From a virus, in IMG/VR virus record IMGVR_UViG_3300042343_001539, positions 43,038 through 107,037 of that record: DNA of 64,000 bases; one strand, written 5' to 3'. The notes below the pieces were generated by a model. That model had not been told where the DNA came from. It was given only the letters and a program-made list of their open reading frames with translations, and made no database searches. Below, piece after piece: positions 1-64,000 of the stretch; positions within the stretch are counted from its first letter, which is position 1; every line of letters begins with the position of its first letter. The position numbers were made by a program, and so were the translations under genes.

Positions 1-34
1 TAACGGAAAATTATCGGATTAAAAAGGAGGTTGA

Positions 35-178
35 GTGATTTATGTCGTTAGTTTATTGATTGCATTGGGTATCGCCTCGTTTATTGTTGTAGTTATTGCG
101 GTTAGTATATTAACTTGTTTTGCATTTATTATATTCATTTGCAAATTGTTTAATATGGTAATTGATTGGGATGAGTAG
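35..178 (+). CDS. Small hydrophobic membrane protein (47 aa)
   Basis: A 47-codon frame starts at a GTG only four bases after a strong AAGGAGG ribosome binding site (24-30) and ends with TAG at 176-178. The ATG at 43 is in another frame and stops after five codons, so the GTG is the best start. The product is one long run of Ile, Val, Leu, Ala and Phe (residues about 3-36) followed by a short acidic tail ending DWDE, which fits a single membrane segment, possibly with the tail in the cytoplasm. It lies 32 bases before the SPFH lipoprotein gene, so the two may be co-transcribed. No family was recognised; a small lysis or membrane-modulating protein is possible but is only a guess. A frame ending at TAA 20-22 could be the end of a preceding gene. 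Confidence 0.6.
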   Translation: MIYVVSLLIALGIASFIVVVIAVSILTCFAFIIFICKLFNMVIDWDE

Positions 179-210
179 TTTTAATTAAAATTATATTGGA
201 AAAATATTTT

Positions 211-1062
211 ATGAAAAAGGTATTATTAGTATCGGCTATTTTATTAGTTTTAACTGGGTGTTCGAATGTTAATGTCGGGGAAGTCGGCATTAAAGTTCAT
301 TTATTGGGTGGTGATAAAGGTGTTGATTCGGAACAATTAGGACCCGGTAGATATTGGATTGGTGTGAATGAACAATTATATACTTTCCCAACCTTTATGC
401 AGAATTATACCTGGACTAAATCTAGAAGTGAAGGACGAGATGAAGATGAATCAATTACATTTCAGACAAAAGAAGGTTTATCAGTAAATGCGGATATTGG
501 TATTACTTATACCTTACAACCTGATAAAATTCCAGTTCTATTTCAAAAATATCGTAAAGGTATTGATGAAATTACGCATATCTACTTACGTAATTTAGTT
601 CGTGATGCTATTAATACGGAATCATCAACTAAACCAATTGAATCAGTTTACGGCGAAGGTAAAGCAGAATTAATTAAAGCTGCCGAAGGTCGTGTTCGAG
701 TTGAGATTGAACCCTACGGTATTCATTTAGATCATTTATCTTGGGTTGGTAATATTAGATTGCCAGAAACAGTTACTGATGCAATTGATGCGAAAATTTC
801 AGCATCACAAATTGCAATAACAAGACAAAATGAAATCGAAACTGCTAAAGCCGAAGCTCAAAAAGCAATTGCCGTTGCAGAAGGCGAAGCTAATGCTAGA
901 TTATTAGTTGCTGAAGCTGAAGCAAAAGCTATTCGATTAAAAGGTGAAGCGGTTCGTAATAATCCAGGTGTTGCAGAATTAAATGCTATCGAAAAATGGA
1001 ATGGTGTTTTGCCGGTAACTATGTTACCAAATTCAACTTTACCATTGATTGGCGTTAAGTAA
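211..1062 (+). CDS. SPFH/band-7 (prohibitin-like) lipoprotein
   Basis: The chosen start is ATG 211, not the upstream in-frame TTG 196, because it gives a clean lipoprotein signal: MKK, a hydrophobic run, then the lipobox LTGC with Cys17. The mature protein (about 267 aa) has a band-7/SPFH domain over roughly residues 20-200. An Ala/Glu/Lys-rich helical coiled-coil follows (about 205-255, with EAEAKAIRLKGEA), as is usual in stomatin, prohibitin and HflK/C relatives. Family knowledge: these proteins form membrane-bound oligomeric rings and often control membrane proteases or membrane domains. Inference: the phage protein is lipid-anchored rather than spanning the membrane, and Ser at the position after Cys would favour sorting to the outer membrane. 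A terminator-like hairpin follows 12 bases after the stop. Its job in infection is unknown. Confidence 0.85.
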   Translation: MKKVLLVSAILLVLTGCSNVNVGEVGIKVHLLGGDKGVDSEQLGPGRYWIGVNEQLYTFPTFMQNYTWTKSRSEGRDEDESITFQTKEGLSVNADIGITYTLQPDKIPVLFQKYRKGIDEITHIYLRNLVRDAINTESSTKPIESVYGEGKAELIKAAEGRVRVEIEPYGIHLDHLSWVGNIRLPETVTDAIDAKISASQIAITRQNEIETAKAEAQKAIAVAEGEANARLLVAEAEAKAIRLKGEAVRNNPGVAELNAIEKWNGVLPVTMLPNSTLPLIGVK

Positions 1063-1073
1063 TATTAAATTAG

Positions 1074-1111
1074 TAGTACCAAAGTATTGATTTTTTGATA
1101 CTTTGGTACTA
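1074..1111 (+). terminator. Perfect 14-bp hairpin after the SPFH gene
   Basis: Arms TAGTACCAAAGTAT (1074-1087) and ATACTTTGGTACTA (1098-1111) are exact complements around a 10-base T-rich loop. The downstream bases are AT-rich (TAATATTATTTTT) rather than a clean T-run, so termination may be partial. Confidence 0.6.
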
Positions 1112-1115
1112 TAAT
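1087..1115 (+). promoter_or_regulatory. Candidate sigma70-type promoter overlapping the hairpin
   Basis: TTGATT (1087-1092) and a perfect TATAAT (1110-1115) are spaced by 17 bases, the optimal host sigma70 spacing. Transcription would start near 1122, just before the GGGGG-rich ribosome binding site and the ATG at 1135. The elements lie inside the hairpin loop and right arm. No late motif is present here, which fits early or middle expression of the genes that follow. Confidence 0.45.
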
Positions 1116-1134
1116 ATTATTTTTAGGGGGAATT

Positions 1135-1299
1135 ATGACGTATTATGTTTTAGCTACAATTATTCATGGGTTTTTAACTATATCTGAACCGATGACTTTT
1201 AGTGAGTGTATGCATAAAAAAATGATTTTTTTAGATCAAGAACATTCATTACCGATAAGCGAACAAATGCATAGATCAGTGGAATGCCGTAAACTATGA
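1135..1299 (+). CDS. Hypothetical 54-aa protein
   Basis: ATG 1135 follows AGGGGG (1125-1130) by four bases. The frame ends with TGA 1297-1299, which overlaps the next start in an ATGATG context, so translation is probably coupled. The product starts with a moderately hydrophobic MTYYVLATIIHGFL and then becomes polar, with two Cys (25, 51) and four His. No family was recognised. It belongs to the tight 1135-3114 gene string. Confidence 0.6.
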   Translation: MTYYVLATIIHGFLTISEPMTFSECMHKKMIFLDQEHSLPISEQMHRSVECRKL

Positions 1300-1967
1300 T
1301 GTTTTTACAATGTCGATTTTGTGGAAAAGGATTTAAACGCGAATCTGCTTTCGTTTCTCATTATTGCAATGAACGTAAGAAGCATGAAGATTTATCATCA
1401 ATTAATGGACAAATTGCATTTTCATTATATGAAAAATGGGTTCATATAAGACATACACGAAAAGTTGATTTTGAAGATTTTAAAGCATCTAGATTTTTTA
1501 ATGCGTTTATTAAATTTGCTAATTATTATAAAAAGATAAAAGGTTTATCTGATGTTGATGAATTTCTTAGAATAATGATTGGTAAAAATATACAACCAAG
1601 TAATTGGTTAAATGAAAAAGTTTTAAGTTTTTATTTAGATTTTATAGATCAAAATCCACCGTATAAAAAAATTCAAGTTACTTGTGATTATATTATTAAA
1701 ATTTGTGACGGTTATGATTGCGAAACATCGGAATTTTTTGATCATTTAGAATTTCATGTTTTAATTGATTTTATTAAATTACATAAATTATCACCTTGGG
1801 TTTTATTAAATAGTAAAAAATTTATTAAATGGGTTCGTCATTTATCGGACGAAGAGCAAGATATTATCGATTTAATTATAGATAGTCCAACTTGGTTAAA
1901 TACGTTTAATAAAGATGCAAAGAATTTAAAATTAGCGAGATTGTGTTGTGGGGAGTTAGGATTATGA
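1296..1967 (+). CDS. Putative zinc-finger protein (223 aa)
   Basis: The N-terminus carries a compact Cys/His motif, C6-x2-C9-x12-H22-x-C24, in the context CRFCGKGF, which looks like a C2HC variant of the classical zinc finger. The remaining 200 residues are Lys-, Asp- and aromatic-rich and probably helical, with no recognised domain. The start is ATG 1296 or ATG 1299; both overlap the upstream stop. The 3' end overlaps the next gene by ATGA (1964-1967), showing translational coupling. A nucleic-acid-binding role is likely from the finger alone; no specific T4 counterpart was recognised. Confidence 0.75.
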   Translation: MMFLQCRFCGKGFKRESAFVSHYCNERKKHEDLSSINGQIAFSLYEKWVHIRHTRKVDFEDFKASRFFNAFIKFANYYKKIKGLSDVDEFLRIMIGKNIQPSNWLNEKVLSFYLDFIDQNPPYKKIQVTCDYIIKICDGYDCETSEFFDHLEFHVLIDFIKLHKLSPWVLLNSKKFIKWVRHLSDEEQDIIDLIIDSPTWLNTFNKDAKNLKLARLCCGELGL

Positions 1968-2215
1968 GTTTAGATACCTCAATTATACCAAAAGGAATGT
2001 ATTGTTATACATCATTAGGTGATTTTGTTGATGGGAAAATGCCGATTAAACTTTGCCCGTATTGGAGTAGAGATGAAACGAAATCTGAACAAGAAAGCGG
2101 GTATTGTGAGTTTTTAAAAAAAGGTGATTGGATGGAAAATGGAACTTGGTTATTATGGGATCAAGTTAAAGCATGCGATATAAACGCGGAGTGGGAAGAT
2201 GAATTTGAAATATAG
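1964..2215 (+). CDS. Hypothetical acidic 83-aa protein
   Basis: The start ATG 1964 overlaps the upstream stop (ATGA) and has GGGGAG eight to twelve bases upstream; an earlier in-frame codon at 1943 has no such support. The product is rich in Trp, Asp, Glu and Tyr and holds four Cys, with no recognised fold. Its 3' end overlaps the next gene by 17 bases. Small, acidic, soluble proteins of this kind are common among phage accessory genes; no function can be assigned. Confidence 0.65.
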   Translation: MSLDTSIIPKGMYCYTSLGDFVDGKMPIKLCPYWSRDETKSEQESGYCEFLKKGDWMENGTWLLWDQVKACDINAEWEDEFEI

Positions 2216-2381
2216 AAATTATGTTGCTCAGAATCCATTACTTAGAAAAAGTCATGTTCATACTGAGAAACAAGAAGATGTTAAACGATGGATTGATGAT
2301 GAAATTCGAAAATGGGATTTTGATACGCCAGAAGGTCGATTGATGTATGTTCAATCGTTTAATAGAGATAATGGGGTTTAA
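2199..2381 (+). CDS. Hypothetical charged 60-aa protein
   Basis: ATG 2199 lies inside the end of the preceding gene, behind a GGAG (2189-2192), and the frame runs 60 codons. The product (MNLKYRNYV... ending FNRDNGV) is strongly charged and helical in character, with no Cys or membrane segment. No family was recognised. Position and overlap place it in the same transcription unit as the genes on each side. Confidence 0.6.
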   Translation: MNLKYRNYVAQNPLLRKSHVHTEKQEDVKRWIDDEIRKWDFDTPEGRLMYVQSFNRDNGV

Positions 2382-2383
2382 TT

Positions 2384-2452
2384 ATGAAATTATATCATTT
2401 ACTTATTATTTTAATAGGTAAATTATATACTTTTAATGGAGACTTACTTTGA
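2384..2452 (+). CDS. Possible 22-codon leader ORF before the sirtuin gene
   Basis: ATG 2384 opens a 22-codon frame (MKLYHLLIILIGKLYTFNGDLL) whose TGA stop (2450-2452) overlaps the TTG start of the sirtuin (2449) as TTGA. It contains the sirtuin's ribosome binding site. It could be a real tiny peptide, a coupling leader, or chance. Confidence 0.3.
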   Translation: MKLYHLLIILIGKLYTFNGDLL

Positions 2453-3114
2453 AAATTGTTGTTTTAACTGGAGCTGGTATTAGTGCGGAATCTGGAATTT
2501 CTACATTTCGTGATTCGAATGGATTATGGGAAAATCATAATATTGAAGAAATCGCAACTCCTTGGGGTTGGGAAATGAATCCAGATTTAGTCTTAGAGTT
2601 TTATAATCAAAGACGAAGACAATTACATGAAGTAACTCCTAATTTAGCGCATTATGCATTAGCAGAATTAGAAAAACATCATGATGTCGTTGTTATAACT
2701 CAGAATGTTGATGATTTGCATGAACGTGCTGGTTCGACTAATATTATTCATTTGCACGGCGAATTATTAAAAGCTAGAGATGAAGTAACTGATGATGTTT
2801 ATGATAATCCGGGTGATATTAATTTAGGTGATTTTAGTCCGAATGGTCATCAATTAAGACCCCATATCGTTTGGTTTTATGAGCCGGTTCCGTTATTAGA
2901 TAAAGCAGTTGACGAAGTTCGTAATGCAGATCATTTAGTTGTTATTGGAACTAGTTTGGTTGTTTACCCGGCGGCGAGTCTTTTATTTTTTACACCTCCC
3001 GATTGTAAGATTACTATTATTGATAAATCAATACCTGAAACAGCAATTAAAGTTGATTCATTAGAAGGATCGGCTTGCGAAAAAGTACCTCAGTTTGTAA
3101 ATAGTATTATCTAA
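2449..3114 (+). CDS. Sir2-family NAD-dependent deacylase (CobB/SIRT5-like)
   Basis: The 221-aa product aligns by eye with CobB from its first residues. It has the NAD-binding GAGISAESG (8-16) and TFR (19-21), then TQNVDDLHERAGS (84-96) with the invariant Asn86 and Asp88, and the catalytic His103 in HLHGEL. Tyr52 and Arg55 in FYNQRRRQ match the Tyr/Arg pair that class III sirtuins use to bind succinyl or malonyl lysine, so desuccinylation or demalonylation is likely. The cysteines of the usual zinc-binding module are absent from residues 110-140. The start is TTG 2449, with GGAG (2438-2441) at good spacing. Sirtuin genes are known in some large T4-like phages such as KVP40. Role here (host protein control or NAD metabolism) is inferred. 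Confidence 0.93.
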   Translation: MKIVVLTGAGISAESGISTFRDSNGLWENHNIEEIATPWGWEMNPDLVLEFYNQRRRQLHEVTPNLAHYALAELEKHHDVVVITQNVDDLHERAGSTNIIHLHGELLKARDEVTDDVYDNPGDINLGDFSPNGHQLRPHIVWFYEPVPLLDKAVDEVRNADHLVVIGTSLVVYPAASLLFFTPPDCKITIIDKSIPETAIKVDSLEGSACEKVPQFVNSII

Positions 3115-3133
3115 ATTTAAATCATAATACAAC

Positions 3134-3169
3134 AAAAAGGCAAAGATTTTATTAATCTTTGCCTTTTTT
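3134..3169 (+). terminator. Bidirectional terminator between convergent genes
   Basis: A 15-bp stem (3134-3148 with 3154-3168) with a five-base loop has an A-run before and a T-run after, so it can end transcription on both strands. It sits between the sirtuin and the minus-strand gene, and the minus-strand stop codon lies inside it. Confidence 0.8.
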
Positions 3170-3346
3170 CTTTTTTTTCTTCTTTTGTTTTTTATCTATC
3201 TGCTGATAAGCTTGTAATTTTTGAGCTAATTCAGCTATCGTCGTCTGCATACAATTAATCGTTTTATTACATCTACTAAGCTCTAATTCATGTTGGGCAA
3301 TTAACGTCTGCTTCTCGAAATCATCCTCTAATTTAGTGTTATCCAT
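3152..3346 (-). CDS. Small coiled-coil protein with poly-lysine tail (64 aa)
   Basis: This is the only plausible minus-strand gene in the window. The 64-aa product (MDNTKLEDDFEKQTLIAQHE...) has regular hydrophobic spacing over residues 8-48, fitting a coiled coil, then a run of lysines. The run of A/T that encodes the lysines is also part of the terminator's T-tract, so the tail may simply reflect the hairpin. A weak AAGAAG lies just upstream of the ATG (3344-3346 on the plus strand), and an AATAAATA motif on the minus strand (3441-3448) could drive it. Function unknown. Confidence 0.5.
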   Translation of the reverse strand: MDNTKLEDDFEKQTLIAQHELELSRCNKTINCMQTTIAELAQKLQAYQQIDKKQKKKKKKKGKD

Positions 3347-3440
3347 AGCTTCTTATCCAAATCCATTACTTTGATAAAAATTTAGGTTTAGATCGGTTTA
3401 ATTAGTAAAAAACCATATGATTTCCCCCATTTAATACAAA

Positions 3441-3448
3441 TATTTATT
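3441..3448 (-). promoter_or_regulatory. Possible minus-strand late promoter
   Basis: The minus strand reads AATAAATA, the same motif that precedes structural genes on the plus strand, about 95 bases upstream of the 64-aa minus-strand gene. AT-rich sequence makes chance occurrence possible. Confidence 0.3.
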
Positions 3449-3457
3449 TTCCATTAG

Positions 3458-3465
3458 TATAAATA
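3458..3465 (+). promoter_or_regulatory. TATAAATA late-promoter motif
   Basis: This is an exact match to the T4 late consensus TATAAATA in the 239-base gap before the prohead core gene. It lies about 120 bases upstream of the ATG, so it may be a second promoter besides the closer one at 3531. Confidence 0.45.
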
Positions 3466-3530
3466 TTTAAATTACAATTTTTAAAGACATATTTGTAAAC
3501 AATTGAAAATTCCTGCATCAGGTTATAGCT

Positions 3531-3538
3531 CATAAATA
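3531..3538 (+). promoter_or_regulatory. Late promoter of the head genes
   Basis: CATAAATA lies 47 bases upstream of ATG 3586, matching the NATAAATA pattern shared by most units in this window. It would be read by a gp55-like late sigma factor, as in T4 and T4-like cyanophages. Confidence 0.6.
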
Positions 3539-3585
3539 AACCAAATATGGCAACATCTAAATTATATTCCCGGGAGATTTTTTAT

Positions 3586-4521
3586 ATGAATGAAATTCTT
3601 AAAAAATTACTTGCAGAATCAGGTATCCTGACAGATGAAAGTAAACAAGAATTAGAAGAAGCATTTTCTGCTTCATTAACTGCTGCGGTCGACGCTGCAG
3701 TAGCAGAAGCTAAAGCTGAAACTATTGCTCAAACAAAAATCGAATTGCATGAACAATATACAACTCAACGTGAGATGTTAATTGAAGCAATTGATAGTAA
3801 AGTTAATGATTTCTTATTGGCGGAAATGAAAGTGTTGCGCAATGACATTAAAGCATTTCGCGATCTAGAAGCAGAAAAAATTGTTGAAATTGCTAAAGAA
3901 AAGAAAGCATTAGGCAAACAATTGAAAGAAGAAATGGTTCAGTTAGTAAAACAGCTTGACATTTTCTTAGAAACTCGTTTACATGAAGAATTTAAATCAT
4001 TAAAAGCTGATATTCATGAAGCGAAAAAATTAGACTTCGGTCGTAAAGTATTTGAAGCTTTTGCTCACGAATACAATAAACATTATGTTAATCCAAGCGA
4101 AACTGAAGCTCAATTAGTTGAAGCTAAAACAAAATTGGATAAATTGTTTAAAAATTATAAAAACGTTAAGAAAGAAAAAGAAGAATTGTATCGTAAAGTT
4201 AAATTAGAATCAGTTCTTGCTCCTCTTTCTGGCTATCAAAAAGATTTGATGGAATCTATTCTTTCTAGTGTAGCCACTGATAAATTAGAAGAAGCATATA
4301 AATTATATGTTAAAAAAGTAATTAAAGAATCCATTGATCAATCGACTGGGTCAAAATCGGCTCAACTTGACGAATCAGCTGCTCCAGTAGATGTAACAAC
4401 TACTGAAACTATTATTATTGATGGTGATACGCAAGGCCAAGAACAACCTGCTGCAACTACTGTTGTAAGCGAAGCCGTCGATATTAAAGCACAAATTCTT
4501 AGATTAGCCGGACTCGGTTGA
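3586..4521 (+). CDS. Prohead core (scaffold) protein, gp22-like
   Basis: The 311-aa product is almost entirely helical and rich in Glu, Lys, Ala and Leu. It has long coiled-coil stretches (about residues 20-230) and a C-terminal block (LSGYQKDLMESILSS...) typical of gp22-type core proteins, then an acidic, low-complexity tail. T4 gp22 (269 aa) forms the internal scaffold on which the capsid assembles and is later destroyed by the gp21 protease. ATG 3586 is preferred to ATG 3547 because a GGGAG (3572-3576) precedes it at nine bases and nothing precedes the other. It lies directly upstream of the major capsid gene, as in T4, but no gp21 gene lies upstream here. Identification rests on composition, position and the C-terminal block. 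Confidence 0.85.
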   Translation: MNEILKKLLAESGILTDESKQELEEAFSASLTAAVDAAVAEAKAETIAQTKIELHEQYTTQREMLIEAIDSKVNDFLLAEMKVLRNDIKAFRDLEAEKIVEIAKEKKALGKQLKEEMVQLVKQLDIFLETRLHEEFKSLKADIHEAKKLDFGRKVFEAFAHEYNKHYVNPSETEAQLVEAKTKLDKLFKNYKNVKKEKEELYRKVKLESVLAPLSGYQKDLMESILSSVATDKLEEAYKLYVKKVIKESIDQSTGSKSAQLDESAAPVDVTTTETIIIDGDTQGQEQPAATTVVSEAVDIKAQILRLAGLG

Positions 4522-4535
4522 TTTTAGTACGATTC

Positions 4536-4543
4536 AATAAATA
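4536..4543 (+). promoter_or_regulatory. Late promoter of the capsid gene
   Basis: AATAAATA lies 37 bases before ATG 4581, giving the major capsid gene its own late promoter in addition to read-through from the core gene. Confidence 0.55.
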
Positions 4544-4580
4544 TATTTAATTTTTTAAAGAAACTAGGAGTATTTACACA

Positions 4581-5981
4581 ATGATTACAGAATTAAACGA
4601 AAACTGGGGTGATCTTAAAAGCAAATTGCTTGAAGGTTTACCAGAAAACAAACGCAAAATGGTTGCACCTTTATTAGAAAACCAAAAACAAATGCTGACG
4701 GAAACAGCTGCTGATGGTTCTACAAGTGCTTCTGCAATTGCAGGCTTACGTAAAATTATGATTCCAATGATTCGCCGGGTTATTCCTAATGCGATTGCAA
4801 CTGAGTTAGTTGGTGTTCAACCAATGACCGGTCCAGTTGGATTAGTTTATTCTATGCGTTTAAAATATCAAGATTCAATTGCGGCACCTAGTGCATTTAG
4901 TGATATCGATGGTGGTATTGGTGCAATTGATACAGCAACTGACTCAGAAGCGTTCGGTAACGTTAATTTGATCCGTCGTTTTTATTCTGGTCAAATTGGC
5001 GGTGCTCAAACTGCTGGTACTGGTGGTTTTGGTGGTGGTACTTTCTCAAGCGCTACTGCACCATCTGGTACAGGTTGGGGTTCAGCTTTAGATGCAACTG
5101 CCGGTGCTACTATCACTGGTTTAGGCGCAACTGGTCCGTTATACGGCGGTGGTGGTACTTACTTAGAAGGTTCAGGTGGTCGTCGTTTTGGTATGGAAAT
5201 CGTATCACAAGCGGTTGAAGCTAACTCACGTAAATTACAAGCTAGCTGGACTGTTGAAGCAATGCAAGATTTGTCTTCGCAACACGGTTTAGATATCGAA
5301 AACGAAATGACACAAGCTATGTCAGCTGAAATCGTTCAAGAGATTGATAATGAAATCATCACTGACTTATTGTCATTAGCTGGTACTATTTCAACATTTG
5401 ATGGTTCAGTTCCTGCAGCAGCTGGTTACTACAAACCAACATTCGTCGGTGATCGTTTAGCTAACTTAGGCGTTCAAATCAACTATGTAGCGAATGAGAT
5501 TGGTCGTAGAACACGTCGTAATTCAGCAAACTGGATCGTTGTTTCTCCAATGATCGTTTCTGTATTGCAAACAGCTTCTAAATCAGTTTTTGCACCTGCA
5601 GTTGAAGGTTCATTCCAAGGTCCAAACAATACAAAATTGGTTGGTACTTTAAATGGTCAAATCAAAGTTTACAGCTACTTGTGGAACAACGTTCGTTCAA
5701 CTGATGCATTAGCATCTGGTTTATATTCACAAGGTACAGGCGATGATGCTATCTTAGTTGGTTATAAAGGTGGTAATGGCGAAACTGATACAGGTTATTT
5801 CTACTGTCCATATATTCCATTGATGTCTTCTGGTATCATTATGAATCCATCAACAACTCAACCAATGATTTCATTGATGACACGTTATGGTAAAGCATCA
5901 TTTACTGATCGTCGTAGTTCATTAGCTAACAGCTCTGACTACTATGGTAAATTGACTGTTACTAACTTAAGCTTACAATAA
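4581..5981 (+). CDS. 23: Major capsid protein, gp23-like
   Basis: The 466-aa product (521 in T4) shows the gp23 pattern throughout. It has a helical propeptide, then RRVIPNAIATELVGVQPM (compare RRAIPNLIAFDICGVQPM in T4). Further along come RRFGMEIVSQAVEANSRKLQ and SWTVEAMQDLSSQHGLDIE, and late in the chain YFYCPYIPLM and TRYGKASFTDR. LTE at residues 39-41 fits the (L/I)xE cleavage rule of the T4 prohead protease, leaving a mature protein beginning at Thr42. Residues about 135-205 are a Gly/Thr/Ala-rich insertion in the variable loop region. A good AGGAG lies ten bases before ATG 4581, and codon use is richer in GC-ending codons than in neighbours, as expected for the most highly expressed gene. 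A strong terminator follows. Confidence 0.97.
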   Translation: MITELNENWGDLKSKLLEGLPENKRKMVAPLLENQKQMLTETAADGSTSASAIAGLRKIMIPMIRRVIPNAIATELVGVQPMTGPVGLVYSMRLKYQDSIAAPSAFSDIDGGIGAIDTATDSEAFGNVNLIRRFYSGQIGGAQTAGTGGFGGGTFSSATAPSGTGWGSALDATAGATITGLGATGPLYGGGGTYLEGSGGRRFGMEIVSQAVEANSRKLQASWTVEAMQDLSSQHGLDIENEMTQAMSAEIVQEIDNEIITDLLSLAGTISTFDGSVPAAAGYYKPTFVGDRLANLGVQINYVANEIGRRTRRNSANWIVVSPMIVSVLQTASKSVFAPAVEGSFQGPNNTKLVGTLNGQIKVYSYLWNNVRSTDALASGLYSQGTGDDAILVGYKGGNGETDTGYFYCPYIPLMSSGIIMNPSTTQPMISLMTRYGKASFTDRRSSLANSSDYYGKLTVTNLSLQ

Positions 5982-6010
5982 AATCTAATTTTATAAATTA
6001 GCTTAATCAA

Positions 6011-6042
6011 AACCCGCTTGATGAAAATCAAGCGGGTTTTTT
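6011..6042 (+). terminator. Strong terminator after the capsid gene
   Basis: Stem AACCCGCTTGAT (6011-6022), GAAA loop, complement 6027-6038 and a T-run to 6042. This is the best intrinsic terminator in the window and closes the head module. Confidence 0.93.
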
Positions 6043-6075
6043 ATTGCCTAATTAGTTGGTTAATTTATAACGGGT

Positions 6076-6083
6076 AATAAATA
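6076..6083 (+). promoter_or_regulatory. Late promoter of the first fibre gene
   Basis: AATAAATA, 19 bases before ATG 6103, just after the capsid terminator. Confidence 0.5.
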
Positions 6084-6102
6084 TAACTTATATTAAGTAA
6101 TA

Positions 6103-6825
6103 ATGGATAATAACACTCATATGATTATCGATAAATTAAATACATTAATGGGTACTAGTACATCCCATATAATTCAAAATACTACTAATGCTTTATATGC
6201 CACCGCAACGTTTACTGATGGGTTAATTTTACTAACCGATAATCCATATAAGTTATATAAAAAAACTGGCGGAACTAAAACTGCAGTAGCTGAACCAACT
6301 AATACTGACGTAGTTAATGCAACCGTTAATATGATGCAGCCTGATGGTTATATAGGCGTAACTATCGATGATATAATAGATCCTACGTGGCCACCGAAAA
6401 TCCCAAATAGTAGAACGTATGTTTGTAATTCATTTACAACATTATTTGGATTAACTGGTATTAAAAAAGGTGAAATTGCCATAATCGGTGATTATACGTA
6501 TTTGTTAATAACGTTTAATTATCGAAATACTGCAGATTGGATCCAATTAAAATCCAGAATAACTGATTTTACTTTAATTTCAGGATTCACTAAAGATAAT
6601 GTTGGTTTGCCAAACGCAGATAATACTTCAGATTTGAATAAACCTATTAGCACGGCGACCCAAACGGCTTTAGGGTTAAAAGCAGATCAAACAGCAATGG
6701 CGACTGCTTTAGGATTAAAATCAGATAAATCAACAACATATACAAAAACCGAAGTCGATTCATTATTGGCAGCAAAACAAACACAAATAACGGCATTGCA
6801 AACAGCGGTAGCTGCATTGCAATAA
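6103..6825 (+). CDS. Phage fibre-type structural protein (240 aa)
   Basis: The C-terminal third holds the widespread tail-fibre segment VGLPNADNTSDLNKPIST (residues about 168-185), followed by TYTKTEVDSLLAAKQ and a helical end ITALQTAVAALQ that looks like a trimerising coiled coil. Residues 100-155 resemble the 'kGDiAiv...tYil...DWiqL' module that recurs many times in the giant fibre downstream. The N-terminal 90 residues are unrecognised and may bind the virion. No clear ribosome binding site precedes ATG 6103, and ATG 6121 is an alternative. It opens the fibre array. A collar or whisker-like short fibre is one possibility; the exact position in the particle is not known. Confidence 0.75.
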   Translation: MDNNTHMIIDKLNTLMGTSTSHIIQNTTNALYATATFTDGLILLTDNPYKLYKKTGGTKTAVAEPTNTDVVNATVNMMQPDGYIGVTIDDIIDPTWPPKIPNSRTYVCNSFTTLFGLTGIKKGEIAIIGDYTYLLITFNYRNTADWIQLKSRITDFTLISGFTKDNVGLPNADNTSDLNKPISTATQTALGLKADQTAMATALGLKSDKSTTYTKTEVDSLLAAKQTQITALQTAVAALQ

Positions 6826-6882
6826 TAAAATTTTAGCAATTAATACTCGTTTGGGTATTTAACATACAAGGATATAATTAAT

Positions 6883-9800
6883 ATGTTAGTAGATGGGTTT
6901 AAATTCATTGATGGTTCCACTTCGGTTAATTTTGTATTACCGGTAATGTCTAAACTCGACCGTTTAGCTATGACCTCGTTAGATATGGGTGAAATTGTTT
7001 ACCAATATGATGGTGATGCTACTGCTGAAAGTGGGTTATACTTATGGTCTACCACTGCAGGTTGGGAACGATTTGGTTCAGGAACTTTAGATATATCTAA
7101 AATGCAAACCGGTAGATTGCTACCTAGCTTTAATTCACCAATTTCTGGTGATATGGAATCTTCGGTAGATGGAACTAATTTAAAATTAGAGTTAAAATCG
7201 CATACTATCCCAGATGGTGATTTACAAGCGGATGGCTTAGCTGAATATAATTTCGTTAAAGTAAATACTAAAGGTTTAGTTGTTAGTGGTGCAAAATATA
7301 CGGATATTAGACGAACTGGTATTACGAATGTTTACACTGCAGATGAAATTAATACTAAACTTGCCGGTTACTTATCAACAAGCCAAAAAAATGTTGATGG
7401 TGGTTATGTAGCTTGCGTTAATGGTAAAATTGATCCAACCATGTTACCAGTTTATTCATCTGGTGGTGATATTATTTCAGTCGGTGGAACTTTACGATTA
7501 ATTTCTAGAGGTATTGATGCATCTAAAAAATACGATCGTGTTATTTTAAATGATGCTGGGGTCGTAGTTAGCGCAGAACAATATCACTCTATTTCTGAAG
7601 TTGCACCAGATGCAGTTACTGCGGCTGAGTTTAATGTTTTATCTAATAGTGCAATTAAAACGACACAAAAAAATCAACCAAATGGTTACGTTTCATTAGA
7701 GCCAAATGGTAAAATTAATGCATCATTTTTACCGAGTATTACGACTAATAATATTCAAGTTATTGCATTAGACGCGGATCTTATTAATGTAGTAAGTCAG
7801 GTTGGTGATGTTGTTCTTACTTTAGATCAACGTAAAACTTATATTAGACGACATGTTTCATCTCCAGTTGCGATAGGTGATTGGGTTGAATTATTGCAAC
7901 CGGTTAGCCAAGTTAGCTCAATTAATAATAAAGCCGGAACTATATCGCGTTTAGATTATGATGATATCAATAATTTAGCAGAATCAGCTCGAGTTGATAC
8001 AACAAATGCTAGTTTAATTTCTAAAGGAACGTTATCTGTTGGTAGATTACCTCTATTTTGGGGTGATGTTGAATCAGTCGCCGGTAGTAATGAATTGACA
8101 TTAAAACAAAAAAGTTTACTTCCAGGCTGGTATAATTCAGTTCATGTCGATAATAAAGGTTTAGTTTATGAAGGTGAACTTAAATCAACTATCGCCGATC
8201 TTGGTATTAAAGACGTTTATAATAAAACCGAAATTGACTCACAATCATTAGCATTCGAACGTTTATATAATAAAAATAGAGCAAATGGTTATGCTGGGTT
8301 AAATGCAGACGGCTTAATTAATACAAATCAATTACCACCTTTATCAATTACTAATGTTCATTTAATTGATGTTAAATTAGATGCAGTTAATTTAACTAAT
8401 GCTAAAAAAGGTGATGTTGCTATTGCAAATACTGATAAAAAATCATATATTTTGATTGATAGTGATTATGCAAATCAATATAATTGGCAACCATTATTAA
8501 CCCCAGAAACTGGAGTTATTTCAATTAATGGTAAAAAAGGTAGTTTGCGCTATTTGGAAGCTGCTGATATTAATGGTTTATCTCGATCAGCAATAGTTGA
8601 TACGACAAATGCATCTAATATTACATCTGGAAAATTAATTCCTGCAGTGTTACCTGATTTTACTGGCGATGTTATTTCATCTAACGGTACCGTTTTAAAA
8701 TTAACTGATAAATTTTTAGTTGATCCAGCTGTTAAATTTAATTGGGTTCGAGTCGGTAAAGATGGTCGTGTTTATGACGGCGGTGCGTACAATACTATTA
8801 GTGAAGCTTGTGCTGATGCCGTATCAACAACCGAATTATCAAATCAATTGCAAAATTATGTTTTAGCAAAAGATTATAATTTACCAGGAACTTACGCTCG
8901 ATTAGGCAATGACGGTAAAATTGATATTCATTTATTACCTGATTTAGCATTAACTGATACTTTTGTTATTAGTGATGATATTTCAACTTATGATGGATAT
9001 GTCGTCGGTAATACAGCAAGCGATCTTAGTTTACAATCAGTTCTAAAAAAATTAAATGGCTTTTCACCATCTAATTTAACTGGTCATAATTACGGAACTA
9101 CCATTCCAAATAAAGGTGACGTTGTTATTGCTCAAGCCGCATCAAGAACTTTCATCTTAGCTGATAATTCATTATATGACGGCGCTTGGAAAGAAATGTT
9201 ATCTCCTATGGATGGGGTATTTACTATTGGGGCTGGGGCTGATTTACAAAAAGGTTATATTAATAAAATTAAAGTTGCTAATATTGATGGTTTAGCTCCA
9301 TCTGCTACTATTAATACAACAAACGCTACTAATATCACAACTGGAACTTTAGCATTTGAAAGATTACCAGTTTTTGATAGCGAAACTGTCGCATTTAATA
9401 GAAATAATGTAGCAATGTCGCCTGATTTCGTTCATAGCGATGTTTCATCTTATTCTAGTAAATATCCAAATTTATTAATATTAAATGATGTTTCTTCATT
9501 GAATAATATAGACGCATCAAAAACGTATACTAAAGTTAAATTTAATAAAAAAGGTTTAATCGTCGATGCATCAAACCCAACAACATTAAATGGTTATGAT
9601 ATTACCGATGCTATTTGGCAATCACAAATTCATAATACAACCATTAAACGTAATATTGCTGGTAATCCATTAGATGTGAATAATGTTATTATTCCAACTG
9701 ATGCAAATGGTAAAATAGCAACTGGTGATTTGCATAAAGCGGTTATATTAACTAATGGATCAACTCCATTAAAAGGTATTGCGGAATTAGATGCAAATAA

Positions 9801-11418
9801 CTACATTATGTTAGATCAAATTCCATTCTCAGTTGGTGCTCATGTTGTTTGGAGTGATATTCCAGATCGCCCTCGCGGAACTTCGGTTGATTATAATGTC
9901 GGTTCACAATCATCATCTAAAGGCGTATTTGCATTAGACGGAACTACCATCGATCCAGTTACTAATTTAGCTATTAAACCAGAAGTTGTTTTAGGTAATG
10001 ATTATCGTTTAACTGACGATCGTTATCCAACCGCACATAAACATGCATGGGATGATATTAATAATGGTATAGTAAATACTGATGCTGCATATAGAACTTT
10101 ACCTGAATTAATGGATGGTAAATTAATTAATGGTGTTTTAACTGGCGGTAAAGCAGATAAGTCAGAATTGCGAGATGCTATTGAAAATATTACTGGTGTC
10201 TATACCTATATAGATGAAAATGCAGCAGACGGTTCAACTTCAACAGTTCCAGCTTTGGGTAATTATGATACTTTAGCTAGATTGTACGGTTGGATTATGG
10301 GTAAAGTAAAAGAAGTTGTTATTGATAATAATAGCGATATTTTAACTACTCAACTTGATTTATCAGTAAAAGCACCATTTACATTATTCGTCAAACATGA
10401 TGATAATGATCCAGATCAAAACAATTGGGCGTTATATAGAGTTTTTAAAATTAAAACCGTCGGCTCTATTAGTACTATCGAAAGTTTAAATGATATAACT
10501 AAAGTAACTGATAATAGTTTATATACCGCATTATCAGATCAAACATTTAAAGAAAAATATAATACTTTAACAGGTTGGAATACTGATAGTAATCATAAAC
10601 GTATCGAAGTAACTGCAATGGCCGGTGATGCGAATATTGCGATTACAGATGGTGAATATTATAAATGGTATATTAGTACATTATCAGCCAAAAAACGTCC
10701 AGTATTTGAAGATTGGGCTAAAGCACCTTATTTTGAATCAACTACAACCGTTGCTGGTGAAGCACCACTTAAAGTTGCATCTAAAGTAAAAGTCGATAAT
10801 TTTAATACTGATTTAATTAACGGTGTTCAAGTCGGACCAACCCCAACTGCTGAAAATTTAGTGTTAGTAACTAAAGCTCCAGTTGCTGGTCAAACTATTA
10901 CTTCAGAATGGAAAGCTCATATTAATGGCGGTGAGAATTTTACATCAGGAACAGTAAATCATGTTCCTTATGTTAGTGCTGCATATACTATGAATTCTAT
11001 GACTGGCGTTACATATAATTCAACTGATGATGTATTAACTATCGCAAAATCAGAATTGACTTATACTAAGTTTAAAGGTTATAGTGAAACTGTTATTAAA
11101 ACCGCGGCTAATACTTTAACAATTGATTTAACTGCAGCTACGGTATTTAAATTAAATGCGAATTCCGATAATATTACTATCGCATTCCATTCTAATTTTA
11201 CAATGACAATGGCGGCCGGTAGATCATTTACTATTATTCTTAAATATGGTAACTATCCAAACGGTAATACAATAACTTGGCCATCTCAAGTTATTTGGAC
11301 TGAAAATAATACCAGACCAACACCGTCTGGCGCTAACGCAACTGATATTTTTAATTTTATTTGTGATGGTGATTATGTTTACGGTAGTATTTCAGGTCAG
11401 TTGTATAATGCAAACTAA
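6883..11418 (+). CDS. Long tail-fibre protein (1511 aa), MLxxG family
   Basis: The first 60 residues (MLVDGFKFIDGSTSVNFVLP... then GEIVYQYDG and GLYLW) match the N-termini of the 504-aa and 5730-aa proteins downstream, and are probably the attachment domain. The body has repeated fibre modules: 'LP.F.GDV.S..G...L.L', 'NKGLV', 'SINGKKG', 'DGKI...LLP'. TAHKHAW near residue 1050 has an HxH motif; such motifs bind iron in several phage fibres. The last about 110 residues (AAGRSFTIILKYGNYPNG, WPSQVIWTEN, DGDYVYGSISGQLY) form a C-terminal domain common in myovirus fibres. AAGGA precedes ATG 6883. A terminator follows. The protein should be an elongated trimeric beta-structured fibre; its position (long or side fibre) is inferred. 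Confidence 0.88.
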   Translation: MLVDGFKFIDGSTSVNFVLPVMSKLDRLAMTSLDMGEIVYQYDGDATAESGLYLWSTTAGWERFGSGTLDISKMQTGRLLPSFNSPISGDMESSVDGTNLKLELKSHTIPDGDLQADGLAEYNFVKVNTKGLVVSGAKYTDIRRTGITNVYTADEINTKLAGYLSTSQKNVDGGYVACVNGKIDPTMLPVYSSGGDIISVGGTLRLISRGIDASKKYDRVILNDAGVVVSAEQYHSISEVAPDAVTAAEFNVLSNSAIKTTQKNQPNGYVSLEPNGKINASFLPSITTNNIQVIALDADLINVVSQVGDVVLTLDQRKTYIRRHVSSPVAIGDWVELLQPVSQVSSINNKAGTISRLDYDDINNLAESARVDTTNASLISKGTLSVGRLPLFWGDVESVAGSNELTLKQKSLLPGWYNSVHVDNKGLVYEGELKSTIADLGIKDVYNKTEIDSQSLAFERLYNKNRANGYAGLNADGLINTNQLPPLSITNVHLIDVKLDAVNLTNAKKGDVAIANTDKKSYILIDSDYANQYNWQPLLTPETGVISINGKKGSLRYLEAADINGLSRSAIVDTTNASNITSGKLIPAVLPDFTGDVISSNGTVLKLTDKFLVDPAVKFNWVRVGKDGRVYDGGAYNTISEACADAVSTTELSNQLQNYVLAKDYNLPGTYARLGNDGKIDIHLLPDLALTDTFVISDDISTYDGYVVGNTASDLSLQSVLKKLNGFSPSNLTGHNYGTTIPNKGDVVIAQAASRTFILADNSLYDGAWKEMLSPMDGVFTIGAGADLQKGYINKIKVANIDGLAPSATINTTNATNITTGTLAFERLPVFDSETVAFNRNNVAMSPDFVHSDVSSYSSKYPNLLILNDVSSLNNIDASKTYTKVKFNKKGLIVDASNPTTLNGYDITDAIWQSQIHNTTIKRNIAGNPLDVNNVIIPTDANGKIATGDLHKAVILTNGSTPLKGIAELDANNYIMLDQIPFSVGAHVVWSDIPDRPRGTSVDYNVGSQSSSKGVFALDGTTIDPVTNLAIKPEVVLGNDYRLTDDRYPTAHKHAWDDINNGIVNTDAAYRTLPELMDGKLINGVLTGGKADKSELRDAIENITGVYTYIDENAADGSTSTVPALGNYDTLARLYGWIMGKVKEVVIDNNSDILTTQLDLSVKAPFTLFVKHDDNDPDQNNWALYRVFKIKTVGSISTIESLNDITKVTDNSLYTALSDQTFKEKYNTLTGWNTDSNHKRIEVTAMAGDANIAITDGEYYKWYISTLSAKKRPVFEDWAKAPYFESTTTVAGEAPLKVASKVKVDNFNTDLINGVQVGPTPTAENLVLVTKAPVAGQTITSEWKAHINGGENFTSGTVNHVPYVSAAYTMNSMTGVTYNSTDDVLTIAKSELTYTKFKGYSETVIKTAANTLTIDLTAATVFKLNANSDNITIAFHSNFTMTMAAGRSFTIILKYGNYPNGNTITWPSQVIWTENNTRPTPSGANATDIFNFICDGDYVYGSISGQLYNAN

Positions 11419-11440
11419 TTAATAGTTTCGTATTCTATTA

Positions 11441-11471
11441 AATGGGGTTAATTATATTAACCCCATTTTTT
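11441..11471 (+). terminator. Terminator after the 1511-aa fibre gene
   Basis: A 12-bp perfect stem (AATGGGGTTAAT, 11441-11452, with 11456-11467), a three-base loop and a following T-run. Confidence 0.9.
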
Positions 11472-11496
11472 ATGCCCTCGATAAATCAATTTTACC

Positions 11497-11504
11497 CATA
11501 AATA
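11497..11504 (+). promoter_or_regulatory. Late promoter of the ISKP adhesin genes
   Basis: CATAAATA, 53 bases before ATG 11558 and just behind the terminator at 11441. Confidence 0.55.
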
Positions 11505-11557
11505 ACATATTATGACTAATTAGTACTTACCTTAAGTCCCATTCATTATGAGTAATT

Positions 11558-14500
11558 ATGTTTATATCTAAACCCCTATTAAATACTAGATTATTTACTG
11601 CCGCCACTATATTATTACCATCAGATCCGTTACCGGCGGTTGTAGCTTCTGTTTTTTCGTATTCGCCTATAGATACATTAACGGTTAGAGGCGGAACTAA
11701 ATATCGGGCAGATAATGGAATACATCCATATCGATATAAATTAGTTGGATCTAATGATGTTGGTATTACTATCGATGAGTTTACTGGTGCAATAACAGGA
11801 ACTATATCTCGAATTAATGCTAAATTTTTAAATATAACATTAAGATTAGAAGTCGCGGATTTCCATAATATTCGAGCTAATTTTAATGATCCTATTGTTA
11901 ATTTAGGAACAAAAAAATATTGCACTATCGATATTAAAGTTTCATGGCCTGCCATAGTCGTTACTACACCAGCAAATAAAGCAACATTAAATAAAAATAT
12001 GGATGATACTGTTAGTTTCAATCCATTTACTTATGCTGACGGTCATTATGATATAGTCGGTGGTGCAAGTGCGGGTGGGACTTTTGCTGATGCCGATTTT
12101 AAATATTATTTCGACTCGGAAAGTTTACAATTAGCGTTTCCCGAAGCAGTCCACGGTTCAGCTTTTTTTAATACTATAACCGAAACTTCGTTCGGTGATT
12201 TAATTTTAAATCCAGATACTGGTGAAATTACTGGGCGATTAAATCATTATTTTAATCCTATGTTTAATCATACAGCCGGAACGAAGAATATGACGTTACC
12301 GGTATTCGTTCGAGATAAATTTAGAAATAGCAGTAATGTTATTAACGTTCAATTTAATTTAACTTTAGAGCCGATTGCGATTATACCTGCACCACCTATT
12401 GATATTCATGTTACGGATGGTAACCCAACTGATATATCTATACCGATAACTAATGGTAACGGTAATGGTGGTGTTGGGCCTTTTGATTATACATTTAATG
12501 ATAATAGATTAACTGATGAAGGTTTTAGAATTGTAACCGGAGATGATGGTGTTACTCGATTAGTAAGAGATGATGCTAGTTCTGGAGGTACTGGCGGATC
12601 AGGAGGTACTGGTGGATCAGGAGGTACTGGTGGATCGGGAGGTACTGGTGGATCAGGAGGTACTGGTGGATCAGGAGGTACTGGTGGATCAGGTGGATCA
12701 GGTGGTACTGGAGGAACTGGTGGATCAGGTGGATCAGGTGGTACTGGAGGAACTGGTGGATCTGGAGGAACTGGTGGATCAGGAGGTACTGGCGGAACTG
12801 GTGGAACTGGCGGAACTAGTTCGACTATAACTGTTACCGACGGAGCTGGTCAAACCACAACTATAACGATTTGGGTTGAAGTCGTACCTGATATCGTATT
12901 AACAGCAACTAATCAAACTATTATATTAGTAGTAAATGATCCATTAAGTTATTATGATGATAATTCTAAATCATATTATAACAAATATGTTTTAGATCCG
13001 TTTAATGGCACGACGGGTGGGTATCCAGTAAGTACCGCCGGCGGAGTTAGTGTTTATAAATCATATACTAGTTCGAATGTTTCTGTCCCGATCGGTTTAA
13101 CCACTGGTATAGTAACTAGAACATCATCGTTTGCAAATCCTAGCACCGATGGTTCGACTAAAAGTATTTTTACATTAACTGATAATTATGGGTTTACTAA
13201 AACTATCACCCATACATATTTAATTTATCCAGCATTAGCCGCTTCGGTCGTTACTAGTTTACCATTAAAGGGTAATAATACGCAGTATAGAACTAAATCA
13301 TTTTATAATGAATCATCATTAGCTATATTCGAACCAATTACAGTAACAGCCGGTTCTGGTTCATATGTTTATCATATAAAAAGTACGACTGACGGTGCTA
13401 TTATAAACGGAACTACAACCGATACAACCGACAAATATCAATTAGATATTAGAACTGGCGAATTATCATCAATTACGCAAGTTACTGGCGTCGGTCAAAA
13501 ATTAATTGAAATTGAAGTTACCGATACTATCACTAAACGGGTAGTTAATGGATTATTTGTTCAACTATCCGTCGATTATAAACCATTTATTGTTGTTGAT
13601 AACCCGGTCACGATACCGGCGACCGAAACTATTCGAGGAAGTGCGTCTACTTATACTCCGAATACTATAACTAGTGGTAATGGTTCTTATACTTGGACCG
13701 TATCGGTCGAATCAACGAATTCTCATAATACGACAGATTATGGTAATGTTTCTATCGATGCTAGTGGTATTGTTACTTATACTCCACCAATAACGTTACC
13801 GTCGGATATAAGAACTAATCCATCGGTTAATATAACAGTTACAGTTACTGATGTCGCATTAAGTGATTTACCGTCCGGAACACATACATATACATTTACC
13901 AGACCATTAGCATTACCGGCAAATACTCCAGGAACTATTATATTAACTGGAGCTATTTCGGGTGCATATTATTCAGATACTGCAATTACTGCATCACTAT
14001 CTGATTTCGATGATGTTGTTGGTAATGTTATTTGGTCTTTAATTCCATCTAATAATGCGGCACCGACTATAAATCAAACATTAGATAATGCATCAAGCGT
14101 TACTTACAATTCTAGTGTCGGGACTGACGTTACAGTAACCGCGACATATACCGATACCTTAGCTTCTAATCAAAGAGCTCAAACAACATTTAATATAAGA
14201 CAAAGTTCAACCAAAATAACAGATTTACCGACTGACGGTCCGTTCATAGATTATCCAGTTCCGCCGGGTATTATATCGATTGATGTCATCGTAAATGGTG
14301 GCGGTGGTGGTGGCGGTGGCTGGGATTTATTAACCGGAGGTGATGGTTGCGATGGTGATTCTATCACTGCCACTTTCGATGTTAATGTCGGTGAAAATCT
14401 ACAAATTTATATTGGTGCTGGTGGTGCTGGCGGTACAGTTGTATACGACCAATTCCATTGGGATCAAATCAATAGAATACCGAATGATAAATTACCAAAT

Positions 14501-17020
14501 ATTATAAATCCAGCTAAATTAGTTGCATTATCAACTCCAACCCAACCGCTAGTAAATGTATCATCATTTGTAAATGGTGGTTGTAAATGGTATAATGATA
14601 ATGCAATATGGGATAGCACTACTGATTGGGGTAGTACTCCGCGAGTTTGGACTAGAACTATTAATTTCCCACGCGATTCAAATTACGTATTTACGTTCTG
14701 CGCAGATAATATCGGAACTGTATCAGTCGATTCAAATATTGTCGTTGATATATCAATTATGACTTCGACTAATCCTAATTTTACTAATACCAATTGGGGC
14801 CATCAATATTTAACGAAAGGTGATCATGTTATAACTATTGAAGCTAAAAACGCCGGCGGTGATGCTATTTCCGGCCACGCTGGATTTGCTTTAGATATAG
14901 TCGATTCTGGTTCTGGTTATACAGCTGGTGGTGTTGGTGGTAGAGCTGGGAAAGCTGGTGATTCTGGTTCTGGTGGTTGGGGTGGCGGTTCTTCAGCTAT
15001 TTTACGAGCGGATGGAACAGTTATGGTTGTTGCGGCTGGTGGAGCCGGTGGTGGTGGTGGTGGTAATCAAGCCAAAGGTAAATCAGCAGATTGGAATGTG
15101 ATTAATATCGGTGGGGCAATAGATGGCGGTAATAAAGGAACTGGTGATGGTGGCGGTGGCGGTGCTGGGGGTGGTGGAGCGCCAGCCGGGTACGGTAGTA
15201 TTTTAATTGGTCATGGTACTGGTGGTTTAGTTAATACTGGCGATAAAGGTGGTGAGGCAGGTAGTAAAGGTAGATCTTATATTAACCCAATAATTGAAGA
15301 TTGGGCTATAAACCCAGCTGGCAATAAAGGTTTACTTAGTACCAAAACTATTACCGGTGATGCCGGAAATGGGGGCGTATGGATTACTGCAATACCAAAA
15401 CCACCAATGACAAAAATGCTTCCTGATGATGTTGCTAATCAAGCCGGAGCTAACTTCGGAACGGTTATTGCTTATAGTGGAGATGGTACCAGAGTTGTTA
15501 TTGGATCACCATTAGCGGGACCGACGGATACTGGGGCTGTGTATATATTTGTGGGTAATGGTAATACATGGACTCAAGAAGCTAAATTAGTTTCGTCTAA
15601 TATAGTAGATGGTGATCATTTTGGTTCTGCTGTCGATATAACTTATAATGGCGATCGCATTATAGTCGGAGCCCCTAATGCTAATGCATTGCCTTATAAT
15701 CAAAATGATTCCGGTGGTGCTTATATATTCAAACGTAATGGAACCTCATGGACCGAAGAGTTTTATATTACTGGTGGTAATGGCGGAGCCAACGATTATT
15801 TTGGTAGTGCAGTTTCTATTAATAGTGATGGGTCTATTGTAATTATTGGTGCCAGTGGTGATGATACTGGGGAATTAGCGCAAGTCGGTTATGTTTATGC
15901 GTATTATCGAGCCGGTAGTGTTTGGGCTAATTTAGATTGGAAAACTGATGCAGAAATAATACCAGCCCATGGTTCTGAAGCTGGAGCGATGCATGGTTCT
16001 GCAACGGCATGTAATTTAGCTGGCGATCGGGCTATTGAAGGTTCACCAACTGATAATAATAACGTAAAAAATGTAACTAATTGCGGAACCGTAACTATTC
16101 ATCATAAAAATAAAGGCATTCCTGGCTGGAAACATGTTAGTTATGGTAGTTGGGGTTCATTTATGAATAAGTATGCGATCTGGTCCGGTCCATTTACTGC
16201 AAATAGAACGGTTACTATAACCACACCCATAACTTTTCCAGCTTTCGGCTTGTATTGGGTACAAATGGCTGCGGATAATAATGTAGAGTATTATATGCTC
16301 GATATGGGGTCAAATAATTATTCGGGATTTACGGGCTCGCAAACTTGGTTTATTAACATTCATAATCAACTTACTCAAGATTTAACATTAACTATTCGTA
16401 ATGGTAGTGGATCAGGTGGTAATCCGGCAGGTGTTGCAGTTAGAATTACGACATACGAAGATAATAGTGAAGTATGGACTACCTTAAATTTAGTTGATTC
16501 TGAATGGACTAGAGAATTATGGATCGATGCCCCGTTCCCAATAAAAGATGGTCATTTTGGTGCTAGTGTCGATATGGATGGTAACGGTGATCGTGTTGTT
16601 ATTGGGGCTCCGGATGAAACGCAATCTGGTTTAGTTAAAGCTGGCGCAGCTTATGTTTATAGACGAGCCAATTCAACTTGGATTTATGAAGGTAAATTAA
16701 CAGCATCGGATAAGGAAGCCAATACTAATTTTGGTTCGGCCGTTTCGATTAATGGGGCGGGTGATGTTATCGCGGTAGGTGAAATGAAAGCAAATGCGAT
16801 TGGATTAGTTGCTTGTGGTGCAGTTTATATTTACAAGCGAGTCGGTAAGGTATGGACTCAGTATACTAAATTAATGGCGAATGATAAAGCGGCGGGAGAT
16901 AATTTTGGATGTTCGGTTTCTTTAAATAATGCCGGAACACAAGTAGTAGTGGGAGCTAAAAACAAAAATCGCCAAGCAATTGGAAATGCTGGCGCAGTTT
17001 ATTATATACCAATAAATTAA
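11558..17020 (+). CDS. Multidomain adhesin with Gly-rich and FG-GAP regions (1820 aa)
   Basis: The first about 285 residues (MFISKPLLNTRLFTAAT...) form an N-terminal unit with putative Ig-like modules, shared with the two following genes. Residues 343-420 are a (GSGGTG)n linker encoded by a DNA tandem repeat. Residues 450-900 hold more Ig-like modules, partly shared with the 1221-aa protein. From about 905 comes a Gly-rich sandwich domain (VPPGIISIDVIVNGGG...) split by an inserted domain at about 1007-1118. From about 1290 to the end are FG-GAP/integrin-like propeller repeats such as NFGTVIAYSGDGTRVVIGSP, interrupted at about 1511-1634 by a second copy of the inserted domain. FG-GAP and lectin-like folds suggest binding to cell-surface polymers. 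It is probably a receptor-binding or side-fibre protein; no catalytic residues were seen. Confidence 0.82.
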   Translation: MFISKPLLNTRLFTAATILLPSDPLPAVVASVFSYSPIDTLTVRGGTKYRADNGIHPYRYKLVGSNDVGITIDEFTGAITGTISRINAKFLNITLRLEVADFHNIRANFNDPIVNLGTKKYCTIDIKVSWPAIVVTTPANKATLNKNMDDTVSFNPFTYADGHYDIVGGASAGGTFADADFKYYFDSESLQLAFPEAVHGSAFFNTITETSFGDLILNPDTGEITGRLNHYFNPMFNHTAGTKNMTLPVFVRDKFRNSSNVINVQFNLTLEPIAIIPAPPIDIHVTDGNPTDISIPITNGNGNGGVGPFDYTFNDNRLTDEGFRIVTGDDGVTRLVRDDASSGGTGGSGGTGGSGGTGGSGGTGGSGGTGGSGGTGGSGGSGGTGGTGGSGGSGGTGGTGGSGGTGGSGGTGGTGGTGGTSSTITVTDGAGQTTTITIWVEVVPDIVLTATNQTIILVVNDPLSYYDDNSKSYYNKYVLDPFNGTTGGYPVSTAGGVSVYKSYTSSNVSVPIGLTTGIVTRTSSFANPSTDGSTKSIFTLTDNYGFTKTITHTYLIYPALAASVVTSLPLKGNNTQYRTKSFYNESSLAIFEPITVTAGSGSYVYHIKSTTDGAIINGTTTDTTDKYQLDIRTGELSSITQVTGVGQKLIEIEVTDTITKRVVNGLFVQLSVDYKPFIVVDNPVTIPATETIRGSASTYTPNTITSGNGSYTWTVSVESTNSHNTTDYGNVSIDASGIVTYTPPITLPSDIRTNPSVNITVTVTDVALSDLPSGTHTYTFTRPLALPANTPGTIILTGAISGAYYSDTAITASLSDFDDVVGNVIWSLIPSNNAAPTINQTLDNASSVTYNSSVGTDVTVTATYTDTLASNQRAQTTFNIRQSSTKITDLPTDGPFIDYPVPPGIISIDVIVNGGGGGGGGWDLLTGGDGCDGDSITATFDVNVGENLQIYIGAGGAGGTVVYDQFHWDQINRIPNDKLPNIINPAKLVALSTPTQPLVNVSSFVNGGCKWYNDNAIWDSTTDWGSTPRVWTRTINFPRDSNYVFTFCADNIGTVSVDSNIVVDISIMTSTNPNFTNTNWGHQYLTKGDHVITIEAKNAGGDAISGHAGFALDIVDSGSGYTAGGVGGRAGKAGDSGSGGWGGGSSAILRADGTVMVVAAGGAGGGGGGNQAKGKSADWNVINIGGAIDGGNKGTGDGGGGGAGGGGAPAGYGSILIGHGTGGLVNTGDKGGEAGSKGRSYINPIIEDWAINPAGNKGLLSTKTITGDAGNGGVWITAIPKPPMTKMLPDDVANQAGANFGTVIAYSGDGTRVVIGSPLAGPTDTGAVYIFVGNGNTWTQEAKLVSSNIVDGDHFGSAVDITYNGDRIIVGAPNANALPYNQNDSGGAYIFKRNGTSWTEEFYITGGNGGANDYFGSAVSINSDGSIVIIGASGDDTGELAQVGYVYAYYRAGSVWANLDWKTDAEIIPAHGSEAGAMHGSATACNLAGDRAIEGSPTDNNNVKNVTNCGTVTIHHKNKGIPGWKHVSYGSWGSFMNKYAIWSGPFTANRTVTITTPITFPAFGLYWVQMAADNNVEYYMLDMGSNNYSGFTGSQTWFINIHNQLTQDLTLTIRNGSGSGGNPAGVAVRITTYEDNSEVWTTLNLVDSEWTRELWIDAPFPIKDGHFGASVDMDGNGDRVVIGAPDETQSGLVKAGAAYVYRRANSTWIYEGKLTASDKEANTNFGSAVSINGAGDVIAVGEMKANAIGLVACGAVYIYKRVGKVWTQYTKLMANDKAAGDNFGCSVSLNNAGTQVVVGAKNKNRQAIGNAGAVYYIPIN
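12584..12817 (+). repeat. In-frame minisatellite encoding a Gly/Ser/Thr linker
   Basis: This is 234 bases of tandem repeat, about 13 units of 18 bases with unit GGATCAGGAGGTACTGGT (encoding GSGGTG), with single-base variants and some six- or twelve-base rearrangements. Units are multiples of three, so copy-number change alters linker length without breaking the frame. Confidence 0.92.
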
Positions 17021-17029
17021 TTTAGTAAT

Positions 17030-18145
17030 ATGCATATATCAAAACCAAATTCCGAAGATAGAATTTTTGCAGCAACTAATATACTGATGCCCGAAAATGG
17101 TAAAGTTATTTTAGTTCGTGATACTATTATTTACTATCCAATCGATGCGTATACCGTACAAGGTGGAACTAGATTTAAAACTAATCCATGGACTAGTCCA
17201 TATCGCTACAAGTTAGTCGGTCCTAATGCTCTTGGTTTAGTTATTAATTCTAAAAACGGTAAGATATCCGGAACTGTAAATCCAATATCAACTAAAACAA
17301 AAATAGTTCCGGTAAAAATAGCGATATTTGATAGTATTAATAAAAAATGTAATTTTTCCGACCCGCTAAATAATTTCACTAGAATAAAATTTTGTACTAT
17401 TTATTTTGACGTTAGATGGCCGCCTATTAGTGCAGCTATAACTAAAACATCATTAATTATTAATATTAACGATACTATAGACTTTAATCCATTTGTTAAT
17501 AATGGGGTTTCTGTTGTTACTGGCGGAACTGGTAAAAGTTTTAAATATGAATTCGATGTCGACTATTTAAAATTATTATATCCGCATATTTCATTCGGAC
17601 CTAATATTACAAAAAAAACATTCGGTAGTTTATCACTTAATAATAATACCGGAAAAATTACTGGGACTATATCAACAGAGTTCTTAGAATTTTTTAATAA
17701 CAATAAATTCGGAACTAAAATAATTCCATTATATTTTATCATTAAAGATAGATTAAATAATATTAGTGGTGTTGATAATGACGGTAAAATTTACAGTAGA
17801 ATTAAGATTGATTTATCATTAACTGTAGATGAATTATATATTTTAACTCCTCCAAATCCAATTAATTTAACCTTAGCCAAAGCGGTTGATAATACTAACC
17901 AATCATTTACTGTTATATCTAAAATTGGCGGGGGATTAAAACCGTATACAGTTTCCTTCGAATCTAAAACTTTCGATAAACATTTTCAATTGATAATTCA
18001 GTCAGATGATTCGGTTATTATCAAACCTAAAACGGTCAATTTGCCGGAAATACCCCGCATTAACAATCAATCGTCGGCAAAAGTTAACGTTATTGATTCT
18101 ATGGGGCAATTCGCCTATATTACTGCGTTTATAGAAGTTCATTAA
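17030..18145 (+). CDS. Stand-alone ISKP N-terminal domain protein (371 aa)
   Basis: The whole protein matches the first about 385 residues of the 1221-aa neighbour (MHISKPNSEDRIFAAT..., SPYRYKLVG, ISGTV). It stops at ITAFIEVH, exactly where the neighbour continues as ITAFIEIRDN into further domains. It therefore consists only of the shared N-terminal unit. It starts nine bases after the preceding stop and lacks a clear ribosome binding site, so translation may be coupled. Lys and Asn content is higher than in its paralogues. It could be a structural adaptor occupying an attachment site without a binding arm, or a truncated copy on the way to loss. The intact frame over 371 codons argues for selection. 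Confidence 0.8.
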   Translation: MHISKPNSEDRIFAATNILMPENGKVILVRDTIIYYPIDAYTVQGGTRFKTNPWTSPYRYKLVGPNALGLVINSKNGKISGTVNPISTKTKIVPVKIAIFDSINKKCNFSDPLNNFTRIKFCTIYFDVRWPPISAAITKTSLIININDTIDFNPFVNNGVSVVTGGTGKSFKYEFDVDYLKLLYPHISFGPNITKKTFGSLSLNNNTGKITGTISTEFLEFFNNNKFGTKIIPLYFIIKDRLNNISGVDNDGKIYSRIKIDLSLTVDELYILTPPNPINLTLAKAVDNTNQSFTVISKIGGGLKPYTVSFESKTFDKHFQLIIQSDDSVIIKPKTVNLPEIPRINNQSSAKVNVIDSMGQFAYITAFIEVH

Positions 18146-18178
18146 TATGATAGAACAGGTAAAATTACCGTTGATAAA

Positions 18179-18186
18179 GATAAATA
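18179..18186 (+). promoter_or_regulatory. Late promoter of the 1221-aa adhesin
   Basis: GATAAATA, 44 bases before ATG 18231. The surrounding spacer resembles the ones before 21966 and 23578. Confidence 0.55.
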
Positions 18187-18230
18187 TCATATTATCCATT
18201 TATACCATTTTAACCATACCGTGAGTAATT

Positions 18231-21200
18231 ATGTTTATATCAAAACCATTATTAAATACTAGATTATTTACTGCAGCTACTGCTAGTTTACCGGCGAATA
18301 ATACAGTAGAAGTCGAAGTAAATTCATTAGTATCATTCTCACCAGTTAATTCTCTTACTATAAGAGGTGGTACTAAATATAGAGCAAATAACTACGCATT
18401 CCCGTATAGATATCAATTTATCGGAACTAATACATTAAATTTAACTATCAATAACCAAACCGGATTAGTTAGTGGAACTATTCCAAGAATTAATGCAAAA
18501 TCGATAACTTCAGATGCAATGAAAATAGAAGTTGTTGATTTTCAAAAATATCGAGCTAATTTTGCGGATAGATTAGATAATTTCAAAAAAAATCGATATT
18601 GTGAAGTTTTATTTAAAGTTGTTTGGCCGGCTATCGTCGTTTCAATACCCCAAAATAAATTATCATTTGCTCAAAATATGGATGATACTGTTAGTTTTAA
18701 TCCATTTATTGATGCGAATAATAATTATGTGGTTTCTGGTGGGGCAATGGCGGGCGGAACTTATGCGGATGCCGGATTTAAATATGAATTTGATATTGAT
18801 AAATTAAAAGAAGTTTATCCATCAGTTCCATTCCTTAATGATATATCGGCGACTACTTTTGGTGATCTATCTATTAATAACGATACTGGTTTAATAACTG
18901 GGAAATTAAATGATAAATTTTTAACATTTTTTTCAGATCATGTTCCTGCTACTAAAAATAAAGCATTATATTTTATAGTTAAAGATAAATTCGATAACAA
19001 ATATGGTGTGGATAGAGATGGGAATATTAATAACCGAATTAGTATTAATTTAGCGTTAACTCTAACTGAATTAACGGTCGATGCGCCAGCAACCGCGGCT
19101 AATTTATTTTATTTAAAAAGTTGGTTTAATCCACAAAATCCATCTCCAATAAAATTAATTAATAATGTAACATTAGGTATTAAACCATATACATATACTT
19201 TCGCATCAACAGTTTTTCCGGATAATGGTTTAGCATTAGCCCAACAAGCTGATGGGTCTGTTAATTTAACCCGACCTTTAGGTGCAACAAATCAAATATT
19301 AGCTGCAAATAACGGAACAACTGCAGTTATTAATATAACAGATAAAGTAGGCCAACAAAAATCAATAACTGCATTTATTGAGATTCGAGATAATATTTGG
19401 TGGGATGATGGGAACACTGGTACTAGAAATTTTGATATTGCTGTCGGTGATGGATTATTGACGATATATGACGATAATACAAAATCATATTATAATAAAT
19501 TTGTAAAATCACCATTTCCTAACTTGACTGGCGGTTATCCGGTTTATGCATTTACTGCATCAAATAATTCAACGACTATCAACGCAACTACCGGATTGGT
19601 AAATAATCAATCATTTGCTACGGTCGGATCATATACTAATGATTATACAGTCACTGATTCGAAATCGTATACATGGTGGGTAAGACATAATTATAAAGTT
19701 TGGCCAAAATTAATTGCAGTTATTGATTCTACCTTACCGTTAGTAAATAATAAAAAAACAAAAATATATTTTGCAGAAACTAATTTATCTAATTTTAAAC
19801 CATTCGAAATAACGACTGCTGGTTCTGGAACTTATAAGTATGCGATAACTGCATCTAGCGGAACATATGCTAGTCGTTATTCAATGAATGAGGATACTGG
19901 CGCCATATCAACTGCTACTATAGTAATGGATGACGCCGCAGTTACTAATTTTACAGTTATGATAACGGATATAGTTACTCATGTCGTAATAACGGGCGAA
20001 GTTCAGATTAATACCAAACCAGCTAAAGTTTCAATCAATCCATTAACCTTTACTTATCCATTAAATGAAGTTAATGGATTTTCTCCATTTACTGATGTTT
20101 CTTCGAATAATACAATAACATCTAAATTATCTGGCGTTCCCGTATTTAAATATAGTTTTGTTACGTCGGCGTCTGATACTGATTCTGGCGTCGCAACCAA
20201 AGATTATTATACCATCGACTCAACTGGTAAAATTACATATACTGGTAATGGTTTACCATTCGATATGGCAAAAACAATTCTATATGTTAAAGTAGCTGAT
20301 AATGATTCACCTACTGTAGTTAAACCAGCAATTGCAACGATTACCTTATTTGGATTAACTATTACTTTTTCTGGTTTAGCTCCTCAAATTGGAAGTTCTC
20401 TTTCAGTCAGTGGATTACCGTCTGGCGCCTCAGGTATGACATATCAATGGTATACTGTTGATAATGGTGTAGCGTCTATATTATCTGGATCTACTGGGAC
20501 TACATTTACGCCTGCTGCAACCGAAACCCATAAAAGTATAGCAGTCGTAGTAAATTACGTATCCGACGGTTTTAAATATTCGGTTAGTTCATTAAACTCG
20601 GTTACTGTTTTAGCAGCAGATGAAACACCAATTTCATTCTCGTATCCAGTATTTGCATATAAATGGAGTAAAACAAATGTAAATAATTTTGGTCAGGCTG
20701 ATATGGATGGTTATTTTGCGGTTTATGGTCAAGGGACGATAACTAATGCGCCTAGAATTGGCGGCGGCGGTTTTAGCGCTCAAGGTGGGGCGAGTGTTTG
20801 TTACGTAACTAATATATCAGGTCATCCATCCGCGAATACTGCTGCGGATTTAACAGCAGCTAGTTATTCGTCTAGTGGGTATATCGACGTTCAAAAAACT
20901 AATATTTACGAAGCATTTAAATTCGAATTAAAAACTATATTAACAGACCCCACATTTAAAAATATTAAATATTTTGCATTCGTAGTTCATGACTTAGCAT
21001 CAGTTTTGCGGACTGTCGGTTCACAATTAACCTATAAGTTATATGATTTCGAGAATCCTAGTGTTATTTTAGATAGTACGGCAATGCAGGAACCAGGTAA
21101 TGGTTATATATTTAAAACCAATATGGCGTATGATGGTAGTGCAGCATCTGCAGTCGTTTTAGGATATTTTACTAGATACGAATCGGTTTGGGTTTATACG

Positions 21201-21896
21201 CCGAAAATGGTTTATTTACCTGGTTCTGGTGATAGCGACCCGAATATATCCGGATTACATTTAGATGCACCGAAAGTAGTAGTTCCTCCTAATCATGCAC
21301 CGACTGGTTCAATTACTATAACTAGTAATAATGCAGCTAATGCCGCCGGTTGTACATTATCATTAACTAATACCGTAGCTGATGCTGATGGATTAGGGAC
21401 TTTCTCATATCAATGGAAAGCCGACGGAACTGCAATTGCGAACGCAACAGCGGCTACTTATAAAACAGTAGCTTCGGATAACGGTAAAGTTATGACTTGC
21501 GAAATGAAGTATACTGACGGTATTGGAAATTTAGAGACTATTACAAGTTCAAATTCAATTACCATTACACAAAATCATCCAGCAACTCTTACGGTTACTC
21601 TAACGGGAACCGGTAAAATAGGCGAGAATTTAACCGCTACTATAACTAATGCATCGGATGCGGAAGGATTAGATTCAAACGCATATCAGTACATGTGGAG
21701 TTATAGCTCGAATAATCAATTGCGAAATGGTTTCAACGCACCAAATTCGGGGTCGTATTATAATAGTTCTACGTATCCAGTTCAAGCTCCACTAGTAGTG
21801 GGCAATGCGGTTTATGTCCGTGTTTGGGTAACCGACGCATTGGGTGTAGCGAGTGGGTGGGCTGAAAGTAATGATATTATAGTTGCTGCGGCGTAA
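18231..21896 (+). CDS. Multidomain Ig-like adhesin, ISKP family (1221 aa)
   Basis: The N-terminus (MFISKPLLNTRLFTAAT) is identical for 17 residues to that of the 1820-aa protein, and similarity continues to about residue 620. That stretch includes YYNKF, LTGGYPV and TAGSGTYKY segments, which have counterparts in the larger protein. Residues about 700-790 are a first Ig-like unit (PSGASGMTYQWYT). After an unrecognised beta-rich domain (about 800-1015) come two tandem Ig-like repeats (about 1020-1220). These carry the pattern 'DADGLG.FSYQW.....I..AT...Y', seen in many bacterial surface adhesins and RTX-type proteins. The same GTGAGTAATT precedes ATG 18231 as precedes ATG 11558 in related form, showing that the duplication included the leader. 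A receptor-binding side fibre is the likely role. Confidence 0.82.
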   Translation: MFISKPLLNTRLFTAATASLPANNTVEVEVNSLVSFSPVNSLTIRGGTKYRANNYAFPYRYQFIGTNTLNLTINNQTGLVSGTIPRINAKSITSDAMKIEVVDFQKYRANFADRLDNFKKNRYCEVLFKVVWPAIVVSIPQNKLSFAQNMDDTVSFNPFIDANNNYVVSGGAMAGGTYADAGFKYEFDIDKLKEVYPSVPFLNDISATTFGDLSINNDTGLITGKLNDKFLTFFSDHVPATKNKALYFIVKDKFDNKYGVDRDGNINNRISINLALTLTELTVDAPATAANLFYLKSWFNPQNPSPIKLINNVTLGIKPYTYTFASTVFPDNGLALAQQADGSVNLTRPLGATNQILAANNGTTAVINITDKVGQQKSITAFIEIRDNIWWDDGNTGTRNFDIAVGDGLLTIYDDNTKSYYNKFVKSPFPNLTGGYPVYAFTASNNSTTINATTGLVNNQSFATVGSYTNDYTVTDSKSYTWWVRHNYKVWPKLIAVIDSTLPLVNNKKTKIYFAETNLSNFKPFEITTAGSGTYKYAITASSGTYASRYSMNEDTGAISTATIVMDDAAVTNFTVMITDIVTHVVITGEVQINTKPAKVSINPLTFTYPLNEVNGFSPFTDVSSNNTITSKLSGVPVFKYSFVTSASDTDSGVATKDYYTIDSTGKITYTGNGLPFDMAKTILYVKVADNDSPTVVKPAIATITLFGLTITFSGLAPQIGSSLSVSGLPSGASGMTYQWYTVDNGVASILSGSTGTTFTPAATETHKSIAVVVNYVSDGFKYSVSSLNSVTVLAADETPISFSYPVFAYKWSKTNVNNFGQADMDGYFAVYGQGTITNAPRIGGGGFSAQGGASVCYVTNISGHPSANTAADLTAASYSSSGYIDVQKTNIYEAFKFELKTILTDPTFKNIKYFAFVVHDLASVLRTVGSQLTYKLYDFENPSVILDSTAMQEPGNGYIFKTNMAYDGSAASAVVLGYFTRYESVWVYTPKMVYLPGSGDSDPNISGLHLDAPKVVVPPNHAPTGSITITSNNAANAAGCTLSLTNTVADADGLGTFSYQWKADGTAIANATAATYKTVASDNGKVMTCEMKYTDGIGNLETITSSNSITITQNHPATLTVTLTGTGKIGENLTATITNASDAEGLDSNAYQYMWSYSSNNQLRNGFNAPNSGSYYNSSTYPVQAPLVVGNAVYVRVWVTDALGVASGWAESNDIIVAAA

Positions 21897-21914
21897 ATGG
21901 TAAATTAACCGTCG

Positions 21915-21922
21915 GATAAATA
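21915..21922 (+). promoter_or_regulatory. Late promoter of the 504-aa fibre gene
   Basis: GATAAATA, 43 bases before ATG 21966, which has a TGGAG ribosome binding site. Confidence 0.55.
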
Positions 21923-21965
21923 CAATATTATAATCATATTTCCCTATTTTTGGAGTTAATTTAAT

Positions 21966-23480
21966 ATGTTATCCGACGGCTTACAATTTCTCGCGGGAGC
22001 AGTAAATACAAATTTTTCACTTCCGTTTACTAATAATTTATCCACTGTCGTTAACGCGACCCGAGGGGATTTAGTTTACAATACTGGGATTAACCCAGGT
22101 CTTTATATTCATGATGGAGCTAAATGGGTTTTAGGCTTAGATTTAGGACCACAAACCGCTACACCCGATGCTGAAGTAACTACAAATAAAGGCATTGCTG
22201 GTGGATATGCTGCATTAGATACTAATAGTTTATTATTAACAGCTAACTTACCAGCATTTACTGGAGATGTTACTTCAAATGCCGGTTCTAATACTCTATC
22301 ATTAAATGCAATTCCTTGGAGTAAACTATCAGGTAAACCAACCACATTATCAAATTACGGTATTATCGAAACTGATGATTTATTAGTTGGTTTAATGAAT
22401 AGTAAAGTTTCAAAATCTGGTGTTGCATTAGCCGCAGGCACGGCAATTAAAGTTACCTTTAATTCAAATGGTTTAATCACAGCTGCTGGTTCATTAGCAT
22501 TATCTGATATTCCGGATTTACCTTGGAATAAAATTACAACTGGTAAACCGACTGCATTAACTGGTTATGGTATCACTGAAGCTGATCCATTATTAATGGC
22601 GATATCTAACTCTAAAATAAATAAACCAAGTACCGCTTTAACGCCAACTACAGCCACCAAAATTTCATTTAATGAAAATGGTTTAGTTACTAGTTCTGGT
22701 TCATTATCAGCTAATGATATTCCTATTATACCTTGGTCTAAATTAAATAATACTCCGACTTTATTAACTAATTATGGTATTAGTGAAGCTGATCCATTAT
22801 TAATGGCATTATATAATGCCAAAGTTCAAAAATCGGGTGCTATGTTGACAGCCGGAACTGCAACTAAAGTTACTTTTAATGCTAGTGGTTTAATAACTGC
22901 ATCTAGTCCATTAACCGTTTCTGATTTACCTGCCGGTTCATTAACTACGACGTCAGATTTAAATTGGGATAGAATTACCAATCATCCAACTACATTAGCT
23001 GGTTATGGTATAATTGCAACTGATACTATATTAACGGCTATTACTGATTTGATTACTGGTGTTAATGGTGGATCATCTGCTATTACAGCAGATCCAACTA
23101 TTAAAATAGTTCGAGTAAATGGCGATAATTATAATATAACAGTTGCTGATAATGGTAAATTTTTACAAGTAAACGATGAAGTTAATAGATCAATTATAGT
23201 TCCTGCGGTTGGTGTTTTAACTATAGGTAAAAACTTTACCGTTTATAATCAATCACCTAATTATATAACAAACGTAGTAATTCCGGTTGGTTATACAGTT
23301 CGTCAAAGTGGGGATGCAACTATAAAAATTAATGGTGCTAATGGTGGTAAAATTGTCATCGCCCCATTCTGTAAAGTTACTTTATTATTTACGTCGGAAG
23401 ATGGAACATCAACTGGACCAACATCAGCAGTTAATCAAATTATTGTAGATGGTGTTTTTGATACTGCATCATTAACCTAA
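21966..23480 (+). CDS. Tail-fibre protein (504 aa), MLxxG family
   Basis: The N-terminal 55 residues (MLSDGLQFLAGAVNTNFSLP, then RGDLVYNTG and GLYIHDG) are close to those of the 5730-aa protein next door and are probably its attachment domain. Residues about 95-330 hold three tandem repeats of about 90 residues, each containing 'PW.K....PT.L..YGI.E.D.LL' and 'G.A.K.TFN..GL.....L'. The last 110 residues are a distinct C-terminal domain (VADNGKFLQVN, GKNFTVYNQSP, VTLLFTSEDG) typical of fibre tips. TGGAG precedes ATG 21966. It could be a short fibre, or the segment that links the giant fibre to the virion. Confidence 0.85.
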   Translation: MLSDGLQFLAGAVNTNFSLPFTNNLSTVVNATRGDLVYNTGINPGLYIHDGAKWVLGLDLGPQTATPDAEVTTNKGIAGGYAALDTNSLLLTANLPAFTGDVTSNAGSNTLSLNAIPWSKLSGKPTTLSNYGIIETDDLLVGLMNSKVSKSGVALAAGTAIKVTFNSNGLITAAGSLALSDIPDLPWNKITTGKPTALTGYGITEADPLLMAISNSKINKPSTALTPTTATKISFNENGLVTSSGSLSANDIPIIPWSKLNNTPTLLTNYGISEADPLLMALYNAKVQKSGAMLTAGTATKVTFNASGLITASSPLTVSDLPAGSLTTTSDLNWDRITNHPTTLAGYGIIATDTILTAITDLITGVNGGSSAITADPTIKIVRVNGDNYNITVADNGKFLQVNDEVNRSIIVPAVGVLTIGKNFTVYNQSPNYITNVVIPVGYTVRQSGDATIKINGANGGKIVIAPFCKVTLLFTSEDGTSTGPTSAVNQIIVDGVFDTASLT

Positions 23481-23526
23481 TAAAATCGTTTAAAATTAAG
23501 TAGTTCGTGGTAGTTCTAGCCGGTAG

Positions 23527-23534
23527 AATAAATA
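23527..23534 (+). promoter_or_regulatory. Late promoter of the giant fibre gene
   Basis: AATAAATA, 43 bases before ATG 23578. The same distance is seen before 21966, pointing to a duplicated leader. Confidence 0.55.
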
Positions 23535-23577
23535 AAATATTACAATACAAATTTACATCATTTGGAGTTAATATTAT

Positions 23578-26500
23578 ATGTTATCTGCCGGCTTACAATT
23601 TATTGGTGGAGCAGTAAGTTCCAATCTTATCTTACCGTTTACCAACAATTTAGCATCCATTACACCAGAACGCGGGTCAATCGTTTATAATACAGGTGTT
23701 AATCCTGGTATTTACATATATAATGGAACCACATGGATGGACGTAGTCCCAGTTCCAGACGGCGACCCATCAAAAATTATTTCATCAAATACACTTCCAG
23801 CATTTACAGGTGATGTTCGTTCGGTAGCCGGATCTGCAACATTATTATTAAATGATATTTTACCAGACTTAATTGGTGATGAAGCTACTTATAATTCAGT
23901 CGTAGTTAATAGTAAAGGTCAGATTATTGATGGGTATTACTATACCACATTAACCGATATGGGTATATCTGATGCGGATGAATTATTATTAAACAAAGAA
24001 ATAATTGATAATAAAGGTATGCCGGATGGTTACGCCGGTTTAGATTCCGATGCATATTTGTTAGCTGAAAATTTTCCGGGATTTACTGGAGACGTAGTTT
24101 CAGTTCCCGGTACTAATATATTAACCTTAAAATCATTAAATAATGCATCTAACCCATTAGTTTCAATTACCGGAACTTATAATTCAGTTATCGTTAATAA
24201 TAAAGGTTTAGTAATTGGTGGTACTAAATTAGATTTATATACAAAATCGGAAGTTGATTTTTTAATTGGTAGTAATGTTTATCAACTCGATACTCAATTA
24301 GTTAATATAGCTGGAACTCAAACTCCAATTAATTATAAAAATTCAAAATATGCTATATTAAATAATACCGCTGCAGCTAGTGCAAAAAAGGGTGATATTG
24401 CTGTCGTTACTGCAGTTAATACTACTTACGTTAGAAAACAAATAACTGAAGATATTTTATCTGATTGGATTGAATTACCTCAGCGCGATAATGGATTAAG
24501 TGGCGTCGATATTACATCTAGATTAACCCTTGATCTTAGATTAACTAATACTTCAGCTGGATTGCAGATTATTAATTCAGCTAATCCGGGTCGTAGATTT
24601 TCATTACCTGCTCCATCTACAGTTCAAACTGGCGGACCATTATTCATCTTTAAAAATAAAGATATTACTAATGGATTTAAATTATTTACATCGACTGGTA
24701 ATTTCTTATTTGATGTGAATAGTGATTCTACTGTTAGTGTTTATCTAGCCGGATCAACTGACTTAGATTGGATGTTCGTCGATCATAGCTTAAAAGGTCG
24801 CGAATTATCAAGTAATAAATCAGCCAATACATCATTAGTTGGAACTAATAATGTTTCTAGTGATACTTTATATCCGACTCAAAAAGCAGTTAAAACTTAC
24901 GTCGATAATAAAATATCTGACAATATTACCAGTATAAAAGGAACCTCTATTACAACTGGCGGTAATGCCCCAGAATTAATTAATGCTGGTTTAGCCACAT
25001 TAGATAAAAATAATTTATTAACAATTGAGCAATTACCGCCTCAAGCTATTGCTAAAGTTTATAGTTTACCTGCGACGTATGATAAAGATGGTCAAACGTA
25101 TACAACTTCTACGATAAATTATTTGGATGCATTATATGCTTATGCATCGACCAATAATATTGAATACAATATCGGTGATACTTTAGTTATCGATAGTCTT
25201 AAAAAGACTTTTATTGTTCAATCTGTTGGGCCAGTTCATTTCCTTGATTTACCGGTTGGTGTTACTTCTGTTAATGGTCGAATTGGTGCCGTTACTATAG
25301 ATGCAAGTGATGTTTCTACTGGTGTATTTGACCCTAGTTTAATACCGAACGTTACATCTATTAGCTCAGTTAGAAATCATGGTCCTATCACCGAATCGTT
25401 AGTACTAACCAAGGATTCTGAAAATATTCAGTTGTTTAGTACACAAACCGATAATTTAAATATTAAATTACCAGCTGTATCGTCAATGTCTGCGGTCGGC
25501 GTTAAATTTATTATTAAAAATACAGGTTTCGTTACTGAAAAATCAATAGATATTAAAAATTCAGCTAATACTACATTATATACATTAGCTCCAAACCAAG
25601 CAGTTACTGCGATATTAGTTAATAAGGATATTGATGATGCCTCATCTTGGATTGTAGCTGGTTATGCGGTTCCGGATCGATTTGCTGAATTAGATCGCAA
25701 TAAAAAAATATTAGCAGCTCAATTACCGACCTTTACTGGTGATGTTACTTCTGATGGAACTGATATTACGATTAAAGATGCACCATTTTATAATGAATCG
25801 TATACTGATGAGTTTTATGGTTATACGAAAGTTAATAGACAAGGTTTAATTACCGACGTTAAAAATAGATTAGTTACTATATCAGATATCAATCAATTAC
25901 CAGAATTGAGTGATGATACTTTTGATCCAGATATTAGATATTCAATAGCGGATACAAAATTAGTTTATACTTGGGATGGAAGTAAATATGTTCTAGTAGA
26001 TAACTTATATGCAGCCCATAATTATATTATAAGTACATTAGGGGCCGATAAATCACACATCATTAAACCAGGATCGAAAGCATTATTAGCAACTAAAGGT
26101 GATTTAGTTCATATTTTATCCGAGAAAAAAACCTATTATTTAAATAGCCCTAATTCATCCGTTTTAGCTAATTGGGTTGAATTGTTTGCTAATTTAGAGG
26201 GTGTTGAATTTGCAGCGAATAAAAATAAAATCGATGGTTATGCTGGTTTAGATGCATCGGGTAAATTAGATTTAACTCAAATCCCAGCTTTTGCGTATAC
26301 TAAAGTAGAATCAGATGCTAAATATGCAGATAAAACATTATTAGGTGATCGAAATACAGCTGGTGGTTATTTAGGTTTAAATTTAGATAATAAAATAGAT
26401 TCTGCTTATTTACCTGCGATTACAACTAATAATATCGCAACTGTTACTACTATAGCAGAACGTGATGCATTAGTTGCATCTATTGGTGATATGGCTATAG

Positions 26501-29500
26501 TGATGGGGTCTGTAAATAAGAATTATATCTTATCTGCAACCGAGCCTAATGTTTGGACTGAATTAGCTAATCCGACCGGAGGTGTAACCTCAATAAACGG
26601 TAATACGGGGGTTATTAGTTTAACATTAGCGAATATATCGGGAACCTTACCTGCGACTGCTTTACCGACGTTTACTGGTGATATTTTACGAGCAAATGGC
26701 TCAGCTGAACTGACTATTGCTAAATTAAACGGTATCGTATTAGATTCATCGTTTAATGGAACAACATTGCCATCAGACGGTGCAGTTTTTACTTATTCGG
26801 TAGCTGGCGGTAAAGCAACTTGGCGCCCATTAACAATCAATAATTTATCTGGAACATTAAGCCCGACTGCATTACCTGCATTGATCGGTGATGTTACTTC
26901 TATCGCTGGAACTAATAATTTAGCAATTAATAAATTAAACGGTATTAATTTAGATCCAGCATTTAGTGATTCAGTTTTACCTGACGATGGTGATGTATTT
27001 ACTTTCTCTGCGACCGGCGCTAAAGCAACTTGGAAACCATTAAATGCGAGTAGCTTTACTACCGGAACATTATCAATTAATATTTTACCAGCATTCGCTG
27101 GCGATGTTTCATCAGTTGCTGGAACAAACGAATTAGTTATATCTAAAATTAACGGTATTGCATTAGATACTGAATTTAATAAAGATAACTTACCAATTGA
27201 TGGTTCCATTTTAACTTATTCGTCATCTACTTCTAAAATAGCATGGAAAGCATTTGATGCAAGTATAATGGTAACTGGAACGTTAGGAATCGGTAGGTTA
27301 CCAGCGTTTACTGGAGATGTAACGTCTACTTTAGGAACCAATACTTTAACCTTATCGAATACTGGAGTCGTTGCTGGAACGTATAATTCAGTAACGGTGG
27401 ATGCAAAAGGTCGTGTTACTGCTGGATCATCATTTGAAACCTATTCAAAAACAGAAGCCGATGCAAAATACTTACTAAAAACAGCTCTAGGTAATAGAGA
27501 TGAAGCGGGTGGATATGTCGGTTTAAATAATGCGAAAAAAATCGACCCTTCTTTCTTACCAGCAATTACATTAAATACGTCATATAGTGTTACTACATTA
27601 GAAGAAAGAGATGCATTAACAACCACTAATATTGGCGATATCGCTATTGTAACTGGTGATATAAATGCGACTTATATTTTATCGAATGCGTCACCAAAGA
27701 CTTGGACTTTATTATCAAATCCATTAAGTGCAGGATCTGGTTTTAACCCAGATAGTTTTGTTTTAGCTGATATTAAAGGTAATTTATCAGCGGAAGCATT
27801 ACCAGCATTTACTGGTGATGTTACTTCAGTTGCTGGGACTAATATATTAACATTATCTAATACTAATGCAATTGCCGGTACTTATAATAATGACGCTAGT
27901 GCAATAACTCCATTTACTGTCGATACTAAAGGTCGAATTGTTAGTGTTGGATCTCCAGTTACTATCAAACCACATTTTACTGATATTATTGGGATGCCTG
28001 CATCATTAGCCGATTTCGGTATTGGTGATTTATATACTAAAGCACAAATAGATACCTTAATAACTAATAAATTAGAAAAAAATGCGGATATTGTTGCTGG
28101 TTCAGGTTTTAAAATTACTTATGACACAAAAGGTTTAATTACTGGCAGTTCAGATTTATTATTAGCTGATATCCCAGCATTACCGGCAGATAAAATTACA
28201 TCTGGCATCATTGATATTAATAGATTACCAGCTAATTTAGTATTTAAAGATGAATCTGGTAGTATTCCATCATCGTTAATTCCATCAGTTTCATTAACTA
28301 GTACAGTAACTCCAGCTACCACTGCGGATATGACTTCGTCTACTGCATCTACTGGTACTTTAGCTATTATTACGAACGACCCAGATCCGACTAAAAATGG
28401 ATCTTATATTAAAGCGGATGATGGTTCATGGAAACAATTATCAGTACCGACTGGAACAGTTGCTTCGATTAACGGCAAATCAGGTAATATTGAAAAAATA
28501 TTACCAGAAGATATAGCCGGTTTATTTGCAGATGATTTAAATAAAACATTATTAACTTCAAAATTACCGTTATTTGATGGTGATATAGTTTCAACTGCAA
28601 ATAATAGAAATATATTAACTTTAAAAGATATTCCGACTATAACCGAAAATATTAGTTATACTTCAGTTAAAGTAAATAGTAAAGGTATAGTAATTGGCGG
28701 TATAATTGGCGATAATTATAATAAAGCTGATATCGATGATAAATTTGTTACTAAATTATCTTTAGGTGAGAAAAATGCAATTGGTGGTTATGTTAGTTTA
28801 AATCTATCGAATGCAATTCCAGCAGAACATTTACCGATATTTGACGGCGATGTTGTTTCTACATCATTTGCGAGAAATACATTAACATTAAAAGATATGC
28901 CTGGTTTAGTAGAAGGCGCTTCTTATTCTTCTATTACTGTAAACAAAAAAGGTTTAGTAATTGGTGGTTCAATCGGAACTAACTACTCCAAAGAAGAAAT
29001 CGATACTAAATTTTTATCGAAATCAATTGCTGGCGATCGTAATGCACCAGATGGTTTTGCCGGATTAAATTCAGACGGTAAAATCGATTCGGCTTATTTA
29101 CCATCTATTACATTAAACAATATCAAATCAGTTACTACAATTGCTGCGAGAGATGCATTAGTAGCAAAAATTGGTGATATTGCTATCGTATCCGGTAATA
29201 TCAATAAAACCTATATATTATCGTCATTAACACCAAAAATTTGGAACGAAATGTTAAGTCCAACTGGTGGTGTTACGTCAGTTAATGGTAATATCGGGGC
29301 TGTTACTTTAGATTTATCTAATTTACCTGGTAATTTAGCAATGGAAAATGCGCCAGTTTATACAACTGGCGATGTAATAACTAATGTTGATACCCATGAA
29401 TTATCATTAAATACAATTGATGGATTAGCGGCCGGGACTTATAGTAAAGTTACGGTTAATAATAAAGGTTTAGTAATAGCAGCAACTCAATTGACATTAG

Positions 29501-32500
29501 CTGATATTCCAGATTTATCTTGGGATAAAATTAAATTAAATAAACCCACTACCTTAGCAGAATTTGGTATTACTGATGTTGTATCTGCGAGTGATGTTAG
29601 ATTAACTGATTCTAGAACACCATTAGCTCATACTCATGCTATTGCAGATATTATCGATTTAAGATCCGAATTAGACAGTAAAATGATCGGTAACCCGACT
29701 ATTATTGCAAAAACCGGATTTAAAATATCATATGATGCAAAAGGTTTAGTAACAAGTAGTTCAGAACTCACATTAGCTGATATTCCTGAGTTATCTGCAG
29801 ATAAAATTACATCTGGATTAATTGATGTTAATCGATTACCGACTAATGTAGTTTTGATGGATTCTAATGGTAATTTACCATCTAATTTAATTCCTACGGT
29901 TTCATTAACTGGAACCATTACTGTTGCTTCTTATGCTGCGATGATAGGTAGTACATCATCTGCGGTAGGAACTGCAGCTATAGTAACATCGGACCCAGAT
30001 CCATCTAAAAACGGAACATATATTAAAGCTGCCGGTAATATCTGGCGTACTTTAGTTACTCCAACTAATACGGTTTTATCAATTAATAGTAAATTTGGCC
30101 ATATTGGTAAAATTACTCCAGATGATATATCGGGTGTGTTTGCCGATGATGCAAATAAAACAATATTACCATCTAAATTACCTGATTTTGATGGCGATGT
30201 GATTTCTTCTACTTCATCTAAAAATACTTTATTATTAAAAGAAATTCCTGGTTTATCTGAAAATGTTAGTTATTCATCCGTTCGAGTAAATAGCAAAGGT
30301 TTAGTTATCAGCGGTATAGTCGGCGATAATTATACTAAAACGGAAATTGATAGTAAATTTATTCCAAAAACTGCATTAGGTGAACGCAATATAGCTGGCG
30401 GATACGCAGGATTAAATCCATCTAATACTATAGATGCAGATCAATTACCAGCATTTGAAGGAGATGTAATATCATCAGCTTCTCATAAAAATGTTTTAAC
30501 CTTAAAAGAAGTTCCTGGTTTAATTGAAAATATTAATTATGCATCAGTTAAAGTAAATAGTAAAGGTATAGTAATTGGTGGTATAGTCGGTGAAAATTAT
30601 ACTAAGGATGAAATAGATAGCAAATTCTTATTAAAATCGGTTTCTGGTGATAAAAATGCAGCTGGTGGTTTCGTAGGATTAAATTCATCATTAAAAATAG
30701 ATCCAGCGTATTTACCAGCAATTACATTAAATTCAATTAAAGCAGTTACTACAATTGCAGAACGAGATTTATTATCAGTTCGAGTTGGTGATGTTGCTAT
30801 AGTTGCTGGTTCAGTTAATAAGACCTTTATCTTAGCAGATACATCACCAAAAACTTGGATTGAAATGTTAAATCCAGTTGGTGGTGTTGCTTCAGTTAAT
30901 GGTAATACTGGAGCTGTTGTTTTAGATTTATCTAATTTATCGGGAACTTTATCAATTGATAAATTGCCTGCATTTACAACTGGAGATGTAATTACTAATT
31001 CAACAACAAAAGAATTAGAATTAAAAACGATTGGTGGTTTAATCGCAGGTACGTATAGTAAAGTAACTATCAATAATAAAGGGTTGGTAACTAATGCATC
31101 TCAATTATCAGCATCAGATATTCCAGATTTATCCTGGGATAAAATTATTAATAAACCGACTACGTTGGCTGAATTTGGTGTCGGTGATGTCGTTTTAACG
31201 ACTGATGTTAGATTAAATAATGCAAGAGAACCATTAGCTCATACGCATACGATTAGTAATATTCTTGGATTGCAAGATACCTTAGATAATGTATTATCTA
31301 AAAATATTGATATTACACCGAATACTGCAACTAAAGTAACATATGATAATAAAGGTTTGATAACTGGTAGTGAATCATTAGCGGCGGCTGATATTCCTAA
31401 TTTAGATATTAGTAAAATTACCGGATTACAAGATACATTAACTTTATTACAAACTTCATCTAGTACTGGCTTAGCTAAAAATGCAGATATCGTAGCTGGA
31501 GTCGGCACTAAAATATCATATGATATTAAAGGTTTGGTAACTGGTAGTTCTAATTTAACCGCAACCGATATTCCAACGTTACCGATTAATAAAATTTCTG
31601 GTCTGCAATTAGCGTTCGATGATAAAGTTACTAAAAATGCAAATATACCTGCGGGATCCGGGTTTAAAATTACATATGATGCTAAAGGTTTAGTAACTGG
31701 TAGTTCTAATTTAACATCATTGGATATACCACTATTAAGCATTAATCAGGTTGATGGTTTACAAGCTAGTTTAGATACTAAATTAACAAAACCTAGTCAA
31801 ATTACTGCTGGTTCCGGTACTAAAATTACATTTAATGCCGACGGTTTAGTAACCTCAGGTACTGCGATGACTGATGCCGATTTACCGAATCTAGCCATTT
31901 CAAAAATTACTGGATTGCAATCAGCATTAGATAATAAATTAACTAAAAATGTAAATGTTATTGCTGGTACTGGCGTTAAAATTACATATGATGCTAAAGG
32001 TTTAGTAACTGGTAGTTCAATATTAACATCGACTGATATTCCGACTTTGCCGTCAACTAAAATTAGTGGGTTACAAAATATATTAGATTCCGTTATGTAT
32101 GCTAATGTTCCTATTACATCAGGCACTGCAGCTAAAATAACATATGATGAAAAAGGATTAGTAACTGCCGGTACATCATTAATCGCATCCGACATACCAG
32201 ATTTAAACATCAGTCAAATTACTGGATTACAAGATGCATTATCTGGTGGGGCAACTGCCGATTTATTAAATACCGCAATTGATGCATTGAAAGATAATGT
32301 TGCGGCTGAAGGTGATACACTTAAAAAATTATACGATTTAATCGTTGCTAGTTTTAAAGAGATTACAGTAGCTGATACTGCAGCTAGAGATGCATTTGAT
32401 GTTAAAACTTTACCGACTAATTTATTCGTTTCTGATGATGGTGATGGTCATTGGGCATTATATAAAGCAACGTCTACTGGAATTGGAGCTACTTTCATTA

Positions 32501-35500
32501 AGTTATCAGATCCAGATTTATTAAATTCGTCTATTGGTTTTAATCCAGAAAACGTTATTAATAAATCAGCTGATACTACTTTAGGTGGTTTAACGCCAGA
32601 CGATATTAAATACCCAACACAAAAAGCAGTTAAAGCTTATGTCGATACTACTATCACAACAAGTAATATTGATGTTAATCAATTACCAACTAGTGTTGTT
32701 TTATTAGACGGTACTGGGAAAATACCAAATTCATTATTACCGCCGGTATCATTAACTGGAAGTACAATTACACCAGCTTCATATACTGCGATGGTTGCAA
32801 CTACTGCTACTACTGGTACATTAGCTATAGTAACAGCCGATTCGGATCCAACGAAAAATGGATCGTATATTAAATTAGCTGACGGATCTTGGCAAAAATT
32901 ATCAGTTACTTCAAGTTCCGTTAATTCAATTAATGGTAAAACCGGAAATATTACTAAAATATTACCAGAAGATATAGCCGGAGTTTTTGCGGATGATGCG
33001 AATAAAACATTATTATCTTCGAAATTACCTATATTTGATGGTGATGTCATTTCGACGACTGGGGCGAGATCGACCTTAACCTTAAAAGAAATTGAATCTA
33101 TTACTGAAAATGTCGCATATTCATCAGTTATATTAAACAAAAAAGGTTTAGTAATTGGTGGTACTATCGGTGCAAGTACTGATGCTTATACTAAAGTAGA
33201 AAGTGATGGTAAATATGTAACTATATTAGCATTAGGTTCTAAAAATGCAAATAATGGTTATGCTGGTTTATCGGCGACTGGATTATTAGATAATTCAGTA
33301 TTACCAGTATTTGATGGTGATGTAATATCGACTACTAATGCAAAAACAACATTAACATTAAAAGATATTGAAACTATTACTGAAAATGTGGCGTACTCAT
33401 CAGTTATATTAAACAAAAAAGGTTTAGTCGTTGGTGGTACAATTGGAGCTAGCACTGATGCTTATACCAAAGTAGAAAGTGATGGCAAATACGTTTTAAA
33501 AACAGTAGTCGGGGTACGAAATACATCGGGTGGTTTTGCTGGCTTAGATGCAAACGGCGTTTTAAATAATGAACAATTACCATTATTTGATGGCGACGTT
33601 ATTAATAGTTCCGAATCTAGAAATATTTTAGTTTTAAAAGATATGGTTGGATTAGCAACCGGAACATCATTTACTTCAGTTACCGTAAATAGTAAAGGTT
33701 TAGTAATAGGCGGGACAATCGGTGAAGTTTATACTAGAGCTGATGCTGAAGCTGCATTTATATCGAAAATTGAAGCAGGTGATAAAAATGCACCTAGTGG
33801 TTATCTAGGATTAAATTCTAGTGGTAAGATCGAAGCTAATTTCTTACCATTATTTACTGGTGATGTTGTATCAAGCGCTAATGCACGCAATGTATTAACT
33901 TTACCTGAAATTGATGGGTTAGTAGAAGGTATTAAGTATTCATCAATTACCGTAAACAAAAAAGGTTTAGTGGTTGGTGGAACTAGAGGTGAAGTTTATT
34001 CGAAAGACGAAGCTGATCTAGCATTCGCATCTAAATTAGTTTTAGGTGACCGAAATGCCGCCGACGGCTTTATCGGTTTAAATTCGAATGGTAAAATCGA
34101 TCCGGCTTATTTACCAGCAATTACATTAAATTCAGTTCAAACTGTTACTACTATTGCGGAGCGTGATGCATTAAGTGTTCGAGTTGGTGATGTTGCGATT
34201 GTAGTTGGTAATATAAACAAAACATTTATATTATCTAGTATCGATCCGATTACTTGGATCGAAATGGTAAATCCATTGGGTGGTGTTACTTCAGTTAATG
34301 GTAATACTGGAGATATTAATCTTTCATTATCTAATTTACCTGGAGTTATATCGCACGAAAAATTACCAGCTTATACATCCGGTGATGTAATTACAAATAC
34401 GACAACCAATAATTTAGAATTAGCCACAATTAATGGTTTAGTAGCTGGTTCATATAGTAAAGTAACAATTAATGAAAAAGGGTTAGTTACTGCGACTAGC
34501 CAATTAACGTTAGCTGATATTCCTAATTTATCATGGGATAAAATTACTTTAAATAAACCTACGACTTTAGCTGAGTTTGGTATTATTGATGTTGTATCAT
34601 CTAATGATCCTAGATTTACTGATGCTAGAGCACCATTAGCTCATACACATATCATTGATGATATTACTGGATTGCAGTCGGCATTAGATGGTAAACTAAT
34701 AGGTAATACAGCAATAGTAGCTGGTACTGGATTTAAAATATCATATGATGCGAAAGGTTTGGTAACAAGTAGTTCGGATCTAACATTAGCCGATATACCT
34801 GAGTTATCTGCGAGTAAAATTACAACTGGAGTAATAGATGTTAATCGATTACCAACTAATGTAGTTTTAACTGACGCTAATGGTAATTTGCCATCTAATT
34901 TAATTCCTGCGATTTCATTAACAAATACTATTACTCCAGCTTCGTATGCAGCTATGTCATCAGCTACTGCGACAACCGGGACATTAGCTATTGTAACCGA
35001 TGATGCGGATTTAACAAAAAATGGATCATATATTAAATTAGCTGACGGTTCATGGAAAAAAATGACCGTTCCATCAAATACGGTTGCATCAATTAATGGT
35101 AAAACCGGAAATATTGAAAAAATACTACCCGAAGATATAGCCGGCGTATTTGATATTGATGCGAATAAAACATTATTATCATCAAAATTACCTATCTTTG
35201 ATGGCGATGTAATATCAACAACCGAATCAAGAAATACCTTAACTCTAAAAGAAATTAGTGGGTTAACTGAAAATGTTGCTTATTCATCAGTTATATTAAA
35301 CAAAAAAGGTTTAGTAATTGGCGGTATTGTCGGTGAGAATTATACTAAAGCAGAAAGTGATGCAAAATACCTAGCTAAAAATGATTTAACTGGTGATTTT
35401 GTAACTTCGATTAACGGTAAAAAAGGAACTATTACTAAAATTGAAGCTGATGATATTGCTGGAGTATTTAATTCTGATTCAAATAAAACATTATTAGTTT

Positions 35501-38500
35501 CTAAATTACCTATCTTTGATGGTGATGTAATATCGACAACCGATTCAAGAAATACATTAACATTAAAAGAAATTAGTGGATTAACTGCTAATGTAAGTTA
35601 TTCATCGGTTATCTTAAACAAAAAAGGTTTAGTAGTTGGTGGTATTGTTGGTGAGAATTATTCAAAATCAGAAACTAATGATAAGTTCTTATCATTAGCA
35701 ATTTCTGGTAATAGAAATGCACCTAGTGGGTTTGTTGGTTTAAATACTGCAGGTAAAATTGAACCATCATATTTACCGGCAATTACATTAAACAATATCA
35801 AAACAGTAACTACATTAGAAGATCGAGATGCATTGTTTGTTGCATTAAATGATGTTGTTATTGTTTCGAGTCTTAGCAAAACCTTTATATTAACGTCGAA
35901 TACACCTAAAACATGGAATGAGTTATTAAGTCCAGCTGGTGGAGTAAGTTCAGTAAATGGTAATACTGGTGCAGTCACCGTCGATTTATCTAATATTCCA
36001 GGTACATTACCGTTAGATAAATTGCCTACTTATACATTAGGTGATGTAATAACCAATACCACAACTAAAGAATTAGAGTTAAAAACATTATCTAATTTAA
36101 CTCCTGGTCAATATACGAAAGTATCGGTTAATAATAAAGGTTTAATTGTTTCTGCAAGTCAATTAACGGCAACTGATATTCCAAATATATCGTGGAATAA
36201 AATTACATTAGATAAACCAACTACTTTAGCTGGTTTTGGTATTGCTGAACAATATGCTACATTAATCAATAATAAAATACCGTATGATTTATTAAATCGC
36301 GATGTTATTGAAGGTGATGCATTACCAGCCATTGGCGAAGCTAATAAAATCTACGTTAACAAAACCACTAATACAACTCATCGTTGGGATGGAGCTGCTT
36401 TTGTTCAAATCGGTGGGGGTGGTGGTAGTGCTAATAATTTAACTGGTGTTTTAAATCTAAGTTTGATTCCAGATTTAAGTATCAATAAAATTACTGGATT
36501 GCAAACTGCATTGGATGGAAAACTATCTAAAAATGCGGCAATATCGGCCGGTACTGGGATTAAAGTAACTTATGATACAAATGGATTGATCGTAAGTAGC
36601 TCGGGGTTATTAGCCTCAGATATACCGGATTTAAATGCAAGTAAGATTACGGCAGGTATTATCGATATTAATAGATTACCAACTAATATCGTTCTAACTG
36701 ATGAATCGGGTAAATTACCAGCTTCTTTAATTCCATCAGTAACGTTAACTAATACTGTTACTCCAGCTACCACTGCGGATATGACTTCGTCTACTGCAGA
36801 TACTGGTACTTTAGCTATTATTACTAATGATCCAGATCCAACTAAAAATGGATCTTACATTAAGATGGATGATGGTTCATGGACTCAAGTAACAACACCG
36901 ACTGATACGGTTGCGTCAATTAATGGCAAAACTGGAATTATATCAAAAATATTACCAGAAGATATAGCTGGAGTATTTGAACCGGATGCTAATAAAACAT
37001 TATTAACTTCAAAATTACCATTATTTGATGGTGATGTTGTTTCTACGACTAATTCTAGAAATACATTAACATTAAAAGAAATTAGTGGTTTAATTGATAA
37101 TGCAACTTATACATCAATTAGAGTAAACAAAAAAGGTTTAGTAATTGGTGGTACAATCGGAGAAGTCTATAGTAAAACTGATACTGATGCGAAATTTGTT
37201 ACTAATATATCATTAGGTAGTAAAAATACAGCTGGTGGTTATGCTGGATTATCAGTAAATGGTACTATCGAATTAAATCAATTACCGATATTTAATGGTG
37301 ATGTAATATCTACAGCTAATGCTAGAGGAACATTATCATTAAAAGAAATTGGTGGATTAACGGAAAATGTTAATTATTCATCAGTTAGAATAAACAAAAA
37401 AGGTTTAGTAATTGGTGGAACGATTGGTGAAAACTATAGTAAAACCGATACTGATGCAAAATTCGTAACTAAATTATCATTAGGTAGTAAAAATACAGCT
37501 GGTGGTTATGTAGGTTTAAATCTAAATTCAAAAATCGATTTAACCTATCTACCATCAATGACGACTAATAACGTAATTCCAGTTGCTACATTAGATGATC
37601 GTGATGCATTAAGTGCTAATATCGGTGATGTGGCTATAGTTGCGGCGGTTAATAAAACCTTTATATTAGCTGATACTGCGCCAATGACTTGGATGGAAAT
37701 GTTAAATCCAACTGGCGGTGTAACTTCAGTTAATGGTAATATGGGTGCAGTTACAATAGATTTATCAAATATACCAGGAACGTTATCAGCGAGTAAATTA
37801 CCTGCATATACAACTGGCGACGTAATCACTAATACAGAAACTGGCGAGTTAGTTTTAAGTCCGATAACTGGTTTAACTGCGGGTGCATATGCAAAAGTAG
37901 TAATTAATGAGAAAGGTTTAGTAATTGGATCTAGTGCATTAACGGCGGCCGATATCCCAGATTTATCTTGGGATAAAATTACCACTGGTAAACCATCAAC
38001 TGCAGCTGATTTTGGATTAACTGATATCATTAGTACATCTAGATTACCAATAGATGATAATGGAATTGATAAATTAGTTACTGTTGGTAGTGATGGTAAA
38101 ATTAATAGCTTGTTATTACCATCATTAGCTATATCAGATACATATACTTTCTTTGCATCAACTGCAACTAAAGATGATATTATCGCCGTTGGTAGCTCGG
38201 CATTAAATGCACAACAAGGTGATATCGCGATAGTAGGCGGAGACGCTAAAGCAACTTATATATTAACATCAAATACTCCGAATATATTAACAGATTGGGT
38301 TCAATTACAAACACCAGAAGGTGGAGTAATTTCAATTAATGGGCAAAAAGGAACCTTAATCTTAGATTATGCGGCTATTGATAATGCGTCTACTAATATT
38401 GTTACTGCTGGTTCTTATAATAAGGTAACCGTTAATACGAAAGGTAGAATAACTGCAGTTAATAATGAATCATATGCGGTATTAACTAATAATTTATTAG

Positions 38501-40770
38501 CGGCTGCTAATATACCATCATTTAGTGGCGATATAACAAATACCGCCGGATCTGTTAATTTAATATTAACCAATACTGGAGTTACGGCGGGAACATATAA
38601 CTCAGTAACCGTTGATAGTAAAGGTCGTGTTGTTGCTGGTACTACTGAATTGATGTTGACTAATACTGGAGTAGTTCCTGGAGTTTATAATAAAGTAACA
38701 GTCGATGCTCAAGGTAGAATTACTGCAGGTACAACTGAATTAACATTAGATGAAACTGGGGTTGTTCCAGGAACTTATAATACGGTAACAGTTGATGCGA
38801 CTGGTCGTATTACGGCGGGCTTATCGGAACCTACATTATCTGATACTGGAGTCGAACCTGGTTCATATACTTCGGTTATGGTTGATGCTAAAGGTCGGGT
38901 AGTAACAGGCTCAAATCCATCTACTTTAATAGAATATGGTATTACCGATGCATTAACGGCAGTTGATACGACATGGGGTATGTTTACTCAAGCTGTTTTA
39001 CCAGAGGAAACTCTAGGTAATTTAGTTATGGGTGGTGGTGTTAGTTCAGTAAATGGTCATATCGGAGCTGTAAATTTAAACAAATCGGATATTGATTTAG
39101 ATAACATTGATAATACATCTGATTTAGCAAAACCAGTTTCTATACCACAACAAGCGGCATTAAACATTAAACAAGATTTATTAGTTAGTGGAACTAATAT
39201 TAAAACCATTAATGGTCAATCGATATTAGGTGATGGTGATATTACTATATCTGGCGGTAGTGGGGGTGGTTCGTATGTTGATCCGATAACTGGAGAAATT
39301 AATGGTTTAGATTTTGGTGTTTTAATTAATAAACCGACTTCATTATCTGGTTACGGTATATTAGATGCAGCACCATTAAGCCACGTAGCTAATACGAATT
39401 TACATTTAACAACTGCCCAAAAAACATTATTAAGTGGTTTAACCGTTTCTGCAACTGAATTAAATTATACCAGCGGATTGAATGCATCGATTACTTCATT
39501 ATTAAATGCGAAACAATCTACGTTAGTTAGTGGGACCAATATTAAAACAATTAATGGTACTTCTATTGTTGGTGTGGGTGATGTATTTATATCCGGTGGA
39601 TTACAAGCAACTCCGATTAAAACATCTAGTTATACTGCTAATTCAAATGATTTAATTCGAATAAATGCAGTTGGATTACCAGTTATAATTACATTACCAG
39701 CTAATCCAGCTGATGGTGCTAGAATCGGCGTTATTGATATCAGTAATTTATTTGCATCAAATCCAGTTTCGGTTGTTGCTACTGGTAGTAAAACAATTGA
39801 AGATGAAACTTCTATATTATTAGATATTAACGGAACTTATGTAACATTTACTTATATTTTAGCGACTCAAAACTGGAAGTTATTAGAATTACCGGTTAAT
39901 GTAATGAGTACTGATGTTACGGTAGTAAATCAAAATACTGGACCATTTACTACAGTTAATGGATTATCTGGTGAAGTAACTATTAGTAGAGTTACATTAG
40001 ATATTAATAACGTGGATAATATAAAACAATTACCGTATGCTCAAGCAATTCAAGTTTCGGGTGATGTTGTTAGTGATTCTACATTATTAAATTCCGGTTC
40101 TTTAGTTTTAACGTTATCCGATTCTGGTGTAAGCGCTGGTACTTATAATACATCTAATAATTCAATAAGACCAATTACTATTGATAGTAAAGGTAGAATT
40201 ACGTCGGTTGGTGATGCGGTAGAATTACAACCTAATTTTGAGGCAATCACTAACAAGCCATATACCTTAGCCGGATACGGAATTGTTGATGGTGATATTA
40301 GTTATAAATTAAAAACCGCGACAACTGAAGTTGATATTAGTTTAGCTGCGGCTCCAACGGTCGATCAAACATTAGTTGCAACTAGTGCTACATCAGCGGT
40401 ATGGATGGATAGAGCTAGAAATATTATACCGACTGATATTAAAACGGCGAATTATGTTGCATCATCATATGATTTAGTTATAGCTGATTCTAGTGTATCA
40501 TCATTTAATATTACATTACCTGCATCGCCCAATAACGGTACGATTGTTGGTGTAATCGATTTAATGAGAACTTTTGCATCACATCCAGTAACTATATTAC
40601 CTGGCAATGGAGCAGATGTAGAAGATGATACATCTGTCATATTAGATGTAAATAATACATATATTACATTTATTTACATTAGTGCGGCTACAACATGGCG
40701 CATTCAAAATATTCCAGTATCGTATGAAGGTTCTGGTGTCGTTTCTGCAATTGATGGGGGTGGGGCATAA
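23578..40770 (+). CDS. Giant repeat tail-fibre protein (5730 aa)
   Basis: One uninterrupted frame of 17.2 kb, started by ATG 23578 behind GGAG (23564-23567). The N-terminal 60 residues match the 504-aa protein. The body is made of nested fibre modules: 'FDGDV.STT..R.TLTLKE', 'NKKGLVIGG', 'A..GY.GLN..GKID..YLPAIT', 'TIAERDAL...GDVAIV...KTFIL', and 'GGVTSVNGNTGAV'. Larger blocks of about 1.6-2.1 kb recur about five times (roughly 28.1-38.0 kb), and short 'KITYDAKGLVTGSS' units recur in tandem at 31.3-32.2 kb. LAHTH motifs near residues 2018, 2555 and 3689 resemble iron-binding HxH sites. The C-terminus ends SAIDGGGA, beside an Mtd_N-type gene. By analogy with T4 gp34/gp37 it should form a long, thin trimeric fibre. 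Confidence 0.93.
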   Translation: MLSAGLQFIGGAVSSNLILPFTNNLASITPERGSIVYNTGVNPGIYIYNGTTWMDVVPVPDGDPSKIISSNTLPAFTGDVRSVAGSATLLLNDILPDLIGDEATYNSVVVNSKGQIIDGYYYTTLTDMGISDADELLLNKEIIDNKGMPDGYAGLDSDAYLLAENFPGFTGDVVSVPGTNILTLKSLNNASNPLVSITGTYNSVIVNNKGLVIGGTKLDLYTKSEVDFLIGSNVYQLDTQLVNIAGTQTPINYKNSKYAILNNTAAASAKKGDIAVVTAVNTTYVRKQITEDILSDWIELPQRDNGLSGVDITSRLTLDLRLTNTSAGLQIINSANPGRRFSLPAPSTVQTGGPLFIFKNKDITNGFKLFTSTGNFLFDVNSDSTVSVYLAGSTDLDWMFVDHSLKGRELSSNKSANTSLVGTNNVSSDTLYPTQKAVKTYVDNKISDNITSIKGTSITTGGNAPELINAGLATLDKNNLLTIEQLPPQAIAKVYSLPATYDKDGQTYTTSTINYLDALYAYASTNNIEYNIGDTLVIDSLKKTFIVQSVGPVHFLDLPVGVTSVNGRIGAVTIDASDVSTGVFDPSLIPNVTSISSVRNHGPITESLVLTKDSENIQLFSTQTDNLNIKLPAVSSMSAVGVKFIIKNTGFVTEKSIDIKNSANTTLYTLAPNQAVTAILVNKDIDDASSWIVAGYAVPDRFAELDRNKKILAAQLPTFTGDVTSDGTDITIKDAPFYNESYTDEFYGYTKVNRQGLITDVKNRLVTISDINQLPELSDDTFDPDIRYSIADTKLVYTWDGSKYVLVDNLYAAHNYIISTLGADKSHIIKPGSKALLATKGDLVHILSEKKTYYLNSPNSSVLANWVELFANLEGVEFAANKNKIDGYAGLDASGKLDLTQIPAFAYTKVESDAKYADKTLLGDRNTAGGYLGLNLDNKIDSAYLPAITTNNIATVTTIAERDALVASIGDMAIVMGSVNKNYILSATEPNVWTELANPTGGVTSINGNTGVISLTLANISGTLPATALPTFTGDILRANGSAELTIAKLNGIVLDSSFNGTTLPSDGAVFTYSVAGGKATWRPLTINNLSGTLSPTALPALIGDVTSIAGTNNLAINKLNGINLDPAFSDSVLPDDGDVFTFSATGAKATWKPLNASSFTTGTLSINILPAFAGDVSSVAGTNELVISKINGIALDTEFNKDNLPIDGSILTYSSSTSKIAWKAFDASIMVTGTLGIGRLPAFTGDVTSTLGTNTLTLSNTGVVAGTYNSVTVDAKGRVTAGSSFETYSKTEADAKYLLKTALGNRDEAGGYVGLNNAKKIDPSFLPAITLNTSYSVTTLEERDALTTTNIGDIAIVTGDINATYILSNASPKTWTLLSNPLSAGSGFNPDSFVLADIKGNLSAEALPAFTGDVTSVAGTNILTLSNTNAIAGTYNNDASAITPFTVDTKGRIVSVGSPVTIKPHFTDIIGMPASLADFGIGDLYTKAQIDTLITNKLEKNADIVAGSGFKITYDTKGLITGSSDLLLADIPALPADKITSGIIDINRLPANLVFKDESGSIPSSLIPSVSLTSTVTPATTADMTSSTASTGTLAIITNDPDPTKNGSYIKADDGSWKQLSVPTGTVASINGKSGNIEKILPEDIAGLFADDLNKTLLTSKLPLFDGDIVSTANNRNILTLKDIPTITENISYTSVKVNSKGIVIGGIIGDNYNKADIDDKFVTKLSLGEKNAIGGYVSLNLSNAIPAEHLPIFDGDVVSTSFARNTLTLKDMPGLVEGASYSSITVNKKGLVIGGSIGTNYSKEEIDTKFLSKSIAGDRNAPDGFAGLNSDGKIDSAYLPSITLNNIKSVTTIAARDALVAKIGDIAIVSGNINKTYILSSLTPKIWNEMLSPTGGVTSVNGNIGAVTLDLSNLPGNLAMENAPVYTTGDVITNVDTHELSLNTIDGLAAGTYSKVTVNNKGLVIAATQLTLADIPDLSWDKIKLNKPTTLAEFGITDVVSASDVRLTDSRTPLAHTHAIADIIDLRSELDSKMIGNPTIIAKTGFKISYDAKGLVTSSSELTLADIPELSADKITSGLIDVNRLPTNVVLMDSNGNLPSNLIPTVSLTGTITVASYAAMIGSTSSAVGTAAIVTSDPDPSKNGTYIKAAGNIWRTLVTPTNTVLSINSKFGHIGKITPDDISGVFADDANKTILPSKLPDFDGDVISSTSSKNTLLLKEIPGLSENVSYSSVRVNSKGLVISGIVGDNYTKTEIDSKFIPKTALGERNIAGGYAGLNPSNTIDADQLPAFEGDVISSASHKNVLTLKEVPGLIENINYASVKVNSKGIVIGGIVGENYTKDEIDSKFLLKSVSGDKNAAGGFVGLNSSLKIDPAYLPAITLNSIKAVTTIAERDLLSVRVGDVAIVAGSVNKTFILADTSPKTWIEMLNPVGGVASVNGNTGAVVLDLSNLSGTLSIDKLPAFTTGDVITNSTTKELELKTIGGLIAGTYSKVTINNKGLVTNASQLSASDIPDLSWDKIINKPTTLAEFGVGDVVLTTDVRLNNAREPLAHTHTISNILGLQDTLDNVLSKNIDITPNTATKVTYDNKGLITGSESLAAADIPNLDISKITGLQDTLTLLQTSSSTGLAKNADIVAGVGTKISYDIKGLVTGSSNLTATDIPTLPINKISGLQLAFDDKVTKNANIPAGSGFKITYDAKGLVTGSSNLTSLDIPLLSINQVDGLQASLDTKLTKPSQITAGSGTKITFNADGLVTSGTAMTDADLPNLAISKITGLQSALDNKLTKNVNVIAGTGVKITYDAKGLVTGSSILTSTDIPTLPSTKISGLQNILDSVMYANVPITSGTAAKITYDEKGLVTAGTSLIASDIPDLNISQITGLQDALSGGATADLLNTAIDALKDNVAAEGDTLKKLYDLIVASFKEITVADTAARDAFDVKTLPTNLFVSDDGDGHWALYKATSTGIGATFIKLSDPDLLNSSIGFNPENVINKSADTTLGGLTPDDIKYPTQKAVKAYVDTTITTSNIDVNQLPTSVVLLDGTGKIPNSLLPPVSLTGSTITPASYTAMVATTATTGTLAIVTADSDPTKNGSYIKLADGSWQKLSVTSSSVNSINGKTGNITKILPEDIAGVFADDANKTLLSSKLPIFDGDVISTTGARSTLTLKEIESITENVAYSSVILNKKGLVIGGTIGASTDAYTKVESDGKYVTILALGSKNANNGYAGLSATGLLDNSVLPVFDGDVISTTNAKTTLTLKDIETITENVAYSSVILNKKGLVVGGTIGASTDAYTKVESDGKYVLKTVVGVRNTSGGFAGLDANGVLNNEQLPLFDGDVINSSESRNILVLKDMVGLATGTSFTSVTVNSKGLVIGGTIGEVYTRADAEAAFISKIEAGDKNAPSGYLGLNSSGKIEANFLPLFTGDVVSSANARNVLTLPEIDGLVEGIKYSSITVNKKGLVVGGTRGEVYSKDEADLAFASKLVLGDRNAADGFIGLNSNGKIDPAYLPAITLNSVQTVTTIAERDALSVRVGDVAIVVGNINKTFILSSIDPITWIEMVNPLGGVTSVNGNTGDINLSLSNLPGVISHEKLPAYTSGDVITNTTTNNLELATINGLVAGSYSKVTINEKGLVTATSQLTLADIPNLSWDKITLNKPTTLAEFGIIDVVSSNDPRFTDARAPLAHTHIIDDITGLQSALDGKLIGNTAIVAGTGFKISYDAKGLVTSSSDLTLADIPELSASKITTGVIDVNRLPTNVVLTDANGNLPSNLIPAISLTNTITPASYAAMSSATATTGTLAIVTDDADLTKNGSYIKLADGSWKKMTVPSNTVASINGKTGNIEKILPEDIAGVFDIDANKTLLSSKLPIFDGDVISTTESRNTLTLKEISGLTENVAYSSVILNKKGLVIGGIVGENYTKAESDAKYLAKNDLTGDFVTSINGKKGTITKIEADDIAGVFNSDSNKTLLVSKLPIFDGDVISTTDSRNTLTLKEISGLTANVSYSSVILNKKGLVVGGIVGENYSKSETNDKFLSLAISGNRNAPSGFVGLNTAGKIEPSYLPAITLNNIKTVTTLEDRDALFVALNDVVIVSSLSKTFILTSNTPKTWNELLSPAGGVSSVNGNTGAVTVDLSNIPGTLPLDKLPTYTLGDVITNTTTKELELKTLSNLTPGQYTKVSVNNKGLIVSASQLTATDIPNISWNKITLDKPTTLAGFGIAEQYATLINNKIPYDLLNRDVIEGDALPAIGEANKIYVNKTTNTTHRWDGAAFVQIGGGGGSANNLTGVLNLSLIPDLSINKITGLQTALDGKLSKNAAISAGTGIKVTYDTNGLIVSSSGLLASDIPDLNASKITAGIIDINRLPTNIVLTDESGKLPASLIPSVTLTNTVTPATTADMTSSTADTGTLAIITNDPDPTKNGSYIKMDDGSWTQVTTPTDTVASINGKTGIISKILPEDIAGVFEPDANKTLLTSKLPLFDGDVVSTTNSRNTLTLKEISGLIDNATYTSIRVNKKGLVIGGTIGEVYSKTDTDAKFVTNISLGSKNTAGGYAGLSVNGTIELNQLPIFNGDVISTANARGTLSLKEIGGLTENVNYSSVRINKKGLVIGGTIGENYSKTDTDAKFVTKLSLGSKNTAGGYVGLNLNSKIDLTYLPSMTTNNVIPVATLDDRDALSANIGDVAIVAAVNKTFILADTAPMTWMEMLNPTGGVTSVNGNMGAVTIDLSNIPGTLSASKLPAYTTGDVITNTETGELVLSPITGLTAGAYAKVVINEKGLVIGSSALTAADIPDLSWDKITTGKPSTAADFGLTDIISTSRLPIDDNGIDKLVTVGSDGKINSLLLPSLAISDTYTFFASTATKDDIIAVGSSALNAQQGDIAIVGGDAKATYILTSNTPNILTDWVQLQTPEGGVISINGQKGTLILDYAAIDNASTNIVTAGSYNKVTVNTKGRITAVNNESYAVLTNNLLAAANIPSFSGDITNTAGSVNLILTNTGVTAGTYNSVTVDSKGRVVAGTTELMLTNTGVVPGVYNKVTVDAQGRITAGTTELTLDETGVVPGTYNTVTVDATGRITAGLSEPTLSDTGVEPGSYTSVMVDAKGRVVTGSNPSTLIEYGITDALTAVDTTWGMFTQAVLPEETLGNLVMGGGVSSVNGHIGAVNLNKSDIDLDNIDNTSDLAKPVSIPQQAALNIKQDLLVSGTNIKTINGQSILGDGDITISGGSGGGSYVDPITGEINGLDFGVLINKPTSLSGYGILDAAPLSHVANTNLHLTTAQKTLLSGLTVSATELNYTSGLNASITSLLNAKQSTLVSGTNIKTINGTSIVGVGDVFISGGLQATPIKTSSYTANSNDLIRINAVGLPVIITLPANPADGARIGVIDISNLFASNPVSVVATGSKTIEDETSILLDINGTYVTFTYILATQNWKLLELPVNVMSTDVTVVNQNTGPFTTVNGLSGEVTISRVTLDINNVDNIKQLPYAQAIQVSGDVVSDSTLLNSGSLVLTLSDSGVSAGTYNTSNNSIRPITIDSKGRITSVGDAVELQPNFEAITNKPYTLAGYGIVDGDISYKLKTATTEVDISLAAAPTVDQTLVATSATSAVWMDRARNIIPTDIKTANYVASSYDLVIADSSVSSFNITLPASPNNGTIVGVIDLMRTFASHPVTILPGNGADVEDDTSVILDVNNTYITFIYISAATTWRIQNIPVSYEGSGVVSAIDGGGA
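28090..38000 (+). repeat. Long-period internal repeats of the giant fibre gene
   Basis: Super-modules begin near 28090, 29715, 32650, 34730 and 36540. Each has the order 'TYD.KGL', 'NRLP.N', 'NGSYIK..DGSW', 'SINGK.G', 'FDGDV', 'NKKGLV', 'TIAERD', 'SVNGN.GAV' and 'SWDKI'. Stretches of DNA are near-identical, for instance around 'aacaaaaaaggtttagtaat'. Boundaries are approximate because they were judged from recurring protein motifs by eye. Confidence 0.75.
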
Positions 40771-40771
40771 T

Positions 40772-41335
40772 ATGTCAGTTTTAATACAGTTTAGAAGAGA
40801 TGCTGCAGCGAATTGGACTGCAGCAAATCCAACATTAGCTCAAGGTGAAGTTGGTATTGAATTGGGTACGAATAATATGAAAATTGGGGATGGTATTGCA
40901 GCGTGGAATGTTCTACCGTATGCATTTAATTTACCAGTATTTCCTACATTCCCTACATTCCCGGCTAGTGGGTTGGTCGGAATTTCGGAAACTCAAACCA
41001 TAACTAATAAAACATTAACGACTATTGCATTATATGAAACGAAAGTAGCATTGCCAGCTAATAATATTAATTTAGCTACTGGTAATTATTTTACAAAAAC
41101 TATATCGGGAGCGACAACTTTTACGGTTAGTAACACCCCAGCTAGTGGTTTAGTTGGTGAATTTATTTTAGATTTAACTAATGGTGGTAGCTCTACTATT
41201 ACTTGGTGGGGCGTTAAATGGGTAAGTGGAACTGCTCCAACATTAACAACGTCAGGTAGAGATGTTTTAGGCTTTTTTACTCATGATAATGGTTCTACTT
41301 GGACCGGTTTAGTAATCGGTAAGGATATTAAATGA
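40772..41335 (+). CDS. Fibre protein with Mtd_N-type domain (187 aa)
   Basis: ATG 40772 comes one base after the stop of the giant fibre; an in-frame codon at 40682 lies inside that gene and is not used. Residues 3-50 (IQFRRDAAANWTAANPTLAQ, then GEVGIELGT and KIGDG..AWNVLPY) match the N-terminal domain of the major tropism determinant family, found at the head of many phage fibres. VGISETQTITNKTLTT follows. Residues about 110-187 are the beta-rich C-terminal domain (LTNGGSSTITWWGVKWVSG, DNGSTWTGLVIGKDIK) known from myovirus fibres. The end overlaps the next gene by ATGA. It is probably a small fibre-tip or adaptor subunit working with the giant fibre. Confidence 0.85.
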   Translation: MSVLIQFRRDAAANWTAANPTLAQGEVGIELGTNNMKIGDGIAAWNVLPYAFNLPVFPTFPTFPASGLVGISETQTITNKTLTTIALYETKVALPANNINLATGNYFTKTISGATTFTVSNTPASGLVGEFILDLTNGGSSTITWWGVKWVSGTAPTLTTSGRDVLGFFTHDNGSTWTGLVIGKDIK

Positions 41336-43956
41336 GTGTTCGGAAAATAATACAGGGGGCTGGGGCGATATCGACTCCTGCTGCACCAGCGCCATTATAT
41401 GTTGATGATGTTTTTTCGACTTATTTATACACCGGTGCTGCAGCATCACAAACCATCAATAATGGTATCAATTTAACTGGAATTTCTGCCGGTGGTACTA
41501 TATTACATATAACTGGGAATACCCTTTTCGACTCAGCACCAAATGCAAATAAACTAAACGTATTCGGTAACGTAGCAGTTAATACAACAACTAAAATGTT
41601 TGGTACCGGCTCATTATCGTTTGATGGGGCTGGAGACTATATAACTTCAGATTACAATAGTTCATTAAATGTAGGTAGTGGTAATTTTACTTTAGAATTT
41701 TGGATGTATATTAATGTTCTCCCAACAGCATGGAAGCGCGTTTTTTCGATTATGAATCCGGCTATCGCCGTCGCGGCAGATGAAGGTATCATTATTGAAA
41801 TATCTAATACGAATAAACTAGCGGTGGTGATTACTAGCGGTTCGACTGCTTATAATATAACCGACCCGACAATAGCTACTGCGACTACGTGGACCCATTG
41901 GGCTATGGTCAAATCAGGAACCACAATGACGTTATATCGGGGTGGAGTATCGGTCGGGTCAGTTACTATACCAGCCAATACTTCAGTAAATTTTAACTCA
42001 GCATTTCGGATGTATTTGGGCCGATGGCCAGGTGATACAGCCAGAGATTTTAATGGATATATTGATGATTTAAGGTTGGTCGTCGGAACTGCGAAATATA
42101 CTGGTAATTTTACACCTCCAGTAACAGCATTACCATTAGATTCATTAGCTTCTGGTGGTGGATTGGTATGGGTAAAGGCTAGAACTGTTGGTGGTGATAA
42201 CTTATTAGTCGATAATATACGAGGGGCAAATAACGTATTGATAAGTTCATCGACTGGTGCTGAGATTGCAAACTACGCATCAATTACTTCATTAACCACT
42301 AGTGGATTTACATTAGATAGTACTAACAATAGTAATTATAATGGGAATATTCTTCCTTATGTTTCGTGGTCTTTCCGCAAAGCACCTAAGTTTTTTGATA
42401 CGGTTACGTATACTGGAGATGGAACTACTGGTAGACTAATTAGCCATTCACTCGGGATTAATCCCGGTATGATTATTATTAAAAGCACATCGACTACGGG
42501 AGATTGGCTTGTAGCTCACCGGTCTTACGGCGGACTTTCGGGAGAGGTAGCCGGCTATAACTTAACACTTAATACGAATGTGGGTGGAGGTAGTTGGCTT
42601 ATCAGTAATACCGGGATCCCAGCGTCACCTAGCACCGTATTCAAAGTAGATAATCTAGGTGCAAATAACACTGGAACAACCTACGTAGCCTACCTATTTG
42701 CGCACGATACATCTAGCACTGGGTTAATACAGTGCGGATCTTATACTACTGACGCTAGCGGTATAGCATCGGTTAATTTAGGTTGGGAACCGCAATTTTT
42801 AATTTCTAAATCTGCTACTGGGACATCAAATTGGTGGATTGGTGATATAATGCGAGGTATGACGGCAGATAAATCAACCACATACTTATCAGCAAACACA
42901 TCCAACGCTGAAGCGACGAGTACGCTGTACGGCGTTACAAGTTCCGGGTTTAATGCGGCAGCTCAAAATGCATCACAAACATATATGTTCGTAGCTATCC
43001 GTAGATCAACCAAACCACCAACTAGTGGTAATAATGTTTTTAGTGCTCAGTCTTATACTGGAACTAGTACCGCTAGATCATTTACTGGTATTGGGTTTTC
43101 GCCGGATATGATATATTATAGAGATAAGGCATTAGACTGGGGTTCTGGTGTAGGTGATCGATTACGTGGGAGCACTAATTTAAGTTTTGAAAATGATGGT
43201 GCTGAGTATTCATCGAATACAACATATACATCATTCGATATTGATGGATTTAGTATTGGAACTGGATTAAATGCATTTTTTAATTGGGGTTCTCATATAG
43301 GATCTGGATGTAATTTTAAACGGGCTACTGGTTTTTTTGATATAGTGTGTTATACCGGAACTGGTACTGGAGTGAATCAATTACACAACTTAGGTGTTAT
43401 ACCCGAATTATGTATATTTAAAACGAGGAGTGTAGTTGGTGATTGGGTCGTTTTAATTCGGAAATCCGACGGTAATTATATATACGGTAGTACGTTGGTT
43501 GCTGATAAATTTGCTTTAAATTCAGTAAATCCATTAACTTTTACATCCAGTGCGTCGGGACTCGGATTAACAGCATCAAACTTTACTACATTATCGCTAT
43601 ATAATACTTTAAACGCCAAATACATTGCGTATTTTTTCTCATCTTTAGCTGGTATTAGTAAAGTTGGTTCGTATTTAGGTAACGGTTCAACTCAAACTAT
43701 TAATTGTGGTTTTGCTGCTGGTGCTCGATTTATTATTATAAAATGCGCTAGTTCCGCAGGCGATTGGTACTCTTGGGATTATAGTAGAGGTATTATTGGA
43801 GCGAATGATCCGCATATGTCATTAAATTCTACGGCTGCCGAAATCACGACTGATGATTCAATCGACCCGGATAATTCCGGATTTATAGTAAACCAAGTCG
43901 CTGCGACTAATATTAATGTTACTTCAGCGACTTACGTTTATTTAGCTATATCATAG
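41332..43956 (+). CDS. LamG plus DUF7483-like fibre protein (874 aa)
   Basis: Residues about 80-260 are a LamG/concanavalin-like lectin domain (SLSFDGAGDYITSDYNS, FTLEFWMYI, GYIDDLRLVVGTAKYTG). From about 350 to the end are five related repeats of about 105 residues, near 353, 463, 567, 667 and 775. Each has a 'Y.G.G......H.LG..P.MIIIK.....DW....R' pattern that I place in the DUF7483 group of phage structural proteins. Lectin-like domains suggest binding to host surface sugars. It starts in an ATGA overlap with the Mtd_N-type gene, so the two are translationally coupled. It ends seven bases before the tail-chaperone-like gene. Codon use in 42400-43000 is less AT-rich than its neighbours. Confidence 0.83.
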   Translation: MSVRKIIQGAGAISTPAAPAPLYVDDVFSTYLYTGAAASQTINNGINLTGISAGGTILHITGNTLFDSAPNANKLNVFGNVAVNTTTKMFGTGSLSFDGAGDYITSDYNSSLNVGSGNFTLEFWMYINVLPTAWKRVFSIMNPAIAVAADEGIIIEISNTNKLAVVITSGSTAYNITDPTIATATTWTHWAMVKSGTTMTLYRGGVSVGSVTIPANTSVNFNSAFRMYLGRWPGDTARDFNGYIDDLRLVVGTAKYTGNFTPPVTALPLDSLASGGGLVWVKARTVGGDNLLVDNIRGANNVLISSSTGAEIANYASITSLTTSGFTLDSTNNSNYNGNILPYVSWSFRKAPKFFDTVTYTGDGTTGRLISHSLGINPGMIIIKSTSTTGDWLVAHRSYGGLSGEVAGYNLTLNTNVGGGSWLISNTGIPASPSTVFKVDNLGANNTGTTYVAYLFAHDTSSTGLIQCGSYTTDASGIASVNLGWEPQFLISKSATGTSNWWIGDIMRGMTADKSTTYLSANTSNAEATSTLYGVTSSGFNAAAQNASQTYMFVAIRRSTKPPTSGNNVFSAQSYTGTSTARSFTGIGFSPDMIYYRDKALDWGSGVGDRLRGSTNLSFENDGAEYSSNTTYTSFDIDGFSIGTGLNAFFNWGSHIGSGCNFKRATGFFDIVCYTGTGTGVNQLHNLGVIPELCIFKTRSVVGDWVVLIRKSDGNYIYGSTLVADKFALNSVNPLTFTSSASGLGLTASNFTTLSLYNTLNAKYIAYFFSSLAGISKVGSYLGNGSTQTINCGFAAGARFIIIKCASSAGDWYSWDYSRGIIGANDPHMSLNSTAAEITTDDSIDPDNSGFIVNQVAATNINVTSATYVYLAIS

Positions 43957-43963
43957 GATAAAT

Positions 43964-44449
43964 ATGGAAATTTTATTAAAAGATACAAACCAAATCGTTA
44001 CGGATATTGAATTTCGCAATATGTATCCGAATACCAGTTTCCCCCAAGTTTTAGTGCCTGATATTCTTGATGATTTTAATGCAGTTACTATTATGGAAGG
44101 GGCTCCGGTTACTCCGACCTCACCATATGAATATAGCCAACGGCAAGGTATCGAAGAAATTAACGGTAAATGGTTTACTAAATATGTATTGGGGCCTATA
44201 TTTACAGATAATGAATATCAAACGGCGGACGAACAGTTAATCGCATATAAAACTAAAATTGATAATGACTGGGCAGCCCAAGTCCGAGCTAATCGTGATA
44301 GATTATTAAAAGATTCAGATTGGACGCAAATCGCTGACGTCCCGGTCTATAAAACAGCTTGGGCTAATTACAGACAAGAATTGCGAGATATTACATTACA
44401 GGAATCTTTTCCTTTTGATATTATTTGGCCAGAAAAACCAACATCTTAA
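43964..44449 (+). CDS. Tail-fibre assembly chaperone-like protein (161 aa)
   Basis: The C-terminal half (RANRDRLLKDSDWTQIADVP, YKTAWANYRQELRDI, then FPFDIIWPEKP) matches the phage tail assembly chaperone pattern (Phage_tail_APC type), found next to fibre genes. The N-terminal half is acidic and includes FPQVLVPDILDDF and an 'EINGKWFTKY' segment also common in this family. Such proteins usually help a neighbouring fibre fold or trimerise, or are part of a tail complex. It follows the LamG fibre gene by seven bases and precedes the 1507-aa repeat gene, so one of these may be its partner. Confidence 0.82.
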   Translation: MEILLKDTNQIVTDIEFRNMYPNTSFPQVLVPDILDDFNAVTIMEGAPVTPTSPYEYSQRQGIEEINGKWFTKYVLGPIFTDNEYQTADEQLIAYKTKIDNDWAAQVRANRDRLLKDSDWTQIADVPVYKTAWANYRQELRDITLQESFPFDIIWPEKPTS

Positions 44450-44454
44450 TCCCC

Positions 44455-44462
44455 AATAAATA
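44455..44462 (+). promoter_or_regulatory. Late promoter of the Asp-box gene
   Basis: AATAAATA, just after the chaperone-like gene stop and 80 bases before ATG 44543. Confidence 0.5.
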
Positions 44463-44542
44463 GTACTATTGAGATTCAACAGAGAAAAATTAAAAATGTT
44501 CGCACAATTAAATGTATTAGTTAAGTTGAAGGAAGTAAATTA

Positions 44543-47500
44543 ATGGCAAAAAATCTTTCATCCATTATGCGTATAGATACTACGGCTGCATTACAATCGC
44601 CGTTAAAAGGGTATCAAGTTTATACTACTGGTGGTCAAATATCAAAAGTATTAAATCCAACACTATCTAATTATTTACCAGATGGTATTAAAATAACAGA
44701 ATCTAATACTATAGCTGGTGCTGGATTGCCGCATTATTTATCTTGGACTGCTTTAGCTAATAACGGAACAACATTTGTTGCGATATCATCCAATTCTAAT
44801 ATTGCAGCTTATAGTATTGATGGTATTAATTGGACTCAATCGAATTTACCGGATTATGGAGGTTGGGGTTCGATTTGTCATAATGGTTCGGTATTTTTTG
44901 CAATAATGACGAATAGAAATATAGGAGCCTATAGTTCTGATGGTATTACTTGGACTAAAGTTATTATACCTGGGATTGCAGAAACGGTTGGTTATACTAA
45001 TATCGTTGCCGTTGGTAGTAAATTAGTAGTATCCCGAGCTGGGCAGTCAGCTTATAGTATTAACAATGGTGTAACTTGGACTCAAAATATTAATTTAGGT
45101 TTATTAACTGGTGGTTTCTTTGTAAGCGTAGCACATAATGGTTCGTATTATTTAGCAATTACTAATTCGGGTGGTGGTGCTGTGACTTCACCAGATGGTA
45201 TTAATTGGACCCAACGCAGTTTACCATTTTCTAGTACTGGTAGTCATAAAGTAATCTCATTTAATTCTAAATTTTGTGTTTTTAATAGTGGAACTCCAAC
45301 GACAGTAGCAGAATGGAATGTTGCAGTTTCGAATGATGGTATTAATTGGGCTGGTGTTGTATTACCGTATAAACTAACTGGTCGGTATTTTATAGCAGCA
45401 ACAAAAAATGGAACTTTATGTGCGATAGCCAGCAATACTAATATTATCATGACATCATCGGATGGGCTTAATTGGACTGAACAAGCTGCATTACCCGTTT
45501 CCGCTAATTGGCAAGGAATTACTCAAAATACTTCGATTTTTTGTGCGGTTGCATATAATTCAAATATTGCAATTACTTCGACCGATGGTATTACTTGGAC
45601 TCAAAGAACTTTGCCTGCTACTGCAAATTGGTGGGCATTAGCATGGAATGGATCTGTATTTTGTGCAGTTGCATATAATTCAAATATAGCAGCTACTTCG
45701 CCCGATGGTATTACTTGGACTCAAAGAACTTTGCCAGCAACCGCGAATTGGCGAGCATTAGCATGGAATGGATCTGTATTTTGTGCGATATCGACGACCT
45801 CAGTAATAACAGCAACGTCAGCTGATGGTATTACTTGGACTCAAAGAACGATCCCGTATTATGCGCAATGGTATGATATAGTAGCTGCTGGTTCTACGTT
45901 TTGTACCATTGGTACTACGTCTCCTATTAGTATATCAGCTATTAGCACAAATGGAATAAATTGGACTACTTCATCGAATGTAACTGAATTAAATCACGCG
46001 GTAAATCATTCGACGTTAGCCAGTAATTCTTCGATTTATGCTATTTTAGATTCTAATTCACCGACTGGTCAATATTCATCGGATGGATTAAATTGGACCG
46101 TAACTACATCATTACCGTCTGTTACTACAACTTATGGCTGGGTTGGTATGGCTTGGAATGGTTCAGTTTTTTGTGCGATTGCAACTGGTGGGACTGTAGC
46201 AGCTACTTCGCCTGATGGTATTACTTGGACTCAGCGGACTTTGCCGGCGACGGCTAATTGGCAAGCTATTACATGGAATGGTTCGGTTTTTTGCGCGATT
46301 GCGTCGTCGACTACTATAGCTGCAACATCACCTGATGGTATTACTTGGACTCAAAGAGCAATGCCAGTTTCTACTACGTGGTGGACTATCGTTTCTGGTG
46401 GGTCATTAATAGTTGCTATTTCCAACTCTACAAGTATAGCAGCGACTTCGACGGATAATGGTGCAACTTGGACTCAAAGAACATTATCATCATCTTCGAA
46501 TTGGGCTTATATTGCATGGAACGGAACTGTTTTTTGTGCGGTTGCTGCTGGGACTGCTATAGCTACGACATCACCAGATGGTATTACTTGGACTCAAAGA
46601 GCATTACCGGTATCGACTTCCTGGCAATCCATAGCATGGAACGGAACTGTATTTTGTACAATTTCTGGTAATACTACGATAGCAGCTACATCACCAGATG
46701 GTATAAATTGGACTCAGCGCGTATTACCGATATCAGCCAATTGGGGAAGAATAATATCAAAAGGTAGCCATTTTTTATGCGTAAGTGATACTAATATCGC
46801 AGCTATTTCACAGGATAATGGAATCACTTGGATGAGACGGGTTCCTGATATTGCGACTGCATTTAAGGGATCTAGCAATGGTGTTTTTGCGGCAGTCCCA
46901 ATGTCGGGTAATTCAACTTACATGTATAAAACTGATGGTTCATATTGGCAAAAATCATTATTATCCGGTAGTGTTAATTGGCCGGCGACTGCCTGGAATA
47001 ATACAAAATTCGTAGCTACTAATACGAGTGGTATGTCGAGTAATGTTTCATATAATGGCTCTATTTGGTTTGCTGCCGGATTAAGAGGAACATCTATGGT
47101 CGATATAGTATACGGTGGATCATTATTTTGTGCAGTAAATAATTCTAGTACTTTTTATATTTCACCAGATGGTGTAAATTGGACGACAGTAGCTACTTAC
47201 GCTGGGGCTACTGCTATTACATGGAATGGTTCTATATTTTGTGCAATAGAAACAAATAACAGTCGAGTTCAAACATCAACTGATGGGTTAACGTGGATAT
47301 TACGAGCCTTACCTACTTCTACAGCATGGATTGATATCACAACGAATAATTCATTATTCGTTACTATTGCTTATGGTACTAATATCGCCGCTTCTTCAGT
47401 TGATGGTATTATTTGGACTCAAAGAACTTTACCTACGACTACCAATTGGCAAGCAATAGCGTTCGGTGGATCAACTTTCTGCACTATTTCGAAAGATACG

Positions 47501-49066
47501 AATATAGCCGCCACATCGACTGATGGTGCTACTTGGACTCAAAGAACTTTACCTGCAACTACTGCTTGGCGGGCTATTGCGTGGAATGGAACAGTCTTCT
47601 GCGCTATATCGTACGGTACGAATATAGCAGCAACCTCACCAGACGGGGCTACTTGGACTCAAAGAACATTACCAGCTACGGCTAATTGGTTTTCTATTGC
47701 TTGGAATGGGACGAGATTTAGTATTATTTCTGCTGATTCTAATGTTGCAGCTTATTCAACGGATGGTATTACTTGGACTTTAGCTTCCGGATTTACTGGC
47801 GGTGGTACTGCTATCGCATGGGGTAATAATACTTTTTGTTCGGTGTTTAATAGTAATGGATCGGCGGTTTCATCGGATGGGATTACTTGGAATTTACAAT
47901 ACGGTGCAAATGCTGGTTACGCAGGTAGTTCAATAACAGCTCAAGGTTCAAAATTCATTGTTGTTGGTGGTAGTGGTGTAGTTAGCTTATCAACTGATGG
48001 GGCGTCTTGGATCGGAAAAGGGGGTGCATGTACTACATTATCTGATGTTAGTGCGACTGATAATACTGTAGTTGCTTTAACTACTACTGCGGCATATAAC
48101 ACCGGAATGTATAGTTCGGATAATGGTAATACTTGGAAAATGTTTGGTAATCCGACTGTTTATACAAAAATAGCTAGAAGTCCATCGTTATATTGCTTGG
48201 TCTTTAGTATTTATAATTCAGTATTTACATCACCTGATGGTATTACTTGGACTCAATATCCATTACCGGTTCTTGGAGTTAATGCTTATAACTGGTATGG
48301 TTTTTGTTACGGTAATGGTTTATTTGTATTAACTGCTCAAAATAGTAATATATTATTAACATCACCCGACGGTATTAATTGGACGTTAAGAGCATTACCA
48401 GTATCATCATCATTTATTGAAATAACATGGAATGGCTCGGTGTTTATTGGTGTTAGTGCGACTACCGGTATTGGTATTATCCGATCGACTGATGGTATTA
48501 ATTGGACTAGACATTTAATTGGATGTGCGTTTGCCTTTAATGATGTAGCGTGGAACGGAACAACCTTTTGTTTAATTTCAAGTTCTGCTGGATTAATCGC
48601 ATATACATCTACGGATGGTATTAATTGGGTTATAAATTCACAAAAATCATCGTGGACTTGGTCTCGAATCGCAGCCAATAATAGTATTTTTGTAGTTGGG
48701 GGTGGTAATTTAGTTGATGCGATATATACATCGCCAGACGGTATTAACTGGACTAAACGATCGATTCCTAAAGGATTTACCGTAACGCGATTAGTTTATG
48801 ATGGTACTATGTTTATCGCTAGTAATAGTAGTTCGACGGTTTCAACTCATATGTCATTATTAACTTCACTAGATGGTATTACTTGGACTGAACGATTATT
48901 ACCGACCGCAGGAAATTGGATAGTTAATGCGGTAGATACAGTGGCAAAAGAATCATTATGTTGGTGTTTGACTAGCGGTGATTTAATTAAAGTATCATTA
49001 GACCCAACTACATTAGAAATACCGCCGGTTATCGATGCCGGATTAATAGATTTAATCATAAGGTAA
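44543..49066 (+). CDS. Asp-box (BNR-like) repeat protein (1507 aa)
   Basis: After an N-terminal segment of about 55 residues, nearly the whole protein consists of more than 30 repeats averaging about 44 residues. The core is ATSPDGITWTQRTLPATANW followed by AIAWNGSVFCAI. Several repeats keep the exact Asp-box S-x-D-x-G-x-T-W (for instance SSDNGNTW and STDNGATW). Asp boxes sit at the turns of beta-propeller blades in sialidases and in Ycf48-like proteins. The number of repeats would fit four or five propellers in a row. No sialidase catalytic set (Arg triad, Tyr/Glu pair) was picked out, so binding rather than cleavage is more likely. AAGGAAG precedes ATG 44543. It is probably an adhesin in the fibre cluster. 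Confidence 0.83.
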   Translation: MAKNLSSIMRIDTTAALQSPLKGYQVYTTGGQISKVLNPTLSNYLPDGIKITESNTIAGAGLPHYLSWTALANNGTTFVAISSNSNIAAYSIDGINWTQSNLPDYGGWGSICHNGSVFFAIMTNRNIGAYSSDGITWTKVIIPGIAETVGYTNIVAVGSKLVVSRAGQSAYSINNGVTWTQNINLGLLTGGFFVSVAHNGSYYLAITNSGGGAVTSPDGINWTQRSLPFSSTGSHKVISFNSKFCVFNSGTPTTVAEWNVAVSNDGINWAGVVLPYKLTGRYFIAATKNGTLCAIASNTNIIMTSSDGLNWTEQAALPVSANWQGITQNTSIFCAVAYNSNIAITSTDGITWTQRTLPATANWWALAWNGSVFCAVAYNSNIAATSPDGITWTQRTLPATANWRALAWNGSVFCAISTTSVITATSADGITWTQRTIPYYAQWYDIVAAGSTFCTIGTTSPISISAISTNGINWTTSSNVTELNHAVNHSTLASNSSIYAILDSNSPTGQYSSDGLNWTVTTSLPSVTTTYGWVGMAWNGSVFCAIATGGTVAATSPDGITWTQRTLPATANWQAITWNGSVFCAIASSTTIAATSPDGITWTQRAMPVSTTWWTIVSGGSLIVAISNSTSIAATSTDNGATWTQRTLSSSSNWAYIAWNGTVFCAVAAGTAIATTSPDGITWTQRALPVSTSWQSIAWNGTVFCTISGNTTIAATSPDGINWTQRVLPISANWGRIISKGSHFLCVSDTNIAAISQDNGITWMRRVPDIATAFKGSSNGVFAAVPMSGNSTYMYKTDGSYWQKSLLSGSVNWPATAWNNTKFVATNTSGMSSNVSYNGSIWFAAGLRGTSMVDIVYGGSLFCAVNNSSTFYISPDGVNWTTVATYAGATAITWNGSIFCAIETNNSRVQTSTDGLTWILRALPTSTAWIDITTNNSLFVTIAYGTNIAASSVDGIIWTQRTLPTTTNWQAIAFGGSTFCTISKDTNIAATSTDGATWTQRTLPATTAWRAIAWNGTVFCAISYGTNIAATSPDGATWTQRTLPATANWFSIAWNGTRFSIISADSNVAAYSTDGITWTLASGFTGGGTAIAWGNNTFCSVFNSNGSAVSSDGITWNLQYGANAGYAGSSITAQGSKFIVVGGSGVVSLSTDGASWIGKGGACTTLSDVSATDNTVVALTTTAAYNTGMYSSDNGNTWKMFGNPTVYTKIARSPSLYCLVFSIYNSVFTSPDGITWTQYPLPVLGVNAYNWYGFCYGNGLFVLTAQNSNILLTSPDGINWTLRALPVSSSFIEITWNGSVFIGVSATTGIGIIRSTDGINWTRHLIGCAFAFNDVAWNGTTFCLISSSAGLIAYTSTDGINWVINSQKSSWTWSRIAANNSIFVVGGGNLVDAIYTSPDGINWTKRSIPKGFTVTRLVYDGTMFIASNSSSTVSTHMSLLTSLDGITWTERLLPTAGNWIVNAVDTVAKESLCWCLTSGDLIKVSLDPTTLEIPPVIDAGLIDLIIR
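45540..47700 (+). repeat. Tandem DNA repeats of the Asp-box units
   Basis: Units of about 120-180 bases recur with high nucleotide identity, for example 'gatggtattacttggactca' many times and near-identical blocks around 45600-45780, 46200-46330 and 47400-47690. This should make the locus prone to unequal recombination. Confidence 0.75.
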
Positions 49067-49072
49067 ATAAGT

Positions 49073-49300
49073 ATGAATGATAGAATAGAATTTTTTTCAA
49101 ATGGTATTGGCGTTGATCAAATCGAAAATAATACCAATGAACCATTGATTGGCTTTATAACTAAGGAAAACGAAGATGGTTCAGTTGATATTACTATAAC
49201 TACAGTTGATGGTAAAGAAATAAATTTATTTACGATACCGTATTATACGACTAGTGACGATGCAGTATCATGTAACACTTCATATGCCGTTAAAATATAG
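49073..49300 (+). CDS. Hypothetical 75-aa structural-region protein
   Basis: It begins six bases after the Asp-box gene, with AAGG about ten bases upstream of ATG 49073. The product is acidic and beta-rich (MNDRIEFFSNGIG, then GSVDITITTVDGKEINLF and an end of NTSYAVKI), with no signal peptide or membrane segment. No family was recognised. Tight spacing to both neighbours and the absence of its own promoter suggest co-transcription with the Asp-box gene. A small virion protein is plausible. Confidence 0.65.
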   Translation: MNDRIEFFSNGIGVDQIENNTNEPLIGFITKENEDGSVDITITTVDGKEINLFTIPYYTTSDDAVSCNTSYAVKI

Positions 49301-49302
49301 TA

Positions 49303-49310
49303 AATAAATA
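49303..49310 (+). promoter_or_regulatory. Late promoter of the 49330-52761 genes
   Basis: AATAAATA, 19 bases before ATG 49330, directly after the preceding stop. Confidence 0.45.
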
Positions 49311-49329
49311 TAGCTTTAAAAGGATTAAT

Positions 49330-49731
49330 ATGACTAAAACATTATCTGATATTGTAAAAACCAATGATAGTATCACTAAAGAACTTATTGGTTTAGATAA
49401 AGTCAATAATACAAGTGACGCGGAAAAACCCATTTCTACGGCAACTGCATTGGCATTAGGCTATAAGCAATCTACCTTAATAAGCGGAACTAATATTAAA
49501 TCGATTGGTGGATTAAGTATTTTAGGTGGTGGTAATTTAATATTAAGTGGTGATGTTGTAACTACTGGGAGTGGATCTACTTTAACTTTAAATTTAGTAC
49601 CTACCGGCGTAACGCCAGGTTCTTATAATACAGTAACAGTTGATGCTAAAGGTCGAGTCATCACGGCAATGAATACAAAGACATTAACCACTAATAAAGC
49701 TATGGTAATGTCATTAATTTTTGGATATTAG
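49330..49731 (+). CDS. Short fibre-repeat protein (133 aa)
   Basis: The product is a miniature of the large fibres. It has LDKVNNTSDAEKPISTATAL (residues 22-41), then GTNIKSIGGLSILGGGNL, then TGVTPGSYNTVTVDAKGRV (about 92-110), all found in the 5730-aa fibre near its C-terminal end. The C-terminal 20 residues are unrelated. AAAAGGA precedes ATG 49330. It could be a short fibre segment or a connector. It lies directly before two more structural genes with nine- and ten-base gaps. Confidence 0.78.
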   Translation: MTKTLSDIVKTNDSITKELIGLDKVNNTSDAEKPISTATALALGYKQSTLISGTNIKSIGGLSILGGGNLILSGDVVTTGSGSTLTLNLVPTGVTPGSYNTVTVDAKGRVITAMNTKTLTTNKAMVMSLIFGY

Positions 49732-49740
49732 GAGCAATAA

Positions 49741-50136
49741 ATGGCGGCGCCAAATATAATGAATGCAAATGCGGTTTACGGTAAAACTGCATATTTAACA
49801 CCTAGTGTAAATACGGCAGTGATTTTATTACCGAATCAACCCGGCAGTAATCAGGTATATAAAATCAATAGTATTACTGCAGCAAATTCTGATGGTATTA
49901 ATGCAATCAATACTACGATTTCAATATACTCTAATGGTGTTATTGCTCAAAATTCAGCTCCGCAAGGTGGTACGGCATTTCCGCTAGTCAGTACAGTATC
50001 AGTTCCGGCTAATGCATCATTGATTGTTGTTGATAAATCAAATGCATTTTATTTAGAAGAAAATACATCAATTGCAGTTACTTCGGGTGCTGCTAATAAA
50101 ATTACTTATATTGTTAGTTATGAATCAATAACATAA
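49741..50136 (+). CDS. Probable virion structural protein (131 aa)
   Basis: A beta-rich, Ala/Asn/Ser/Thr-rich protein with few charged residues (VYKINSITAANSDGINAI, TTISIYSNGVIAQ, VSVPANASLIVVDKSNAFYL, EENTSIAVTSG). This pattern resembles small phage structural proteins of the beta-sandwich type, in which 'PA.tslvvv....yLeEgdsI.v.s' recurs. AGGAG precedes ATG 49741. It lies between a short fibre gene and an FN3 adhesin gene, in one transcription unit. A decoration or fibre-base role is inferred, not shown. Confidence 0.7.
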   Translation: MAAPNIMNANAVYGKTAYLTPSVNTAVILLPNQPGSNQVYKINSITAANSDGINAINTTISIYSNGVIAQNSAPQGGTAFPLVSTVSVPANASLIVVDKSNAFYLEENTSIAVTSGAANKITYIVSYESIT

Positions 50137-50146
50137 AAGGTATTAT

Positions 50147-52480
50147 ATGGCGAGTAAATACGGCGGTCGAATATTATCTGCAATAACACCAACAACAGTA
50201 GGTGGTTCTTATACTAGTTCCGCTGGTGGGATGTGGGATTTAGTTGCTCAATCTCAAGCAAAAAAAGCTTTGATATGGCCTAAAGGGTCAGTACCCCCAT
50301 CGAGACCAACTATAGGAACAGTAACTTTAGTAAATAGTACTGCGACGGTCCCGTTTACTGGATCTGCGGATCTTGGAGCCAATGTATTAACTCAATATAA
50401 TTTAATATGTTCAGATGGTCAAACCTTTTCTTCAAATACTTCGCCATTTACTGTTAATTTAACTCAAAATATCGTTTATACTTTCGCAGTTAATGGGTCT
50501 AATATCTCGGGCATGGGGGAAAGTAGTGTTAGTCCACCCATAATGAGATTAGGGACACCTACACCAAATACACCAGTATTTGGTAATAGTCAGGTTTCGG
50601 TTCATTTTACTCGAAATGATTCTAATTTATCAGGATTACCAACTACTTATACGGTTACTTCATCTCCCGGTAATATGACCGCTACTGGGACATCATCACC
50701 AATTACCGTAACTGGTTTAACTAATGGTACAGCTTATACCTTTACTATAAAAGCAGCTAATGATTACGGTGAAAGTTTAGTTAGTGGTTCGAGTAGTAGT
50801 ATGATTCCGGCTGCGGTACCAAGTGCTCCTACTATTGGGGCAGTAGTAGGTGGAAATAAATTCGCGACAGTTCCGTTTACATTTTCAACTAATAATAATG
50901 GTGATGTAATTAGTAGTTATACCGTAACTTCTAATCCGGGTGGTATAACTGCATCCGGAACTACTTCGCCAATTACAGTAACTGGACTAAACGTAGATTT
51001 AAATTATACATTCACTATCGTAGCGAATAATAAAGCCGGGGCTAGTTTACCTAGTTCGGCTAGCAATAGTATTAGACCGGCATTAGTTCCAAGTCAACCA
51101 ACTAGTGTTACTGCAGCTTATGGTTATTCAACTTCAACTAACGTCTCATTTAATGCGCCGGATAATGGTGGTTATCCAATCACACAATATACGGTAACGT
51201 CAAGTCCTGGAAATATAACAGCTACTGGTGCATCATCCCCAATTACGGTAACCGGATTAACTAATAATACTGCATATACATTTACTGTAAAAGCTACTAA
51301 TATTTTAGGAACTGGTTCGACTAGTTCTGCGAGCAATAGTATTAAACCCGGAACGCCTAGTGCACCATACCTATCATCAGTTGTTTATAGTAGTGGGACG
51401 ACCGCAACCATTAATTTTTCAGTTCCTGGGTTAAATGGTGGGTCTGCTATTACCGGATATATAGTTACTAGATCGGATGGTGCTACAGTTTCTGGGACAG
51501 CATCACCGTTAGTTATGGCAAATAATTTCGTTGATGGTACCTTATATACCTTTACTGTAGCTGCGATAAATGCCGTTGGTACTGGTGCTGCGAGTAATAC
51601 TAGCTCGCAAGGAAGTCCAAAAATATCAGTAAATATCACATATAGTTCGGCTACTGCTAATTTAACTATTAATGACTCAATTATTACTAACGCGGCATAC
51701 GGATTAGGATGGGATGGTGTCGTTCCGATATTATGTACGATTACGAATAATACTACCATCTACAGTACAGGCACCAGTTCTTATGCATTAACTATTGCTC
51801 CCAATATTCCAGCTTCTAGAAACCTTAAATTCATAAACAATGGTTATATCCTTGGTATGGGTGGTAATGGTGGTAATAGTGGCGGTCAAGCTAGTCCGGC
51901 TAATGGTTATATGGGCGGGCCAGCATTAAACGTTCAATCAAATGTAATATTTGTAAATAATAGTATTATAGCCGGGGGTGGTGGGGGTGGTGGTTCTGGT
52001 GGTTCATGGTACGCAGCATCTTGGGGTAGTAATGGGCATTCACCTTCTGGTGGGGGTGGTGGTGGTCGAGGTAATGATCAAGCTCTGTCGACTGGTGGTT
52101 ATGGATCTCAATGGTATAGTGATTCCCGTAGTTGGAGTACGGCTGGTGGTTCTGGTGGTTTTAGTTCGGGTGGTAATGGTGGTAACGGCGGCTTAGCGTA
52201 TGGTCGTGAAAGTTGGCCAAATGGTTATACTGGTGGGGCTGGCTATAATACATATGGTAGTGGTGGAGGAGGTTCTGGCGGTTCTGGTGGTACATTCTCG
52301 GGCGCGATTCCTGGAGGGGGTGGTGGGGGTGGTGGTGCTTGGGGATCCGCTGGGGGTACTGGCGGTGCATCTGGTCATGGTGATGGTGGTGGTGGTGGGG
52401 GTGCTGGCGGTGTTGCTATTTCTGGGAATGTTTATATTACCTGGGCAGCAACCGGTTCTAGATACGGAGCTATCCAATAA
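50147..52480 (+). CDS. FN3 adhesin with Gly-rich gp38-like tip (777 aa)
   Basis: The first 45 residues (YGGRILSAITPTTVGGSYTS, MWDLVAQSQAKKALIWPKG) match those of the 776-aa protein at 57184 and are probably an attachment domain. Residues about 48-490 are five fibronectin type III domains with the repeated 'SSPITVTGLTNGTAYTFT.KA.N..G' strand. Residues 495-600 contain an 'N.G.I.G.GG.GG' beta-helix-like lead-in. Residues 605-770 are very glycine-rich, with short variable loops (ASWGSNGHSP, TFSGAIP, ATGSRYGAIQ). Polyglycine bundles with variable loops form the receptor-binding adhesin gp38 of T-even phages, so this is likely a host-range tip. The stop overlaps the next start by one base. Confidence 0.85.
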   Translation: MASKYGGRILSAITPTTVGGSYTSSAGGMWDLVAQSQAKKALIWPKGSVPPSRPTIGTVTLVNSTATVPFTGSADLGANVLTQYNLICSDGQTFSSNTSPFTVNLTQNIVYTFAVNGSNISGMGESSVSPPIMRLGTPTPNTPVFGNSQVSVHFTRNDSNLSGLPTTYTVTSSPGNMTATGTSSPITVTGLTNGTAYTFTIKAANDYGESLVSGSSSSMIPAAVPSAPTIGAVVGGNKFATVPFTFSTNNNGDVISSYTVTSNPGGITASGTTSPITVTGLNVDLNYTFTIVANNKAGASLPSSASNSIRPALVPSQPTSVTAAYGYSTSTNVSFNAPDNGGYPITQYTVTSSPGNITATGASSPITVTGLTNNTAYTFTVKATNILGTGSTSSASNSIKPGTPSAPYLSSVVYSSGTTATINFSVPGLNGGSAITGYIVTRSDGATVSGTASPLVMANNFVDGTLYTFTVAAINAVGTGAASNTSSQGSPKISVNITYSSATANLTINDSIITNAAYGLGWDGVVPILCTITNNTTIYSTGTSSYALTIAPNIPASRNLKFINNGYILGMGGNGGNSGGQASPANGYMGGPALNVQSNVIFVNNSIIAGGGGGGGSGGSWYAASWGSNGHSPSGGGGGGRGNDQALSTGGYGSQWYSDSRSWSTAGGSGGFSSGGNGGNGGLAYGRESWPNGYTGGAGYNTYGSGGGGSGGSGGTFSGAIPGGGGGGGGAWGSAGGTGGASGHGDGGGGGGAGGVAISGNVYITWAATGSRYGAIQ

Positions 52481-52761
52481 TGATAAAATATTATACTATA
52501 CAATTAGTCGAACAACATGTTTATATGAATAAACAATTATTTTACGTTTGGTATGATAATCATTACGTTTATGATTTTAAAAAAATATCAGAAACTAGAG
52601 TATTACACTTATTATCAAAAACCAAAAAACGATTACGATCTTATTTTAAAATTGAATGTGATGATATAATTTTACACGATTACTCAAAATCTAAATTAAA
52701 ACGTAAACTTATTAAACGATTACGTAAGATTAATAGCAATATAAAACTTAAAAAAATATAA
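52480..52761 (+). CDS. Basic hypothetical protein (93 aa)
   Basis: ATG 52480 overlaps the preceding TAA by one base. The product is very rich in Lys, Tyr and Ile and is strongly basic at the C-terminus (KSKLKRKLIKRLRKINSNIK). Its N-terminal half looks beta-structured (YYTIQLVEQHVYMNKQLFYV). It differs sharply from the uncharged adhesins around it. No family was recognised. Its coupling to the adhesin gene suggests an assembly or chaperone role, like gp57 or gp38 helpers, but this is only inference. Confidence 0.65.
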   Translation: MIKYYTIQLVEQHVYMNKQLFYVWYDNHYVYDFKKISETRVLHLLSKTKKRLRSYFKIECDDIILHDYSKSKLKRKLIKRLRKINSNIKLKKI

Positions 52762-52792
52762 TATTACTATATCGGATTGATAATTTAGTATA

Positions 52793-52800
52793 GATAAATA
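52793..52800 (+). promoter_or_regulatory. Late promoter of the 52840-54254 pair
   Basis: GATAAATA, 39 bases before ATG 52840. Confidence 0.55.
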
Positions 52801-52839
52801 CTTGTTAACTAATTAATTTTATTAATATTGAGTTTGAAT

Positions 52840-53337
52840 ATGACTACACTAATCAATAGAACGACCCCCAATTATTCAATACCAGTACCCAGTATTTCAA
52901 ATCGCATAGTTGACGATATTCCTCGATTAATTAATGCATTATATACTATTGATGGGTTATTATTTGCAAAACAAGATAAAAATTCTAGTACTAGTACATC
53001 AAATATATTAGATAGTAATGGTATATTACGCCTATCTAAATTACCGGCATTTCAAGGTGATGTTACTTCGACTGCCGGAACTTCGACTTTAATATTATCG
53101 AATACTGGCGTCGTACCGGGAGCTTATAATAAAGTAACCGTCGATGCTAAAGGTCGCGTTACTGCCGGCTCAAATGAAGCAGTTCCATTAAAAACAATTA
53201 ATGGTACCTCTTTATATGGAGAAGGAAATATTTTAGTTTCTGGTGGGGGTGGTGGTAGTGCGGGCGGTAATCTCGACGGAGGTGGCCCATTTTCAAATTA
53301 TGGTGGATTATCAGCAGTTGATGGAGGCAGTATTTAA
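52840..53337 (+). CDS. Fibre protein ending in GGGGS-type tail (165 aa)
   Basis: ATG 52840 is preferred to the in-frame TTG 52828. After an N-terminal segment (residues 1-45) come fibre modules seen in the giant protein: LPAFQGDVTSTAGTSTLILS, TGVVPGAYNKVTVDAKGRV, KTINGTSLYGEGNILVSG. A Gly-rich end finishes SAVDGGSI, almost the same as the SAIDGGGA end of the 5730-aa fibre. Both are followed at once by an Mtd_N-type gene, here with a one-base stop/start overlap (TAATG). This looks like a tiny replica of the giant fibre and its partner. Confidence 0.8.
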   Translation: MTTLINRTTPNYSIPVPSISNRIVDDIPRLINALYTIDGLLFAKQDKNSSTSTSNILDSNGILRLSKLPAFQGDVTSTAGTSTLILSNTGVVPGAYNKVTVDAKGRVTAGSNEAVPLKTINGTSLYGEGNILVSGGGGGSAGGNLDGGGPFSNYGGLSAVDGGSI

Positions 53338-54254
53338 TGGCAAGTATTATACAATTACGCAGAGGTACCGCACTAGAATGGGCTACGGCTAATCCAGTAT
53401 TAGCTGAAGGTGAATTATGTGTAGAGTTAGATACCAGTAAATGTAAAGTAGGAAATGGCGTTCAACATTGGAATGACTTATCTTATTCTATTGGTGCGAA
53501 TGGTGCGAATGGCCAAAATGGCCAAAATGGGGCTGCGGGTAGAGATGGTGTTGATGGTGTTGATGGTATTGATGGTATGCCTGGTCCTATGGGTCCTATG
53601 GGCGGTACAGTAAGTGCATCCAGTAGACTAAATATAATCGGATCTATAAAACCATTAGTTAGTACTAGTCGTTGGTATCCAATGAAAACAGTATCTATCA
53701 TTGGTTTATCAGCTAATGTCGGTAAGCCGTCTACTACCAAAATTGAATTAGTTGTTCGTCGAAATGGTGCGTTATTGCAAACTATGGTTATTTTACCAAA
53801 TCAATATAAATCACAAAACTATTCAAATTTAACTTATGCATTAGGTATTAATGATTATCTAACATTAGATATTGTTTCGGCTGATGGCGTTGCTTCGAAT
53901 TTAAATTTAGTTATTGAATATTTTCCGCATGATAATATTACATTAACTGCATCTAGACTAAATTTTATCGGCCCAATTACTCCTATAATTGGTTCTTCTA
54001 GATGGTATCCGAGTCGAGTAATTACATTAAGACAAGTTCATTTAACCGTAGGTTCAAAATCGATTTCATCAATATTTGTTGATATTTTATTAAATGGTGT
54101 TGTTATCTTGAGTTTAAATATAGATGACAATCAATATCGATCAATCACATTAACAGATTTAAATACAGTAATTAACGAATCGGATTATATTACTGCGAAT
54201 ATCACTGCGGCTGTTGATGGTAGGAATTTATCGGTAGTTTTAGAATATACTTAA
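53337..54254 (+). CDS. Mtd_N plus collagen-like fibre protein (305 aa)
   Basis: Residues 4-50 (IIQLRRGTALEWATANPVLA, GELCVELDT, WNDLSY) form the Mtd_N-type N-terminal domain. Residues about 53-92 are 13 Gly-X-Y triplets (GQNGQNGAAGRDGVDGVDG, then GMPGPMGPMGG), a collagen-like triple helix as in many phage fibres. The rest consists of two tandem repeats of about 105 residues (about 97-200 and 203-305). Each starts 'ASRLN.IG.I.P....SRWYP' and contains 'V.LNG...L.....NQYRS', probably trimeric beta domains at the tip. The gene overlaps its partner by one base. A receptor-binding or short tail fibre role is likely. Confidence 0.87.
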   Translation: MASIIQLRRGTALEWATANPVLAEGELCVELDTSKCKVGNGVQHWNDLSYSIGANGANGQNGQNGAAGRDGVDGVDGIDGMPGPMGPMGGTVSASSRLNIIGSIKPLVSTSRWYPMKTVSIIGLSANVGKPSTTKIELVVRRNGALLQTMVILPNQYKSQNYSNLTYALGINDYLTLDIVSADGVASNLNLVIEYFPHDNITLTASRLNFIGPITPIIGSSRWYPSRVITLRQVHLTVGSKSISSIFVDILLNGVVILSLNIDDNQYRSITLTDLNTVINESDYITANITAAVDGRNLSVVLEYT

Positions 54255-54350
54255 AAGCTACTATATTATTAAATTAATTATTATCTAATGTAAATGTTTA
54301 TAGCGATGATAATAAGCCTAATAAAATTTTATCGGGCAATATTGATTATA

Positions 54351-54358
54351 GATAAATA
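54351..54358 (+). promoter_or_regulatory. Late promoter of the 54414 gene
   Basis: GATAAATA, 55 bases before ATG 54414, in a 159-base gap that also holds an imperfect GCCTAATAAAA/TTTTATCGGGC hairpin with no T-run. Confidence 0.55.
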
Positions 54359-54413
54359 CTAAACTCAATATACAGTAAAAAGTATAAAATAATTTAATCA
54401 TTGGAGTTTATAA

Positions 54414-56456
54414 ATGGCTTTAATAATTTCCGCGCCCGGCGCAGATACAGTACAGATTACCACGACTAATTCCGGTGGTGTCTATAGTACATTTACGGAG
54501 CTAGCTCAAGCGGTTGCTGATGCAGTTACTGGTGTAGCTCCAGTAGCTACTACTGGATGGACAGTATATGATACGTTTACCAGTGGCATTATCTACACTC
54601 AAGTTTTTCGCGCCTTAAATAAAGACGGAACTACTTATAAAAATGCTATTTTCCGTTGGAATACTATCAGTTGCGAACTTAATATAAGTACGTGCGAACT
54701 TTGGGATATTATAAATCATATCCCACAAAATGAAGCATGGACTTACTATGATAGTTCACCAATTCCTTATCGTCTAGATGCAACTGATTTATTATTATTC
54801 ATCAATCCTCGTTGGTTAGCTGCTCATTCTTATATGGCGAATGAACCAACTTGTTGGGCCGGCGTTTTTGAAATGGAACGCGAAGATGTTGCTGATACTG
54901 GTGGATTTCCATGTTGGGGGTGGATTTCGTCTAGTTTATGGATGTTAGGTGCTACATCATTAGGTGCAGTTCCGATCCAAGGTGGTGGTAATACGTTAAT
55001 ATCAATTCCTCGCACAAGAGCTGGCGCAACTGGTTTTGCAGCATCTAGAACTATTGCTTGCGATTATGGGGTTGCACAATACCCAAATGTTTTATCTACC
55101 ACCGCCGCAGCATTTATCTATTATATCGGAAACCAAGTTAATAAATACGTTTCTAATAGCTGGGATACTTCTAAACGTTTAGTGATGCCATTAAAACCAT
55201 CATTTGAATTTACTAGTTCTTATGTTTCGAATTATGGTCAAATATACGGACTTAAAGTAATTAGTCCGGCCGGCAATAATATGAATAAAATTCAAGTAAA
55301 TGTGAATAGTGATGGTAATTACTCACCGTCGGGAACATTAACTGATCATTGGATTTTAAATAATCATTATAAACCTTGCCAAAATCAAACATCGGCTTGG
55401 TTTACTAATACTAATTTAGTAATGAGTGCATACCCAGTTGGTTTTAGACCTCAATATTTTACATCTACTGGTTCTAGTTATTATATAACCGCAGGTGATC
55501 AAGGTAATAATCTTACGAAAGTAAATATTTTAACTGGCGTGTATGTTAATATAAAAACAGATAGACAATATTATGATGTTAAATATGATGGTGAACGTTA
55601 TGTTTATGCTTCATCATCTGCTGGATTAACTCGTATTGATACTAGAGATGATACGACTACTGATTTATCAGTCGGGGCTGGTGGTATTTACGCATTCGAT
55701 ATTAATGCTACTCATTTAGTTTGCGCTCAGTATACATCTTCAGCTACACCTATTATTTGGAGAGTTTTAAGAACTACTTTTGCGGTTGATTCATCTAATG
55801 GTAGTATTACTTTAGCGACATTTAACGAATCGGTTCGTATCTCATGTATTACTATGGATATGGCGGGTAATGCGCATTTAGTCGCTCCTGTTGCTACTGC
55901 CGCGAACTTTAAAGTTTGTAAAATTCTCGCCGCTACGCCAGCATCACCAATATATCAATTAAATAATTTTTCAGTATCGACTAATGCTGGTATTATGATG
56001 ATTAATGAATATACTATGTTGGTAATTACTCATCTTACTAGTGGGGCGACGTATATGTATACCTATCACCCATTAACTCTAGCGTTAGTTAGTACTAACT
56101 TAACAGTTGGAACTAACCCTGCCATGACGGTGAATTTTTATAAACCGTCGATGATTAAGATTTCGGGTACTATTATGTCTATGGGTAGATCGAATACTAC
56201 GACGGCATATGGATATATGACGAATTTAGGAACCAATTCGGCGACAACTACTTGGACTCCTATTACTCCAATTCAAACTGGTGATATGTATAGTACCACT
56301 GGTAATATTAGTGGCGTTTCTTCTATGGCGGCTATGTATTGGGATGGGGCGCGTATGGTTGGTATATATGATTCTGGTTTACGTGTATTTTCCGGTATTA
56401 ATGGTAATAACGTCCAATCTTCAGTAACTGTTGGTCAGACCTTATTGCCGATATGA
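54414..56456 (+). CDS. Large virion-associated protein with propeller-like C-half (680 aa)
   Basis: TTGGAG lies eight bases before ATG 54414. Residues 1-330 form a mixed domain rich in Trp and Cys (NTISCELNISTCELWDI, ADTGGFPCWGWISSSLW) that I do not recognise. Residues about 340-680 look like a beta-propeller, with repeats such as TKVNILTGVYVNIKTD, YDVKYDGERYVYASS, LTRIDTRDDTT and MYWDGARMVGIYDSG. No signal peptide or membrane segment is present. Placement among fibre genes, and its own late promoter, suggest a structural protein of the tail or fibre system. An enzymatic propeller such as a lyase cannot be excluded. The stop overlaps the next start (ATGA). Confidence 0.72.
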   Translation: MALIISAPGADTVQITTTNSGGVYSTFTELAQAVADAVTGVAPVATTGWTVYDTFTSGIIYTQVFRALNKDGTTYKNAIFRWNTISCELNISTCELWDIINHIPQNEAWTYYDSSPIPYRLDATDLLLFINPRWLAAHSYMANEPTCWAGVFEMEREDVADTGGFPCWGWISSSLWMLGATSLGAVPIQGGGNTLISIPRTRAGATGFAASRTIACDYGVAQYPNVLSTTAAAFIYYIGNQVNKYVSNSWDTSKRLVMPLKPSFEFTSSYVSNYGQIYGLKVISPAGNNMNKIQVNVNSDGNYSPSGTLTDHWILNNHYKPCQNQTSAWFTNTNLVMSAYPVGFRPQYFTSTGSSYYITAGDQGNNLTKVNILTGVYVNIKTDRQYYDVKYDGERYVYASSSAGLTRIDTRDDTTTDLSVGAGGIYAFDINATHLVCAQYTSSATPIIWRVLRTTFAVDSSNGSITLATFNESVRISCITMDMAGNAHLVAPVATAANFKVCKILAATPASPIYQLNNFSVSTNAGIMMINEYTMLVITHLTSGATYMYTYHPLTLALVSTNLTVGTNPAMTVNFYKPSMIKISGTIMSMGRSNTTTAYGYMTNLGTNSATTTWTPITPIQTGDMYSTTGNISGVSSMAAMYWDGARMVGIYDSGLRVFSGINGNNVQSSVTVGQTLLPI

Positions 56457-56878
56457 TAGCTAATATGAACACTAGAGTATCGCTGGTAATTAGTGGGTTT
56501 GTTTTACCAATTCTCGGTAAAACGGATCAAACAATTTCCAGATTAACTAAAATCACTAGCGTTCTATTACCGAAATTTTCTAGCACCAAGAGTGTCGGTA
56601 AACCGACACTCTTGGTGACGACCGGTTTTAAAGTACCTATGGTCGGTAAATCAAGAAAAGTAGAGTCTAGTTTAAGTGGTATCATGTTATGGAATCCGAA
56701 AGGTACTAACGGTATTAAATCTATGCCGCTGGTCGGGGTTCCTCGAGCAACAATATCCGAAAAAACTATAACTACTGGCTTTTTATTACCAAAAACGTCT
56801 GGTATTCAAGTAATTAAATGGCTTGATGCAGCTAGACCAAACGTACAAATAGAACAAATAATTCAATTTTGGAGTTAA
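56453..56878 (+). CDS. Hypothetical basic 141-aa protein
   Basis: ATG 56453 overlaps the upstream TGA (ATGA), a junction type used repeatedly here; ATG 56465 is an alternative. The product has a short repeated motif, '(V/T)(T/S)GF.(L/V)P..GK' (SGFVLPILGKT, TTGFKVPMVGKS, TTGFLLPKTSG), and ends IEQIIQFWS. It is basic, with almost no Asp or Glu in the first 120 residues. A perfect inverted repeat lies inside the gene (56584-56617). No family was recognised. Confidence 0.65.
   Translation: MIANMNTRVSLVISGFVLPILGKTDQTISRLTKITSVLLPKFSSTKSVGKPTLLVTTGFKVPMVGKSRKVESSLSGIMLWNPKGTNGIKSMPLVGVPRATISEKTITTGFLLPKTSGIQVIKWLDAARPNVQIEQIIQFWS
56584..56617. repeat. Perfect 16-bp inverted repeat inside a gene
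   Basis: Arms CACCAAGAGTGTCGGT (56584-56599) and ACCGACACTCTTGGTG (56602-56617) are exact complements with only two bases (AA) between. It is richer in GC than the surroundings, lies within a coding frame and has no T-run after it, so it is not a standard terminator. On DNA it could extrude a cruciform; on RNA it would form a very stable stem. Confidence 0.95.
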
Positions 56879-56881
56879 ATA

Positions 56882-57076
56882 ATGAGATATATTGATGCAA
56901 TTGAATTGCTCCCGAGTGCAAGTTACATCTATGCTGATGTTACGTCGACTGAGTTAGCTAAGATAAAAATAGCGCACTATACGTCAGAACTCGAAGGTAA
57001 AACTATCGTAGGAACAAGCGAACCTATTGATAAATTATCTAGTAAATTATTGATCCCTGGATCAATAACATTCTAA
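56882..57076 (+). CDS. Hypothetical 64-aa protein
   Basis: TGGAG (56870-56874) precedes ATG 56882 at good spacing, and the gene starts three bases after the preceding stop. The product (MRYIDAIELLPSASYIYADV...) mixes short helices and strands, is near-neutral, and shows no membrane segment or known motif. Its last ten codons form a perfect hairpin in the DNA (57047-57068), and a terminator follows. It is the last gene of the unit begun at 54414. Confidence 0.65.
   Translation: MRYIDAIELLPSASYIYADVTSTELAKIKIAHYTSELEGKTIVGTSEPIDKLSSKLLIPGSITF
57047..57068. repeat. 10-bp hairpin at the end of the 64-aa gene
   Basis: TTATTGATCC (57047-57056) and GGATCAATAA (57059-57068) are exact complements around a two-base spacer (CT). 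This is the same tight geometry as the larger inverted repeat 430 bases upstream. Confidence 0.9.
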
Positions 57077-57091
57077 TAGATTTAAATAGAG

Positions 57092-57122
57092 ATAACCCGG
57101 GTTTTAACTCGGGTTATTTTTT
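57092..57122 (+). terminator. Terminator after the 54414-57076 unit
   Basis: The stem ATAACCCG (57092-57099) with CGGGTTAT (57110-57117) extends inward by three more pairs, one of them G-T, and a T-run follows to 57122. Confidence 0.9.
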
Positions 57123-57183
57123 GCCATATATAAAATAACATTTAATAAGTGATATTTCATATATGTAAATTATATAGGTTTAT

Positions 57184-59514
57184 ATGAGTAATCGATACTT
57201 CGGTGGGATAATATCCGCTACTAAAATAACGACATCTGGGACTACATATACTGGCTCAGCTAGTGGTATATGGAATTTAGTTCAGCAAGCTCGACAAAAA
57301 CAGTTAAATGCTTGGCCTAAAGGTAAAGGTATATCAGAACCATTGGATCCGCCCGTAAGTTCAGTAACGGCGGGAAATGAGGTGGCTACTATTGCATTTA
57401 CTGCACCTCAGGATAATGGTGGAGATGCAGTAATTGGTTATATCGCTACTGCGAATCCGGGTAATATAACGTCGACTGCTGCTACATCTCCAATTACTAT
57501 ATACGGATTAACTAACGATCAAATCTATTATATAAGTGTTGCTGCTACTAATTCTTTCGGTAGTACTTTAAAATCGACTCCATATCCAATTACACCAACT
57601 AATACATTAGGAACTACGATTCCGAGTAAACCAACTAATGTATCAGCGAGTGTTGGTGGTGGTTATGCACTAATAACATTTACTACTCCTTCTAGTATTG
57701 GTAGTTCTGCTATTAGTAGCTATCGGGTAATATCGTCACCAGATGGATTAGTTAATACTGGTACTACCACTTCAATACCAATATACGGTTTAGTTCCTGG
57801 AAAATCATATACATTTAGAGTTATTGCTATCAATACCCAAGGTTCTAGTGCGCCTAGTTTACCAAGTAATAGTGTAATTCCAACTTTACCGGGTAAGCCA
57901 TCAAGTCCGACTATAACATCTGCGGTTTTTGGTAATACTCAAGCTACGATTTACTTCAATCCGTCAGCCGATTTAGGTGGATCTGCTTGCACATACACAA
58001 TTACTTCATCACCTAGTGGAAAAACTGCAAGTGGGTTATCATCACCTATTATAGTTACTGGATTAATAAATGGGGTGACCTATACTTTTACTATGACTGC
58101 TGCTAATTCTATTGGTATAAGTGATAAAAGTAATGTTAGTAGCTTTGTTGTTCCAGCAACTATACCTAGTACACCGGTTATTACGTCTGTGACTGCGGGC
58201 GATTCTCAGATTAACGTATTCTTTAGAATCCCGATAAATGGCGGTAGTATTATTTCTAATTATCGGGTAACTAGTTCCGGTGGTCAAATAGCTAATGGTA
58301 CGACCTCACCAATTACAGTAACCGGATTAACCAATAATACATCATATACGTTTACTATGCTTGCGACTAATGCGATTGGTAATAGTCTTGTTAGTAATAC
58401 TAGTTTAAGTATCAAACCGGTCGGTGCTCCGCCTGTTCCGCCAATAGCTTATGCAACATCAATTAATAGTTCAACTACCCAATCATTTGTTTTAAATTGG
58501 GATACAAATTCTGGTTATACATATACGGTTTGGAGTACTGGCGGTCAAGTTTCTGGCGTAACCACATCCGGATCTACTATATTATATCAATACGGAACAA
58601 CGATATTAGAGCCGGATAGTTCATATACCTTTTATGTAAGAGCAACTAATGCTTACGGTTCAGTTTATTCTAATTCAGTAAGTGTTACTATTCCAAAAGC
58701 GGCTGTCGCATTAAATATTACTGGGACGTCGGTTCCATTAGTAATAAATAGTACTTGGGCTGCAAATCAAGGTTGGTCATTAGCAAATCAAGCTAAACCA
58801 GCAGAAGTCACCATTAATATAACGGGTACTTGTACATCACAGTATTATAATACTTCATCAACCTATAACACAAATTCAAATTATTCCACGTATACATTAA
58901 TGATTCAGTTAACTGGATTACATGCCAGTTCGACTATTACGATTAATGTAAATAGTGAGATCCGCGGTATTTACGCTGATTATGCATATTATTATGATTC
59001 TGGTTGGTGGAGAAGAAGTGGTTATGATGGTGGTCCGGCATTATATATTGCATGCAATAAAAATGTTACTTTATATAACTATAGTACTATTGGTGGAGCT
59101 GGGGGTGGTGGTGGTGTTGGTGGGGCTGGATTAAATGCACCTGAGCCTGGTGATGGTGGAGCTGGTGGTAGAGGCGGGAATGCTTTAATAATTCAACCTG
59201 GCTATACGACTACTATTTACAATTACGGTAATTTAGTTGGTGGTGGCGGCGGAGGGGGTGGTGGTTCTGGTGGTTCTGGAGCTGGTATTCCTCGAGGTGG
59301 CACAACTTCAAATAATTATAGTGGGGGTGCTGGTGGTCAAGGTTCTGGTGGTGCTGCCGGTGGTTCTGGTGGGGGCTGGGGTGGTTATGGAACTCAGGGT
59401 TCTCAGGGATATTATGCTACCGGTGGTGCGGGTGGGGCTCCTGGGTCATATATAGTAAATGGTAGTTACGCATCCTGGGCTGTTACCGGTAATAGATATG
59501 GTAATGCCGGATAA
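57184..59514 (+). CDS. FN3 adhesin with Gly-rich gp38-like tip (776 aa), paralogue
   Basis: This has the same architecture as the gene at 50147: an N-terminal unit (RYFGGIISATKITTSGTTYT, IWNLVQQARQKQLNAWPKG), about five FN3 domains (about 50-515) with 'SPITVTGLTNNTSYTFTM.ATN', a lead-in domain (about 515-630), and a glycine-rich tip (about 630-765) ending VTGNRYGNAG. The FN3 domains and N-terminus are clearly related between the two, while the loops of the tips differ (IRGIYADYAYYYDSGWWRRS is present only here). This suggests two adhesins with different receptor specificity. An AGG lies before ATG 57184. The upstream gap has TATAAAATA, a one-base variant of the late motif, about 45 bases before the start. 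Confidence 0.85.
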   Translation: MSNRYFGGIISATKITTSGTTYTGSASGIWNLVQQARQKQLNAWPKGKGISEPLDPPVSSVTAGNEVATIAFTAPQDNGGDAVIGYIATANPGNITSTAATSPITIYGLTNDQIYYISVAATNSFGSTLKSTPYPITPTNTLGTTIPSKPTNVSASVGGGYALITFTTPSSIGSSAISSYRVISSPDGLVNTGTTTSIPIYGLVPGKSYTFRVIAINTQGSSAPSLPSNSVIPTLPGKPSSPTITSAVFGNTQATIYFNPSADLGGSACTYTITSSPSGKTASGLSSPIIVTGLINGVTYTFTMTAANSIGISDKSNVSSFVVPATIPSTPVITSVTAGDSQINVFFRIPINGGSIISNYRVTSSGGQIANGTTSPITVTGLTNNTSYTFTMLATNAIGNSLVSNTSLSIKPVGAPPVPPIAYATSINSSTTQSFVLNWDTNSGYTYTVWSTGGQVSGVTTSGSTILYQYGTTILEPDSSYTFYVRATNAYGSVYSNSVSVTIPKAAVALNITGTSVPLVINSTWAANQGWSLANQAKPAEVTINITGTCTSQYYNTSSTYNTNSNYSTYTLMIQLTGLHASSTITINVNSEIRGIYADYAYYYDSGWWRRSGYDGGPALYIACNKNVTLYNYSTIGGAGGGGGVGGAGLNAPEPGDGGAGGRGGNALIIQPGYTTTIYNYGNLVGGGGGGGGGSGGSGAGIPRGGTTSNNYSGGAGGQGSGGAAGGSGGGWGGYGTQGSQGYYATGGAGGAPGSYIVNGSYASWAVTGNRYGNAG

Positions 59515-59540
59515 TACATTTACCAAATAAATTTAAATAC

Positions 59541-59548
59541 TATAAATA
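59541..59548 (+). promoter_or_regulatory. Late promoter motif abutting a terminator
   Basis: An exact TATAAATA, 58 bases before ATG 59607. It touches the left arm of the hairpin at 59548-59580, so transcription from it would start inside the hairpin. Confidence 0.5.
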
Positions 59549-59580
59549 AAAGGTGAGTGATTATTTCATTCACTTTTTTA
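59548..59580 (+). terminator. Terminator after the second FN3 adhesin
   Basis: A 13-bp stem with two G-T pairs (59548-59560 with 59566-59578), a five-base loop and a T-run. Confidence 0.78.
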
Positions 59581-59606
59581 ATACCCCTAACATAAGGATA
59601 AAATTT

Positions 59607-60569
59607 ATGGCATGGGAAACAACCGATTCTACCCCGAAGGTAGAAGTGATAGAGGATACGAAAATGGTAGATACAGTTATAGCACAGCCATCGCAAGATG
59701 GTATGTTCGGTGGCGGCACACTTGGTGCTGTTTTATTAGGTTCTTTACTTCCCCGTTTAGTTGGTAATGGTACCGACGCTGCAGCTTTAGCTGCTTCACA
59801 AAACAATCAAGGTACGACTCAAATCTTACAAGCATTGAATCAATCAATGTCTTCTAATGGTTTAGTTAACACAATTCAAGATATTAACAGAATTGGTCAT
59901 GATGTTGCTACAAGTGCTGGTGATACTCAAGCTGCTATTGCTGCTGGTAATTTAAATACTACTGTCGCTATGTTGCAAGGTCAAAATACCTTATCTAGTA
60001 CTGTTGCTGCAGCTGCAGCTGACGTTACGGCTAATGTAAATAATTCACGCAATGGAGTTATTGACGCAGTTAATCAATCGATTAATATGCTTGATTCTGA
60101 TTTGCATGGTTTAGCTAATAATGTAACTGCTGGTTTTGGTGCGATCACGGATAATATGAATCGCAATAATTTAGCTAATTTAGCAGCGTCTCATGCGAAT
60201 GAAGTAGCTACATTAACTTCTGCTTATGCATTACAAACAGCTATTACCAATGACGGTTCAAAAACTCGTGATTTGATTAATGCATATAATACAGCTGATT
60301 TAAATCGTCAGATCGTTGTTGCTGAAAATCGTGTTGCTGAGTTATTGGGTGATAATCGTCATGCTAGAAGTACAAGTGATATTATTATCAACAATAACAG
60401 TAATGCGACGGCTATTTCTAATGCAATGCAGTTACAAGCTCAACAACAACAATTTACTACATTAGCTGGCGGTTTATCTACTGCTTTAGCTCAATTGTCA
60501 AATTTAACGAATATTACACTGACAAACACCAATACTGGGACAAATACTCAGCGCAGTGTTCAAGTGTAA
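59607..60569 (+). CDS. Helical Ala/Asn/Thr-rich protein (320 aa)
   Basis: ATG 59607 is preferred to the in-frame GTG 59553 because AAGGA (59594-59598) precedes it and the upstream part lies inside the terminator. An acidic start (MAWETTDSTPKVEVIEDTKM) is followed by GGGTLGAVLLGSLLPRLVG (about 38-56), a short hydrophobic segment. A long helical stretch rich in Ala, Asn, Thr and Gln follows (about 70-300), with repeats such as NNVTAGFGAITDNMNRNN. Composition recalls phage virion or internal proteins and coiled-coil tail components. It uses many GC-ending codons like the capsid gene, hinting at high expression. No family was recognised. A stable hairpin follows. Confidence 0.75.
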   Translation: MAWETTDSTPKVEVIEDTKMVDTVIAQPSQDGMFGGGTLGAVLLGSLLPRLVGNGTDAAALAASQNNQGTTQILQALNQSMSSNGLVNTIQDINRIGHDVATSAGDTQAAIAAGNLNTTVAMLQGQNTLSSTVAAAAADVTANVNNSRNGVIDAVNQSINMLDSDLHGLANNVTAGFGAITDNMNRNNLANLAASHANEVATLTSAYALQTAITNDGSKTRDLINAYNTADLNRQIVVAENRVAELLGDNRHARSTSDIIINNNSNATAISNAMQLQAQQQQFTTLAGGLSTALAQLSNLTNITLTNTNTGTNTQRSVQV

Positions 60570-60592
60570 TTGATTTAATTGAGCCTAAGAAA

Positions 60593-60606
60593 AAACCATA
60601 TGGTTT
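60593..60606. repeat. 14-base palindrome after the 320-aa gene
   Basis: AAACCATATGGTTT is a perfect palindrome. With flanks it extends to an imperfect inverted repeat from about 60586. A related AAACCATATGAT occurs near 3410 in the gap before the head genes. It could be a protein-binding site. Confidence 0.6.
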
Positions 60607-60619
60607 AGTCTTACTACGG

Positions 60620-60646
60620 AAGGAGTGAATTTACTTCACTCCTTTT
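60620..60646 (+). terminator. Terminator before the 130-aa gene
   Basis: Stem AAGGAGTGAA (60620-60629) with its complement (60635-60644), a five-base loop and a short T-run. Confidence 0.82.
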
Positions 60647-60652
60647 AAAAAC

Positions 60653-60660
60653 CATAAATA
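60653..60660 (+). promoter_or_regulatory. Late promoter of the 60684 gene
   Basis: CATAAATA, 23 bases before ATG 60684, directly after a terminator. Confidence 0.55.
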
Positions 60661-60683
60661 GATGCAGAGAATGAGAGAATATT

Positions 60684-61076
60684 ATGTATACGAGTGCCGT
60701 AACCCAGTTAGATGATTTGCAAACCAAAATTAATGTTTTAAAACAGCAGCAATTAGGCGGTTATAATTTTCAGCCTAACAACCCTCTTATTAATAATATT
60801 ACTCCTGACCAAATTCAACTTATGGTTCAGCAAGAAATTGCAAAATATATACCTCAGGCGAAATTACCTGAGCCGGAAATTCCTTTAACTGAACATCAGA
60901 AGATGATAAAGGAAATCAATGATTTAGCGGCTTCTGTTCTATCAGCAGAAGACCTAAATTGGTTAAGTGATTCTACTGTTTTAAAAGGGATCCCACTTTT
61001 CCTCAAATCAGCTAGAGGTAAAGAAGCTTTTTCTTTATTACTATCTGAATATCGCTCTTATGTCGAGGGCAAATAA
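60684..61076 (+). CDS. Hypothetical helical 130-aa protein
   Basis: The N-terminal 25 residues (AVTQLDDLQTKINVLKQQQL) form a short coiled coil. A Pro/Asn-rich linker follows, then two helical blocks (ITPDQIQLMVQQEIAKYIPQ and a longer C-terminal one ending LLLSEYRSYVEGK). It has a late promoter and its own terminator upstream, and shares a transcript with the 71-aa gene 21 bases downstream. No family was recognised. Its size and coiled coil would suit a small virion or head-tail connector protein, but nothing proves this. Confidence 0.72.
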   Translation: MYTSAVTQLDDLQTKINVLKQQQLGGYNFQPNNPLINNITPDQIQLMVQQEIAKYIPQAKLPEPEIPLTEHQKMIKEINDLAASVLSAEDLNWLSDSTVLKGIPLFLKSARGKEAFSLLLSEYRSYVEGK

Positions 61077-61097
61077 ATTAATCTTGGAGAGGACGTT

Positions 61098-61313
61098 ATG
61101 AAAAGTGCGACAAATATTAACCAAACTATCGCATACACGACTATCACTAGCTTGGAAGTTCCAACAATGAAAGTCGCGATTGATAGTGATGGTAATAGAT
61201 TTGATGTACCTGGAGATGCAATGGTAGGCGACGTATTAGTTTTCCCGACGGATACGACGACTCCGATTTGTATGCCCCTTGATTTATTTCAAGTTGGTCG
61301 TACATTGTCATAG
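61098..61313 (+). CDS. Hypothetical 71-aa protein
   Basis: TTGGAGAGG precedes ATG 61098 at normal spacing. The product is beta-rich (QTIAYTTITSLEVPTMKVAI, GNRFDVPGDAMVGDVLVFPT) with two Met, one Cys and no membrane segment. The pattern recalls small single-domain virion proteins. It ends shortly before a strong terminator, closing the unit begun at 60684. No family was recognised. Confidence 0.68.
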   Translation: MKSATNINQTIAYTTITSLEVPTMKVAIDSDGNRFDVPGDAMVGDVLVFPTDTTTPICMPLDLFQVGRTLS

Positions 61314-61324
61314 TAGTTTTAGTG

Positions 61325-61353
61325 GGGATGGATTTAATAATCCATCCCTTTTT
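61325..61353 (+). terminator. Terminator after the 71-aa gene
   Basis: Stem GGGATGGATT (61325-61334) with AATCCATCCC (61339-61348), a four-base loop and a T-run. Confidence 0.92.
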
Positions 61354-61392
61354 ATTTATAGTAATCAAGTATTTATATTATTCCAAGAAAAC

Positions 61393-61400
61393 CATAAATA
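61393..61400 (+). promoter_or_regulatory. Late promoter of the 61430-64000 genes
   Basis: CATAAATA, 29 bases before ATG 61430, behind the terminator at 61325. Confidence 0.55.
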
Positions 61401-61429
61401 TTCATATTTAAATATGGAGATTTTATTGC

Positions 61430-61792
61430 ATGGCTATTCGAAATCCTACCCAATTATCCATTGATTTTAATGCAGATATCAAAACTGAATTAGCTAATGG
61501 TCGAGTTACTGCAAATCGCATCATTACCAATAATATCACAGTACCATTTAATAGTTATGGTGTAGGATCAGTTGATATCGATGCATCAATGGAACCGATG
61601 CAATTAGGTATTGCAACAACTGGCGTATTTACTAGCGAGGATCCAGTTGAATTTTTAATTAATAATGAATCATCAGTTATTACTAAATTATTTGCATATG
61701 ATGGGCCCGAAGTTCTTATTAGTGTTTTAACTACTTCGGAAGCTTCAATTACTGTTGAATACGCATTAGGCGTTTCAACCTTAGCTGAGTAA
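61430..61792 (+). CDS. Probable small virion protein (120 aa)
   Basis: TGGAG precedes ATG 61430. The product (MAIRNPTQLSIDFNADIKTE...) is acidic and beta-rich, with PFNSYGVGSVDIDASMEPMQ and VEFLINNESSVITKLFAYDG segments. Alternating hydrophobic and small residues suggest a beta-sandwich. It lies nine bases before the large open gene at 61802 and shares its promoter. No family was recognised. By position it is most likely structural, perhaps a partner of the following protein. Confidence 0.72.
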   Translation: MAIRNPTQLSIDFNADIKTELANGRVTANRIITNNITVPFNSYGVGSVDIDASMEPMQLGIATTGVFTSEDPVEFLINNESSVITKLFAYDGPEVLISVLTTSEASITVEYALGVSTLAE

Positions 61793-61801
61793 GATATAAT
61801 T

Positions 61802-64000
61802 ATGAGCGCGTATTCCCCGTATAATGACACCCCAGCATCAGTTAATGATGACGGCAATAGAATTTCTATTTCATTCGAAAGAACCTCCGATACTACTGCT
61901 AATGTAATTTGGGGGATACCTGCGAATATTGATAATCCATACTTACCACCTGATTTTTATAATGGTATCTTATTATTATTAGATACTAAACCAATTGAAG
62001 TTAAACCAGTTAATGGAACGTATTATCAATTTGATACTACACTCGACGTAAATAAATTTATGGGTGATGGTATCGGCGATACTTTAGTTATCGGTGCATT
62101 TTATAATGATAAAACGACATCTAGTATCCAATTAACTGATTTATTACCTAATACGAATTATTATATTGCTGGTTTTGCTATTGATAATATTGCGTATTAT
62201 CATGACGGTATTTTTAGCTATTCAATTCCAATGCAGTTAAATAAAAAATCTGCAGATACTAAAGGTCGTCATACCATTGAATTAAATGCTTTAATTACTG
62301 ATACTATCGATATCGATAATGATTTATTCATTACTATTGATGATAAAGATTATACATTTAATATTCAAGCAACTAATTACCAAGAGTTAGTAGATCAAAT
62401 TAACTTAAACATAATCCAAATCGATAATGTTTATCTTGGCGATACTCAGAAAAATACGAATGCGTTTAGAATAACTAATAATAAATTGTTTAAATTTGAT
62501 GGTTATAATGAAATTGAACAAGAATGTTTTTTTGGACCTCAATCTGCTAATATTTTAAACGTCGGTGATTATTGGCTTTCCGATGAATTATATAAATGGG
62601 ATGAGGCTTGGGAAATACAAGATTCTTTCAAATATATAAAACCAATTAATGAATTATCTTGTTCTGATCATTGGTTAGCACCTACTAAAACATATACGTT
62701 AAATAATAAAGTTTGGAAAGCTCATAAAACTTATTATTCATTTGATGATCCAGCTTTAACTAAACAATTTAAATGCAATGAAATTTGGTTTAATAATAAA
62801 ACCTTTTCAAAATATAATACCGGATGTAAAAATAATTGGTCTCCAATTACTGTTTTTACAAGTGATGTAGATCCATTAACTTTTTCAGATGGTTATTATT
62901 GGTATAATGGTTCTAATGTTTATCAATTAATTAATAAACAATGGGTATTAACTGATATTGATATGTCGGCGACTAGACCGACACCAGTTCCTGATCTTAA
63001 TTGGTATGATAAAGTAACTAATACCGTTTATACATATAATGTTATGAGTTTATCTTGGATTGCATTAGGAATTGATATTATTAATGTATCATATGATGTA
63101 ACTAATCCGGATGAGTGGTATTGGTTTGATACTACTGATTTATATGCTTGGGATATTTTAAATTTATTATGGGTGAACATTCCTTATATTACTAATGCAA
63201 CCGACCCTACATTATCTCCGATCAAAACTAATGATTTTTGGTTTGATAATACGCTACATAAATGGGACGGTTCTCAATGGGTTGATGTTGATTACTTTCA
63301 ACAAAATACTGAACCGAAATTAGCAATAAATGATTTTTGGTATGATACGATAAATAAATTGTATCGTCAGTTTGATGGTATATCATGGACTATTGTACAA
63401 GGATGTTCCCTTTTAACTGATCCGTCTATCGTCCAGACCGGTCAATTATGGTACAATACATCGAGTAATACATTATATACCTGGAACGGTATTAACTGGC
63501 AAACTTTGATGTATAGTACTTCTTCGCTTAAACCAAAAACAAACGATTTATGGTTTAATACTTCAAATAATAAATTATTTAAATTTAATCGAATTTGGGT
63601 TGAAACACAACCTAGAGCACTCTGTGAATTTATTAACGGCAATATAACTATAACTAGCAATACACTAGGTAGTAAATCTAGAATTGTTATGCCAGAACTA
63701 CATAATAACGACTATAACTTATTCTATTATACATCACCTCGCGGTAAATATTTACCGTTCGTTATCGGGACGGATAGTATTCAATCTGAACCAACCTATA
63801 AACAATTAGGGGTTGGTACTGATGGTTCATTAGATGAACGTAGAAATTTAATAGAACGCATTTTAATGTTATTGGGATATCCGGCAATTCAAGTCGAATT
63901 AGACAAAGCTCAATTGGAATTATGTGTTGATTTAGCATTGGGCATGTTTAGAAAATTATCTAGTAGTGCGTACGATCGTTCGATATTCTTTTTAGATTTA
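61802..64000 (+). CDS. Large structural protein with Trp-rich repeats, 3' end outside window
   Basis: A frame starting at ATG 61802 runs 733 codons to the last base with no stop, so the gene continues past the window. Residues 1-155 look like a beta-sandwich domain (SISFERTSDTTANVIWGIP, LTDLLPNTNYYIAGFAIDN). Residues about 225-610 hold at least six repeats of about 45 residues with 'NDFW(Y/F)D....LY.W.G..W' (for instance TNDLWFNTSNNKLFKFN). A helical segment follows near 680-720 (ERRNLIERILMLLGYPAIQV, ELDKAQLELCVDLALGMFRK), a pattern I associate with large structural proteins of T4-like phages. The exact role (baseplate, neck or fibre) is not clear. Start choice is supported by nine-base spacing to the preceding gene. 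Confidence 0.8.
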   Translation, partial: MSAYSPYNDTPASVNDDGNRISISFERTSDTTANVIWGIPANIDNPYLPPDFYNGILLLLDTKPIEVKPVNGTYYQFDTTLDVNKFMGDGIGDTLVIGAFYNDKTTSSIQLTDLLPNTNYYIAGFAIDNIAYYHDGIFSYSIPMQLNKKSADTKGRHTIELNALITDTIDIDNDLFITIDDKDYTFNIQATNYQELVDQINLNIIQIDNVYLGDTQKNTNAFRITNNKLFKFDGYNEIEQECFFGPQSANILNVGDYWLSDELYKWDEAWEIQDSFKYIKPINELSCSDHWLAPTKTYTLNNKVWKAHKTYYSFDDPALTKQFKCNEIWFNNKTFSKYNTGCKNNWSPITVFTSDVDPLTFSDGYYWYNGSNVYQLINKQWVLTDIDMSATRPTPVPDLNWYDKVTNTVYTYNVMSLSWIALGIDIINVSYDVTNPDEWYWFDTTDLYAWDILNLLWVNIPYITNATDPTLSPIKTNDFWFDNTLHKWDGSQWVDVDYFQQNTEPKLAINDFWYDTINKLYRQFDGISWTIVQGCSLLTDPSIVQTGQLWYNTSSNTLYTWNGINWQTLMYSTSSLKPKTNDLWFNTSNNKLFKFNRIWVETQPRALCEFINGNITITSNTLGSKSRIVMPELHNNDYNLFYYTSPRGKYLPFVIGTDSIQSEPTYKQLGVGTDGSLDERRNLIERILMLLGYPAIQVELDKAQLELCVDLALGMFRKLSSSAYDRSIFFLDL

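Follow-up and report, generated by a model that had tools for sequence, protein, structure and literature searches.

A perfect coding palindrome and a neighbouring micro-inversion in one jumbo-phage gene suggest polymerase template switching

The window analysed here is a 64,000-nt stretch of DNA, bases 43038 to 107037 of a 107,037-bp viral contig that represents an incomplete genome. The contig belongs to a jumbo myovirus, an uncultured giant phage. Its major capsid protein has a match in the T4-type head protein family (PHROG 138) and shares 56% identity with its counterpart in the Xanthomonas jumbo phage XacN1. The locus of interest lies among tail and adhesin-like genes, which encode an Mtd N-terminal domain with collagen-like repeats (53337-54254), FN3 domains, gp38-like domains and a tail assembly chaperone. 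Two similar FN3-repeat genes with glycine-rich gp38-like adhesin domains at their ends (50147-52480 and 57184-59514) flank the Mtd N-terminal domain gene and the gene described below. Elsewhere, the window holds a single 5,730-aa ORF of the long tail-fibre type with many internal repeats (23578-40770). The features at the locus, in window positions, are as follows:

56453 to 56878, plus strand: ORF of 141 codons, whose 141-aa product has imperfect repeats of about 21 aa and an LPxxGK motif
56501 to 56508, plus strand: left 8-bp arm of a second inverted repeat, GTTTTACC
56509 to 56515, no strand assigned: 7-bp spacer AATTCTC; both other contigs of this phage have it inverted (GAGAATT)
56516 to 56523, plus strand: right 8-bp arm of the second inverted repeat, GGTAAAAC
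56584 to 56599, plus strand: left arm of the perfect palindrome, CACCAAGAGTGTCGGT
56600 to 56601, no strand assigned: two-base centre AA, the same in all three contigs
56602 to 56617, plus strand: right arm of the perfect palindrome, ACCGACACTCTTGGTG

The 141-codon ORF overlaps a 680-aa upstream ORF by ATGA. Its product is probably a tail protein, a reading based on its neighbours. The protein had no match in Pfam or PHROGs, and no relative of the gene was found in the phage collection by DNA or protein searches. Likewise, searches of viral contigs, phage records and 84,980 bacterial and archaeal genomes yielded no divergent homologue. One weak hit (G022, E = 0.018) was set aside as unrelated in view of its surroundings. 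Among 42 records, most of them found via the capsid protein, the only carriers of the gene were two near-identical contigs.

The palindrome, CACCAAGAGTGTCGGT-AA-ACCGACACTCTTGGTG, occupies 34 bases, and its arms are 100% complementary. It lies entirely within the ORF and is translated as ...S-TKSVGKPTLLV-T, so that the description in the initial annotation of a perfect 16-bp inverted repeat with a two-base centre, whose codons still fit the frame, was correct. The AA centre and the base after it form the codon AAA (Lys); a flip of the centre to TT would give TTA (Leu). No perfect short-loop repeat in the contig is longer than this one, and one other equals it. That second palindrome with 16-bp arms lies outside the window at contig positions 11719-11750 (AGAGATGTAGTTTTAA/TTAAAACTACATCTCT); it is AT-rich, is outside any ORF of at least 60 aa and is not a T-tailed terminator. 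A perfect palindrome with 18-bp arms and no centre, TATAATACATCATTATAATTATAATGATGTATTATA, was also seen outside ORFs at bases 1302-1337 of a contig of the same phage species, IMGVR_UViG_3300043775_001972.

Could such a repeat be accidental? Short repeats present in two copies can be, and many windows were read. However, from base composition the expected number of perfect 16-bp arms with a loop of 0-10 bases is 0.0006 per 64 kb, and no repeat of at least 15 bp appeared in 20 second-order Markov simulations of the 107-kb contig. The longest repeat in 300 synonymous shuffles of the 141-aa gene was 12 bp. These figures bear out the earlier view that chance is a very unlikely source. In a 572-kb scan, made up of the phage's own contig and related jumbo phages with mechanically chosen ORFs, perfect repeats of 13-15 bp occurred occasionally deep inside ORFs in the related phages, and no other 16-bp repeat was found there. 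The alternative suspicion, an artefact of assembly or library preparation, is very unlikely because the palindrome recurs unchanged in two further IMG/VR contigs of this phage; its presence in three separately deposited contigs refutes an artefact unless these contigs share reads. Overall, we give very little weight to chance or artefact as the origin of the palindrome.

A separate family of hairpins was seen in a related jumbo phage, in bases 120001-140000 of IMGVR_UViG_3300050150_000084. Its members lie, approximately, at positions 6166-6230, 7177-7241, 7472-7536, 8607-8671 and 8877-8941 of that section, with further copies at about 9713-9777, 10256-10320, 12812-12876 and 19084-19148. The arms vary between copies and mostly stay complementary. 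Each hairpin is directly followed by an invariant GTCAACTG, often GGTCAACTGGTCA, and the loop side often contains TATC or ATAAT. These hairpins may be a promoter, processing or terminator element that compensatory change maintains.

We then consider what the palindrome might do as a nucleic-acid signal. Downstream of it lie ACGACCGGTTTT on the plus strand and CTAGAAAATTTC on the minus strand. No T-run follows the repeat on either strand, in line with the absence of a T-run in the initial annotation, and an intrinsic terminator, which would need its GC-rich stem to be followed immediately by a T-run, was rejected on the same grounds. A functional mRNA stem, acting in stability, ribosome pausing or processing, would fit the predicted fold of the transcript, which reaches −31 kcal/mol for 81 nt (z = −5.8 against dinucleotide shuffles) and contains a 15-bp stem with a UAAA loop. 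However, equally good folding is expected of any perfect palindrome of this length. The stem is also more than 100 bases from either gene end, it has no terminator features, and no Rfam match covers the palindrome. The earlier suggestion of an RNA-stability stem gained no support beyond the strong predicted fold, and we consider a functional mRNA stem improbable.

The copy number and distribution of the palindrome bear on whether it is a mobile element or a DNA site. A search for the arms elsewhere, which the initial annotation had proposed as a check, found no second copy of either arm in the 64,000-nt window, even allowing three mismatches, and the 34-mer occurs once in the 107-kb contig. 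The unchanged 34-mer is present in IMGVR_UViG_3300020513_000208 and IMGVR_UViG_3300043775_001972, both of which are 99.9% identical to the window; the names of the three contigs suggest different metagenomes. Viral contigs outside this phage did not contain the palindrome, the 84,980 bacterial and archaeal genomes contained no relative of it, and two scans with the DNA flanks for variant forms of the site returned the same two contigs only. A mobile or repetitive palindromic element was rejected on this distribution (single copy, 0 of 84,980 genomes, viral hits confined to the same phage).

A functional DNA site, bound by a dimeric protein or cut by a site-specific recombinase acting at the two-base centre, would account for the full two-fold symmetry around that centre, and 34 bp is a common length of recombinase sites. 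Selection on the DNA would also fit the poor codon usage described below. Against this, the site is single-copy and falls midway along a coding gene, no palindrome-bounded segment is inverted in the other contigs, and neither a partner site nor a rearrangement at the palindrome was found between contigs. Members of the tyrosine (PF00589, Phage_integrase) and serine (PF00239, Resolvase) recombinase families are absent from the phage's own and same-phage contigs, which cover an incomplete genome. The earlier proposal of a recombination site or a mobile-element trace gained no support, given the single copy, the empty genome search and the lack of these recombinases in the available contigs; nor did that of a protein-binding site, and nothing points to a packaging or replication signal. 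The palindrome is not a genome end, since contig 3300043775_001972 continues past the end of the window. We regard a functional DNA site as quite unlikely.

A recognition hairpin of a diversity-generating retroelement (DGR) acting on a tail gene was also considered, as an Mtd N-terminal domain gene lies nearby and a hairpin after the variable repeat is typical of DGR targets (PMC3240598). In phage DGR targets these stems are 7-10 bp and GC-rich, with GRNA loops (PMC3240598), whereas the palindrome here forms a 15-bp stem with a TAAA loop. The resemblance to the Bordetella phage BPP-1 DGR hairpin (PMC3240598) is that of a hairpin near a phage tropism gene cluster, and the two differ in stem length, loop and position. 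Furthermore, no reverse transcriptase (PF00078) was detected in the phage's own and same-phage contigs, the available sequence has no template-repeat-like copy of the region, and the difference between strains is an exact inversion rather than an adenine-specific change. A DGR target is largely refuted for the available part of the genome, and we think it extremely unlikely.

Codon usage sets the palindrome apart from the rest of the gene. The right-arm codons CCG ACA CTC TTG GTG rank in the lowest 0.02% of the window's 5-codon stretches, and the three lowest-scoring of these stretches all overlap this arm. Such codons are what copying of the right arm from the wrong strand would be expected to leave. 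GC-richness and uncommon codons (lowest 1.4%) are also seen in the left arm. Over both arms together, stretches of 11 and 14 codons rank last in codon usage among about 19,000 in the window, and GC content is 53% in the palindrome stretch versus 35% in the rest of the gene. A codon test of which arm was copied gave only small likelihood ratios, about 1.7 for left versus right as the source and about 4 for copying versus neither. Elsewhere in the window, a rare-codon stretch second only to the palindrome lies in an 874-aa DUF7483/laminin-G gene (42500-42930).

The codon usage and GC content over both arms would also fit a captured non-coding hairpin, such as an old terminator or a small palindromic element that was inserted or fused into the frame and is now translated. 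A native coding source does not require the left arm to be GC-rich or rich in uncommon codons, which counts against simple copying, and this atypical left arm leaves some probability to a captured hairpin or a selected DNA site. However, the LP motifs over the palindrome's repeat unit are spaced by 22 residues, compared with 21 in two comparable neighbours as read in the protein, and so there is no obvious insertion. In addition, the palindrome has no A-run or T-run, and no other copy exists in the contig or, beyond this phage, in the viral contigs and 84,980 genomes searched. We regard a captured hairpin as unlikely.

The second inverted repeat of the gene starts 83 bp upstream of the start of the palindrome, and it differs between strains. 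The window reads GTTTTACC-AATTCTC-GGTAAAAC, whereas both other contigs read GTTTTACC-GAGAATT-GGTAAAAC. At 56501-56523 the spacer is thus an exact reverse complement between close relatives, the 8-bp arms are unchanged and the frame is kept; the protein has Ile-Leu in the window and Arg-Ile in both other contigs. In about 177 kb of same-phage alignments, this micro-inversion at 56509-56515 is the one difference other than 4 SNPs. No micro-inversion was seen in control alignments of related jumbo phages (about 377 kb, with pairs partly overlapping), where four substitutions clustered within 19 bp turned out on manual checking not to match an inversion. The 107-kb contig contains 44 perfect repeats with arms of at least 8 bp and spacers of 2-8 bp, which makes the place of the micro-inversion near the palindrome noteworthy, single event though it is. 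The comparison of contigs argues strongly that the micro-inversion is a template-switch event, and we infer that a switching polymerase made it rather than an enzyme such as an unrecognised recombinase. Neither a tyrosine or serine recombinase nor a reverse transcriptase turned up in the available sequence, which favours template switching.

Template switching is known to leave two products, spacer inversion and arm homogenisation, and the palindrome can be read as a footprint of the second. Template switching, which the initial annotation did not name, fits better than the candidates given there because a second hairpin in the same gene shows the spacer inversion between strains. We lean towards the view that a polymerase, switching template at a shorter inverted repeat in a variable gene of the tail cluster, produced the palindrome, and we hold this rather probable. 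The steps would be as follows. During copying of the gene, the nascent strand would have paired with itself or with the other strand via a pre-existing short repeat, whose proposed core, CGGT-AA-ACCG, can still be seen. It would then have copied about 12 bases of one arm as the reverse complement before returning to its own template. Both arms would thereby have been made identical, which is known as arm homogenisation or quasi-palindrome correction. Such a change would have left the reading frame intact, and the protein would have tolerated the altered residues. Likewise, switching within the upstream hairpin's arms would have inverted its 7-bp spacer in one of this phage's lineages. For the palindrome itself, the relatives found are all near-identical and all carry the perfect form of 56584-56617; because no divergent homologue with the pre-event sequence was found, its origin is a reconstruction. 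We infer that the palindrome is most likely the trace left by a slip in DNA copying, with no dedicated function, rather than a dedicated signal or mobile element. As a recombination site, captured hairpin, RNA element or retroelement target it is less supported.

Template switching between short inverted repeats in coding DNA is known to cause arm homogenisation or spacer inversion (PMC8604942). In yeast, a single event at REG2 converted a 5-bp arm into a 16-bp perfect arm, SPO75 has 11-bp arms around an AA/TT two-base centre with a Lys/Leu switch, and spacer inversions were seen only with arms longer than 9 bp (PMC8604942). The phage gene resembles these Saccharomyces cerevisiae genes in that coding DNA carries an exact spacer reverse complement with unchanged arms. 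It shares with SPO75 a two-base AA centre in a Lys codon and the same Lys/Leu pair (here AAA to TTA), and with REG2 the 16-bp arm. Unlike the yeast cases, both footprints here are in one gene of a phage, and the inverted spacer is longer (7 bp) and its arms shorter (8 bp). These arms fall below the yeast range for spacer inversion, which counts against the template-switch reading. Quasi-palindrome-associated mutations are described for phage T4 rIIB, yeast CYC1 and E. coli thyA by Ripley 1982 and Dutra and Lovett 2006, as cited in PMC7202029, and on the same citation of Ripley 1982 the mechanism was first recognised partly in T4 rIIB. The likeness lies in an inverted repeat made perfect or longer and, given the T4-type capsid protein, in the T4-type phage context; here, however, the ancestral imperfect repeat is a reconstruction. 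Coding palindromes are also numerous, and up to 284 bp long, in conserved mitochondrial genes of Nematomorpha (PMC6649704). Those too are perfect inverted repeats inside translated genes, whereas the present palindrome is single and short, and its gene has no known relatives. The mechanism is already known, and this case is a further example rather than a new kind of process.

A more ambitious reading is that the 141-aa gene is a built-in variation cassette, in which the LPxxGK repeats are coded as TACC...GGTA stems around short spacers. If so, the spacers would flip by template switching above the point-mutation rate, so that surface residues would switch with no recombinase involved; the palindrome's AA centre would toggle between Lys and Leu, and selection would keep the hairpins as a hypermutable device. 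Repeats of 6 to 8 bp were not enriched in the whole gene relative to synonymous shuffles, which speaks against a general hairpin-rich design. We consider a cassette of this kind doubtful.

The linked micro-inversion is more interesting than the palindrome because it is directly testable: the population frequencies of both spacer orientations can be measured in existing metagenome reads. It documents a hairpin-loop micro-inversion in a natural and otherwise near-clonal jumbo-phage population, beside a perfect coding palindrome in the same gene. If this pattern is repeated elsewhere, phage tail genes would gain multi-residue changes through template switching, and SNP-based population studies would misread such flips as clusters of substitutions or as positive selection.
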